Below, piece by piece: positions 1-55,399 of a DNA stretch of 55,399 bases. The stretch's first letter is position 1, and every line of letters begins with the position of its first letter. The stretch comes from Singulisphaera sp. GTDB taxonomy: Bacteria > Planctomycetota > Planctomycetia > Isosphaerales > Isosphaeraceae. Below the pieces are notes generated by a model. The model worked only from the letters and a program-made list of their open reading frames with translations, did not search any database and was not told the origin of the DNA. Both the position numbers and the translations under genes were made by a program. The stretch lies in contig DAIDJG010000119.1 in NCBI GenBank assembly GCA_027451445.1, positions 1 through 55,399 on the forward strand. The letters are read 5' to 3'.

Positions 1-120
1 CGCCCTCCAAGTTCCCACCCTGAGGTTAAAGGCAAGCCACGGCATAGTCATTCTGTACTCCTGCTCAGATATATGGCATTATGGTCAGTATTAGTGTATA
101 CCCGATCCCTAGCATATACA

Positions 121-178
121 GGAGACTCGGAGCCAGTCCCCGTTTTCCGGCTCCGCTCCACTTCCGGGACAGACTCTT
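121..178 (+). repeat. Dispersed repeat, copy 1
   Basis: About 58 bases closely match, in inverted orientation, the stretch just after the lon stop codon (9897-9954). I count only about six mismatches, including the shared segment GACTCGGAGCCAGTCCCC. Two copies in one window suggest a dispersed REP/MITE-like family. It lies just upstream of a small gene whose start is at 239. No open frame is supported in the first 238 bases. Confidence 0.65.
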
Positions 179-238
179 ACTCTCGACAATCACGATACTC
201 GACATGCCGGAAATGCACACCCAACACGAAAGGCGTCG

Positions 239-565
239 ATGAAACGCAAACGGACCGCTGCCGAGAAACGAGCCCGCCGAGAAGGAAAGAAGAAGTACAA
301 GATTATTTTCATCAATGGCAAGCAAAAATGGGTCCCGCGCGAGCCGCACATCCATGGAATGCCCGTCGATGAATTCATCCGCCGGAATGCCGATCCGATC
401 TGGCTGCACCAGAACGAGATGTGGGAGTTCATGCCGCAGGACGACCAGAACGGGGTGCAAGTCGAATGGTTGATCAGCGGGGACGATGATCCGATTGAGT
501 TCGATCAGGACGAAAATTGCGAACACATTCCGCAAGATGATGACGACTGGGAGATCCCGTTTTGA
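239..565 (+). CDS. Small acidic hypothetical protein
   Basis: This 108-residue protein is not one I recognise. The first 25 residues are very basic (KRKRTAAEKRARREGKKKYK) and the rest is acidic and rich in Asp, Gln and Trp. The acidic part contains an imperfect internal duplication: ADPIWLHQNEMWEFMPQDD (about residues 51-69) is echoed by DDPIEFDQDENCEHIPQDD (about 83-101). No signal peptide or membrane segment is visible. The ATG follows an AAAGG that could serve as ribosome binding site. The switch from basic to acidic charge might suit a nucleic-acid-associated or self-interacting protein, but that is a guess. The function is unknown. Confidence 0.55.
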   Translation: MKRKRTAAEKRARREGKKKYKIIFINGKQKWVPREPHIHGMPVDEFIRRNADPIWLHQNEMWEFMPQDDQNGVQVEWLISGDDDPIEFDQDENCEHIPQDDDDWEIPF

Positions 566-606
566 CTGGGGCCGAGTCGCGACGACGTTCACGCGGCCAA
601 TCTGTC

Positions 607-954
607 ATGACATCCCGGCTCACGCAACGGCTGGCGGTCCTGGCAGACTCGATCTTCGTCCTGATCGGCGGGCTTCTGCCGTTCCGGTGAATCGGTCAGA
701 TTGCGCGTGACGACTTCTGGCTCACCGGACTTTGCTTCTACATTCCTTCGGCGATCCTCGCGACAGCGTTCCTCGGGATCGGCGTTGCGTACGTGCTCCG
801 GACACGACGCCGTAACGCACTCGTTTCGGTTGTGCTGGCTCTGCCACCGCTCTGGTTTGTCGTCTTCGTTCTGCGAGCGCACCGTCATGGCTTCGAAGCG
901 AAGCGCGGAAGGCATGCGGTTCATTCGACGGCGGCCGTCCGAGGGTTGACCGCC
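607..954 (+). pseudogene. Small membrane protein remnant with in-frame stop, cut by an IS
   Basis: One reading frame from the ATG at 607 to the IS edge encodes three hydrophobic segments: LADSIFVLIGGLLPF, then LTGLCFYIPSAILATAFLGIGVAYVL, then ALVSVVLALPPLWFVVFVL. The frame is broken by TGA at 688-690, between LLPFR and IGQIARDDFW. A single change from TGG would restore it. The IS5-family element begins at 958 in the same frame, so the original C-terminus is also lost or altered. The protein family is not recognised. I infer a decayed gene because the hydrophobic pattern continues in the same frame on both sides of the stop. A short real 27-codon ORF before the stop cannot be excluded. Confidence 0.5.
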
Positions 955-957
955 TTA

Positions 958-1852
958 GAAACCCTAACAGAATGAAGCGTTGGGCACTCGGTTCGCAGTA
1001 GTGTTTCTTGGGCTCATTGAGGAGGAATATCCCATGGCCAAGCCACTACTGCCTGACGAACTTTGGAAGCGAATCGAACCGCTGCTGCCAGCCCCCAAGA
1101 AACGCCGCTTTCGGTACCCTGGACGGAAACCCATCGATGATCGTAAGGCGTTGACTGGTATCCTGTTCGTCCTCAAGACCGGTATTCCTTGGGAGGACCT
1201 TCCTCTCGAGATGGGCTGCGGCTCCGGTATGACCTGCTGGCGGCGACTGCGGGACTGGCAGAAAGCAGGCGTCTGGCAGCAACTCCATGAAGTGCTTTTG
1301 GCCGAATTGAACGCCAACGATCAGATCGACTTCTCTCGTGTCTCCGTGGACAGTCGCTCGATGCGCGCTGTCGGTGGTGGTGAGAAGACTGGTCCAAGCC
1401 CTGTCGACAGGCGGAAAAAAGGGAGCAAACATCACGTTCTCGTCGACGCTCATGGCATTCCACTGACTGCAACCCTGAGTTCCGCCAACGAGAACGACAT
1501 CAAGCAACTTGAGCCGTTGATCGACTCAGTGCCGCCGGTTCGAGGTAAACCTGGCCACCCGCGCAGTCGACCCGATAGCGCGTACGCAGATCGGGCTTAT
1601 GATTCGGAGCCTCATCGGCGTCGTCTGCGACAACGGGGTATTAAACCGATGATCGCGAGGAGAAAAACGGCTCATGGCAGTGGCTTAGGAAAGGTCCGTT
1701 GGGTCGTGGAGCGAACTCTGGGCTGGCTTGCCGGCAAACGTAAGCTTCGGCTTCGCACCGACCATCGCGACGATATTCACGAGGCTTTGCTGTCTCTCGG
1801 CTGTTGCTTGATCTGCTTCGATGTCTTCATCGCGTCTTTGTGTTAGGGTTTC
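958..1852 (+). mobile_element. Complete IS5-family insertion sequence
   Basis: The 895-bp element is bounded by perfect 12-bp terminal inverted repeats: GAAACCCTAACA at 958-969 and its complement TGTTAGGGTTTC at 1841-1852. Similarity continues inward past the 12 bp. It is flanked by a direct TTA duplication at 955-957 and 1853-1855, which fits the 3-bp TNA target duplication of some IS5 subgroups. The single transposase gene has its stop codon inside the right terminal repeat. Intact ends, target duplication and frame suggest a recent and possibly still active insertion. Confidence 0.92.
1034..1846 (+). CDS. IS5-family DDE transposase
   Basis: The 270-residue transposase catalyses cut-and-paste movement of the surrounding element. 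An N-terminal domain of the IS5/IS427 type (LLPDELWKRIEPLLP, then RYPGRKPIDDRKALTGILFVLKTG, with GIPWEDLP next) precedes an RNase H-like catalytic core. Likely catalytic residues are the Asp in VSVDSRSMRAV, the Asp in YADRAYDSE and the Glu in RWVVERTLGWL. I chose the ATG at 1034 because GAGGAGGA lies 8 bases upstream and the protein then begins MAKPLLPDELW. An in-frame ATG at 980 would add 18 residues that do not look like the family. The gene is unbroken over normal family length, in a single frame with no frameshift. Confidence 0.93.
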   Translation: MAKPLLPDELWKRIEPLLPAPKKRRFRYPGRKPIDDRKALTGILFVLKTGIPWEDLPLEMGCGSGMTCWRRLRDWQKAGVWQQLHEVLLAELNANDQIDFSRVSVDSRSMRAVGGGEKTGPSPVDRRKKGSKHHVLVDAHGIPLTATLSSANENDIKQLEPLIDSVPPVRGKPGHPRSRPDSAYADRAYDSEPHRRRLRQRGIKPMIARRKTAHGSGLGKVRWVVERTLGWLAGKRKLRLRTDHRDDIHEALLSLGCCLICFDVFIASLC

Positions 1853-1896
1853 TTAACGTGCGCCACGTCCCCGAGGCTGGCAATCAATCCGGACGC

Positions 1897-2700
1897 TCAC
1901 TTCGGGAGTGTGACCGCGTTCAGCGATGAAATCGACTGCTTGATCAGCTTGTTGATGAGACTCGTGATGCGGAGCACCTGCTGTTCGCTGGCGCCCTGGT
2001 CAACCCTCGTGGCGACTTCGGTCAGCATACGATACTGCTGTTGGAGGTCGCCTTCCCTCACATCGCAACGCGTCTGGCTCGACTCGAACCAGCCGGCGAT
2101 CACCTGCGCATCGCTTCGGTTGTCCGCAAAGGCCTGCCGGATATCGCCAATCCCCCCGTTGTAGCTCTCGTACGTGGGTTCGGCGTTGATCTTCTTGACC
2201 GCGACCGCGGCTTTGGCCAGTCGCTGCTTGCACACGGTCAGGTATTTGGCGATCCGCTTCTCGCCCTCGCTGCTCTGGGTATCCCTCGCCTGCTGGTATT
2301 CGGTGAGCATCTGGGCCGCGGCGGCGTCGTAGTGCTTGAGCTTCGCCTTGAACACCTTCAGCGCACGGTAATACTTGTCCTTCTCCTGGATCGGTTCCTT
2401 CGTTTGCGGATCACGATAGTTGTCCACCTCGGCTTGGATCAGCCCCAGTTCGGCCTTGATCGCTTTTCTGAGCCTGATGATGATCTTCCGGAACTTCATC
2501 AGTTCCTGTTGCGTGGGCAGCGCGGGGTCCTGAGGCGCGGCTTTATCCAAAGCCTTCAGCGCGGCGCCGATGCCGGACGAAACGCGTTTCTCGATCCCGA
2601 GAATCATCTTCGTCTCGGCAGGCTTCTTGCCGCCGCTGATCTTTTCCATGGCCTTCTTCGTGTTCTTCCAGTCCTGCTTAAACGAATCGTACAACGGCAT
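1897..2700 (-). CDS. Helical hypothetical protein
   Basis: This 267-residue protein is Lys-, Ala- and Gln-rich, with long stretches of predicted helix and no signal peptide or membrane segment. Examples are LMKFRKIIIRLRKAIKAELG and YYRALKVFKAKLKHYDAAAAQM. I do not recognise the family; it may form coiled coils or a helical bundle. The start at 2700 (MPLYDSFKQDW) is preferred because GGGAGG stands 7 bases upstream. A start 10 codons earlier lacks this. The opposite strand also has a 238-codon ORF, but its composition looks like a shadow. The gene begins just right of the IS element and reads toward it. Confidence 0.65.
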   Translation of the reverse strand: MPLYDSFKQDWKNTKKAMEKISGGKKPAETKMILGIEKRVSSGIGAALKALDKAAPQDPALPTQQELMKFRKIIIRLRKAIKAELGLIQAEVDNYRDPQTKEPIQEKDKYYRALKVFKAKLKHYDAAAAQMLTEYQQARDTQSSEGEKRIAKYLTVCKQRLAKAAVAVKKINAEPTYESYNGGIGDIRQAFADNRSDAQVIAGWFESSQTRCDVREGDLQQQYRMLTEVATRVDQGASEQQVLRITSLINKLIKQSISSLNAVTLPK

Positions 2701-2942
2701 GCCCGGCCTCCCATTGGCTTGGCGAGTCATCAGCGACTCGCGCGGATTTCACCATAGCCCACCCAAGGCGGCGCAGCCACAAGTTTCTCGTCGTCCGATT
2801 TCGAGCGTTTGCGAGAGAATCCAGTGTCGATGTCGTCCCTGACACCGGGCCCTGTGGTGGGAGCCAGGGCCTCGCCGCCTGCAAGTGTTACGGTAGGTGC
2901 CACCGTTGTGACGGATCGGGGACGCCTCTTCGAACCGCGGTC

Positions 2943-3527
2943 TCAATCCGTCTCGTCGTTCGCCGTGGCTTGGAACGAGTCCGAGCTCCAGACCCGTTGA
3001 TTGAAGCTCGCGGAGCCTCCGCGCGGAATTGTGATTTTGGTCCAGTGATCACCCGCAAGAATGCGTGCGATCATCACGATTTGACCGACATGGTATCCAC
3101 AGTGTGCCAACGAGCGCTGGATCGCAAGCGGCACCGAATGCGGCTCACCGCGGATGGTAATCGTCTTGACAAGGTCGGCTGAAGAGAGACCTGCCAGCGT
3201 GTCGAAGAGCTGTTGCCATCCGGCGTTCCAGTAGTTCGTCAGTTCGTCGCGGGTCGTGAAGGAGTCGACGAATTCCCCATCCCGATCGCGCCAGGGTTTC
3301 TCGCCGTCCGTCTCCAGGAAATCGGTCCAGCGCGACAACAGGTTCCCCGCAACATGCTTCATGATGACCGCGATGCTGTTGGTGTTGGCATCGAGGGCGA
3401 TGTGCAGCTTTTCGTCGGGAAGTTGAGCGACGGCCTTGTCCACCCATCCCTTGCTCGATCGTGACACGGTGAGAGCAGCGGCGACGAGCGTTGTTCCCAG
3501 GGTCTCAAATGTCGCTTGCTCGGACAT
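2943..3527 (-). CDS. DUF1572-like protein, DinB fold
   Basis: The 194-residue protein resembles the DUF1572 branch of the DinB/YfiT four-helix-bundle superfamily, whose members are often metal-dependent and thiol-linked transferases or of unknown role. Candidate metal ligands are the His in IMKHVAGNLLSRWTDFL and two His in RSLAHCGYHVGQIVMIAR, spaced as in DinB proteins. Length is near the family norm. The start at 3527 (MSEQATFETLG) is chosen because GGGGGA lies 8 bases upstream, although the frame is open to 3587. It has no signal peptide, so it is probably cytoplasmic. Specific substrate unknown. Confidence 0.78.
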   Translation of the reverse strand: MSEQATFETLGTTLVAAALTVSRSSKGWVDKAVAQLPDEKLHIALDANTNSIAVIMKHVAGNLLSRWTDFLETDGEKPWRDRDGEFVDSFTTRDELTNYWNAGWQQLFDTLAGLSSADLVKTITIRGEPHSVPLAIQRSLAHCGYHVGQIVMIARILAGDHWTKITIPRGGSASFNQRVWSSDSFQATANDETD

Positions 3528-3823
3528 CTTGGAATCCCCCCGGTCCGTCGTGTTTGGCTCGCGGGTGAGCGCGGACTCGCCATTCACGGCCTCCCACGAT
3601 TCCCCTCATCTTTAACATCGATCCCGGGGACTTTGCAAAACTGTGGTTTGCGCCCAAGAGGCGGATGCTATACTACGGCCGCGACAGGAACCACTTCTTC
3701 TCGATCCCGGACCGGATCAACTGCTTCACATCCTCGGCCGGCTCAGCACGATTGACCCGGTGGCATGCGTCACGAGTTTCTCAGGTCGTTGCCCGACTCC
3801 CCTCTGTTTCTCAGGACCATCTC

Positions 3824-4618
3824 ATGAAAACGAGGCGCTCACCGTTCGCGCCGACGCTTTCCGTCGCCGAAGGAATCCTTGAGACCCGTGTCGTGATGTC
3901 GGGGAGCACTCTTCATCATGGCGCCGCGGACGTTGCTGCGCAGGGGCGGACGGCGACGACGCTATCGGCCACCGCCGGCACGCTTGGCCAGCCGATCACC
4001 TTCAACGTGTCGGTTCGGGCCGCCGCCTCGGCAGGTTCGCCCACGGGGACGGTGAACCTTCTCGACCACGGACAGGTAATCGAAACGCTTACGCTGGCGC
4101 CCACGACCTCAACCAATCCCAACTTCGCAACCAGCGGCGCGTCGGTGACTTTGACACCGCAGGCCGGCGGCAGCGCGTATTACTTCGGCCGGCACGCGAT
4201 CACGGCCCAGTTCGTTCCCAGCGGATCCTTTTCGCAAAGCATCGGCAAATCGGTCTTCACCGTCAGCGAGCCCGGCTACACAACCCTGTCCGACGGGGTG
4301 CAGACTGCCACCATCGCCCCCGGATCGGGCCCGGGAATCCAGGCGGGACAGACCGCCAACATGCTCTACACCGGCTATCTCGCGAAAAACGGCCACATCT
4401 TCGACGACTCGGCCGAGCACGGTGGCACGCCCTTCAGTTTCACCGTCGGCGCAGGGCAAGTCATCCCCGGTTTCGATGCGGGAACCGTAGGGATGAAGGT
4501 GGGAGAGACACGGATCCTGCGGATCCCGCCCGCCGCAGGTTACGGCGGCACGGCAAACGGTCCCATCCCGGCGCATTCAACTCTCATCTTTGTGCTAACG
4601 CTGGAATCGATCTCGTGA
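3824..4618 (+). CDS. Exported FKBP-type peptidyl-prolyl isomerase
   Basis: The 264-residue protein catalyses cis-trans isomerisation at proline, probably outside the cytoplasm. The first 30 residues carry a planctomycete LEPR-like export motif (LSVAEGILETRVVMSG). Next comes an Ig-like repeat domain of about 100 residues (TATTLSATAGTLGQPITFNVSV, SPTGTVNLLDHGQ). The last ~105 residues are an FKBP domain: ANMLYTGYLAKNGHIFDDS, then FSFTVGAGQVIPGFDAG, GMKVGETRILRIPPAAGYG and STLIFVLTLESI. These are the usual FKBP active-site stretches. The ATG at 3824 gives MKTRRSPFAPTLS. The longer frame from 3665 adds an N-terminus without family features. Confidence 0.87.
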   Translation: MKTRRSPFAPTLSVAEGILETRVVMSGSTLHHGAADVAAQGRTATTLSATAGTLGQPITFNVSVRAAASAGSPTGTVNLLDHGQVIETLTLAPTTSTNPNFATSGASVTLTPQAGGSAYYFGRHAITAQFVPSGSFSQSIGKSVFTVSEPGYTTLSDGVQTATIAPGSGPGIQAGQTANMLYTGYLAKNGHIFDDSAEHGGTPFSFTVGAGQVIPGFDAGTVGMKVGETRILRIPPAAGYGGTANGPIPAHSTLIFVLTLESIS

Positions 4619-4640
4619 CGTGAGCTCGATTCTCGCCTCT

Positions 4641-4669
4641 CCCGAGCTGACTCGGCACGTCCGCTCGGG
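4641..4669 (+). terminator. Possible terminator hairpin after FKBP gene
   Basis: CCCGAGC at 4641-4647 pairs perfectly with GCTCGGG at 4663-4669 across a 15-base loop, 22 bases after the FKBP stop codon. No clear T-run follows, so its role as an intrinsic terminator is uncertain. Confidence 0.35.
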
Positions 4670-4850
4670 TGAATCCAACTCCTGAGAACGCGCTAGGATT
4701 CATTTTCCAATTTCATTCTCTTACGATAATCTTTAAATAGCGTTCACTAGATCACGTTGCTCGCGGGGGGCTCCGAAAGGTCGATCTTGCCCTTGTGTGG
4801 TTGGACGTTCTCCGCTAAGGTGAGTCCACCTATCCAATTCGTCCACTCGG

Positions 4851-5354
4851 GTGCTAGAGGCCCGCGCGAGCGTCGGGACATGTCGATTGACCGGCACGCC
4901 GTTGAATCGGACTCGCGTTGACGTTTCTCAAGATCGTCTTTCATGGTTGAGCCGCTGGGCCATGGCGCTATCGGCGCTGGGCATGGTGGCGGTGCTGGGC
5001 GTGGCTTGTTTGTTGCGGCCGGACCCACGGGGATTTGGGACGCACATACAGCTTGGCCTGGCGCCTTGTGCGTTCAAAACGGTGACGGGGAACCCTTGTC
5101 CGACCTGCGGCATGACGACGTCGTTCGCGTGGTTCGTGCGAGGCCGATTTGTCCGGTCCTGGTGTGCGAACCCGGCGGGAAGCTTGCTCGCCCCGACATG
5201 TCTCATGACGATCCCCTGGCTCGTGGCCGGGGCGATCCGCGGTAGGCCCGTGTGGTTTCGGTCGGTGGAAGGACCCGTAATCACCTTGGTCTCGAGTACC
5301 GTGGCCTTGAGCCTCTTTTTTTGGACCATTCGCCTTTTTCTGGGAGGGCGTTAA
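4851..5354 (+). CDS. DUF2752 membrane protein
   Basis: This protein of up to 167 residues carries the DUF2752 signature CPTCGMTTSFAWFVRG preceded by LGLAPCAFKTVTGNP. Hydrophobic segments lie before it (MALSALGMVAVLGVACLL) and after it (APTCLMTIPWLVAGAI; VITLVSSTVALSLFFWTI), so three membrane passes are likely. The biochemical role of the family is unknown. The start is uncertain: GTG at 4851 opens the frame, while an ATG at 4962 starts right at the first hydrophobic segment and gives a length closer to the family. The stop is one base before the next gene's ATG, so the two are probably co-transcribed. Confidence 0.72.
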   Translation: MLEARASVGTCRLTGTPLNRTRVDVSQDRLSWLSRWAMALSALGMVAVLGVACLLRPDPRGFGTHIQLGLAPCAFKTVTGNPCPTCGMTTSFAWFVRGRFVRSWCANPAGSLLAPTCLMTIPWLVAGAIRGRPVWFRSVEGPVITLVSSTVALSLFFWTIRLFLGGR

Positions 5355-5355
5355 G

Positions 5356-6084
5356 ATGACCCCTCGGCCGCTCGCACGGACGCGCCGCGCCGTTTGCTCG
5401 TTCGTCATCATCGGCGCAGGTCTGCTGGCGCTCGCCGGCTGCGATCCTCGTACACTTCTCTACTTCCTTCAACCCAACGAACCGATGATCCCCCCGCCTG
5501 AGGGGGCGCCTTCGCTCAAGGACAAGCGGGTCGTCATCCTGACCCACTCTTCGTCCGGCGCACAGGCTGACTTCATGTCGCTCGACCGCGACCTCGCCCG
5601 CGAGTTCGGTCATCGCCTCAAGAAAAAACTCGAAAAGAAAATCGACATCGTTCCCCAAAACAAAGTCTGGGACTGGGTCGAAGGCCATCCGAACTGGACC
5701 AATCCGGCAGAGCTGGCGCGGGCCTTCGAGGCGGACTTTGTGATCTTCCTGGAAATCGAGAAGTTCCAGACCAAGGACCCAGGCGACCTCAACGTCTTGC
5801 ACGGGACGGCCCGCACACACATTCAGGCCATCGAGATGGCCTATCCCAAGAACACTAAAGGGAAGGCGCTCACCGACAAGCCGAAGGAAGAGGAAACCGT
5901 CTACGACGAGTACGCCGACTGCGAGTTCCCCAAGCGTGGCCCGATCCCCACGGACGGGACCATCAGCTCGGGCGCCTTCAAGAAAACGTTCTTGAAGGTC
6001 GTGGCGACCGAAGCCACCTGGCACTTTGTCGAGCACTCGCCCGAAGACTCGATCGGTGGCGACACGAAGATCGACGAGCGTTGA
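5356..6084 (+). CDS. Conserved lipoprotein, function unknown
   Basis: The 242-residue product has a lipoprotein signal peptide: basic TRRAVC, hydrophobic core, and lipobox LALAGC with Cys29 as the acylation site. The mature part begins with a Pro-rich linker, followed by an alpha/beta-looking region (KDKRVVILTHSSSG; ADFVIFLEIEKFQ) and an acidic middle. It resembles planctomycete lipoproteins of unknown function that sit beside DUF2752 genes, but I cannot name a family. It begins one base after the DUF2752 stop codon, so translational coupling is likely. Confidence 0.72.
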   Translation: MTPRPLARTRRAVCSFVIIGAGLLALAGCDPRTLLYFLQPNEPMIPPPEGAPSLKDKRVVILTHSSSGAQADFMSLDRDLAREFGHRLKKKLEKKIDIVPQNKVWDWVEGHPNWTNPAELARAFEADFVIFLEIEKFQTKDPGDLNVLHGTARTHIQAIEMAYPKNTKGKALTDKPKEEETVYDEYADCEFPKRGPIPTDGTISSGAFKKTFLKVVATEATWHFVEHSPEDSIGGDTKIDER

Positions 6085-6118
6085 GAACGCGGTCGACCTG
6101 GAAGTTCGGACGTCACCC

Positions 6119-6167
6119 GGTGGGCGAGGAATCGCCCACCCTTTCGCGATTCGGCGTTTCGCGAAAG
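6119..6167. repeat. Twin REP-like hairpins
   Basis: Two adjacent palindromes lie in the gap of about 305 bases between the lipoprotein gene and the DUF4058-like gene. GGTGGGCGA (6119-6127) pairs with TCGCCCACC (6132-6140) over a 4-base loop. CTTTCGCG (6141-6148) pairs with CGCGAAAG (6160-6167). They could terminate the upstream transcript or be an intergenic REP-type repeat. Nothing else in the gap supports a gene. Confidence 0.6.
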
Positions 6168-6389
6168 CGCAGCCCTCATCGATGCTTCTTCGGCCCCCGA
6201 AGGCGGGATTGATCGTTGCGGTCGGGAGCGGTGTTCGCACGCTCGGCTGCTGGCCAGGGCGCGGTCGGCTCTGGAAGTGATCCGGCCGCGCGACGATTGC
6301 GACCCGCCTTGAAAATGTGATGTGGCGATCGCACCGCAGACAGTCGTAGAATGCAGACCGGGCCCGAGCTCCGGATGGGAGGCATTACG

Positions 6390-7139
6390 ATGCCAATTCA
6401 CGACTGGACCCGCGTTAATGCCGGGTTGTTTCACCACTTCCATCACAATTGGACCACCGCGCTCTCGATCGCTCTGAACAACGGTGGATTACCACCTGGA
6501 TATTTCGCCTTCGCCGAGCAGGTCGTGGGTGGTCCCATACCCAACATACTGACACTGCATCACACACCCTGCGCCTCCCCTCGATCCGTCACGAAGGGAG
6601 GCGTCGCCATCGCCACGTCCCCACCTTGCACGAAGTACGTGCAAAAAGCCAACCTTGATCCGTATGTAGCTAAAGCAAACCAAATTGTCATTCGCCACTC
6701 GCTTGGAAATGTCGTCGCGATCATCGAGATCGTCTCGCCAGGCAACAAGTCGAGCCGAGCGGCGCTAAACGCCCTTGTAGAAAAAGTCGTCACCTGCATA
6801 ACACAGGGCATTCACATGGTCGTAATCGATCTCTTTCCACCAACGCCCCGGGATCCCCATGGTTTGCACTGGGCCATCTGGGAGGAGCTCGGTGAGGAGC
6901 ATCTGGAACTGCCCGCGGATAAACCGCTTACCTTGGCATCCTATGCGGCGGGTCTCACTGTGGTCGCGTATGTAGAGGCAATCGCTGTGGGCGATGTCCT
7001 CTCGGACATGCCGCTGTTCCTCGAACCTGAAACGTACGTGCCAATACCGCTGGAAGCAACCTATCAATCGACTTGGTCCACGTCGCCCGCCCTCCTGAGG
7101 GACGTCGTGCTTGAAGCTCCCAAATTGGAACGCGGCTGA
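6390..7139 (+). CDS. DUF4058-like protein (MPIHDW type)
   Basis: The 249-residue protein begins MPIHDWTRVNAGLFHHFHHNW and continues with GGLPPGYFAFAEQVVGGPIPNILTL. This pattern recurs in planctomycete paralogues usually annotated DUF4058. A central segment reads VAIIEIVSPGNKSS, and a later one VVIDLFPPTPRDPHG. The alternating Asp/Glu-x-Val-Ser-Pro pattern recalls restriction-endonuclease-like folds (Uma2/DUF4058), but catalytic residues are not certain. I chose the ATG at 6390 because GGGAGG precedes it by 7 bases. The gene stands alone. Function unknown. Confidence 0.7.
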   Translation: MPIHDWTRVNAGLFHHFHHNWTTALSIALNNGGLPPGYFAFAEQVVGGPIPNILTLHHTPCASPRSVTKGGVAIATSPPCTKYVQKANLDPYVAKANQIVIRHSLGNVVAIIEIVSPGNKSSRAALNALVEKVVTCITQGIHMVVIDLFPPTPRDPHGLHWAIWEELGEEHLELPADKPLTLASYAAGLTVVAYVEAIAVGDVLSDMPLFLEPETYVPIPLEATYQSTWSTSPALLRDVVLEAPKLERG

Positions 7140-7336
7140 GAGAGTCGAGCCTCAAGTCGAAACACAATAACGACTTATATCCAATTGGCCGGCGTCGGAG
7201 GGGTGCGCCCTTTCTTTCGGGGTGCGGTTGGTCAACAATCCCTCAAGGCGCGGAGCGAAAGCATGGTAAGTTATTCGTGGCGAGTTCGTTAAATCTCTCT
7301 CGCGTAATCTTCCTCGACCTCTCTGATAAGATCGAC

Positions 7337-9898
7337 ATGCGTTCCAAGAAGCGAAAGCCCCGTTCGACAGCCTCGGAAACGCCAAGGCGTTCGATCCCTG
7401 ACCCCGTTGACGCGGCCGAAGAGACTACGGCCACGGGAAGGGCGCTGGTGCTCACCGAGCGCCCGGATACCGACTCGCCCTGGCCCGAGGAGTGGCCGCT
7501 GCTCCCGTTGCGTTCGGACGTCGTCTTTCCCCAGACGGTGGTCCCGCTGGTCGTCAACCGGGCCGGCGGCATCAAGCTCATCGACGAGGTCCTCGCGGGC
7601 GACAAGCTGATCGCCCTGATTAGCCAGAAGCACCCGGACACCGAAGAGCCGGGGCAGGCCGACCTGTATCCGACCCTGTGCGCGGGGTCCGTGCTTAAGA
7701 TGCTCAAGTTCCCCGACGGTTCGACACGGATCGTCTGTCAGGGGCTCTTCCGCGCTCGGCTCGTATCGGTCGTCAAGTCGGAGCCTTACCTGATTGGCCG
7801 GTTGGAGCCGCTGGACGACGTGGTCGAGGAGGGGGTCGAGCTCGACGCGCTGGTCCACCATGTGAACCGGCTGTTCCAGAAAATGGTCGACCAGAGTCAG
7901 CAGGTTCCCGAAGAGCTCCAGGTCGCGGCGATGAACACGCGTGAGCCCGGCCGGCTCGCGGACCTGCTCGGATCGAGCTTGCCGTTCACGATCGAGGAGA
8001 AGCAGAAGCTCCTCTCCGAGCCCAACGTGCGCGTGCGTCTGGAAAAGCTCGGGCAATTGCTCGCCCGACAGCTCGCCGTGCTAGAGCTCTCAAGCAAGAT
8101 CCAGGAACAGGTCGGCTCCGAGATCACCAAAGCCCAGCGCGACCACTTCCTGCGTCAGCAGATCAAGGCGATCCAGGAAGAGCTCGGCGAGGGGGAGGGG
8201 GAGAACCCCGAGCTCGACGAGCTTTGGAAGCGTTTGAAGAACGCCGAGCCGCCCGATGAGGTGCTGACCGAGGCCGAGCGCGAGATCGAACGGCTGGCCG
8301 GGATGCACCCGAGCTCGGCCGAGTACTCGATCGTTCGCACCTATCTCGATTGGTTGGCCGTCCTGCCGTGGTCGAAGTCCAGTCGCGATCGGCTCGATCT
8401 GCGTCGAGCGCGCAAGGTCCTCGACGCTGACCACTACGACCTGGAGAAGATCAAGGAACGGATCCTCGAATACCTCGCCGTGCGCAAGCTGAAGAAGGAC
8501 ATGAAGGGGCCGATCCTCTGCTTCGCCGGTCCTCCGGGGACGGGGAAGACCTCGCTGGGCAAGAGCATCGCCAAGGCGTTGGGCCGCGAGTTCGTGCGGA
8601 TCAGCCTGGGAGGTGTGCACGACGAGGCCGAGATCCGAGGGCACCGCCGCACCTACGTCGCCGCGATGCCGGGCCGGATCGTCCAGGGCATTCGCAAGGC
8701 GGCCACCAATAATCCTGTGTTCATGCTCGACGAAGTCGACAAGCTCGGCGCCGACTTTCGGGGTGATCCCGCGGCGGCGCTGCTCGAAGTGCTCGACCCC
8801 GAGCAGAACTCGACGTTCCGTGACCATTACCTCGACGTCGACTTCGACCTGTCGAAGGTCATGTTCATCGCCACGGCGAACATGCTCGAGACGATCCCCT
8901 CGCCGTTGCTCGACCGGATGGAGGTGCTCCAGCTCCCCGGTTACAGCGAGGAGGAGAAGACGCTGATCGCCCAGCGCTACATCATCCCGAAGCAGCTCGA
9001 TGCGCATGGGCTGTCGGTCGAGAGTGTGACGTTCAGCGACGACGGCGTGCGGAAGATCATCGCTGACTACACGAGGGAAGCGGGCTTGCGGAATCTCGAA
9101 CGCGAGATCGCTTCAATCTGCCGCAAGATCGCCCGCAGGCACGCCGAAGGAAACAAGGCCAAGAACGCGGTGGGAACGGCGGAGGTCGCGCGTGCGCTCG
9201 GTCCGCCCCGGTTTTTCCGCGAGGTGGCTGACCGCACCGGCACGCCGGGCGTCGCGACGGGCCTAGCGTGGACTCCGACTGGTGGCGAGATCCTCTTCAT
9301 CGAAGCGACCCGCATGCCGGGGAAGGGGGGGCTGACGCTCACCGGTCTGCTCGGTGAGTCGATGCGCGAGAGTGCCCACGCGGCGATGAGCTACTTGCGA
9401 AGCAACGCACAGACGCTGGGTATCGATACGGCGATGCTCCGCAGGCACGACATTCACATTCACGTACCCGCGGGCGCTGTCCCCAAAGATGGTCCGTCGG
9501 CCGGCGTCGCGATCGCCGCCGCATTGATGAGCCTTTTCCGGGAGACGGCGATCCATCAGAACCTCGCGATGACTGGCGAGGTCACGCTCACCGGCCGCGT
9601 ATTGCCCGTTGGCGGAGTGCGCGAAAAGGTCCTCGCCGCGCGCAGGGCAGGGATCCTCACGGTGCTCATTCCTCGTCATAACGAGAAGGACCTTATCGAG
9701 CTCCCAGCCGAAGTGAAGGCCGATATGACCTTCGAGCCGGTCGACACGCTCGATGACGTTGTGCCCTACCTTTTCCCCACGAAAACGCCGCGTGCCAAGA
9801 AAGCGAAGGCCGAACCCAAGCGGGGCAAGGTTCCCAAGAAGACCCGGATTCTCCCAGCACCCGAGAACAAGCCGGCTCGGCGGCGGCCCTCAGTATGA
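7337..9898 (+). CDS. lon: ATP-dependent Lon protease
   Basis: The 853-residue cytoplasmic AAA+ serine protease degrades misfolded and regulatory proteins. Domains in order: substrate-binding LON N-domain ([21 protein letters not shown] onward, about residues 50-260); helical region; AAA+ module with Walker [10 protein letters not shown] near residue 398 and Walker [15 protein letters not shown]-terminal protease domain. The catalytic dyad is Ser721 in [12 protein letters not shown] and Lys764 in [12 protein letters not shown]. The 43-residue spacing equals that of E. coli Lon (S679/K722). The first ~45 and last ~40 residues are extra, the latter very basic ([19 protein letters not shown]). 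The ATG at 7337 is preferred; GTG at 7277 would add 20 residues. The stop codon overlaps a dispersed repeat. Confidence 0.97.
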
Positions 9899-9954
9899 GA
9901 GTCTGTTTTGGAAGTTGAGCGGAGCTGGAAAAGGGGGACTGGCTCCGAGTCTTC
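9897..9954 (-). repeat. Dispersed repeat, copy 2
   Basis: This is the inverted copy of the element at 121-178. It begins within the lon stop codon (TGA at 9896-9898). It contains one arm of the first hairpin described for 9926-10046, so the two structures are nested or belong to one composite element. Confidence 0.65.
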
Positions 9955-10046
9955 GAGGTGCCTGTCCCCCTTTTCCAGCGGAGCGGGCGTGGAAATGGGG
10001 ACGGGCACCGTCCGAAGACGGCCGGAGCCAGTCCCCATTTCCACGC
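9926..10046. repeat. Two long hairpins between lon and the sugar ABC ATPase gene
   Basis: TGGAAAAGGGGGAC (9926-9939) pairs perfectly with its complement at 9964-9977. A second perfect 16-bp pair, GCGTGGAAATGGGGAC (9987-10002), matches its complement at 10031-10046. The inner bases share GGACTGGCTCCG and GGTGCC/GGCACC motifs, so the two hairpins look like variants of one palindromic family in tandem. They may also end the lon transcript. Confidence 0.7.
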
Positions 10047-10104
10047 TTTCGGGACTCTGGGGGCCTGCGCCGAGGCCCTCAGTGCGGAGGGGAACCGTTC
10101 GGTC

Positions 10105-11610
10105 ATGACCGTGTCCGAGCCCGCCGTCGATTCGCCAGGACCTGCGCGCGTGTTGCTGCGCGGGATCGTGAAGACCTATCCGGGAGTGCGGGCGCTGCGG
10201 GATGTCGATCTCGACGTGCGGCCCGGAGAGATCCACGCGCTCTGTGGAGAGAACGGGGCGGGGAAGAGCACCTTGATCCAGGTGCTCGGCGGCGCCGTGA
10301 GACCGGATTCGGGTGAAATCCTCCTCGACGGGGTCGCCGCTCGGTTTCACGACCCTGCCGACGCTCTGGCGCAAGGCGTCGCGGTGATCCACCAGGAGTT
10401 CAGCCTCGTTGGTCCCTTGACCGTCGCGGAGAACCTCGCGCTGGGGAACGAGCCGCGGGTCGGTCCGTGGATTAACCGCCGCGAAATTCGCCGGATGGGT
10501 GCCGATCGGCTCCGTGCGCTCGACTTCCCCGTCGATCCGGACGCGCGGGCGGAAGCGCTCACGACTGGCCAGAGACAACTCGTCGAGATCGCCAAGGCCC
10601 TCGGCCGCAAGGCCCGGGTGCTTGTGCTCGACGAGCCCACGGCGGCCCTCACCCGTACCGAGGCCGAGCACCTATTCCAGGTCCTGCGTGACTTGAGATC
10701 CCACGGACTTGGAATCATCTACATCTCGCACCATCTCGAAGAAGTCTCAGCACTCGCGGATCGCATCTCCGTGCTGCGCGACGGAATGAAGGTGGGCACG
10801 TGGCCGGCCTCGGAGTTGTCGCACGACCGCCTGGTCGCCGCCATGGTGGGCTCTGCCGTGGACCTGCGCGCGACGGCCCCTCGCCATCCGTCCGGACCTC
10901 CTTTGCTGCGTGTTGTTGGTGCCACCGGGTCAACGCTTCGAGGCGTGGACCTCGAGGTGCGAGCCGGAGAGGTCGTCGGGCTGACCGGCCTGGCTGGATC
11001 CGGTCACGAAGAACTCGCCCGCGCCCTCTTCGGCGCGACGCGACTGCGCTCGGGCCAGATCGAGTGGCGAGGACGGTCCTTTCGGCCGCGCCATCCTCTC
11101 CACGCCCGCCGGCTCGGCATCGCGTCCGTCCCCGCCGACCGCCGCCGCGAGGGCCTGATTTCCACCTGGGACGTCGCCGAAAACCTCTCCCTCGCAATCC
11201 TCCCGAAATTCAGCCGCCTCGGGTGGCTGAATCGCCGGGCACGAAACCGAGAGGCGAGCGAGTGGTGCGACACATTCGAAGTCACCAGTGCGGGCCTGGG
11301 CCAACGCGCACTCACGCTTTCTGGCGGCAACCAGCAAAAAGTGCTCCTCGCCCGCTGGGCGGCGACTGCCCCGGAGCTTTTCATCCTCAACGATCCAACC
11401 CGCGGCATCGACGTCAAGACCCGCGAAGCGATCCACCGCCAGATCGAAGACTGGGCCGAGCAGGGCCGTGGAATCCTTCTGGTAACATCCGATACCGAGG
11501 AACTGCAACGACTGGCCGATCGCATCGTGGTCCTCCGAGCGGGAAGAATCCTCAGCGAGCCAAACAGCGGAAGAGATCGATCCGCAGATGTCGCCGATGA
11601 ACGCAGATGA
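10105..11610 (+). CDS. Sugar ABC transporter ATPase, RbsA/MglA type
   Basis: The 501-residue ATPase has two fused ABC domains and would energise import of a sugar or similar solute. The first domain is complete: Walker A GENGAGKST (near residue 50), Q-loop HQEFSL, signature TTGQRQLVEIAKAL and Walker B VLVLDEPTAAL. The second has a degenerate Walker A (GLAGSGHEELARALFG) and keeps LSGGNQQKVLLARW and LNDPTRGIDV, as is usual for this family. The ATG at 10105 follows a GGAGGGG. The last ~14 codons (from SGRDRSADVADERR) are read from one arm of a 40-bp inverted repeat, so the natural C-terminus has been replaced. The permease gene follows 275 bases later. No binding-protein gene is in the window. 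Confidence 0.92.
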   Translation: MTVSEPAVDSPGPARVLLRGIVKTYPGVRALRDVDLDVRPGEIHALCGENGAGKSTLIQVLGGAVRPDSGEILLDGVAARFHDPADALAQGVAVIHQEFSLVGPLTVAENLALGNEPRVGPWINRREIRRMGADRLRALDFPVDPDARAEALTTGQRQLVEIAKALGRKARVLVLDEPTAALTRTEAEHLFQVLRDLRSHGLGIIYISHHLEEVSALADRISVLRDGMKVGTWPASELSHDRLVAAMVGSAVDLRATAPRHPSGPPLLRVVGATGSTLRGVDLEVRAGEVVGLTGLAGSGHEELARALFGATRLRSGQIEWRGRSFRPRHPLHARRLGIASVPADRRREGLISTWDVAENLSLAILPKFSRLGWLNRRARNREASEWCDTFEVTSAGLGQRALTLSGGNQQKVLLARWAATAPELFILNDPTRGIDVKTREAIHRQIEDWAEQGRGILLVTSDTEELQRLADRIVVLRAGRILSEPNSGRDRSADVADERR

Positions 11611-11866
11611 ATCCTGAAGAACCTCAGTTCGGTTCAGTCGACCTTGAGAACGTCCTGTGGCCTGAATAGCAAATGCAAAATGACAGATGGTAAATGCAAA
11701 ATGGCAAATGCCGGACGAGTGGCGAGAGCCTATTCCTCGGCGAGCGCAATATCGCGTTGGGCACCAACCGACATCTTGCATCTGCCATTTGACATCTTGC
11801 ATCTGCCATTTCGTTAGGAATTCTTAATCTGCGTTCATCGGCGACATCTGCGGATCGATCTCTTCC
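11569..11866. repeat. Repeat element with 40-bp perfect inverted ends
   Basis: Positions 11569-11608 are repeated exactly in inverted orientation at 11827-11866 (40 of 40 bases, including CCGCAGATGTCGCCGATGAA). Between the arms lie short tandem copies: AAATGCAAAATG occurs twice on the left, and ACATCTTGCATCTGCCATTT occurs at 11771-11790 and again at 11792-11811. The left arm overwrites the 3' end of the ABC ATPase gene. The right arm ends 19 bases before the permease ATG. It has no open frame of note, so it looks like a MITE-like non-autonomous element rather than an IS. Confidence 0.8.
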
Positions 11867-11885
11867 TATTTCAGGAAACTGTCGT

Positions 11886-12833
11886 ATGAAAGAGCATCTC
11901 CGTACCGTCTTACTCCGGTTGCCACAGTTTCTCCTGATGATCGGCGGACTGATCTTGATGTGGCGGACGGAGCGTTTCTTCACGTTTCATACGCTAGGAA
12001 GCATTCTCGAGCTGGCGAGCATCGTCGGAGTCCTGGCGGCCGGACAGACGTTCGTGCTGATCGGTGGAGGGTTCGACCTGTCTCAGGGCGCGATCGTGGC
12101 GCTGACGGCGGCCTCGACGGCATGGCTTGCGAAAGACTACACCGGCCCGATTCCAGCGGCGCTCGTGGGCCTTGGTCTGGGCGCGATGCTCGGCGCGATC
12201 AACGGCTTCTTCGTGGCCGTCGTTCGTACGAATGCTTTCGTGACCACGTTGAGCACACTCCTGATCTACCGAGGCGCAGCGTTCGTGCTTCTGGGAGGGC
12301 AGCCGATTTCCCAGGTCATGGCGTTTGCTCGGTTGAGCGCCGGGATCACGCTAGGTCGAACGGTTCTGGCGTTCCGCGCCTTCGTCTTCCTGGGCGCCGC
12401 GTTGCTCGCCTGGCTCGTCCTGCGACAGACCGTGTTCGGTCAATATGTTTACGCGGTGGGGGGCAACGCCGAGGCCGCGCGTTTGGCCGGAGTGCGGACC
12501 GTCCGCGTGCGCGTGGCGACATTCGCCCTGAGCGGGCTCGCGGCAGGGCTGGCCGCGATCCTCTGGCTTTCCTGGGTCCGCGTCGCGAAGCCTGATACCG
12601 GAACGAACCTCGAGCTCGACTCGATCGCCGCCTGCGTGGTCGGAGGTGTTTCACTCCAGGGGGGCGCGGGGAGCGTGCTTGGTGCAGCGGCGGGATGCTT
12701 GTTGCTGCAATCGCTCGCGACGATGATCACGACAGCCGGGCTACCGGACGAGTACCGCACGCTCGTTGCCGGCTCCGTGATCCTCACGTTCGCCGCGGCG
12801 GATGCGCTGGCACGTCGGGGAGAGCGTCGTTAA
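11886..12833 (+). CDS. Sugar ABC transporter permease, RbsC type
   Basis: The 315-residue inner-membrane permease would form the translocation channel for the adjacent RbsA-type ATPase. It shows eight or nine hydrophobic segments and family stretches GQTFVLIGGGFDLSQGAIVALTA, AINGFFVAVVRTNAFVTTLSTL, YAVGGNAEAARLAGVRT and ACVVGGVSLQGGAGSVLGAAAG. The last two are typical of BPD_transp_2 permeases of the ribose/galactose class. The 275-base gap before it is filled by a repeat element, so whether the pair is still co-transcribed is open. The gene converges with the aldo/keto reductase gene, 19 bases away. Substrate unknown. Confidence 0.92.
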   Translation: MKEHLRTVLLRLPQFLLMIGGLILMWRTERFFTFHTLGSILELASIVGVLAAGQTFVLIGGGFDLSQGAIVALTAASTAWLAKDYTGPIPAALVGLGLGAMLGAINGFFVAVVRTNAFVTTLSTLLIYRGAAFVLLGGQPISQVMAFARLSAGITLGRTVLAFRAFVFLGAALLAWLVLRQTVFGQYVYAVGGNAEAARLAGVRTVRVRVATFALSGLAAGLAAILWLSWVRVAKPDTGTNLELDSIAACVVGGVSLQGGAGSVLGAAAGCLLLQSLATMITTAGLPDEYRTLVAGSVILTFAAADALARRGERR

Positions 12834-12852
12834 TCCTTCGCGACGACTCCGG

Positions 12853-14064
12853 TCATCCGAGCAACCGGTCGACTTCCGGCAGGATCTTGGCGAAGTCGAG
12901 TTTATTGTGGCAGGCCTCGCGGGCGGCGGCGAGGTCAGCCCCCAACCAATCACGCTCCTCGGCAGCCAACTCCAAGTAGCATTCGCGGGCGTGGCTGCGG
13001 ATCCCATGGTCTTCGTGATAGGTGTAGAAACGAGCGAGGTCACCGAGCTTCGCCTTGGTGCCGGCGGCCACGGCGCAGCGGCCGTCGCAGTTCGGGCACA
13101 TCGTCGGGCCGGCGGCCAGCAGCGCGTCGCGGAGTTCGTTCAGCTCCGAAAGCTTGAGCGGCTCGAAACGGCGGGCGGCGTCGGCGTTCTCGCGCGTCTG
13201 GTCCTGGTTTCGCATCGTCACGCACGAAGCGGAAAAACGCTCGTCGGTCCAGATCGCGTGAAGGAGCCCCTGCGCTGGCGTCAGGTTTTTCTCTTGCAGC
13301 GAGGGCACGCGCGCCTGCGTGATCTTGAGCGCCTGGCCGGCGATCTGCTTCATCGACACGAGGCCAATGTTCGCCTTGTGGCAGGCGTCGAGCGCCTTGT
13401 TCAGCGCGGAGTCCTTCTCGAGCCAGGGGCTGAACCTGAGCATGATCACATCAATGAATCCGCCCTTTGCCGCGTTCTGGAGCTGCTCGGCGATCGATGG
13501 GTCGTGGGTCGAGAAGCCGACGAACTTCACCTTGCCCGTCTTCTTGATCGCCTCGATGGCGTCCTTCATTTCCTTGCTCTTGGGCCAGTCCTTCTGGTTC
13601 GTGCTGAGCCCGTGGAAAAAGAGCAGGTCGATATAGTCGGTGCCCAGACGTTCGAGACGCTTGTCGACCTTATCGAGCATCTCTTCCGGCCGGTTCACAT
13701 GGTGCTTGGTGGCGAGGAAAATCGTCTTGCGCACTTCAGGCTGAGCTTCAAACCAGGCCTTGAAGACGGTCTCGGCGTTTCGGTAGCTTTCCGCCGTGTC
13801 GAAGTAGCGCACACCCTCGCGGTAAGCAAAGCGCAGCAGACGATCCAGCGCGGCGGGCTCGCCGACGGTTCCCTGATTGAGCAACGTTACTTCGACGCCA
13901 GTCTTGCCCAGCATGCGCCTGGGCAGTACCGGCTTGCCTTCACCCGGCTTCGCGTCGCCCGCCGCGTCTTGCGCCCGGACAACACCGGCTGCCAGTCCCG
14001 CCGCCGTCGCCGCGACCCCCGCGTGCAGGAAACCGCGACGATCCATCGAACCCGATTCCGACAT
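12853..14064 (-). CDS. Tat-exported aldo/keto reductase
   Basis: The 403-residue NAD(P)H-dependent oxidoreductase starts with a twin-arginine signal (MDRRGFLHAGVAATAAGLAAG, RR at residues 9-10, cleavage probably after VRAQD). The barrel keeps the catalytic set: Asp and Tyr in YFDTAESY, Lys in LATKHHVN and His in LLFFHGL. The C-terminal ~80 residues hold MCPNCDGRC, a Cys cluster that in related proteins belongs to an iron-sulfur region, though only three Cys are close together here. The start at 14064 is supported by GGGGAGGA upstream; the frame is open to 14217. It lies downstream of a P450 gene on the same strand, with a 169-base gap. Substrate unknown. Confidence 0.9.
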   Translation of the reverse strand: MSESGSMDRRGFLHAGVAATAAGLAAGVVRAQDAAGDAKPGEGKPVLPRRMLGKTGVEVTLLNQGTVGEPAALDRLLRFAYREGVRYFDTAESYRNAETVFKAWFEAQPEVRKTIFLATKHHVNRPEEMLDKVDKRLERLGTDYIDLLFFHGLSTNQKDWPKSKEMKDAIEAIKKTGKVKFVGFSTHDPSIAEQLQNAAKGGFIDVIMLRFSPWLEKDSALNKALDACHKANIGLVSMKQIAGQALKITQARVPSLQEKNLTPAQGLLHAIWTDERFSASCVTMRNQDQTRENADAARRFEPLKLSELNELRDALLAAGPTMCPNCDGRCAVAAGTKAKLGDLARFYTYHEDHGIRSHARECYLELAAEERDWLGADLAAAREACHNKLDFAKILPEVDRLLG

Positions 14065-14233
14065 CCCTCGATCCTCCCCGAAAGTGATGACGATCGAACG
14101 AAACCGCGTCTCCGCTCCCCGGCTCGGGTGCGCTGATCGTATCCGACACGGCACAAGGGACGCCAGTGCGGTAGTGGGAGCGCGGTTTCCCTTTGCTGAA
14201 AAAGCGTCGCCAAGCACAGAACCGGCCGCGCGA

Positions 14234-15592
14234 TCAGCGCCTCCGCCGCTCGAGCACGACGAGCACGCCCTTGTCCGGCCGAAGTGTCATCGTCGGCAAG
14301 GGCGTAACCACCGCGCCCGGAACGAGCTTCAACCGGTATTGCTGGGCGATCGTGGCGAGCAAGAGCACCGACTCCATCTGGGCGAATTGGTTGCCGATGC
14401 AGATCCTCGGCCCGCCTCCGAACGGGAAGTACGCATAACGCGGCAGGCGCTTGGCGAGCCCATCGGCCCAGCGTTCGGGGCGGAAGGCTGCGGGCTCGTC
14501 GAAGTAGCGAGGGTCGCGGTGCAGAACCCACTGGCTCATGAACACGGTCACACCTACCGGCACGTCGTATCCGCCGATCGTGGCCGGCTCGATGGCCTCA
14601 CGGCCCAGCAACCAGACCGTGGGGTAATAGCGCAGGGTCTCGGTCACCACCATGTCGGCCCAGGTCAAGCGCGGGAGGTCGTCGAACGTCGGCGCGCGTC
14701 CGCCGAGCACGTCGTCGAGTTCGGCGTGCAGCTTTGCTTCGGCTTCCGGGTGCTGGGCGAGCAGGTACCAGACCCACGCCAGGGTATTCGCCGTGGTCTC
14801 GTGACCGGCCATGAAGAGGGTCATCGTCTCATCGCGAAGCTGACGGTCGGTCATCTGGCCGCCGTCATCGTCGTCCTGGGCCTGAAGGAGCATCGAGAGC
14901 AGGTCGCCCCGGTCCTCACCGCTCGCCCTGCGCTCGGCGATGATGCGGAAGATGATCGCGTTGAGCCGATCGACGGCCCGGCGGAGCCGCAGGTTGACCG
15001 GAGTCGGGAACCATTCGGGCAAGCGCAGGAGCGTGTTCACCCGTGCGGTGAAGCAACATAGCGTCGTCTCCATCGCCGCACTGGCGTCGGCCGAGTCGCC
15101 GGAGACGTCGGCGTCGAAGAGGCACTTGGCGACGATCTCCAGGGTGAGCCGCATCATGTCTTCCTGGGCGTCGCGGGTCTGGCCGTCGGCCCAGGTTTGA
15201 AGCATCCGTTCGGTGAATTCGACCATCGTGTTCGCATGCGCCGCGATGCGCTCGCGGTGGAACGCGGGCTGCGCCAGCTTGCGCTGCCGGCGCCAGAAGT
15301 CGCTCTCGCTCGTCAGCAAGCCCTGGCCCAGCGTGGATCTCGTCAGGCGGAGCGCGAAGTGCTTGATGAAGCTTCGGTTGTGTGTAACGAGCACCTCTTC
15401 CACGAGGTCGGGGTGATTCACGATCATTGCACGGCGCGGGCCGAGCCGGATCGACACGCAGTCGCCGAACTCGCGCGCGCAACGATCGAAGAACTCGAGC
15501 CGACCGCGGCGGAATTCCGGCAGGTTGCCGGTAAGCCAGTTCCCTTTGGGCCCCGGCGGAGACATCCGTGCCGGTTCCACCACCGTCGTCAT
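14234..15592 (-). CDS. Cytochrome P450
   Basis: The 452-residue haem monooxygenase would insert oxygen into an organic substrate using partner redox proteins, which are not seen nearby. Diagnostic motifs: I-helix AGHETT (near residue 260), K-helix ETLR (near 316), the FRPERW region and the haem loop FPFGGGPRICIGNQFA with the Cys ligand near residue 397. The N-terminus (PPGPKGNWLTGNLPEF) lacks a membrane anchor, so the enzyme is probably soluble. The helix I and haem-loop pattern resembles the CYP102/CYP4-like branch. Its ATG is 3 bases from the stop codon of a truncated esterase frame. Confidence 0.95.
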   Translation of the reverse strand: MTTVVEPARMSPPGPKGNWLTGNLPEFRRGRLEFFDRCAREFGDCVSIRLGPRRAMIVNHPDLVEEVLVTHNRSFIKHFALRLTRSTLGQGLLTSESDFWRRQRKLAQPAFHRERIAAHANTMVEFTERMLQTWADGQTRDAQEDMMRLTLEIVAKCLFDADVSGDSADASAAMETTLCCFTARVNTLLRLPEWFPTPVNLRLRRAVDRLNAIIFRIIAERRASGEDRGDLLSMLLQAQDDDDGGQMTDRQLRDETMTLFMAGHETTANTLAWVWYLLAQHPEAEAKLHAELDDVLGGRAPTFDDLPRLTWADMVVTETLRYYPTVWLLGREAIEPATIGGYDVPVGVTVFMSQWVLHRDPRYFDEPAAFRPERWADGLAKRLPRYAYFPFGGGPRICIGNQFAQMESVLLLATIAQQYRLKLVPGAVVTPLPTMTLRPDKGVLVVLERRRR

Positions 15593-15595
15593 GAT

Positions 15596-15817
15596 TCATC
15601 CTGGGACTTGGAGAACGGAAAGGGCCAAGGCCTCGCCGGAGAGGCGGTACTCGACGCTCGCAACGACAAAACCACGCCCGGAGAGCGGAACCGCGGGGCA
15701 GGGGGCCTTGCTTCCGCCGCTCCAGCCTCCGCCATGCACCCAGACGATCAGCGGCAACGGCGCGGGGGCCTCGGCGGGAACGTAGAGGTCGAGCTTATCG
15801 AGACCACCGCCGAGCAG
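15596..15817 (-). pseudogene. Truncated esterase (alpha/beta hydrolase) remnant
   Basis: An open stretch of 73 codons without a start encodes [20 protein letters not shown], then [37 protein letters not shown]. This is the start of an esterase/lipase domain with the oxyanion-hole motif HGGGW. Family members continue for another ~200 residues with the nucleophile GxSxG, which is absent here. The frame ends at a TGA (15596-15598) just before the P450 start. An upstream in-frame TGA (15818-15820) cuts off the N-terminus. It is a gene fossil and does not encode an active enzyme. Confidence 0.72.
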
Positions 15818-15953
15818 TCATGTTAGCCACCGCCAGCCCCCTCCGCAATCGGCCGGGGACTACCGTCGAGCACGAGGAGACGGTAGGCTACCGCAACCCG
15901 TTTGGCGACAAAGCCACGCGTTTCTTCCCTCCTGCACGAGGAGCCCTCCAGCC

Positions 15954-16523
15954 ATGGCCCTGACCCCTTCCACGATGCTCCCGCTCGGTTCGCCGGCCCC
16001 CGACTTTCGGCTGCCCGACACCGAAGGCTGCACTGTATCGCTCGACGATTTCCGCAGCTCTCCGGTCCTCTTGGTGATGTTCATTTGTAATCACTGCCCC
16101 TACGTGAAACACGTGCGGCAAGGTCTGGCGGAGCTCGGCCGCGACTATCGCGACAAGGCCGCCATCGTGGCCATCTGCGCCAATGACGCCAACGGCTATC
16201 CCGACGACAGCCCCGCGAACATGGCCCGCGAAAAGGTCGCCGCCGGCTATGTCTTCCCGTACCTCTACGACGAGAGCCAGGATGTCGCGCAGGCCTACCG
16301 GGCGGCCTGTACGCCCGACTTCTACGTCTTCGACGGCGAGAGAAAGCTCGTCTATCGCGGTCAGATGGACGATAGTCGGCCGGGCAACAATATCCCCGTC
16401 ACAGGCAAAGACCTTCGCGCTGCGCTCGATGCGGTGCTCGCCGGTCAGCCCGTTTCCGAGCACCAGAAGGCGAGCATCGGCTGCAATATTAAATGGAAGC
16501 CGGGCCACGAGCCGAAGTATTGA
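15954..16523 (+). CDS. Thioredoxin-fold protein (AhpC/TSA-like)
   Basis: The 189-residue protein has the peroxiredoxin/ResA-type layout: PLGSPAPDFRLPDTEGCTVSLDDF at the N-terminus, a CxxC-type active site in MFICNHCPYVKHV (two Cys separated by Asn-His), and the cis-Pro region ACTPDFYVFDGERKLVYRGQMDD. It probably acts in thiol redox reactions. There is no signal peptide, so cytoplasmic location is likely. The gene is divergent from the P450/esterase-remnant side and stands alone. The C-terminal KWKPGHEP tail is a common ending in this subfamily. Confidence 0.87.
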   Translation: MALTPSTMLPLGSPAPDFRLPDTEGCTVSLDDFRSSPVLLVMFICNHCPYVKHVRQGLAELGRDYRDKAAIVAICANDANGYPDDSPANMAREKVAAGYVFPYLYDESQDVAQAYRAACTPDFYVFDGERKLVYRGQMDDSRPGNNIPVTGKDLRAALDAVLAGQPVSEHQKASIGCNIKWKPGHEPKY

Positions 16524-16843
16524 GCATCATTTGAACGCCAAGGCGCGCGCCGATCCCATGGCTCCGAAGCAATGATCCGGTTCCGTCCACGAGCCGACTT
16601 CCGCTCTTCGGGCACGTATAAGAGCCTCGAATGTAAGATTCGCACCGAAGACCGCTTTTGTCTGAGACTGGTATTCGGAGTGCCGCTGTGAAATTCTCGC
16701 TTCACAGGCAGAATCTGTGCGGGATAGGGAACGCGGAGGTTGACGAGCAACCACTCCTCTGGTTCAACACATGGATCGCGCCTCGAACGAGGCCCGAGAC
16801 CGCACGCGTTTCATTTCATTGGCTCGTACTGAGGGTCGAAAGG
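16524..16843. other. Intergenic region without visible gene
   Basis: In these 320 bases I see no convincing open frame, RNA gene or long repeat. Presumably it holds the promoter of the following lipoprotein gene, but no clear -35/-10 pair stands out. Confidence 0.4.
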
Positions 16844-17152
16844 ATGCGTATCAACACCATGATCGCCGCAGTTGCGGCGTGGGGGTGCATCGCAGTCGCT
16901 GGCTGTGGAGACCCCGGTGGTCCGAGACCGGAGACGGCGAAGGTCCATGGCAAGGTCGTGTACAACGGCAAGCCGGTGACAAAAGGCACGGTGACATTTG
17001 TGCCGATTCTCGGCAAAGGTGGAGAGAGCGGCGAGTCGGGAAACGGACCGATTGAGTCGGACGGCTCCTTCACGTTGACCACGTTTAACACGGGCGACGG
17101 AGCGATTATCGGCCAGCACAACCCACAGGTCGGCAGAGCTGGTTTGCCATGA
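16844..17152 (+). pseudogene. Truncated transthyretin-like lipoprotein
   Basis: The 102-codon frame begins with a lipoprotein signal (MRINTMIAAVAAWGCIAVAGC, acylated Cys21). It continues as a planctomycete carboxypeptidase-regulatory/transthyretin-like domain: KVHGKVVYNGKPVTKGTVTF, then IESDGSFTLTTFNTGDGAIIGQH. Family proteins go on for another 20-40 residues after the GDGAIIGQH stretch. Here the homology stops near 17115 and the sequence becomes, in another frame, the interior of a DUF1559 gene. I read this as a deletion joining two genes. A short lipoprotein might still be made. Confidence 0.62.
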
Positions 17153-17862
17153 TCCTTCCCTACGTTGAGCAAACGTCGCTGTTCAACGCGATGAATTTCA
17201 CGTATGGATCCGAGACCTTGATCAACTCCACAGTCTGCATGACCTACGTCAGCGTGTATGCGTGTCCCAGCGACACTTCGCCCAACTACTCGGTCATCGG
17301 CCGTGATGACAACGGTAATTGGCAGGGACAAGGGCCCAAACTCAGTTACCTCGGGAACCTGGGGGACAACGACACCCAGTGTAGTGCATTCCCCTTCCCG
17401 AACGCGCCCGCCATCCGCAATAACGGCTTCGGCGACGGTGGCACCGCCACTGGGATCATTTGCCGGCAAGGACAGTACGGCGCCTACGGTATCCGCGACG
17501 TCACCGACGGTACGAGCAACACGTTCGCCGCGGGCGAGACCATTTTCTACTCGTGCAACTGGTTCTCGTGGATCAATGGCAATGGTTCGACGGGATCGAC
17601 CTGCGTTCCCATCAACACCCAAGTCGTCCCGAGGGGCGGTGGGTCGGCCTCGGCGACGCAGACCGTGGTCAACGGCGTCCCGATCTGGACCAGTGACAAT
17701 TGGTGCGTTGGGTTTGGATTCCGGAGCCAGCACCCGGGGATCGTCAACTTCCTGTTCTGCGACGGTTCGACGCGTGCGGTCAAGTCATCGGTCGCCCGGG
17801 TCACCTACCGCGCCCTGAGTACAAGGGCGGGGGGCGAGGTCATCGACGCGACGGCCTACTGA
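17149..17862 (+). pseudogene. DUF1559 protein lacking its N-terminal pilin-like part
   Basis: The frame resembles the C-terminal two thirds of DUF1559 proteins: SWFAMILPYVEQTSLFNAMNF, CPSDTSPNYS, then GAYGIRDVTDGTSNTFAAGE and FGFRSQHPGIVNFLFCDGST, the last matching the H-x-G-G-x-N/F-x-x-DGS-like end. Homology already includes residues before the ATG at 17149 (SWFA). The usual type IV pilin-like start (FTLIELLVVIAIIA) and about 80 residues after it are missing. It is therefore a 5'-truncated gene joined to the lipoprotein frame. Whether the 237-residue fragment is translated is unknown. Confidence 0.75.
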
Positions 17863-17882
17863 GCTCCTGAGAGCCCCAAAAT

Positions 17883-17909
17883 CCGAGACGCCCTTTTGGG
17901 GCGTCTCGG
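17883..17909 (+). terminator. Hairpin terminator after the DUF1559 fragment
   Basis: CCGAGACGCCC (17883-17893) pairs perfectly with GGGCGTCTCGG (17899-17909) around a TTTTG loop, 20 bases after the stop codon. The 11-bp GC-rich stem is strong. No T-run follows. It ends only 11 bases before the next gene's ATG. Confidence 0.7.
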
Positions 17910-17920
17910 CCCTCGAAGTC

Positions 17921-19180
17921 ATGCGCTTACTCGAACCCGCTCAGTGGCGAAATGCGGTGGTCTCCCTGGCCGTGCTGGGCCTGATCGGAACGGGCGTGGC
18001 CTTCTGGCTGGGGGGGCGACCCGAGCAGCACCTATCCGAGGCACGTCGTCTCCTTGACGACGGGGAACCTGCCGAGGCGCTCTCCTGGCTCGACCTGCCA
18101 GAATCGTCGGCCCGCACGCGGGACCGAGCGCTCTTGCTGCGCGCCCGGGCGGCCGTGGAGGAAGGGCGACCTGCCGACGCCGTTGCCCCCCTCAACAACA
18201 TTGAGCCCGCGGGGCCATGGGGTGTCGAAGCCAATTACTGGAAAGCGCGCGTTCTGTTCGCGGCCAGGAATGCACAGCTCGCTGCCGCCTGGTTGCATCG
18301 AGTGTTAGAGCAACGCCCCAACGACACGGAGTCGCTGCGCTGGCTCGCCGCGGCCTCGTACGAGATCGGCGACTGGTCGTCGGCAGTGGACGCCCTGACG
18401 CAAGTGACCAGGCTGGACCCCAACGACGCGCGAGCGTGGCGCACCCTGGGGCTTCTCTACAAAGAGGAAAACCGGTTCGAGAATGCCCGATTCGCGTACG
18501 AAGCATCACTTCAGCACGTACCCGGTCAGCCCAAGGTTCGACTCGAACTCGCCGAGGTGCTGATTCACCTGGTGCGGTTTAGCGACGCCGAACGCGAGCT
18601 CGAGCTTTGTCGAGGAAGCGTCCCCGAGGCCGAGCGGCTGAATCTCCTCGCTCAATGCGTCCGCGCACGGGATGACAGCGCCGCGCTACATGAGTTGCTG
18701 GATTCGGGCCTCAAATCATACCCGGACCACTCGGGCCTCCTTGGTCAACGCGCCGCACTTGCCGTATCCGAGGGGCGGTTTGATGAAGCCCTCCCCTTTC
18801 TCGACCGCGCCATTACCGCGAATCCTTTCGTCCCTCAACACCACTATCAACGCGCGCTGGCACTATTCCGGGCCGGACGCGAGGCCGAAGGGCAACGCGA
18901 CCTGGCCCGTTTCCAGGTCCTCCACAAATTGACTTCGACGCTATCGGACCAAACGCGTATCGCAAATGAGCGACCGAACGATCCCCAAATTCGTTGCCAA
19001 CTCGCCGATGTGGCCCTCGAGCTTGACGACATCAACCAGGCTGCCTACTGGTACCGCGCCGCTCTCGGCTGCGATCCTCAGTGTGAAACCGCACGCGCTG
19101 GCCTACTCGCCCTTGGAGCACGAGGGGAGCGTCCGGCAGAGTCCGCACCGGGTTCGATCCTGGCATTTCCGGGACGGTAA
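17921..19180 (+). CDS. Membrane-anchored TPR protein
   Basis: The 419-residue protein has one N-terminal membrane segment (VVSLAVLGLIGTGVAFWLGG) followed by at least seven tetratricopeptide-like helical repeats. Examples are PNDTESLRWLAAASYEIGDW, PNDARAWRTLGLLYKEENRF and LGQRAALAVSEGRFDEALPF. Such repeats mediate protein-protein contacts, and the domain probably lies outside the cytoplasm. The ATG at 17921 sits right after the terminator hairpin. It has no enzymatic motif and its partner is unknown. Confidence 0.82.
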   Translation: MRLLEPAQWRNAVVSLAVLGLIGTGVAFWLGGRPEQHLSEARRLLDDGEPAEALSWLDLPESSARTRDRALLLRARAAVEEGRPADAVAPLNNIEPAGPWGVEANYWKARVLFAARNAQLAAAWLHRVLEQRPNDTESLRWLAAASYEIGDWSSAVDALTQVTRLDPNDARAWRTLGLLYKEENRFENARFAYEASLQHVPGQPKVRLELAEVLIHLVRFSDAERELELCRGSVPEAERLNLLAQCVRARDDSAALHELLDSGLKSYPDHSGLLGQRAALAVSEGRFDEALPFLDRAITANPFVPQHHYQRALALFRAGREAEGQRDLARFQVLHKLTSTLSDQTRIANERPNDPQIRCQLADVALELDDINQAAYWYRAALGCDPQCETARAGLLALGARGERPAESAPGSILAFPGR

Positions 19181-19276
19181 AGGCGCGCGCAGGAATAACT
19201 GATGCACGCCAAAGCTTTAGTGGATTTTCGCGCAGGGACATGTTGTCCTGGCACTCAGAAAGCCAAAAACACAGAA

Positions 19277-19313
19277 CCCCCACGACCCAGGCTATGGCCA
19301 CGAGTCATGGGGG
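19277..19313. terminator. Possible bidirectional terminator
   Basis: CCCCCACGAC near 19277 pairs with GTCATGGGGG at 19304-19313 (one mismatch). It lies between the convergent TPR gene and the 42-residue membrane microprotein gene, so it could end both transcripts. No other feature is seen in 19181-19403. Confidence 0.4.
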
Positions 19314-19403
19314 CGTTTATATCAATCTGCCCTTAACGCGGACGCGACTGCGGATCCCCTCCTTCAGGGCAGTTGGGGAAGGAGGGTTGGAAGACCTTGG
19401 TCG

Positions 19404-19532
19404 TTACTTACCCAGCATCTTTGCCACGATGTAGATGCCGATCGCACCCATAATTCCCCCACCGAAGAGGAGGTACAGCAAAGAGTACTGGGCCGCGGCA
19501 TAGATCACCGGCATCTGTACGAGAGTTTGCAT
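19404..19532 (-). CDS. 42-residue single-pass membrane microprotein
   Basis: A short frame encodes MQTLVQMPVIYAAAQYSLLY, then LLFGGGIMGAIGIYIVAKML and GK. Almost the whole chain is one long hydrophobic segment or a helical hairpin with a central GGG turn, ending in a basic tail. AGGTG stands about 5 bases before the ATG. Coding is supported by the strong amphiphilic composition with a clean start and stop, not by any family I know. It could be a small membrane regulator or a toxin-like peptide; neither is shown. Confidence 0.5.
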   Translation of the reverse strand: MQTLVQMPVIYAAAQYSLLYLLFGGGIMGAIGIYIVAKMLGK

Positions 19533-19736
19533 GGGAACACCTGTACGAGCGAGTGGTTACGTTAATCCAATTGGCCTGTCTTCCCTTCGGACGTGCCCTG
19601 AGGCCACGACGCCCGAACGATTCTCCTAGACTCGCAAACAGCGTGCCGGCTTCCCCCGATCGACCCTTGACTCGGCCCTGCGTGCCGTGGAAATTGGCGG
19701 TCTCGATACGCGGGGGGACGTTTCCTGGAGGCTTCC

Positions 19737-20756
19737 ATGATCGAGCGAGTTCGAGGTGGGTGGCAGTGCAGCGCGCGTGCGTCCGTGGTCCGAACAATCG
19801 CGCTGGTATTCTTAGCGGGAATGTCGGGCTGGGTGTTTGCGCAACAATCGAGCGATCGCGAGACGCCGATCGGACCGCGGTGGTGGCCGTCGGAATGGGG
19901 GGCTCAAGACCAGCGCGGGGCGGCGAATCGAATCACGCCCGAGAAGGTGATCGAGGCCAGGTCGCTCATCCGGCAGGGGAAGGTCTATTCGCTCGGACGC
20001 GTGTATGAACAAGGTATGCCTTTGCCGGGCAAACGCCACTACAGCCTGACGATCCCCGGCTCACCCACGTATCCGCCAGCGGGCAAAAATCAGGGTGTGT
20101 TTTTCGACGAGATGTTTTCCGGCGAGATCGGCCAGGTCGGAACGCAGTTCGACGGTCTCGGGCACGCAGGGGTGCGGATCGGCAACGACGATTACTTCTA
20201 CAATGGCTTCAAACGGACCGAGTTCGCGACGCCTTACGGCCTGCAAAAACTCGGCGTCGAGAATGTCGGCCCGATCTTCACCCGCGGCATCCTGCTCGAC
20301 GTGGCCGCCCACCGAAAGGCGAAGCGCTTGCCTTCGGGATATGTGATTACGCCGGAGGATCTCGAAGGATGCCTGGCGGAAGCAAAGCTGACCATCCGGC
20401 CGGGTGACGTGGTGCTGATCCACACGGGCCATGGCGAGCTGTGGATGAAAGACAACGCGGCCTACGGCTCCGGCGAACCGGGAATCGGCATGGCGGCGGC
20501 CCGCTGGCTCAGCGATCGCAAGATCGTGCTCATCGGGGCCGACAACTTTGCGATCGAGGTTGCGCCGTCTGAAGACCCGGCAACCTCATACCCCGTGCAC
20601 CAGTGGAACCTCATCCGCCAGGGTATCTATCACCTGGAGAACCTTGACCTGTCCGAGCTCGCCCGCGAAAAGGTGTATGAGTTCGCCTTTGTATTCAGCC
20701 CCTTGCGCTTGAAGGGAGCCACCGGGTCGCCGGGCAACCCGATTGCCATCCATTGA
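19737..20756 (+). CDS. Exported cyclase-family hydrolase
   Basis: The 339-residue protein begins with a Sec signal (TIALVFLAGMSGWVFAQ) after a GGAGG ribosome binding site. The mature part matches the cyclase/kynurenine-formamidase-like fold (PF04199): WGAQDQRGAANRITPEKV, KVYSLGRVYEQGMP, QVGTQFDGLGHAGVRIG and TGHGELWMKDN. In classical members the metal site is HxGTHxDxPxH. Here it reads GTQFDGLGH, as in the larger GTQ-type subgroup, so metal binding may differ. Its substrate is probably a cyclic or amide-containing metabolite but cannot be named. A 45-codon frame overlaps its stop codon by one base. Confidence 0.85.
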   Translation: MIERVRGGWQCSARASVVRTIALVFLAGMSGWVFAQQSSDRETPIGPRWWPSEWGAQDQRGAANRITPEKVIEARSLIRQGKVYSLGRVYEQGMPLPGKRHYSLTIPGSPTYPPAGKNQGVFFDEMFSGEIGQVGTQFDGLGHAGVRIGNDDYFYNGFKRTEFATPYGLQKLGVENVGPIFTRGILLDVAAHRKAKRLPSGYVITPEDLEGCLAEAKLTIRPGDVVLIHTGHGELWMKDNAAYGSGEPGIGMAAARWLSDRKIVLIGADNFAIEVAPSEDPATSYPVHQWNLIRQGIYHLENLDLSELAREKVYEFAFVFSPLRLKGATGSPGNPIAIH

Positions 20757-20893
20757 TGAGAAGGTCCGAGCGATGCGAGTTGAAGACGGCGGGACGCGTG
20801 AGCGGCGGCGAGGGCGATGAGAAGCTATTACGAGAGTTACTGGAGCGCCACCTGAACCTCGTCGAGCCGCCTCCGGCAAACGGGCCGAAGTAA
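20756..20893 (+). CDS. Possible 45-residue hypothetical protein
   Basis: The ATG at 20756 overlaps the last base of the cyclase stop codon. The frame reads MRRSERCELKTAGRVSGGEG, then DEKLLRELLERHLNLVEPPP and ANGPK. The charged amphipathic centre (EKLLRELLERHL) looks like real protein, perhaps a small DNA-binding or regulatory tail. It could also be the remnant of a longer gene. No family recognised and no ribosome binding site is clear, so this is tentative. Confidence 0.33.
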   Translation: MRRSERCELKTAGRVSGGEGDEKLLRELLERHLNLVEPPPANGPK

Positions 20894-20931
20894 GCGGCCC
20901 TCGGCTGAATCCATTTTCGGGAGAATCTCCG

Positions 20932-21252
20932 ATGTACCTGACATGGCCCGACGGCGTTGACCACGAGCCGACGGAGGAGAAGATCGTCGACCTGGTTCTT
21001 AGCGAGGAGTATGTCATCCTGTCCGTAGATGAGCTGACGTACATCCAGACGGCGAAGACGCCGATTGGGAAAGCGCCGTTGGGCCATATCGTGGAATACC
21101 AATCCGGTTCGCTCGCGGACCATTACCGAGCCGAGGGCCGGCCATTCGGTTTTCATCGCGTGGCGAAGGCGATGTGCAAATACCTTCGGAACGACGACTC
21201 GTGGCGGTCAGGCTTTCGATGGAAGTGGCTCGACCTGTCGCAAGTCCCGTGA
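20932..21252 (+). CDS. Hypothetical protein, 106 residues
   Basis: The small mixed alpha/beta protein starts MYLTWPDGVDHEPTEEKIVD and contains SVDELTYIQTAKTP and HIVEYQSGSLADHYRA. A GGGAGAA precedes the ATG by about 7 bases. Size and acidic start recall small immunity-type proteins, and the segment around EYQSGSLADHY looks conserved, but I cannot assign a family. No toxin gene lies next to it in this window. Confidence 0.55.
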   Translation: MYLTWPDGVDHEPTEEKIVDLVLSEEYVILSVDELTYIQTAKTPIGKAPLGHIVEYQSGSLADHYRAEGRPFGFHRVAKAMCKYLRNDDSWRSGFRWKWLDLSQVP

Positions 21253-21455
21253 GCGTGGACGACCAAGGAACGGGAGGGACCCCTCCGAACCAAAACCCAA
21301 CGTCTGATAATGGGCGTTATGTTCGATTCGGAGAGCCGGACAGTTCGCCAGCCTTTCCCAATCGGAACCCAAACGTCGCCGGCTCGCCGATCCGGATTAA
21401 GTTGCGGATCCGATAGGTCCCGGGCAACCGTTTGCCACGGCGCGGTCGCGACAAC

Positions 21456-23216
21456 TCAAAAGTACGACGGACGAAGTTCCGCCCTGAGGCGCTCGGCGAC
21501 ATCGATGCGCTCGGACAGCAGATACTGGCCCAGAGCCCAAAGCGCCATCACGTTGATTGCCTCGACGACCGAGGGCACAGCGGAATCCGGAAGGTCGGTG
21601 GATTCCGCACATTCCAGCGCAAGTTCAAGAAGCGCACCGCCGAGCTCGTCGGCAAACGAATCGTGCTCACAGCGCAACTCCGCGTCAGAGGACTCCTCCG
21701 GCACGCTATGAGGTGTATCTGTACACCCGGCTGCGATGAGTGCGGTGGTAGTCCACGCCATACCCTGCGCGAGCGTCCGCGCCCAGACTTCGGAGCCAGG
21801 CGGGGTCTGACGGCTTGATACGGCAGCGCTGGTCTCGTGGGTGGATTGCGGCGAAAGCGGTCCGCTCAAACCGGGCGGATTCAAGTCGGGCAGAACCTGG
21901 GGCAAGGGGCTCTCGTCCCACTGGTGCGCCGGAGCGTCCTCGACGACGACTTCCGACTCGCCGTCATTGTCGATATGGATTCTCGCCCCTCCTGCGGCAC
22001 CGGACGAACTGGCGCCGAATCCACCGTAACCGCTCACGGTGTTCCGCCCGTACAGGCCCCAGATCCCACCGGAGAGACCCGCGGAGCCGCCGGCGAGGTC
22101 CGGGCGATCGGCCTGGTCAGCCACGGTGGTGAGATCTCCCGACGACAACGCTGGGACGAAGAGGTCGGCCAACACCGTTTCGATCAACGACGATCCCGGA
22201 AACATCCCTGGAAATTCCAGGTTAGCGAGGATGTCCTTGAGCAGGTCAAAGGGCGAAATCGATTGCAGGTCGGTCTCCAACTGATTGCGCAGGGCGTCGA
22301 TGGCCGCCTCGCCCTTGTCTTCGAGCGAGATTGCGTCGGCGAGCAAATTGCCCAGCAGCTCGTCGGCACCGGTCGTGTCGCTGACGCTCACGTTCGCGCC
22401 CTGCGCAAGGCCGATCGTGATCGTCTGCCCGTCGATCTGCGTGGCCGCGAGCTGGTAGTCGGCCACGGGCACAGTCCCGGAAGTCGCTGGCGCCAGGCGC
22501 TCGACGACCGTGCTCAAAGGCGCGGGAAGTCGTAGCCCTCCGACGACCTCGTTGACCTTCTGCTGCGCAATTCCTAACCCCTCGGCAAACAGATCCAGTC
22601 CCCTACTGACGACGGAGACCGGCGACGCCCCGCTTGTTCCTGTGAAGAATGAACTGCCCGGTACGTCGGGGAAGCTCATCGTCATGTCTACGCCGCTCAG
22701 CGCGACGTTGACACCCAACAGGTTGAGGGCCAGCGGCTCCATCTCGAAATGAACGACGTCGAGGGTGGGAGCCGTCTGGAGCGAGACTGACTGCAAGTAC
22801 GGCGAAACGTAGGGCGTGCCCCCGTCCGGCAACGTGATCTGGCTGGCCATTGCATTCAGTTGACCATTATCGACCTGGAAATTGGTGAACGTCACCGGCC
22901 CCGTCCAGTTCGTTGTGACGGTCGACGTCCCCGCAGGCGTCAAGAATGCAGGGAGCGGAACAAACATTGAGAGCGCAGGCTGCCCACCGAAAAGCTGCGC
23001 CAGCGCGCTATTCACCTGAACATCCGCCGAGACAGGCTCAGCAACCAGGGGGGGGAGCCCCAGGTCTTGAGCCGTCGGCACATCACCCACGTTCACCCCC
23101 AGCACCGAGGTCGTCGAAGGAACCGTACGGTCTTCCAGCAGCTCGAACGCACCTTGGTATCGACGCGCTCCGTGTTCCTTGCCCGCTGATCCGCGTATTC
23201 GCGATTGCAAAACCAT
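21456..23216 (-). CDS. Large exported planctomycete protein with LEPR-like motif
   Basis: The 586-residue protein has an N-terminal basic stretch followed by GAFELLEDRTVPSTTSVLG, an LEPR-like motif typical of secreted or cell-surface planctomycete proteins. The next ~300 residues are beta-rich with few charged residues (WTGPVTFTNFQVDNGQLNAM; LDVVHFEMEPLALNLLGVNV). A Gly/Ser-rich linker follows (WGLYGRNTVSGYGGFGASSS), then a Pro-rich acidic stretch. The C-terminal ~100 residues are helical, with a hydrophobic TTTALIAAGC. Function unknown. The start is uncertain: ATG at 23216 has no strong ribosome binding site, and the frame is open to 23297. It is divergent from the lipopeptide operon. Confidence 0.65.
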   Translation of the reverse strand: MVLQSRIRGSAGKEHGARRYQGAFELLEDRTVPSTTSVLGVNVGDVPTAQDLGLPPLVAEPVSADVQVNSALAQLFGGQPALSMFVPLPAFLTPAGTSTVTTNWTGPVTFTNFQVDNGQLNAMASQITLPDGGTPYVSPYLQSVSLQTAPTLDVVHFEMEPLALNLLGVNVALSGVDMTMSFPDVPGSSFFTGTSGASPVSVVSRGLDLFAEGLGIAQQKVNEVVGGLRLPAPLSTVVERLAPATSGTVPVADYQLAATQIDGQTITIGLAQGANVSVSDTTGADELLGNLLADAISLEDKGEAAIDALRNQLETDLQSISPFDLLKDILANLEFPGMFPGSSLIETVLADLFVPALSSGDLTTVADQADRPDLAGGSAGLSGGIWGLYGRNTVSGYGGFGASSSGAAGGARIHIDNDGESEVVVEDAPAHQWDESPLPQVLPDLNPPGLSGPLSPQSTHETSAAVSSRQTPPGSEVWARTLAQGMAWTTTALIAAGCTDTPHSVPEESSDAELRCEHDSFADELGGALLELALECAESTDLPDSAVPSVVEAINVMALWALGQYLLSERIDVAERLRAELRPSYF

Positions 23217-23972
23217 GGGAGGGTTTCCACGAGGATACCAGGCCGAAGCCCGGGCGCACCATCGGATAACTGCCGTTTGTTTCAGGAATGAACTCAAGGA
23301 TGCAACCCATGGAATTCACCCTGCAATTCGGGTGCCCCGGGCAGTCGATCGCGGCGGTACATTCGCATTTATTGTTTTTTATTTGGCTCTTTTATGAACT
23401 GACCTCCGCGCAAATAGACGCAACGCATGCTCGGTTGCCGGGGGGGGTCGTCGACTGGTTGCGACGCCCCTAGTTCCAATAGCACCAACACTTAAGATCG
23501 CATCTTGCGTACGCGTTCTCGAGACCATGGCATGCGATTTAGTGTATTTAAGTTCAATCAACAGGATTCCGGTGGCAGTTCTCACATGCAGTCGTGCAGG
23601 TCCTTTCCCGTTGTTGCGCAGGGTTGGCCCAGCCGGCAACATTTCAGTAGAACATGTCTGTGACAAAAAATACCATCGACCAACCATTCTGACATCGGGC
23701 GGCGGGGCCACCGTAGGCTCGCACGCGAGATGGCATGATAGATGCGGTCAGGTTGGGCGATTCGACGACGGTCTCAAAGGACATGTGTTTTGGATTCGTC
23801 GTCTTCTGGACCCGAGTTGTGACAGTTCGGACTTTCGTACTCTGAAGGCGTCGCGAGACGATCGCGCGTTGGTCAGTCTCGCGCGGAAGCTGGGTGGTCG
23901 CGGTGCGCGCCTCCGAAAGGAGCGCTATCGCAACCTCTTGTGATAATTCGATCTGGGACGGAGGGCCGGCGA
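23217..23972. promoter_or_regulatory. Divergent control region upstream of the lipopeptide operon
   Basis: These 756 bases lie between the divergent surface-protein gene and the FAAL gene and must hold the promoters of both. An A/T-rich stretch (about 23363-23400) stands out against the GC-rich background. A 138-codon frame at 23527-23943 has no protein-like pattern and was not called. I see no clear operator or riboswitch, and there is no regulator gene next to the operon. Confidence 0.4.
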
Positions 23973-26125
23973 GTGGCCATCGCGACACGTGACGTAAGCG
24001 GCTCAGGGCAAGAGCATCCTTCCCTGGTGTCGGTACTCCGGCGCCGGGCCACGGAGGAGCCGGCGAGTGTGGCCTTCGTCTTCCTCGCCGACGGGGAGAC
24101 CGAGAAGGCGACCATCACAAATGCCGAACTCGACCGGCAGGCCAGCGTTTGGGCAGCGCTGCTTCAAGCACGGGGGTTGGCCGGCGAGCGGGTATTGTTA
24201 CTTTTTCCGCCCGGTTTGGATTACATCGCTGCCTTCTTTGGGTGCCTCTATGCGGGTGCTGTCGCGGTTCCCGCTTATCCCCCGCGCCGGGGGCGATCGC
24301 TCGACCGCTTGCGGGCCATCGCCAACGACGCGCGAGCCGCAGCCGTGCTCGCAGCTCCGACGATGCGTGCCTTGACCGAACCCCAGCAGGACTCATGGCC
24401 CGAGCCCTTGTGGTTGACGTCAAGCGACCTCGACCCCGCAGCCGACTGGTGTGAGCCTGCACTCGGGCCCACGAATCTCGCGATGCTTCAGTACACCTCG
24501 GGGTCCACATCGGCCCCTAAAGGGGTCATGCTCACCCATGGCAATTTATTGCACAATTGTGAATGGGTCCGGCGTCTCTTTGGCCATACCCCGGAAAGCC
24601 GAGGCATCATCTGGCTTCCGCCGTATCACGACATGGGGTTGATCGGAGGTATTCTCCAGCCATTGTACACAGGATTTGTCTGTCATCTTCTTTCGCCCGT
24701 ACTGATGTTCGCCAGTCCGTTCGCGTGGCTTCAGGCGATCTCGCGCTTCGGCGGAACCACCAGTGGCGGGCCCAACTTTGCCTACGACCTGTGCGTGCGG
24801 AAGGTCACTCCCGAGCAGCGGGCAACGCTTGACCTGAGCGCCTGGCAGGTCGCATTCACCGGCGCCGAGCCCGTGCGTGCCGAGACCCTGGAGCGCTTCG
24901 CGACGACCTTCGGTCCGTGTGGCTTTCGGCGCGAGGCGTTCTACCCCTGCTACGGTCTTGCCGAAGCCACCCTCATCGCGGCGGGCGGCCGGCGCAACGC
25001 GGCACCCCGGACCCTCGGCGTCTGCAAGGCCATGCTGGAGACGGGCCAGGTGAAGGTCGCCGCCGATGGCGAATGCCCGCGCGATGTCCTCGTGAGCTGC
25101 GGGTCAAGCCTGGACGATCAAAGCCTGATCGTCGTTGACCCCGAGCGGCAGAGTCCTTGCCCGCCCGGCCGCGTCGGCGAGGTCTGGCTTTCCGGTCCAA
25201 GCGTGGCACAGGCCTACTGGGAACGGCCCGATGAGAGTCGGCAAACCTTCGGAGCCACCCTGGCCGACACCGGCGAAGGACCCTTCCTGCGCACCGGAGA
25301 CCTCGGCTTCCTGCACGACGGTGCGCTCTTCGTCACCGGGCGTCGGAAGGATCTGATCATCCTGCGCGGGCGAAATCTTTACCCGCACGACCTGGAACTT
25401 TCGGCCGAGCGCAGCCACCGCGATTTGCAGCGGGGCTCCTGCGCCGCGTTCGCCGTTGTTGAAGAGGGTCTGGAGCGACTCGTCATCGCCTGCGAAGCCA
25501 TTCCGCGACGTCAGCCCCAATTGGCGGAAGTCGCCGAGGCGGTGTGCCGCGCCATCTCCGAGGAGCACGAGGCCGACCTGCACGCGTTCGTCTTGCTCCG
25601 TCCCGGAGGACTCCCGAAGACATCAAGCGGCAAAATTCAGCGGGGCGAGTGTCGGCGCCTTTACCAGGGGGCGATGCTCGACGCGCTCGGGCAGTGGCAT
25701 GCCCAGGCCCGTTCGGCGTGCAACGGGCTCACACGGTCGACACTCCTGGCTCTACCGCCCGATGAGCGGGCGGCCCGGGTTATTGGCTACGTTCGCGGTG
25801 CAGTCGCCCGGATGCTGGGTGAGGATACCTCGCGGGTTGATCCGGACCGTCCCTTGAACACCTTCGGGCTCAGTTCGCTGGCAACGCTCGAACTCAAGAA
25901 TGCCGTGGAGGAGAACCTCGGCGTGACCCTCCCGCTCACGCACCTGCTCCAAGGGGCCAGCCTGTCCCAACTGGCCGCGGAAATCGACCGGGAACTCTCG
26001 ACGCCTGAAGCCCCTTCGGAGCGCCTCGATCTGACCACGCTCCTCGGACAGCTTCAGCGACTTTCCGATGATGAGGTCAAGACGCTGCTCGCGAGCGATG
26101 ACGCGTCGGTCAGGAGCATACTCAC

Positions 26126-26129
<4 letters not shown>
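23973..26129 (+). CDS. Fatty acyl-AMP ligase with C-terminal acyl carrier domain
   Basis: The 718-residue loading enzyme activates a fatty acid as acyl-AMP and passes it to its own carrier domain, starting lipopeptide synthesis. The adenylating part (about residues 15-560) has FAAL-type stretches: LQYTSGSTSAPKGVMLTHGN, IIWLPPYHDMGLIGGILQPL and YGLAEATLIAAGG. The GRRKDLIILRGRNLYPHDLE and KTSSGKIQR motifs follow. The carrier domain ends the protein, with NTFGLSSLATLELKNA and the phosphopantetheine Ser near residue 634. GTG at 23973 is preferred because GGAGGG precedes it; GTG at 23940 would add 11 residues. Its stop overlaps the NRPS start (ATGA), so the two are translationally coupled. The FAAL-then-C-domain order implies an N-acylated peptide. 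Confidence 0.93.
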
Positions 26130-35968
<9,839 letters not shown>

Positions 35969-35980
35969 ATCGAGGTGTCG

Positions 35981-38900
35981 ATGAGCACGCTTTCGAAGCC
36001 TGTGGCCGAGCTGTCGGCGGATGAGAAGCGGGCGATGCTCGCCCAACTGCTGCGGAAGAAGGCGGGCGGGGCCAGGTCGTTCCCGCTCTCATTTGGCCAG
36101 CAGCGGCTCTGGTTTCTCGACCAGATGGTCCCCGGCCTGGCCGCATACAACGTACCCCTGGCCGCGCGGTTTTCCGGGCAGCTCGATATCGACGCCTTCG
36201 CCGCAAGCTTGAACGCCCTCGTCCGCCGGCACGACGTCCTGCGAACCACATTCATGGCCGGCCCCGACGGCGTGCCGGTGCAGGTCGTCTCGCCAGCGCT
36301 GAATCTGGAAATGCCGGTCAGTTCCGTACGCGATGATGACGAGGTCCGGAGACTGGCGACGGTCGAAGCCCAGCAACCGTTTGACCTGAAGCGCGGGCCG
36401 CTCATCCGCGCACGCTTGCTGCGGCTCAGCGAACTCGAGCATGTGTTACTCCTCACATTGCACCACATCGTCGCTGACGGCTGGTCGCTCGGCGTCCTGC
36501 TCACCGATCTGATGGCCTTCTACGAGGCGAAGACGACGGCGAGTCGGGCCGTGCCAACCGACTTGCCAATCCAGTACGGCGATTTCGCGGTATGGCAGCG
36601 CCAGTCGCTCCAGGGCGATTCTCTCGACCGTCAGCTCGCATACTGGAAACAACGGCTGGCCGGCGCGACGGCAACGCTCGACCTGCCGACCGACCACCCG
36701 AGACCCGCCGTGCAGACGTTCCGCGGCGCGCTCTGCCCGTTTGAGCTGACACCCGGACTCGTGAGCGCGGTGCGCGCTCTGTCGAAACGGGAAGGCTGCA
36801 CGCCCTTCATGATCTTGCTGGCGGCGTTCGAGGCGGTGTTACACCGCTACACCGGCCAGGACGACCTCTGTGTCGGCACCCCCATCGCCGGCCGCAACCG
36901 GGCCGAGACGGAGGGGCTGGTCGGCTTCTTCGTGAACACGCTGGTGCTGCGCGGTGACTTATCGGGTGATCCCTCTTTCAGCGCGCTCCTGGCCCGCGTG
37001 CGCGAGGATTGCCTGGGCGCTTACGCACACCAGGAACTGCCGTTTGAACGATTGGTGGAGGAGCTTCGTCCCGAGCGCGATCTGAGCCGCTCAGCTCTCT
37101 TCCAGGTGTTGTTTGTCTACCAGAATGCGCCCCTGCCGAAGTTGGAGTTTGGCAATCTGAAAGTCAGCTCCTGGGACGTCGACAGCGGAACATCCAAGTT
37201 TGATTTGTCGCTTTTCATCGTCGAACAAAACGAGGGCTTGCGCGGGACGCTGGAGTACAGCACCGAGCTGTTCGAGCCGGCAACCGCCGCGCGCCTGGTC
37301 GGGCATCTTTGTACGTTGCTCGAGGCCGCGGCGACGGATCCGCACCAGCGGCTCTCCGACCTGCCGATGCTCACCAGCGCCGAGCATCGAGAACTCAATC
37401 GATGGAACGAAACTCAGGTAAACTATGCACAAGAGTACGTACTCAACGCTCTTTTCGAGCAGCAAGCCCGCCGCACTCCGGACGCCGAGGCGGTGCGGTA
37501 CGAGGGGCAAGTTTTGAGCTACCGCGAACTGGATCATCGCGCCCAGCATCTCGCCGCGGTGCTCCAGCAGCTTGGCGTCGGCCCTGATACGCCCGTCGCC
37601 GTCGCCATGGAACGTTCGCTCGAACTCGTCGTGGCTCTCCTCGGCATCCTCAAGGCCGGCGGCGCCTACGTGCCGCTCGATCCCGATTATCCTCGCGATC
37701 GCCTCGACTTCATGCTCCACGACGCGGGCACGGATGTCCTGATCACACAGTCCCATCTGCGGGAGCAATTGCCCAGCCACCAAGGCGAGGTTCTCTGCCT
37801 CGACACAGGCTGGGGTGCGACGCGCGAACAAGCCTTCAATGGATCTCCCGGTGCAGGCTGGACTGAGGCTCCTCGTGATTCTGTCGCGTTCCCTTCCCCG
37901 TGCGCAACGGAGACTCTTGCTCTCTCCCCCCCTGTGGGGGAGGGCTGGGGTGGGGGGATCGCGTCGCCCTTGGCCGTTCGAACCCCCCACCCTAACCCTC
38001 CCCCACAAGGGGGGAGGGAAACAGAGGCCCGCGCAACCGGCGCTACAAAACCCTTTACGTCTCCTACTCTCAACCCCGAGCACCTGGCCTACGTCATCTA
38101 CACCTCTGGCTCAACGGGACGACCCAAAGGCGCTCAGAACTCGCACCGCGCTATCTGCAATCGTCTCTTGTGGATGCAGGACGCATACCGCCTTACGCCC
38201 AACGATACCGTTCTTCAGAAAACCCCCTACAGCTTCGACGTCTCCGTCTGGGAGTTCTTCTGGCCCCTCATCACCGGCGCTCGCCTCGTCCTCGCTCGGC
38301 CCGGAGGCCACAAGGACCCCGGCTACCTCGCCGACCTCATCGAAGCGGAACACGTCAGCGTCTGCCACTTCGTCCCCTCCATGCTCGAAGCCTTTCTCAC
38401 CGAGTCCACACTCGACCGCCGCTGTGCCAGCCTGCGCGATGTCATGTGCAGCGGCGAGGCACTGAGCTATGAGCTGCAAGAGCGGTTCTTCGAACGGGTC
38501 GGTGCGCGGCTGCACAACCTGTACGGTCCGACCGAGGCGGCAGTCGATGTGACGTACTGGGAATGCCGGCGCAACGACACGAGGCGCGTGGTGCCGATTG
38601 GTCGTCCGATCGCCAACATCCACATGCACGTGCTTGACGGCGCAGGCCGCGAGACGCCCGTGGGCGTGCCGGGTGAACTGCACATTGGTGGCGTGGGCCT
38701 GGCGCGGGGCTATCACAACCGTCCGGAGCTGACGGCGGAGAAGTTCGTTCACCATGGCCAACTCGGCCGGCTCTACCGGACGGGAGACCTGGGTCGTTGG
38801 CTTGCGGACGGATCGCTGGAGTACCTCGGTCGCCTGGACCACCAGGTGAAGCTACGGGGATTCCGAGTGGAACTGGGCGAGATCGAGGCGGTGCTGTGCG

Positions 38901-41900
38901 AGCAGCCTGGGGTGCGTGCGTCGGTCGTGTTGGCGCGTGAGGATGTGCCGGGAGACAAGCGGCTCGTCGCCTATGTCGTGCCTGATGCGAACGCACCGAC
39001 AGAGACCTCGGACGGGCGTACCGAGCAGATTGCCCAGTGGCAGGCTGTCTGGGAGGACACATACAGTCAAAACGCGGCGAACGGGGACGCGACCTTCAAC
39101 ACGATTGGCTGGAACAGCAGTTACACCGGTCTCCCCTTCTCGGCCGAGGAGATGCGCGAGTGGCTCGATACGACCGTCGCGCGTATCCTCGCGCTCCGGC
39201 CGACGCGCGTGCTCGAGATCGGCTGCGGGACGGGTCTGATCCTTTTCCAGGTCGCTCCTCACTGCGAGCGCTATGTGGGGCTCGACTTTTCTGAAAAGAC
39301 GCTCTGCCGCCTCCAGGAACACGTCACACGGTCTGGCCTGGATCACGTTGACCTTTTACGGCGCGCGGCTCACGAGATCGACGATCTGGACGGCTTCGAC
39401 ACGGTCATCATCAATTCCGTGACGCAGTACTTTCCCGGGATTCACTACTTCGTGCGCGTGCTCGAATGCGCGGCCCAGGCACTCGGGAGCGGCGGCCGGA
39501 TCTTCCTCGGCGACCTGCGCAACGTACGCCTGCTCGACGCATTCCACGCCTCGGTTCAGCTTCAGCGTGCCCCCGCGTCGCTCGCGAGGGAACAGGTTCG
39601 CGCACGAGCACGGGCCAACGCCGCGCACGAGCGAGAGCTCCTGATCGACCCCGCGTTGTTCGAGGCACTGCGAGGCTACATCCCCTCCATCGATCGCGTG
39701 GAGATCCAGCTCAAGACCGGGCGACAGCATAACGAGCTGACGCGCTTCCGCTATGACGCCGTCTTGCACGTGAACGAAACGGCCGGCGATGACGGGCATG
39801 TCGCCATCATGGATTGGCAAGCGCAAACACGGACCGTCGACGACGTCCGCCGGTTGCTTCAGGAGGAGCCGGCTCTCTGCGTGCGACGAGTGCCCAATGC
39901 ACGTCTCACCAACGAAATGATGACCCTCGATCTTCTCTCCGCGCCGGACGGCCCGGCAACGGCCGACGACCTGCGCGCAGCGCTTCGGGACGTTGACACC
40001 GAGGGATGGGATCCGGATGAATTTCGGGCGCTCGGCCGCGAACTGGGTCTTGATGTGGAGGTCCGCTGGTCGGAGAGCGGTGGCGATGGATGTTTCGACG
40101 TGGATTTCCGTCGGACCTTGGACACACGCTGCGGGCGGGGTGTTACGCATCGTCCACCGTGCGCAGAGCGCGCTCTTCCTCCCTCCCCCCTTGTGGGGGA
40201 GGGCCGGGGTGGGGGGATCGCGTCACCGGTGGCCGTTCGAACCCCCCACCCTAGCCCTCCCCCACAAGGGGGGAGGGAACAAGAGGCTGGGGGAATCGGT
40301 CTGCATTCCAGCAGCGCATCTGGCGGGAAGTATCTTTCGGACAAGCGATCCGAAGACTGGTCCAGCTTCGCGAACGATCCACTCTGCGGCAAGACCGCAC
40401 GTGACCTCGTTCCCCGGCTCCGCGAGATCCTCAAAGCGCGTTTGCCGGAATATATGGTTCCGTCCGCGTATGTCGTCGTCGAGAATCTGCCGCTGTCTCC
40501 CAACGGCAAGGTCGACCGCAAGGTGTTGCCCGCACCCGAGCAGTCCCGGCCCGAGCTGGGCGAGTCGTACGTTGCGCCTCGCACTCCGATCGAGCAAAGC
40601 CTGGCCGACCTCTGGGCGGGCGTGCTAGGTGTCGAACGCGTGGGGGTGAACGACAACTTCTTCGAGCTCGGGGGCCATTCGCTACTGGCGACCCAGGTCA
40701 TTTCCCGGTTACGCAAGCTCCTTCAGGTCGAGCTTCCGCTCCGCGTCTTCTTTGAGGCCCCCACGGTCGCCGCTTTGGCCGAACGGGTGGAAGCGGAGCG
40801 CCAGGCGGCGCTCGGATTGCCCGCCGCGCCGCTCCGGCCAGTGGCGCGTGACGGCGAGCTGCCACTGTCGTTTGGACAGGAAACGTTCTGGTTCCTCGAC
40901 CAGCTCGAGCCCGGTAGCCCCGTCTTCAACATCGACGTCGCCGTCCGGCTGCGCGGACCACTCAACGTTTCCGCGGTCGAGCAAGCGATCAACGAGGTAG
41001 TACGTCGACACGAAACGTTGCGAACCACGTTTCATGCGGTCGACGGCCGGCCAGTCGCCGAGGTCGCTGCATTTTCACCGATCTCCGTTCCGGTCACGGA
41101 CCTCGCCGGCTTGCCGGACGCCCTCGCGGAGGCCCGGAAGCTGGCCGAGGAGGAATCGCGACGACCATTCGACCTCGAGCGCGGGCCGCTGTTCCGCGTG
41201 CGGCTCTTGCGCATCGCGCCCGAGGACCACGCCGGCCTCTTGACCGTTCATCACTCGGTGTTCGACGGCTGGTCGCTCGGCGTCTTTCTGCGCGAGGTCG
41301 GGCTGCTGTACCAGGCGGCCTGCGCCGGTACGACCACTCGCTTGCCCGCGCTTGATATTCAGTACGCTGACTACGCGCACTGGCAGCGACAGTGGCTCGA
41401 GAGCGGTTTGATGGCCGATCAACTCACCTACTGGAAGACGCAGTTGGCCGGCCCACTCCCCATCCTCGAGCTTCCGACCGATCGGCCGAGGCCTGCGGCT
41501 CGCTCGTTCCGAGGCGCCCGGCGCATGGCCATCATTCCGAGCCCGCTGACCGAAGCGGTGCAAGCCCTGGCCCGTCGCGAGGGCTGCACGCTCTACATGG
41601 TGCTGCTTGCCGCATTCAAGGCGCTGCTGGCGCGTTACAGCGGACAGTTGGACCTTTGCGTCGGAACCCCCATCGCCGGTCGCAACCGGGCCGAGACGGA
41701 AGGCCTGATCGGCTTCTTCGTCAATACGCTCGTGCTCCGCACCGACCTGTCCGGCAACCCATCCTTCCGCGAGCTGCTGCACCGTGTGCGCGAGGTGGCT
41801 CTCGAAGCCTACGCGCACCAGGAACTCCCCTTCGAGATGCTCGTCCAGACGCTGAGACCTGAGCGCGACCTGAGCCATTCGGCACTGTTCCAGGTTATGT

Positions 41901-44900
41901 TCATTCTTCAAAATGCGCCGCTAAAGATTCCGAACATTGCCGGCCTGACTTCTGGCCCGTTAGTGGAACTTGCCGACAATGGAACTTCGAAGTTCGACCT
42001 GACGCTCACGATGATGGAGGGGACCGCGGGGCTCACCGGCACAGTCGAATACAACACGGACCTGTTTGACGACACGACGATCGAGCGGTTTCTCGGACAC
42101 TATCAGACGTTGCTCGAAGCGATCGTCGCGGATGCCGAGATTCGGCTCGCGCGGATTGGTCTGCTCTCTCCCGCCGAACGGCGGCAGATTGACACGTGGA
42201 AGGGCGCGGCGGCCTCGTACCCGACCGGGGCGTGTATACACGAGCTCTTCGAGGCGCAGGCGCTGCGCACGCCCGATGAGGTCGCCGTAATCGCCGGCGC
42301 TTCGGCGCTGACCTACGACGCGCTCAATCGGCGTGCGAACCAACTCGCTCATCAGTTGCGGGCGCTTGGCGTCGGTCCGGAGGTGCCCGTGGGCCTATAC
42401 CTCGACCGGACGCCTCATCTCCTGGTTGCGGTCATGGGCGTCTTGAAGGCGGGCGGTGCGTATGTTCCGCTCGATCCGGCATACCCCGGCGAGCGCCTGG
42501 CGGCGGTGATCGAGGATTCGGGTGTACCGGTGCTGGTGACCGAACAGGCACGCGCGGGCGAGTTGCCCGTCGGCAACGCCTGTTTGCTTTTCATCGACGA
42601 AGAGGCGGACGTCACCGCCTCAGTGGAAAATCTTGAAGTTGCGCCGATTCCGTCAGCGTCTGCAAGGAGGCTGACGAATGGACGAGAATTGAGAGTCGAC
42701 TTTCGCTCCGCGAAAGAAAATCTTTCGCGGAGCGAAAGTCGACTCTCGGCGCAGAATCTGGCCTACGTGATTTACACGTCGGGCAGTACCGGCCGCCCCA
42801 AGGGCGTGATGGTCGAACACGGGAGCCTTTGCAACGCGTATCATGCGTGGAACGACGCGTACGGGCTAAGCACGGAGGTGAAGCGCCACCTTCAGATGGC
42901 GAGTTGCGCCTTCGACGTCTTTACGGGCGACTGGGTGCGAGCCCTCGCCTCGGGCGGAACGCTCGTGCTCTGTCCCCGCGAGGTTCTCCTCGAGCCCGCA
43001 AAGCTCTACGACCTGATGCTGCGCGAACGGATCGACTGCGCGGAGTTCGTTCCGGCAGTCCTGCGCGCGCTCGTGCAATACCTGGAGGAAACCGGCGGCT
43101 CGCTCGACTTCATGCGGCTGCTGGTCGCCGGCTCGGACGTCTGGTACGCCGGTGAAGCTCAGACCCTGCGCCGGCTCTGCGATCAGCGCACGAGGCTGGT
43201 GAACTCGTACGGCCTGACCGAGGCCACCATCGACAGCACATTCCATGAGATCGACGCACGGGATCTCCCCGACGACCGCACCGTTCCGATCGGCCGGCCC
43301 TTCGCGAACACGGAGATGCGGATCCTGGACCGTGACATGCAGCCGACGCCCGTGGGCGTGCCGGGCGAGCTTTACGTCGGCGGTCCGGGACTGGCGCGCG
43401 GTTACGCACGCAGCCCGGGTTTGACGGCTTCGAAGTTCGTGCCGGATCCGTTCAACGACGACCCCGGCGCCCGGCTGTTTCGCACGGGCGACCTCGCGCG
43501 TTTCTTGCCCGACGGCACCATCGAGCTTCTGGGCCGAAGCGATGACCAGGTGAAGATTCGCGGCTATCGGATCGAGCTGGGCGAAATCGAGGCCGTGCTC
43601 GGCCAGCATCCGGTTCTTCAGCAGGTCGCTGTTGTTGCGCGGAACAGCGGACCCGGCTCCAAACGCCTCGTCGCGTACGTCGCGGCCGACGAACCCAGGC
43701 CCAGCGCACACGAACTGCGCGCATTCCTTCGCGATAAGCTTCCCGACTACATGGTGCCGTCGAGCTTCCTCGTACTCGATCGCCTGCCGCTGACCCCGAA
43801 CGGCAAGATCGATCGTCGGTCGCTCCCCGCGGAGCCCGACGACGCGTCAATTGCCACCGCCTACGTGGCCCCGCGCACCCCCGTTGAGGAACTTGTGGCG
43901 GACGTATGGGCGCGCGTGCTGGGCGTGGAACGTGTCGGCGCGGAGGACAACTTCTTCGACCTCGGCGGCCATTCTCTGCTGGCCACTCAAGTGATCTCGC
44001 GGCTGTCGCAGGCATGCCAGGTTGAACTCCCCCTGCGCCGGCTTTTCGAGACACCGACCGTCCAAGGCCTCGCCGAGAGCATCGAAGTCGCGCGCAGGGC
44101 CGGCCGGAGGCCTCAGCCCCCGTTGCGGCCGCGCCCGCCCGGCGAATCGGCGCCCCTTTCGTTTGCCCAGCAACGCCTCTGGTTCCTCGACCGGTTCGAG
44201 CCCGAAAGCCCGTTCTACAACATTCCCGCCGCCGCCCGCCTCAGCGGCGAGCTGAACGTGGATGCGCTCAAACGCGCCTTGCGCGAAATCGTCAAACGCC
44301 ATGAAATTCTGCGCACGACGTTTCAGGACGTCGATGGCAAGCCCGTGGCCACCGTCACCCCAGAGTTCGATGTGCCGCTGCCGGTCGTGGACGTCAGCGG
44401 CTTGCAGGAGCCTCAAGTTGAGGCAAGGCGGCTGGCGCAGTTCGAAGCACAACGGCCGTTCGCGCTCGACTGCGGTCCAATGCTCCGTACGGTCCTCTTC
44501 AAGCTCGCCCCCCGTGAGCACGTCGTCGTCCTGGTAATGCATCACGTCGCCTCCGACGGCTGGTCGATGGGTGTGTTCTTCCGTGAGCTGATGGCGCTTT
44601 ACGGAGCCTTCACCCAGGGATATAGCCCAGCGCTGCCTCCGCTCCCGGTCCAGTACGGCGATTATGCCGCCTGGCAGCGCAACTGGTTACAAGACGAGCC
44701 ACTGGAGGAGCAGCTCGCCTACTGGAAGTCGCGTCTCGCCAACGCGCCCGCCGCGCTGGAGTTGCCCACCGATCGGCCCCGACCGCCATTGCAATCGGTT
44801 CGCGGTGGGACAGAACCGCTCCGGCTCCCGCCCGTCTTGCACGCGAAACTCAAGGAACTCTGCCGTCGTGAAGGGTGCACGCTCCACATGGCCCTTCTCG

Positions 44901-47900
44901 CCGTGTTCCAGACGTTGCTGCACCGTTACTCCGGCCAGGAGGATATCAGCGTCGGCACGCCGGTCGCCGGCCGTACGCGACCCGAGCTCGAGGGCCTGAT
45001 CGGTTTCTTCGTCAATACCCTCGTGCTGCGTACCGACCTCTCGGAAAATCCCACCTTCGAGGAATTGCTCGAGCGCGTGCGCGAGACAGCGCTCGGTGCT
45101 TACGCACACCAGGACGTGCCCTTCGAACTCGTCGTCGAGGCGCTCCAGCCACAACGCGACCTCAGTCGCACCCCGTTGTTCCAGGTGATGTTCATCCTTC
45201 AGAACACGCCCCGTCCACCCGCCGATCTGCCCGGCCTGGTCCTGTCGCCGATCGAGGCCGACAGCGGCACGGCCAAGTTCGATCTCACTCTGGCGCTCGC
45301 GGAAACGGAGCAAGGACTTGCCGGCAACCTCGAATACAACACCGACCTGTTCGACCCCAGCACCGCCCGTCGCCTCCTCAGTCATTTCCAAAACCTGCTC
45401 GAATCGGCCGTCGCCCACCCGGCGCAACCGATCTCAAAGCTCGCCATGCTGGACGGCGCCGAGCGGCGAAAGATCCTGGTCGACTGGAACGCAACCGCAG
45501 CACCCTTGCCGAAGGCCGTTGCGGTCCACCAGCTCTTCGAGGAGCAGGCCGAACGAACGCCGGATGCGGTGGCACTTGGGTTTGGAGCGGAGCGGTTCAG
45601 CTATCGAGAATTGAACGAGCGTGCGAATCGACTGGCACATCACCTGAGGCGTCTTTTGGAGGAGTCGTGCGCGCAACGTGAGAACGAGATTCGTCCGGTC
45701 ACGTCCCCGCTCGTCGCGCTCTGCGTCGAACGCTCGCCCGAGATGGTGGTCGCGCTACTCGCGATTCTGAAAGCGGGCGCCGGCTACGTGCCGCTCGATC
45801 CCTCATGGCCCGAAGAGCGGCTCGCGTTCATGCGGGACGACGCCGGTGCGGTGCTCGCGATCACTGAGGAATCCCTGGCCGAATTGTGGGAGGAACTCGA
45901 TTCCTACCCAACGACGAACCCGGCGACAGTTGCCACTTCCGAAGCACTGGCCTATGTCATCTACACGTCCGGCTCGACGGGCCGGCCCAAGGGCGTCGAG
46001 ATCAGCCATGGCGCGCTCATCAACTTCCTGGCTTCGATGCGACGACAACCCGGACTCGTCGCGGACGACACGCTGCTTGCGGTCACCACCCTGTCGTTCG
46101 ACATCGCGGCCCTGGAGATCTTTCTTCCCTTGACCGTCGGAGCCAGTGTCCACATCGTCCCACGTGAGGTCGCCCAGGATGGACCCCGGCTCGCGGAAAC
46201 GCTTTCCTTGACGGGCGCCACCGTCATGCAAGCGACCCCAGCGACCTGGCGCATGCTGGTGGAATCAGGCTGGGAGGGGAGCCCGGGGCTGAAGGTGCTC
46301 TGCGGCGGCGAGTCCCTGAGCCGCGAGCTCGGCCAGCAACTCCTGGCCCGCAGCGCAAGCGTCTGGAACCTCTACGGCCCAACCGAAACGACGGTCTGGT
46401 CCACATTGCAACGCGTCGTCGAAAACCAGCCGATTTCTATCGGGCGGCCGATCGCCAACACGCAGGTCTACGTCGTCGATGGACACGGACAACCCGTGCC
46501 GGAAGGTGTTCCGGGCGAGCTGCTGATCGGCGGCGCAGGGGTCGCTCGCGGCTACCACGGACGGCCCGAGCTGACCGCGCAAAAATTCATCGACGACCCG
46601 TTCAGCGGACGCCCCGGCGCGCGGCTGTACCGGACGGGCGACCGCGTGCGCTGGTTGGCCGACGGGACGCTCGAATACCTCGGACGGATTGACCACCAGG
46701 TAAAGATCCGCGGATTCCGGATCGAGCCGGGAGAAATCGAGGCCGCCGTGCGCCAGCACCCGGGCGTTAGCCAGGCGGTCGTCCACGCGATTGAGGATCG
46801 ACAGGGAGATAAACGACTGGTCGCATACGTCGTGGCGGACATGAGTCAGCCAGGCATTGAGGCGGAACACGTTGCGCACTGGCAGGACGTGTGGAACCAG
46901 GCCTACGTCGCTCCCTCGGACACAGCCTTCAACACGAGCGGATGGAATAGCAGCTTCACGGGTCGCCCGTACGATGAAGCGGAAATGCGCGAGTGGGTCG
47001 ACCGCACCGTCGAGCGCATCGAAGCGCTCGAGCCCTGCCGCATTCTCGAAATCGGCTGCGGTACGGGCTTGCTGCTCTTCCGTCTCATTCCGCACTGCGC
47101 AGAGTACACCGCGACCGACGTCTCGGCGGAAGCACTCGCGACCGTGCAGGACAGGTTGGCCTCGGAGGAGTACTCCGCAACCCTCCTCCAGCGAACGGCC
47201 GATGACTTCAAGGGCATCGACGCCGGCTCGTTCGACGCCGTTGTCCTGAACTCGGTGATTCAGTATTTCCCCAGCATGGACTACCTCGCGCGTGTGCTCG
47301 AAGGCGCGGTAGCGTCCGTGCGTCCGGGGGGATTCGTCTTCGTGGGCGATGTGCGCAATAAGTGCCTGATCGATGCGTTCCACGCCACCGTCCTGCATCA
47401 CAAAGATTCAGGCTCCCTGGCGCAAGCCGACGCCCTCGACCGGGTGCGCCGGAGCGCTGCGAGGGAGAGCGAGCTTCTCGTTGAACCGGCGTTCTTTGAT
47501 GCGCTGAAGATTTGCCTCCCGGCCATCACTCGCGTGGACGCCCTGCTCAAACGCGGCACACATATGAACGAAATGAACACCTTCCGCTACGATGTCATCC
47601 TGCACGTCGGCGGTGAGGCGGTACCCTCTGTGGAACCGGTCTGGCTGGATTACGGTCGTCAGCCTTGGTCGCCGTCCGAGGTCGAGACACTCTTGAACGA
47701 TGAGCGCACGGCGCTCCTCGCCATCGCCAATGTGCCCAACGCGCGCATTCCCGTTGAGGTTCGGACGCTCCTGCGCGAGGATGCGCTGCCTGCGGTCGAT
47801 CCGGAAGAGTTCTGGGCGCTCGGTGATCGCCTGCCGTATTCGGTGTTCATGCGTTGGTCACCCAATGATGACTCGGGTCGTTTCGACGTCGTGTTCCGTC

Positions 47901-49888
47901 GCCATGGAACGCCCGAAGCCAGCGGGACTTTCCCCACGGAAGGCGTGGCCCGCTCCTGGGGTGTTGAAAACACGGCATCCGAACGCGTAGAGGGTTCCAC
48001 CGGTTGTGTTTCGCAGTCGTTGCGGCGCGCAGCGGGCTCTCTTACTCCCTCCCCCCTTGTGGGGGAGGGCTGGGGTGGGGGGTTCCCGGCTTACACGACC
48101 GCACAGGCCACCCCCCACCCTAACCCTCCCCCACAAGGGGGGAGGGAACCACAAAATACAACAACGAGCCCAACCAAACCGGTTTCCATTCCAACCGGCC
48201 CCTGGTCGAGTTACGGCAACGACCCGCTTCGGGCTCTCGCCTTGCGGGCACTCGTGCCGAGTTTGCGAGAACATCTCAAGACACTTTTGCCCGATTATAT
48301 GATCCCGTCGCGATTCGTCGTGCTCGACGCTCTACCGATGACCCCCAACGGCAAGGTCGATCGCAAATCGCTCCCCTCCCCCGACCAGATCGGGGGCGAC
48401 CCGGACGGCCCGCACGTCGCCCCTCGGGACGAGACCGAAGAGCAACTTGCCGCGGTCTGGTGCGAGGTCCTCGGCCTTCCTCAGGTGGGCGTTCACGACA
48501 ACTTCTTTGACCTGGGGGGACACTCGCTCCAGGCCGTGCAGCTTGTGAGCCGCGCATCGAAGGCGTTCGGGCGGGAGCTTCCCGTCAAGTTGCTCTTCAT
48601 GCACCCCACGGTGGCCTCTCTGGCCGAGGCCATTAACTCGACGGAAGCGGTCTCGGCCGATCAGCCTGTGGTGCCGTTCGAAGCTCACCTGAAGACCCTG
48701 GATGGTCGTATCCACATCGAACGGCGGCCACTGCTTCCGCTGTTCGAGTCGGGGGCGATCGCGCCGGTCGACTCCGCCGCGATTGGGTACTTGCCCAGCG
48801 CCTTGCTCGGTTACACCGGGCTCTCGGCGTCGGCGATCATCGACGGTTGGTGCGGCAACCGTCCCATCGTGAGTGGCCTGTACCAGACGCCGATGGGCCG
48901 TATCGGATTGGTGCTGCTTCCGCGTTTCGACACGCAGCTTTACCAGGACGCCAGCGATCTTCTCAACGTGCTCGGCCAGGCACTCGACACCTGCCGCACG
49001 CTCGGTGCGCGGAATGTGTCGTTGACCGGACTACTCCCCTCGGCGACGCGCTACGGTGAGGCCCTGGCCGTTCCGGAGGGTCTGACGGTCACCCATGGGC
49101 ACGCGACCACGACCGCCGCGGTGATCCTTGCGATCCGCCGGATCCTGGCGGAGGCGGGCCGCGACCTGCGCTTCGAGCGTCTCGGCTGTCTGGGGCTGGG
49201 GTCCATCGGCACGGCCGTGCTGCGCACGCTCCTGGAGTGCCTGCCGCACCCCTCGGAGATCCGCCTCTGCGACGTGTACGGCAAGCGTTCCCAGTTACAC
49301 GAGCTACGACGCGAACTGATCGCAGAGCGGAGTTTCCTGGGCGCGATTCACGTCCTGGAGTCGTCCGGAACGTTGCCCGAGGCGTTGTACGATTCCACGT
49401 TGATTGTTGGCGCGACCAACGTGCCCGACGTCCTGGATGTCGACCGCCTGGCGCCCGGCACACTCCTTGTTGATGATTCCAGCCCGCACGCGTTCCGGCT
49501 CGACCGGGCCATGCAACGTGTGCGCACGCAACGCGACATCCTCTTCACCGAAGGGGGGACGTTGTACGCGCCGGAACCTTTGGAGTTGATCGCGTACGTT
49601 CCGGCGGGCCTGGAGCAGGTCACGCAGGCCGTGCCCGCGGAATTCTTTGCCAACTACGACGCGCATCAGATTACAGGCTGCGTGCTTTCCAGCTTGCTCT
49701 CGGTCGTGCGGCCTGAGCTGCCGCCGGTGGTGGGCGCGATCGGGCCGGAGACGTGCCTTGCCCATTACCAGGCACTCGAAGCGCTGGGGTTCGCGGCACC
49801 GGGGTTGCACTGCGGGAGCTTCGCGTTCGACGACGATTCCGTCCAGACCGTAAGACGCCGCTTCGGCGGAGAGGCACGAGCGACATGA
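35981..49888 (+). CDS. Three-module NRPS with two N-methyltransferases and AAR-like terminal domain
   Basis: The 4635-residue synthetase completes the peptide. Module 1: C from residue ~35, A ~490-1530 with serine code D-V-W-H-M-S-L-V-D-K, N-methyltransferase inserted after core A8 (~1017-1380, SAM motif LEIGCGTGLILFQ ~1078), PCP ~1561. Module 2: C ~1628, A ~2089-2610 with code D-V-G-E-L-A-S-I-D-K, near the ornithine code DVGEIGSIDK, PCP ~2657. Module 3: C ~2725, A ~3185-4125 with code D-I-L-Q-L-G-L-V-W-K, near glycine DILQLGLIWK, second methyltransferase (~3630-3977, LEIGCGTGLLLF), PCP ~4176 (GGHSLQAV). The last ~410 residues form a reductase-like domain (see separate entry). Three copies of one palindrome and one other palindrome are translated in frame. 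The ATG at 35981 is chosen because GAGG stands 5 bases upstream; GTG at 35975 would overlap that site. Its stop overlaps the exporter start (ATGA). Confidence 0.96.
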   Translation: MSTLSKPVAELSADEKRAMLAQLLRKKAGGARSFPLSFGQQRLWFLDQMVPGLAAYNVPLAARFSGQLDIDAFAASLNALVRRHDVLRTTFMAGPDGVPVQVVSPALNLEMPVSSVRDDDEVRRLATVEAQQPFDLKRGPLIRARLLRLSELEHVLLLTLHHIVADGWSLGVLLTDLMAFYEAKTTASRAVPTDLPIQYGDFAVWQRQSLQGDSLDRQLAYWKQRLAGATATLDLPTDHPRPAVQTFRGALCPFELTPGLVSAVRALSKREGCTPFMILLAAFEAVLHRYTGQDDLCVGTPIAGRNRAETEGLVGFFVNTLVLRGDLSGDPSFSALLARVREDCLGAYAHQELPFERLVEELRPERDLSRSALFQVLFVYQNAPLPKLEFGNLKVSSWDVDSGTSKFDLSLFIVEQNEGLRGTLEYSTELFEPATAARLVGHLCTLLEAAATDPHQRLSDLPMLTSAEHRELNRWNETQVNYAQEYVLNALFEQQARRTPDAEAVRYEGQVLSYRELDHRAQHLAAVLQQLGVGPDTPVAVAMERSLELVVALLGILKAGGAYVPLDPDYPRDRLDFMLHDAGTDVLITQSHLREQLPSHQGEVLCLDTGWGATREQAFNGSPGAGWTEAPRDSVAFPSPCATETLALSPPVGEGWGGGIASPLAVRTPHPNPPPQGGRETEARATGATKPFTSPTLNPEHLAYVIYTSGSTGRPKGAQNSHRAICNRLLWMQDAYRLTPNDTVLQKTPYSFDVSVWEFFWPLITGARLVLARPGGHKDPGYLADLIEAEHVSVCHFVPSMLEAFLTESTLDRRCASLRDVMCSGEALSYELQERFFERVGARLHNLYGPTEAAVDVTYWECRRNDTRRVVPIGRPIANIHMHVLDGAGRETPVGVPGELHIGGVGLARGYHNRPELTAEKFVHHGQLGRLYRTGDLGRWLADGSLEYLGRLDHQVKLRGFRVELGEIEAVLCEQPGVRASVVLAREDVPGDKRLVAYVVPDANAPTETSDGRTEQIAQWQAVWEDTYSQNAANGDATFNTIGWNSSYTGLPFSAEEMREWLDTTVARILALRPTRVLEIGCGTGLILFQVAPHCERYVGLDFSEKTLCRLQEHVTRSGLDHVDLLRRAAHEIDDLDGFDTVIINSVTQYFPGIHYFVRVLECAAQALGSGGRIFLGDLRNVRLLDAFHASVQLQRAPASLAREQVRARARANAAHERELLIDPALFEALRGYIPSIDRVEIQLKTGRQHNELTRFRYDAVLHVNETAGDDGHVAIMDWQAQTRTVDDVRRLLQEEPALCVRRVPNARLTNEMMTLDLLSAPDGPATADDLRAALRDVDTEGWDPDEFRALGRELGLDVEVRWSESGGDGCFDVDFRRTLDTRCGRGVTHRPPCAERALPPSPLVGEGRGGGIASPVAVRTPHPSPPPQGGREQEAGGIGLHSSSASGGKYLSDKRSEDWSSFANDPLCGKTARDLVPRLREILKARLPEYMVPSAYVVVENLPLSPNGKVDRKVLPAPEQSRPELGESYVAPRTPIEQSLADLWAGVLGVERVGVNDNFFELGGHSLLATQVISRLRKLLQVELPLRVFFEAPTVAALAERVEAERQAALGLPAAPLRPVARDGELPLSFGQETFWFLDQLEPGSPVFNIDVAVRLRGPLNVSAVEQAINEVVRRHETLRTTFHAVDGRPVAEVAAFSPISVPVTDLAGLPDALAEARKLAEEESRRPFDLERGPLFRVRLLRIAPEDHAGLLTVHHSVFDGWSLGVFLREVGLLYQAACAGTTTRLPALDIQYADYAHWQRQWLESGLMADQLTYWKTQLAGPLPILELPTDRPRPAARSFRGARRMAIIPSPLTEAVQALARREGCTLYMVLLAAFKALLARYSGQLDLCVGTPIAGRNRAETEGLIGFFVNTLVLRTDLSGNPSFRELLHRVREVALEAYAHQELPFEMLVQTLRPERDLSHSALFQVMFILQNAPLKIPNIAGLTSGPLVELADNGTSKFDLTLTMMEGTAGLTGTVEYNTDLFDDTTIERFLGHYQTLLEAIVADAEIRLARIGLLSPAERRQIDTWKGAAASYPTGACIHELFEAQALRTPDEVAVIAGASALTYDALNRRANQLAHQLRALGVGPEVPVGLYLDRTPHLLVAVMGVLKAGGAYVPLDPAYPGERLAAVIEDSGVPVLVTEQARAGELPVGNACLLFIDEEADVTASVENLEVAPIPSASARRLTNGRELRVDFRSAKENLSRSESRLSAQNLAYVIYTSGSTGRPKGVMVEHGSLCNAYHAWNDAYGLSTEVKRHLQMASCAFDVFTGDWVRALASGGTLVLCPREVLLEPAKLYDLMLRERIDCAEFVPAVLRALVQYLEETGGSLDFMRLLVAGSDVWYAGEAQTLRRLCDQRTRLVNSYGLTEATIDSTFHEIDARDLPDDRTVPIGRPFANTEMRILDRDMQPTPVGVPGELYVGGPGLARGYARSPGLTASKFVPDPFNDDPGARLFRTGDLARFLPDGTIELLGRSDDQVKIRGYRIELGEIEAVLGQHPVLQQVAVVARNSGPGSKRLVAYVAADEPRPSAHELRAFLRDKLPDYMVPSSFLVLDRLPLTPNGKIDRRSLPAEPDDASIATAYVAPRTPVEELVADVWARVLGVERVGAEDNFFDLGGHSLLATQVISRLSQACQVELPLRRLFETPTVQGLAESIEVARRAGRRPQPPLRPRPPGESAPLSFAQQRLWFLDRFEPESPFYNIPAAARLSGELNVDALKRALREIVKRHEILRTTFQDVDGKPVATVTPEFDVPLPVVDVSGLQEPQVEARRLAQFEAQRPFALDCGPMLRTVLFKLAPREHVVVLVMHHVASDGWSMGVFFRELMALYGAFTQGYSPALPPLPVQYGDYAAWQRNWLQDEPLEEQLAYWKSRLANAPAALELPTDRPRPPLQSVRGGTEPLRLPPVLHAKLKELCRREGCTLHMALLAVFQTLLHRYSGQEDISVGTPVAGRTRPELEGLIGFFVNTLVLRTDLSENPTFEELLERVRETALGAYAHQDVPFELVVEALQPQRDLSRTPLFQVMFILQNTPRPPADLPGLVLSPIEADSGTAKFDLTLALAETEQGLAGNLEYNTDLFDPSTARRLLSHFQNLLESAVAHPAQPISKLAMLDGAERRKILVDWNATAAPLPKAVAVHQLFEEQAERTPDAVALGFGAERFSYRELNERANRLAHHLRRLLEESCAQRENEIRPVTSPLVALCVERSPEMVVALLAILKAGAGYVPLDPSWPEERLAFMRDDAGAVLAITEESLAELWEELDSYPTTNPATVATSEALAYVIYTSGSTGRPKGVEISHGALINFLASMRRQPGLVADDTLLAVTTLSFDIAALEIFLPLTVGASVHIVPREVAQDGPRLAETLSLTGATVMQATPATWRMLVESGWEGSPGLKVLCGGESLSRELGQQLLARSASVWNLYGPTETTVWSTLQRVVENQPISIGRPIANTQVYVVDGHGQPVPEGVPGELLIGGAGVARGYHGRPELTAQKFIDDPFSGRPGARLYRTGDRVRWLADGTLEYLGRIDHQVKIRGFRIEPGEIEAAVRQHPGVSQAVVHAIEDRQGDKRLVAYVVADMSQPGIEAEHVAHWQDVWNQAYVAPSDTAFNTSGWNSSFTGRPYDEAEMREWVDRTVERIEALEPCRILEIGCGTGLLLFRLIPHCAEYTATDVSAEALATVQDRLASEEYSATLLQRTADDFKGIDAGSFDAVVLNSVIQYFPSMDYLARVLEGAVASVRPGGFVFVGDVRNKCLIDAFHATVLHHKDSGSLAQADALDRVRRSAARESELLVEPAFFDALKICLPAITRVDALLKRGTHMNEMNTFRYDVILHVGGEAVPSVEPVWLDYGRQPWSPSEVETLLNDERTALLAIANVPNARIPVEVRTLLREDALPAVDPEEFWALGDRLPYSVFMRWSPNDDSGRFDVVFRRHGTPEASGTFPTEGVARSWGVENTASERVEGSTGCVSQSLRRAAGSLTPSPLVGEGWGGGFPAYTTAQATPHPNPPPQGGREPQNTTTSPTKPVSIPTGPWSSYGNDPLRALALRALVPSLREHLKTLLPDYMIPSRFVVLDALPMTPNGKVDRKSLPSPDQIGGDPDGPHVAPRDETEEQLAAVWCEVLGLPQVGVHDNFFDLGGHSLQAVQLVSRASKAFGRELPVKLLFMHPTVASLAEAINSTEAVSADQPVVPFEAHLKTLDGRIHIERRPLLPLFESGAIAPVDSAAIGYLPSALLGYTGLSASAIIDGWCGNRPIVSGLYQTPMGRIGLVLLPRFDTQLYQDASDLLNVLGQALDTCRTLGARNVSLTGLLPSATRYGEALAVPEGLTVTHGHATTTAAVILAIRRILAEAGRDLRFERLGCLGLGSIGTAVLRTLLECLPHPSEIRLCDVYGKRSQLHELRRELIAERSFLGAIHVLESSGTLPEALYDSTLIVGATNVPDVLDVDRLAPGTLLVDDSSPHAFRLDRAMQRVRTQRDILFTEGGTLYAPEPLELIAYVPAGLEQVTQAVPAEFFANYDAHQITGCVLSSLLSVVRPELPPVVGAIGPETCLAHYQALEALGFAAPGLHCGSFAFDDDSVQTVRRRFGGEARAT
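37922..38018 (+). repeat. In-frame palindromic element, copy 2
   Basis: Arms 37922-37957 and 37983-38018 are complementary apart from a few positions, with a 25-base loop. It sits at the same place before YTSGSTG, and in the same frame, as copy 1, inside the serine A domain of module 1 of the second NRPS. The flanking residues (CATETLA before, GRETEA after) are shared with copy 1, so these two copies probably spread by module duplication rather than by separate insertion. Confidence 0.93.
40181..40277 (+). repeat. In-frame palindromic element, copy 3
   Basis: Arms 40181-40216 and 40242-40277, loop 25 bases. It lies between the end of the first N-methyltransferase domain and the last piece of the A domain (A9-A10). 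Translation is PSPLVGEGRGGG ... RTPHPSPPPQGGRE, the same frame as the other copies. Confidence 0.93.
42691..42747 (+). repeat. Perfect 27-bp palindrome of another family, in frame
   Basis: Positions 42691-42717 are repeated exactly in inverted orientation at 42721-42747 around a 3-base AAA loop, giving 57 bases or 19 codons (translated around VDFRSAKENLSRSESRL). It lies in the Orn-like A domain just before NLAYVIYTSGSTG, the hinge position also used by copies 1 and 2 of the other palindrome. The sequence (arm begins GAGAGTCGACTTTCGC) is unrelated to the other four. Confidence 0.95.
48047..48146 (+). repeat. In-frame palindromic element, copy 4
   Basis: Arms 48047-48082 and 48111-48146 with a 28-base loop, exactly 3 bases longer than the other copies, so the frame is kept. 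It lies after the second N-methyltransferase and before the end of the glycine A domain, the same architectural place as copy 3. The loop sequence is different (FPAYTTAQA instead of IASPxAV), which suggests an independent insertion. Confidence 0.93.
48660..49885 (+). other. AAR-like reductase domain at the NRPS C-terminus
   Basis: This is about 410 residues following the last PCP. It has GLTVTHGHATTTAAVILAIR (His near 4372), a Rossmann motif LGLGSIGTAVLRTLL (~4405), GTLLVDDSSPHAF, DILFTEGGTLY and ITGCVLSSLLSVV followed by CLAHYQALEALGF. Order and spacing match cyanobacterial acyl-ACP reductase: TTGNTHTAYVICR, VGATGDIGSAVCRWL, CVLIDGGYPKN, MFACFAEAMLLEFEG, IEKMEAIGEA. Cys4567 aligns with the AAR catalytic Cys (Cys294 in the Synechococcus PCC 7942 enzyme as I remember it). 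There is no GxSxG thioesterase motif and no N-terminal TGxxGFLG of SDR reductase domains. I infer NAD(P)H-dependent release of the peptide as an aldehyde; the match is by eye and untested. Confidence 0.62.
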
Positions 49889-51513
49889 GTCTCATCCGGC
49901 TGCTCTTACGAGGGTCGCGGTGGACCGTCTTCGTGGCCACAGCCGCCGGCTTCGTCGCGGGTGCTGCGGGCGTTGGACTGATCGCACTCATCCAGCAAAC
50001 GCTCGCGAGCGACAACCTCCGCCCGAGGCAAGCGGCCTGGAGCTTCGCGGGGCTTTGCCTCCTGGTGTTGCTGACCCGCGCCTCATCCCAGGCCCTCTTG
50101 ATTCGCCTGTCGCAGCGCTCGGTCAACGGACTCTACGTCCGGCTGAGCCGAGCGATCATGGCCCTCCCGCTGCGCCAAATCGAGACCCTCGGCACGCACC
50201 GCCTTCTGGCGACGTTAACGGAAGACGTCCCCGCCATTGCCGCCGCGCTGCTGGGCCTGCCGATCCTGGGGATCAACAGCGCCATCCTGATCTGTTGTTT
50301 TGGCTATATGGGCTGGCTTTCTCCGCTCTTGCTCGCCGGTGTGCTGGGTTTTTTGGTGTTGGGCGTGCTGAGCTACCAGCTTCCGGTCTGCGCGGCCCTC
50401 AACCATCTCCAGCGGGCCAGGCTGGAGCACGATACGCTCATGAAATGCTTCCACGGCCTGACCGAAGGGGCCAAGGAGCTCAAGGTCAACAATGCCCGCC
50501 GCGAAGCGTTTCTGACCGGGCATCTGGAGGCAACGGCCGCGCGGCTGCGCGATCGGAACATCGCGGGGATGACGATCTACGCCGCCGCCGGTGCCTGGGG
50601 CCAGCTTTTGTTCTTGATCTGCATCGGCCTCCTGCTCTTCGCGCTTCCCAGTCCGGTTCGCGTGTCGCCCTCGGTGATCACCGGATTCGTGATGACGATC
50701 CTCTACTGTGTGGCACCCGTCGAAACGATCATGACGTGGCTCCCCATCATCGGCCGAGCGCGCGTTGCGCTGCGGGCCGTCGAGGATCTGAACCTGTCCG
50801 CACTTCCGAGCGAGCCGGAAGGCGCTGCGATCCGCCACGAGTTTCACAGCCTCGAGCTCGATGGGATCACGCACGCCTATCCACGCGCCGACGACGAGGG
50901 CTTCGTGCTCGGTCCGCTCGACCTCAGCCTGAGGCCCGGCGAAGTGACCTTCCTCGTCGGGGGCAACGGGAGCGGCAAGACGACGCTCGCAAAACTCATC
51001 GTCGGCCTCTATGAGCCAGCGTCCGGCACGATCCGGCTCAATGGACACCGACTGATGGAACTCGAACCGTACCGGCAGCTCTTTTCCGTCGTGTTCGCTG
51101 ACACATACCTGTTCGAACACATTCTCGGAATGGAAAGTGCAGGGTTGGATGCGCGTGCGCGTGGTTACCTGGGTCTTCTCGACCTGAGCCACAAGGTCCG
51201 GATCGCCGATGGGAGGCTGTCGACCACCGATCTGTCGCACGGCCAGCGTAAGCGACTCGCGCTGCTCACGGCCTACCTCGAGGATCGGCCCATCTACGTC
51301 TTCGACGAGTGGGCCGCCGACCAGGACCCGCGCTTCAAGGATTTCTTTTACACGCGCCTGTTGCCCGAGCTCAAAGCGCGAGGCAAGGCCGTGCTCGTGA
51401 TCAGCCACGACGACCGTTACTTCCACGTGGCGGATACTCTCATCAAGCTCGATTCCGGAATGCTGGAAGAGGCGAGGCCGACGCATGACCCAGACCTGTG
51501 CAAATTCCCTTGA
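49885..51513 (+). CDS. Cyclic-peptide/lipopeptide ABC exporter (SyrD/PvdE type)
   Basis: The 542-residue half transporter has six membrane segments (residues ~10-320) and a C-terminal ATPase: Walker A VGGNGSGKTTLAK, signature LSHGQRKRLALLTAYL and Walker B PIYVFDEWAADQDPRFKDFFY. The DEWAADQDP stretch is characteristic of the exporters that move NRPS siderophores and lipopeptides across the inner membrane. The start ATG at 49885 overlaps the NRPS stop, so the genes are coupled. The frame is open further upstream, but only within the NRPS. It probably exports the lipopeptide or its precursor to the periplasm. Confidence 0.93.
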   Translation: MSLIRLLLRGSRWTVFVATAAGFVAGAAGVGLIALIQQTLASDNLRPRQAAWSFAGLCLLVLLTRASSQALLIRLSQRSVNGLYVRLSRAIMALPLRQIETLGTHRLLATLTEDVPAIAAALLGLPILGINSAILICCFGYMGWLSPLLLAGVLGFLVLGVLSYQLPVCAALNHLQRARLEHDTLMKCFHGLTEGAKELKVNNARREAFLTGHLEATAARLRDRNIAGMTIYAAAGAWGQLLFLICIGLLLFALPSPVRVSPSVITGFVMTILYCVAPVETIMTWLPIIGRARVALRAVEDLNLSALPSEPEGAAIRHEFHSLELDGITHAYPRADDEGFVLGPLDLSLRPGEVTFLVGGNGSGKTTLAKLIVGLYEPASGTIRLNGHRLMELEPYRQLFSVVFADTYLFEHILGMESAGLDARARGYLGLLDLSHKVRIADGRLSTTDLSHGQRKRLALLTAYLEDRPIYVFDEWAADQDPRFKDFFYTRLLPELKARGKAVLVISHDDRYFHVADTLIKLDSGMLEEARPTHDPDLCKFP

Positions 51514-52309
51514 CCGCTGGCTTCCCACCATCCGGCGCCCTTCGCGCGGCGGGATGCGCCTGTTTTGCTTCCCGTATGCCGGCGGCGGTGCGTCGGTGTT
51601 CCGCGACTGGACCGCAGCGCTAAGCGACTCGGTTCAGGTCTGCCCCGTGCAGCTTCCCGGACGCGAAACGCGCTTCGGCGAGCCACCCTTCACGCGGTTA
51701 CCGAATTTGATCGCAGCTCTCGCCGAGTCACTCAACCATTACGTCGACCAGCCCTTCGCGCTCTTCGGACACAGCCTGGGCGCTTTGGTCGCGTTTGAGC
51801 TGGCCCGGAACTTGTGCCGGCAAGGGCGCCGTGCACCCGTCCATCTCTTTGTGTCGGGATGCCGGGCGCCCCATCTCGCCCATACGGATCGTTGGGCGCA
51901 CACGCTGCCCGACGGTGCCTTTCGCGATGAGCTCCGACGGCTCAATGGGACTCCCGCCGAGTTGCTCGACAACGACGAGTTGATGGACCTTCTCTTACCA
52001 ACCCTGCGTGCCGACTTCGCACTCTTCGAGACGTACGACTATCGGAGCGGGTCGCCGCTGCGGTGCCCCATTACGGCCCTGGGAGGGCGTGACGACGAGG
52101 GGATCACGCGTGAGGATCTCGATGCCTGGCACACGCACACGCGCGCCCGATTTCAGCGCCGCGTGTTGCCCGGCGATCACTTTTTCCTTCGCAACGCACA
52201 GACCCTGGTTTGGGACGAGATCCGGTGTGGGTTGAGTCGGGCGATGTTCAGTCCCTACGACGTCGGTCCCGTGCTCGTTTCTCAAGCGGCGGTGGCCGCG
52301 AGTGCCTGA
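51485..52309 (+). CDS. Type II thioesterase
   Basis: The 274-residue alpha/beta hydrolase (GrsT/SrfD type) removes wrong or stalled acyl groups from carrier domains. It shows LFCFPYAGGGASVFRDW at the oxyanion site, nucleophile Ser in FGHSLGALVAFELAR (~residue 98), a candidate Asp near GGRDDEGIT and the His in LPGDHFFLRN. The N-terminus overlaps the exporter gene by 29 bases. As no NRPS here has an integrated thioesterase, it is the only thioesterase of the operon. Editing is the usual job; a part in release cannot be excluded. Confidence 0.93.
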   Translation: MTQTCANSLDRWLPTIRRPSRGGMRLFCFPYAGGGASVFRDWTAALSDSVQVCPVQLPGRETRFGEPPFTRLPNLIAALAESLNHYVDQPFALFGHSLGALVAFELARNLCRQGRRAPVHLFVSGCRAPHLAHTDRWAHTLPDGAFRDELRRLNGTPAELLDNDELMDLLLPTLRADFALFETYDYRSGSPLRCPITALGGRDDEGITREDLDAWHTHTRARFQRRVLPGDHFFLRNAQTLVWDEIRCGLSRAMFSPYDVGPVLVSQAAVAASA

Positions 52310-52332
52310 GAACTTCCGACTGAGGAGCGCGC

Positions 52333-53451
52333 GTGAGCTACTCATTGACCACGATCTGGCATGAGCGGAAGCGGTTCCTACCGGGGATCGTCGCGGTCGC
52401 GTTCAGTACGTTGCTCATTCTGTTTCAAGGGGGGCTGCTGGTCGGTCAATTCTCATTGACCTCGACCCCGATCGACCACACGCGCGCCGATCTTTGGGTC
52501 GGCCATCCCATGAACCTGAGCGTCGACCTCGGACGGCCGATTCCGGAGCGCTGGCTGTGTCAGGTCGCGGTGCAGCCCGAAGTCGTTCAGGTCGAGACGT
52601 ACGTCATTGGTCTGATCGTGGTCGACCGGCTCGATGGACGATCGGAGTTGTGTACGGTCATCGGTTCGGCGCTGGGGGACAACTCGCTGGGGGCCGTGCG
52701 CGAGCTGACTCCTGAGCTGCGCGGGCTCCTGACTGAGCCGGGCTCCGTGGTCGCGGACGAGACGGAACTGGGCCGATTGGGTTTCGAGCGCGTCGGCGAC
52801 GTGGCGGAGGTCCTGGGAAAACGCGTGCGGCTGGTCGGAGTCGTGCAGGGTCTCAAGAGCCTGGCCGCGCCCTATCTGTTTTGCTCGGTGCAAACCGCGC
52901 GCATCCTGTTCTCCGGCATCGAACAGGATCAGACGATCTTCATCCTCGGACGCTGCCAGGACCCGGCCAACGCCTCGGCGGTCGTTCAGCGTCTGCGGAA
53001 GGAGCATTATCTCTCGGCGTTCACGAGCGATGGTTTCTCGAACCAAACGCGCATCCACTGGATGACCGCCACCAAGGCGGGCCTGGCCGCGGTGTGGTCG
53101 GCCATCCTGGGGCTGTTGATCGGCCTGGTGATCACGAGCCAGACCCTGTACGCCGCCACGGCATCGGCCTGGCGCGAATACGCAGTGCTCGAGGCACTCG
53201 GCATCCCCACCTGGCGCATGGGCATGACGGTTCTGGCCCAATCGTTCTGGATCGGGACGCTGGGGCTCGCCGTGGCGGTCCCGGTATCGCTGGGATTGGG
53301 AGAACTGCTCGGCCTGGTCAACATCAAGGTGCTCTTTCCCATCTGGCTGATCGGGCCGTCAGCGGCCCTGACGATGATCACGGTCCTGCTGTCGGGCCTG
53401 TTTGCCATGCGCTCGTTGCGCCTGGTTCAACCGGCGGAGTTGTTGCGCTGA
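52333..53451 (+). CDS. ABC permease, DevC/FtsX type
   Basis: The 372-residue permease has the MacB/DevC layout: one N-terminal membrane segment (FLPGIVAVAFSTLLILFQGG), a periplasmic domain of ~230 residues, and three C-terminal segments of the FtsX domain (AAVWSAILGLLIGLVITSQTL; FWIGTLGLAVAVPVSLGLGE; PSAALTMITVLLSGLFAM). The end RSLRLVQPAELLR is typical of DevC-like proteins. The GTG start at 52333 is preceded by GAGGAG. Together with the next two genes it would form a tripartite exporter similar to cyanobacterial DevBCA glycolipid exporters. Confidence 0.9.
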   Translation: MSYSLTTIWHERKRFLPGIVAVAFSTLLILFQGGLLVGQFSLTSTPIDHTRADLWVGHPMNLSVDLGRPIPERWLCQVAVQPEVVQVETYVIGLIVVDRLDGRSELCTVIGSALGDNSLGAVRELTPELRGLLTEPGSVVADETELGRLGFERVGDVAEVLGKRVRLVGVVQGLKSLAAPYLFCSVQTARILFSGIEQDQTIFILGRCQDPANASAVVQRLRKEHYLSAFTSDGFSNQTRIHWMTATKAGLAAVWSAILGLLIGLVITSQTLYAATASAWREYAVLEALGIPTWRMGMTVLAQSFWIGTLGLAVAVPVSLGLGELLGLVNIKVLFPIWLIGPSAALTMITVLLSGLFAMRSLRLVQPAELLR

Positions 53452-53461
53452 GGTGTTGCGC

Positions 53462-54184
53462 ATGGCGGCCGAGACAAGTTGCCTGGAAGGCCATCGGCTC
53501 ACCCACTCTTTCCGGCAAGGGGAGAGTCGAACCACGGTGCTGCACGACGTCAGCCTGGCGTTGTGGCCCGGGGAAATGGTGCTCGTCATGGGGCCTTCCG
53601 GCAGCGGTAAATCCACGCTCCTCGCGCTGCTCTCGGGGCTCTTGCAGCCGGAAGAAGGGGAAGTTTTGATTTTCGGTGAAGAGCTGTGGCGGCTCCGCCC
53701 CGCCGCGCGAAAGGCGTTTCGCCAGCGCCATTTCGGTTTCATCTTCCAGGGTTACAACCTGTTCCCGGCCCTGACCGCTCGGGAGCAGCTCGAGATCGTG
53801 CTCCGCTGGGGCGAGGGTGTCCCGGCCGGTGAAGCGCGCACTCGTGCCGACGCGATACTCGATCTCCTCGGATTGGGAACGAAGAAAACCTTGCGGCCGG
53901 CTCAGCTCTCAGGCGGCGAAAAGCAGCGCGTGGCTATCGGCCGCGCACTCGTCAAACGCCCGACGGTTTGCTTCGCCGACGAGCCCACCAGCGCGCTCGA
54001 TTGGAAGCACGGCCAGCATGTCGTCGAGCTGCTCCGCGCGGCGGCAACAGCCGAAGGCGCGACGGTTTTCATCGTGTCGCACGATGCGCGCATCATTCCC
54101 TACGCGGATCGCGTGTTTCATCTCGAGGACGGTTACCTCGACAGCCACGATCTTGCCGCCTCGGCCGGAATGGGAACGCCATGA
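53462..54184 (+). CDS. ABC ATPase, DevA/LolD/MacB type
   Basis: The 240-residue ATPase powers the preceding DevC-like permease. Motifs: Walker A MGPSGSGKSTLLALLSG, Q-loop FIFQGYNLFPALTAREQLE, signature LSGGEKQRVAIGRALVKRP, Walker B TVCFADEPTSALDW and the H-loop VSHDARI. All catalytic residues are present and the length is normal. The ATG at 53462 has GAGG about 8 bases upstream, with the preceding stop codon overlapping that site. It begins 10 bases after the permease stop and overlaps the next gene by 4 bases (ATGA). Confidence 0.94.
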   Translation: MAAETSCLEGHRLTHSFRQGESRTTVLHDVSLALWPGEMVLVMGPSGSGKSTLLALLSGLLQPEEGEVLIFGEELWRLRPAARKAFRQRHFGFIFQGYNLFPALTAREQLEIVLRWGEGVPAGEARTRADAILDLLGLGTKKTLRPAQLSGGEKQRVAIGRALVKRPTVCFADEPTSALDWKHGQHVVELLRAAATAEGATVFIVSHDARIIPYADRVFHLEDGYLDSHDLAASAGMGTP

Positions 54185-55275
54185 AACGAATCGTCGCCTT
54201 GCTTGCCCTGTTCCTGATTGCCGTAGGCTTTCTCGCCCACCGCGCCCTCTCCTCCTCCAGGCCGCCGGGCGCGGCCCTCCTGCCGGCTGCCCGATCCGAA
54301 CGGCAGGCGTCGCCACCGCGACAGACCGACAAGCTCGTCGTCTGTTTCGGGTATGCCGATCTGGAAGGGGGCGTCACGGACCTCCATCCCAGTGAAGTGG
54401 GGCGCGTCGAGGCGATTCTCGTTCACGAAAACGAGTCAGTGTCTGCGGGCGATGTCTTGCTTCGGCTCGACGACAAGGCGGCTCGCTACAAGGTGGAGGA
54501 GGCGAAAGCCGTTCTCGACGAGGCCGTCGCCCGGCTCGCCAAGGCTGAGGAAGCCCCCGAGCAACACCGCCTGCGGATCGCCGAACAACAGGCCAAATGC
54601 AAGGCCGCCGAATTCCGGCTCGCCTCCGCCGAGCACACCCTGGCAAGCCGGCGCGCCCAGATGAAGGTCGAGTCCATCGGCCGCAAGCGCGACGACCCTG
54701 TAACCATCGAGGAAGTTGCCTCCACGGCGGAACGCATCAAAGAGTTTCAGGAAGTCGTGAATGAGGAGACAAACAAGCTCAAAGCGCTCCAGGCGCAGAA
54801 TCCTTCGGTGGACGTCGCACGAGTGCGAGCCGAGGTCGCGACCATGCGCGCCCGCCTGCGCGAGGCGGAACGGATTCTCGAGGAGCATGCTCTGCACGCG
54901 CCGCAGTCGGGTAAGGTATTGCGGATCTTCGTCAGTCCGGGAGAGCTGCTGACGACACCCCCCAAGCGGTCGGCCATTCAGTTCTGCCCCGATAAGCCGC
55001 GGATCATCCGCGCCGAGGTCGACCAGGCATTCGCCGCGGGCCTCGCCATCGGTCTGCCCGCCGTCATCAGTGACGACAGCAATGCCGAGGCAACGTGGCG
55101 TGGCCGCGTCACGCAGATCTCCGACTGGTACACCCAGCGCCGGCAGGTGGCCGACGAGCAGCTCCAACTCAAGGATGTCCGCACGCTCGAGTGCCTCATT
55201 GGGCTGGATGCGGACCAGCCGCCATTGCGTATCGGTCAGCGAGTGCGCATCACGATTACAACTGACTTTCCGTAG
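54181..55275 (+). CDS. Periplasmic adaptor (membrane fusion protein), DevB/HlyD type
   Basis: The 364-residue adaptor would link the inner-membrane ABC pump to an outer-membrane channel. It has an N-terminal membrane anchor (VALLALFLIAVGFLAHRAL), a first biotinyl-lipoyl-like half (VGRVEAILVHENESVSAGDVLLRLDD) and a long coiled-coil hairpin (~residues 100-240, with AKAVLDEAVARLAKAEEAPE and VARVRAEVATMRARLREAER). The second lipoyl half (HAPQSGKVLRIFVSPGELL) and a beta-barrel domain ending in RIGQRVRITITTDFP follow. The ATG at 54181 overlaps the ATPase stop. It is the last gene of the operon. No TolC-like gene lies in the window. Confidence 0.9.
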   Translation: MKRIVALLALFLIAVGFLAHRALSSSRPPGAALLPAARSERQASPPRQTDKLVVCFGYADLEGGVTDLHPSEVGRVEAILVHENESVSAGDVLLRLDDKAARYKVEEAKAVLDEAVARLAKAEEAPEQHRLRIAEQQAKCKAAEFRLASAEHTLASRRAQMKVESIGRKRDDPVTIEEVASTAERIKEFQEVVNEETNKLKALQAQNPSVDVARVRAEVATMRARLREAERILEEHALHAPQSGKVLRIFVSPGELLTTPPKRSAIQFCPDKPRIIRAEVDQAFAAGLAIGLPAVISDDSNAEATWRGRVTQISDWYTQRRQVADEQLQLKDVRTLECLIGLDADQPPLRIGQRVRITITTDFP

Positions 55276-55277
55276 GT

Positions 55278-55310
55278 GGCCGCGGCAATATCTCAGCATT
55301 AACCGCGGCC
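55278..55310. terminator. Terminator hairpin at the end of the lipopeptide operon
   Basis: GGCCGCGG (55278-55285) pairs perfectly with CCGCGGCC (55303-55310) over a 17-base loop, starting two bases after the last stop codon. It lies between the operon and a convergent frame entering from the right edge, so it may act in both directions. Confidence 0.55.
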
Positions 55311-55322
55311 CCCGGCAAGCGG

Positions 55323-55399
55323 CTAAGGCAGCCCATAGGTCCGGGGCTCCACGCGTAGGAGGCGAAGGATCGCGCGTTGGGCCTTCGTCAGTTTGGTTA
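55323..55399 (-). CDS. 3' end of a gene running off the right edge
   Basis: Only the last 24 codons are inside the window: TKLTKAQRAILRLLRVEPRT, then YGLP and a TAG stop. The basic amphipathic helix looks like a real protein C-terminus, perhaps of a transposase or DNA-binding protein, but the piece is too short to assign. It converges with the lipopeptide operon. Confidence 0.35.
   Translation of the reverse strand, partial: TKLTKAQRAILRLLRVEPRTYGLP

Follow-up and report, generated by a model that had tools for sequence, protein, structure and literature searches.

The window analyzed here, the whole stretch of 55,399 nucleotides of Singulisphaera sp. DNA (GenBank assembly GCA_027451445.1, contig DAIDJG010000119.1, positions 1 to 55,399), carries an operon for an RbsA-type ABC transporter in which the ATPase and permease genes are held apart by a long inverted repeat. 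This locus raises the questions of what kind of element the repeat is, which enzyme, if any, serves it, and what it has done to the genes on either side. The original prediction took it for a single MITE-like element that had rewritten the end of the ATPase gene.

Nested hairpins at the end of an rbsA gene

The inverted ends are perfect over 40 nt, as had been described, and can be extended to 43 nt with 98% complementarity (11569-11611 and 11824-11866); the sole mismatch, GATGAA versus GATTAA, lies outside the identical outer 40 nt. The RNA fold predicted for positions 11560-11880 has an energy of −158.2 kcal/mol (z score of −11.8), and none of 100 shuffled sequences was equally stable. There is no gene inside, in line with the prediction: the ORF listing for the element consists only of overlapping, unsupported frames. 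No promoter-like or terminator-like sites were found across 11400-12000, and no known Rfam RNA matched the window at the gathering score. A single MITE could be ruled out at this position, where the sequence falls into two separate repeat families of the genome. Two elements are nested here, with an inner hairpin sitting in the loop of an outer one (Table 1). The tandem repeats reported for the interior are present, with a unit that is not 20 bases long; they are 21-mers made up of three 7-bp units each (81% at 11666-11707 and 100% at 11770-11811).

Table 1. Features of the transporter operon and its nested hairpins (window coordinates)
Feature	Position	Strand	Remarks
RbsA-type ABC transporter ATPase ORF	9958..11610	+	PF00005 in two stretches; start codon uncertain
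Outer hairpin element, gene-less, GxxExxY-linked word family	11569..11866		Copies in own genome; arms shared with the PF13366 locus
Left arm, 40 nt	11569..11608	+	Words CGCAGAT 11583-11589, CGCCGAT 11592-11598, CGCAGAT 11602-11608
Inner hairpin, arms of 7-bp tandem units (RRATGNN)	11661..11822	+	Conserved center without ORF; right end near TTAGGAATT; boundaries accurate to about 5 nt
Inner element, left repeat array	11666..11721	+	Tandem repeat family D1
Inner element, right repeat array	11770..11811	+	Tandem repeat family D2; two identical 21-mers
Right arm, 40-nt identity	11827..11866	-	Words 11827-11833, 11837-11843, 11846-11852, with the same CGCCGAT variant
Permease gene, same operon	11886..12833	+	PF02653; start 275 bp after ATPase stop

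The left arm supplies the last 13 codons of the ATPase gene, GRDRSADVADERR, followed by the stop codon at 11608-11610, so that the predicted number of about 14 holds with the stop included. Alignments of this ATPase to its best orthologs in 45 genomes of the family reach only residue 482-488 (approximately nt 11571), and the C termini of the orthologs extend roughly 15 to 35 residues beyond the end of homology. A permease could be identified for 11 orthologs, and in 10 of these it starts between −23 and +43 from the ATPase stop, versus +275 here. Because homology to the orthologs ceases where the arm begins and their gene spacing is tight, the element must have replaced the gene end and opened the operon, both of which had been proposed; judging by these alignments, the native C terminus of the ATPase is lost. 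In the 11th ortholog (L099, from genome G032 of another genus), a 248-nt gap holds a different, G-rich hairpin unrelated to the outer element, so that this ATPase-permease junction has been hit twice.

A search of the 10.9-Mb genome (622 contigs) with positions 11560-11880 returned 88 local matches that split into two sets, one for the outer arms and one for the inner block. An identical site in relatives combined with a lack of further copies, which would have spoken against a mobile element, was looked for and not found. The inner block of ∼160 bp recurs apart from the outer arms; 20 copies, that of the window included, align along their length. Similar repeats flank the PF05635/TIGR02436 four-helix-bundle (23S-IVP) genes of relatives, scoring at least 17 at 12 of 20 loci and at none of 120 random positions, and the unit at one of these loci (L185) nearly equals that of the inner element, the closest wording found. 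The inner element thus resembles the repeats around four-helix-bundle genes, a family present in 18 of the 45 genomes of the order sample. Since its own genome contains no match to PF05635, this tie is weaker than the tie of the outer element to the GxxExxY genes described below. The 23S-IVP four-helix-bundle genes located outside rRNA (loci L170-L189) have flanking inverted arrays of 7-bp units, and the unit is often specific to the locus.

The outer arms form a multicopy family of their own. When arms up to 700 bp apart were paired, 25 outer elements were collected, around short AT-rich loops, each arm consisting of three 7-mers of the CGCAGAT type, with variants, placed 9 to 10 nt apart. 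Outer and inner elements are nested a second time on contig C310 (276 bp). In a 310-bp outer element on contig C603, the loop is occupied by a third repeat family (the AGACTCGGAGCCAGTCCCC type), which is also seen in the window at 123-177, 9898-9952, and 9987-10046 and in locus L112 at 10165-10474. Five outer elements are clustered within 12 kb in locus L111 (positions 3454-14883; contig C362 of the same genome, G000).

The outer elements are located predominantly at gene 3′ ends: for 20 of the 25, the end of an ORF of at least 200 codons lies no more than 40 nt away, compared to 32 of 500 random positions. The arms (54% GC) are 95% identical between elements, and the loops (28% GC) of the 19 simple elements are nonhomologous, with a median score of 14 against 13 for shuffled sequences; the exceptions are two similar pairs, one of which (elements 12 and 23) is also alike in the flanks. 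Within elements, the two arms show 19 symmetric double changes, against a mean of 9.8 when arms were re-dealt, and only 1 of 2,000 shuffles gave as many. Private changes are thus shared between the two arms of an element more often than between re-dealt arms, so that either complementarity is maintained or one arm serves as the template for the other.

GxxExxY genes and their flanking words

A 445-bp outer element on contig C94 encloses an intact GxxExxY family gene (TIGR04256, PDDEXK_3, PF13366). The 10.9 Mb of this genome contain no further PF13366 match, and no second gene, a transposase included, was found between outer arms paired at up to 700 bp. The name GxxExxY occurs in parts of PMC8934634 and PMC12085832, and PF13366, TIGR04256, and PDDEXK_3 are named in a part of PMC9756366. 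The family is known as one of uncharacterized proteins with a nuclease fold; its link to repeats is an addition of the current analysis, and a full-text search of openly available papers, preprints excluded, revealed none that connect GxxExxY, PF13366, or TIGR04256 to repeats.

The structure predicted for the GxxExxY protein (pLDDT of 96.4) has a restriction nuclease-like fold, with SSO0001 as the nearest solved chain (Foldseek E value of 4e-4, VIA Z score of 9.2). The putative catalytic residues Asp61, Glu71, and Lys73 are conserved in 158, 157, and 158, respectively, of the 158 stop-free proteins. Several possible relationships were tried and rejected. The Holliday junction resolvase Hjc, at a VIA Z score of 6.4, perhaps shares merely a common arrangement; T7 endonuclease I provided the only sequence matches to solved structures, and these were not significant (E values of 0.21 and 0.25). 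In searches for a phage origin, none of 50,697 phage records matched and PHROG matches were only weak (best E value, 0.022), and no PADLOC defense family matched up to an E value of 1.

PF13366 genes were found in 29 of the 45 genomes of the order sample, which all belong to a single family. Inverted repeats scoring at least 17 within 300 nt on both sides accompany 23 of the 30 fetched loci (a count that includes three misplaced truncated minus-strand loci, L072, L074, and L080, which are correctly placed in the word count that follows), compared to 2 of 180 random positions. In named genomes of many phyla, 60 of 80 GxxExxY loci carry an inverted repeat with a score of at least 13, and none of 400 random positions does. 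Words of the arm type are present in both flanks of 138 of 163 GxxExxY loci, compared to 3 of 489 random placements; 25 loci are without them. These 163 loci represent 162 genes, as L196 and L078 are one gene counted from two collections, and the count omits the partial gene matches L088 and L089 and the repeated genes at L312, L316, L321, L326, and L327. The word pattern was fixed after inspection of the first 108 loci, and 46 of the remaining 55, unseen loci were labeled with it. The same pattern was found at 1 of 20 four-helix-bundle loci and 0 of 15 DUF559 loci. Among plasmid-borne GxxExxY relatives, only 3 of 8 have word-like arms at a score of at least 16. In Sphingomonas parapaucimobilis (NZ_CP155749.1, locus L337), a GxxExxY gene with word-like arms lies between fabD and fabG, another insertion into an operon.

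The words vary among GxxExxY loci, with CACAGAG, CGCCAAG, CGCGAAA, CACGAAT, and others represented. The 80 closest named-genome relatives of the protein encoded on C94 come from Planctomycetes, Verrucomicrobia, Acidobacteria, Chloroflexi, Proteobacteria, Bacteroidetes, Spirochaetes, Nitrospinae, and other phyla; their genes are flanked by CRCAGAT in 70 cases and by CRCGGAT in 1, with no word in 9. Relatives of the CACAGAG-associated protein (30 loci) have CRCAGAG (12), CRCGGAG (7), CRCAAAG (4), or no word (7), and those of the CGCCAAG-associated protein (25 loci, 2 without a word) have mixed words, the majority of which end in AG. On a tree of 138 proteins, built from 116 columns and with many unresolved forks, letter 7 of the word changes 5 times, against 37 to 56 times in 300 shuffles, and the 7-mer word class changes 28 times, against 55 to 66; letters 4 and 5 track the tree weakly (26 changes; shuffles, 31 to 34). 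With the genome-contigs set removed (67 rows), letter 7 still changes 5 times (shuffles, 8 to 11). The word class is common to 91% of protein pairs at 60 to 70% identity and to 5% of those at 40 to 50%. By these comparisons, the word follows the GxxExxY protein, not the host, and the two are coinherited across phyla.

This association suggests that the outer element, itself without a gene, is probably a hairpin substrate on which a GxxExxY nuclease that reads the words acts in trans, by analogy to a REPIN and its RAYT but with an unrelated enzyme. The general form of the words is C(A/G)CnnAn; with three 7-bp words per arm at a spacing of 8 to 10 bp, about one helical turn, an arm pair would present a nuclease with six putative binding sites, phased and inverted. 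The nuclease would bind these words, probably as a hairpin or cruciform, cut, and then spread or rewrite the arms in trans, as RAYTs are thought to do on REPINs. Binding, cutting, and mobilization are what we infer from the sequence patterns. One such event would have placed the arms in the 3′ end of rbsA, replacing the last residues and separating the permease gene, and a second hairpin of 7-bp units, of the type seen around four-helix-bundle (23S-IVP) genes, would have later entered the loop of the outer element.

The same sites in a sister species

In the genome of another species of the same genus (G009), 12 of the 25 sites could be compared (elements 1, 2, 4, 5, 6, 7, 8, 10, 11, 12, 13, and 16); one of the flank searches covered elements 6 to 22 (17 of 25), the last flank being 13 nt short. 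None of the 12 sites has the same word in G009. Arms with a different word are found at 6 sites (elements 1, 2, 4, 8, 12, and 13, of which those at sites 12 and 13 were missed by the strict element detector), another G-rich hairpin is found at the site of element 5, and 5 sites (6, 7, 10, 11, and 16) are without any element. The site of element 6 is nearly empty in G009, with 17 bp between the aligned flanks instead of 184 bp; the flanks at the comparable sites are too diverged for target site duplications to be read.

A near-empty site would also be expected of an ordinary MITE, as would the short length, terminal inverted repeats, and multiple copies. The outer element could then be an internal-deletion derivative of a DDE or HUH transposon, with GxxExxY as a mere passenger. 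This origin appears quite unlikely, however: the interiors are unshared, GxxExxY is the only gene between such arms in the genome (pairs of up to 700 bp), and the arms track the GxxExxY phylogeny over phyla. The five sites without any element in the sister genome weigh against another explanation, namely, that these are hairpins useful to the host, terminators or mRNA-stabilizing stems at gene 3′ ends that the nuclease processes or regulates, with mobility being rare or past. The strong predicted fold, the covariation of the arms, and the 20 of 25 elements at gene 3′ ends would fit such a role. However, there is no terminator-like site at 11400-12000, the element at 11569-11866 lies inside an operon and has replaced codons, and a generic terminator would have no need for words that covary with nuclease families over phyla; this role is rather improbable as the main explanation.

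At one of the sites with different words, both genomes carry GxxExxY genes. Their proteins are 67% identical, no closer than those from other phyla (up to 69%), which suggests separate arrivals of the two genes at one spot. This pair, the different words at 6 of the 12 comparable sites, and the uniform arms around unrelated loops would all agree with the arms being the target of the nuclease and not its vehicle: the nuclease would be a selfish cutter, with the words marking self and the arms being converted in place to the word of the resident nuclease. Over 25 intervals, hairpins are present in both genomes in 10 cases, in G000 only in 5, in G009 only in 1, and in neither in 9 (Fisher test, 0.007, for a small sample with classes judged by eye and the interval of element 8 added by hand), a co-occurrence above expectation. 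However, a few permissive gene ends could yield equal sharing of sites, and it is rather unlikely that the arms are such targets.

Against the favored reading, a hairpin served in trans by the nuclease, stand the 25 of 163 GxxExxY loci without words and the low share of plasmid-borne relatives with word-like arms (3 of 8). The combination of 95% identical arms with unrelated loops argues against plain copying of whole units, unless the loops decay fast, and so do the different-word elements at 6 of 12 sites in the sister species. A stranger process, in which arms are written or converted in place, may therefore be at work; it would account both for arms that hardly differ while their AT-rich loops have nothing in common and for the exchange of words where a sister species has an element at the corresponding site.

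Comparison with other hairpins and known systems

G-rich hairpins of another family are located at 31206-31314, 37911-38026, 40173-40288, and 48039-48147 of the window, in frame inside giant NRPS-like ORFs that stay open for 3,288 and 4,639 codons, to which they add peptides of the type PSPLVGEGWGGG..TPHPNPPPQGG. They are reminiscent of the Rickettsia palindromic elements. A perfect palindrome with 27-nt arms and a 3-nt loop (42691-42747) is likewise in frame within an NRPS-like ORF. Hairpins of the NRPS-type G-rich kind also occur in the flanks of DUF559 (PF04480) genes (e.g., L366, L338, L339, and L347-L349), with scores of at least 17 at 10 of 15 loci, a count taken from 15 of 30 fetched loci and without a null of its own; PF04480 has 5 matches in the Singulisphaera genome. 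DUF559 and the G-rich hairpin are possibly a second nuclease-hairpin system. A broader and decidedly tentative generalization is that GxxExxY nucleases could be the engines of an unrecognized, phylum-spanning class of hairpins, each lineage reading its own 7-bp word, with arms, instead of whole elements, being written or converted at the 3′ ends of genes, and that DUF559 nucleases and four-helix-bundle proteins might be parallel engines of the other hairpin classes in the window.

The intervening sequences of 23S rRNA, such as the Coxiella IVS, are described in a part of PMC4990558 as hairpins that end in inverted repeats and carry an S23/four-helix-bundle ORF in the loop. The inner element is similar to them in repeat style; in contrast, it has no ORF and is seated in the loop of a hairpin within an operon and not in rRNA.

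The outer family shares with MITEs its short length, lack of genes, terminal inverted repeats, and many copies, and to this extent the original description as MITE-like is apt. It is not a strict MITE because the interiors of its 19 simple elements are unshared and no transposase partner was found between arms of up to 700 bp apart; moreover, it is one of two nested elements, and the gene that goes with its arms encodes a PD-(D/E)XK nuclease and not a recognized transposase.

In REPIN/RAYT (TnpA-REP) systems, as outlined in a part of PMC3116915, gene-less multicopy elements have short conserved inverted ends, the gene for the enzyme exists in few copies with matching ends nearby, and the enzyme covaries with the ends. 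The outer family resembles these systems in having an inverted doublet of short conserved ends with a loop, a dedicated enzyme, and covariation of the two. In contrast to RAYTs, this enzyme is of the PD-(D/E)XK type and not of the HUH/Y1 type, each arm has three phased 7-mers, and the nuclease gene lies inside its own pair of arms; as the one gene found between the arms (pairs of up to 700 bp) does not encode an HUH enzyme, the family should not be filed as REPINs. If served as proposed, the outer elements would provide a DNA target and a role open to testing for a nuclease family that is very widespread but uncharacterized, and would explain a kind of short inverted repeat that is common in genomes of environmental bacteria. 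Given the link between word and protein, recognition can be tested directly by pairing proteins with matching or nonmatching words, and REPIN/RAYT gains a counterpart for comparison that relies on an unrelated enzyme.
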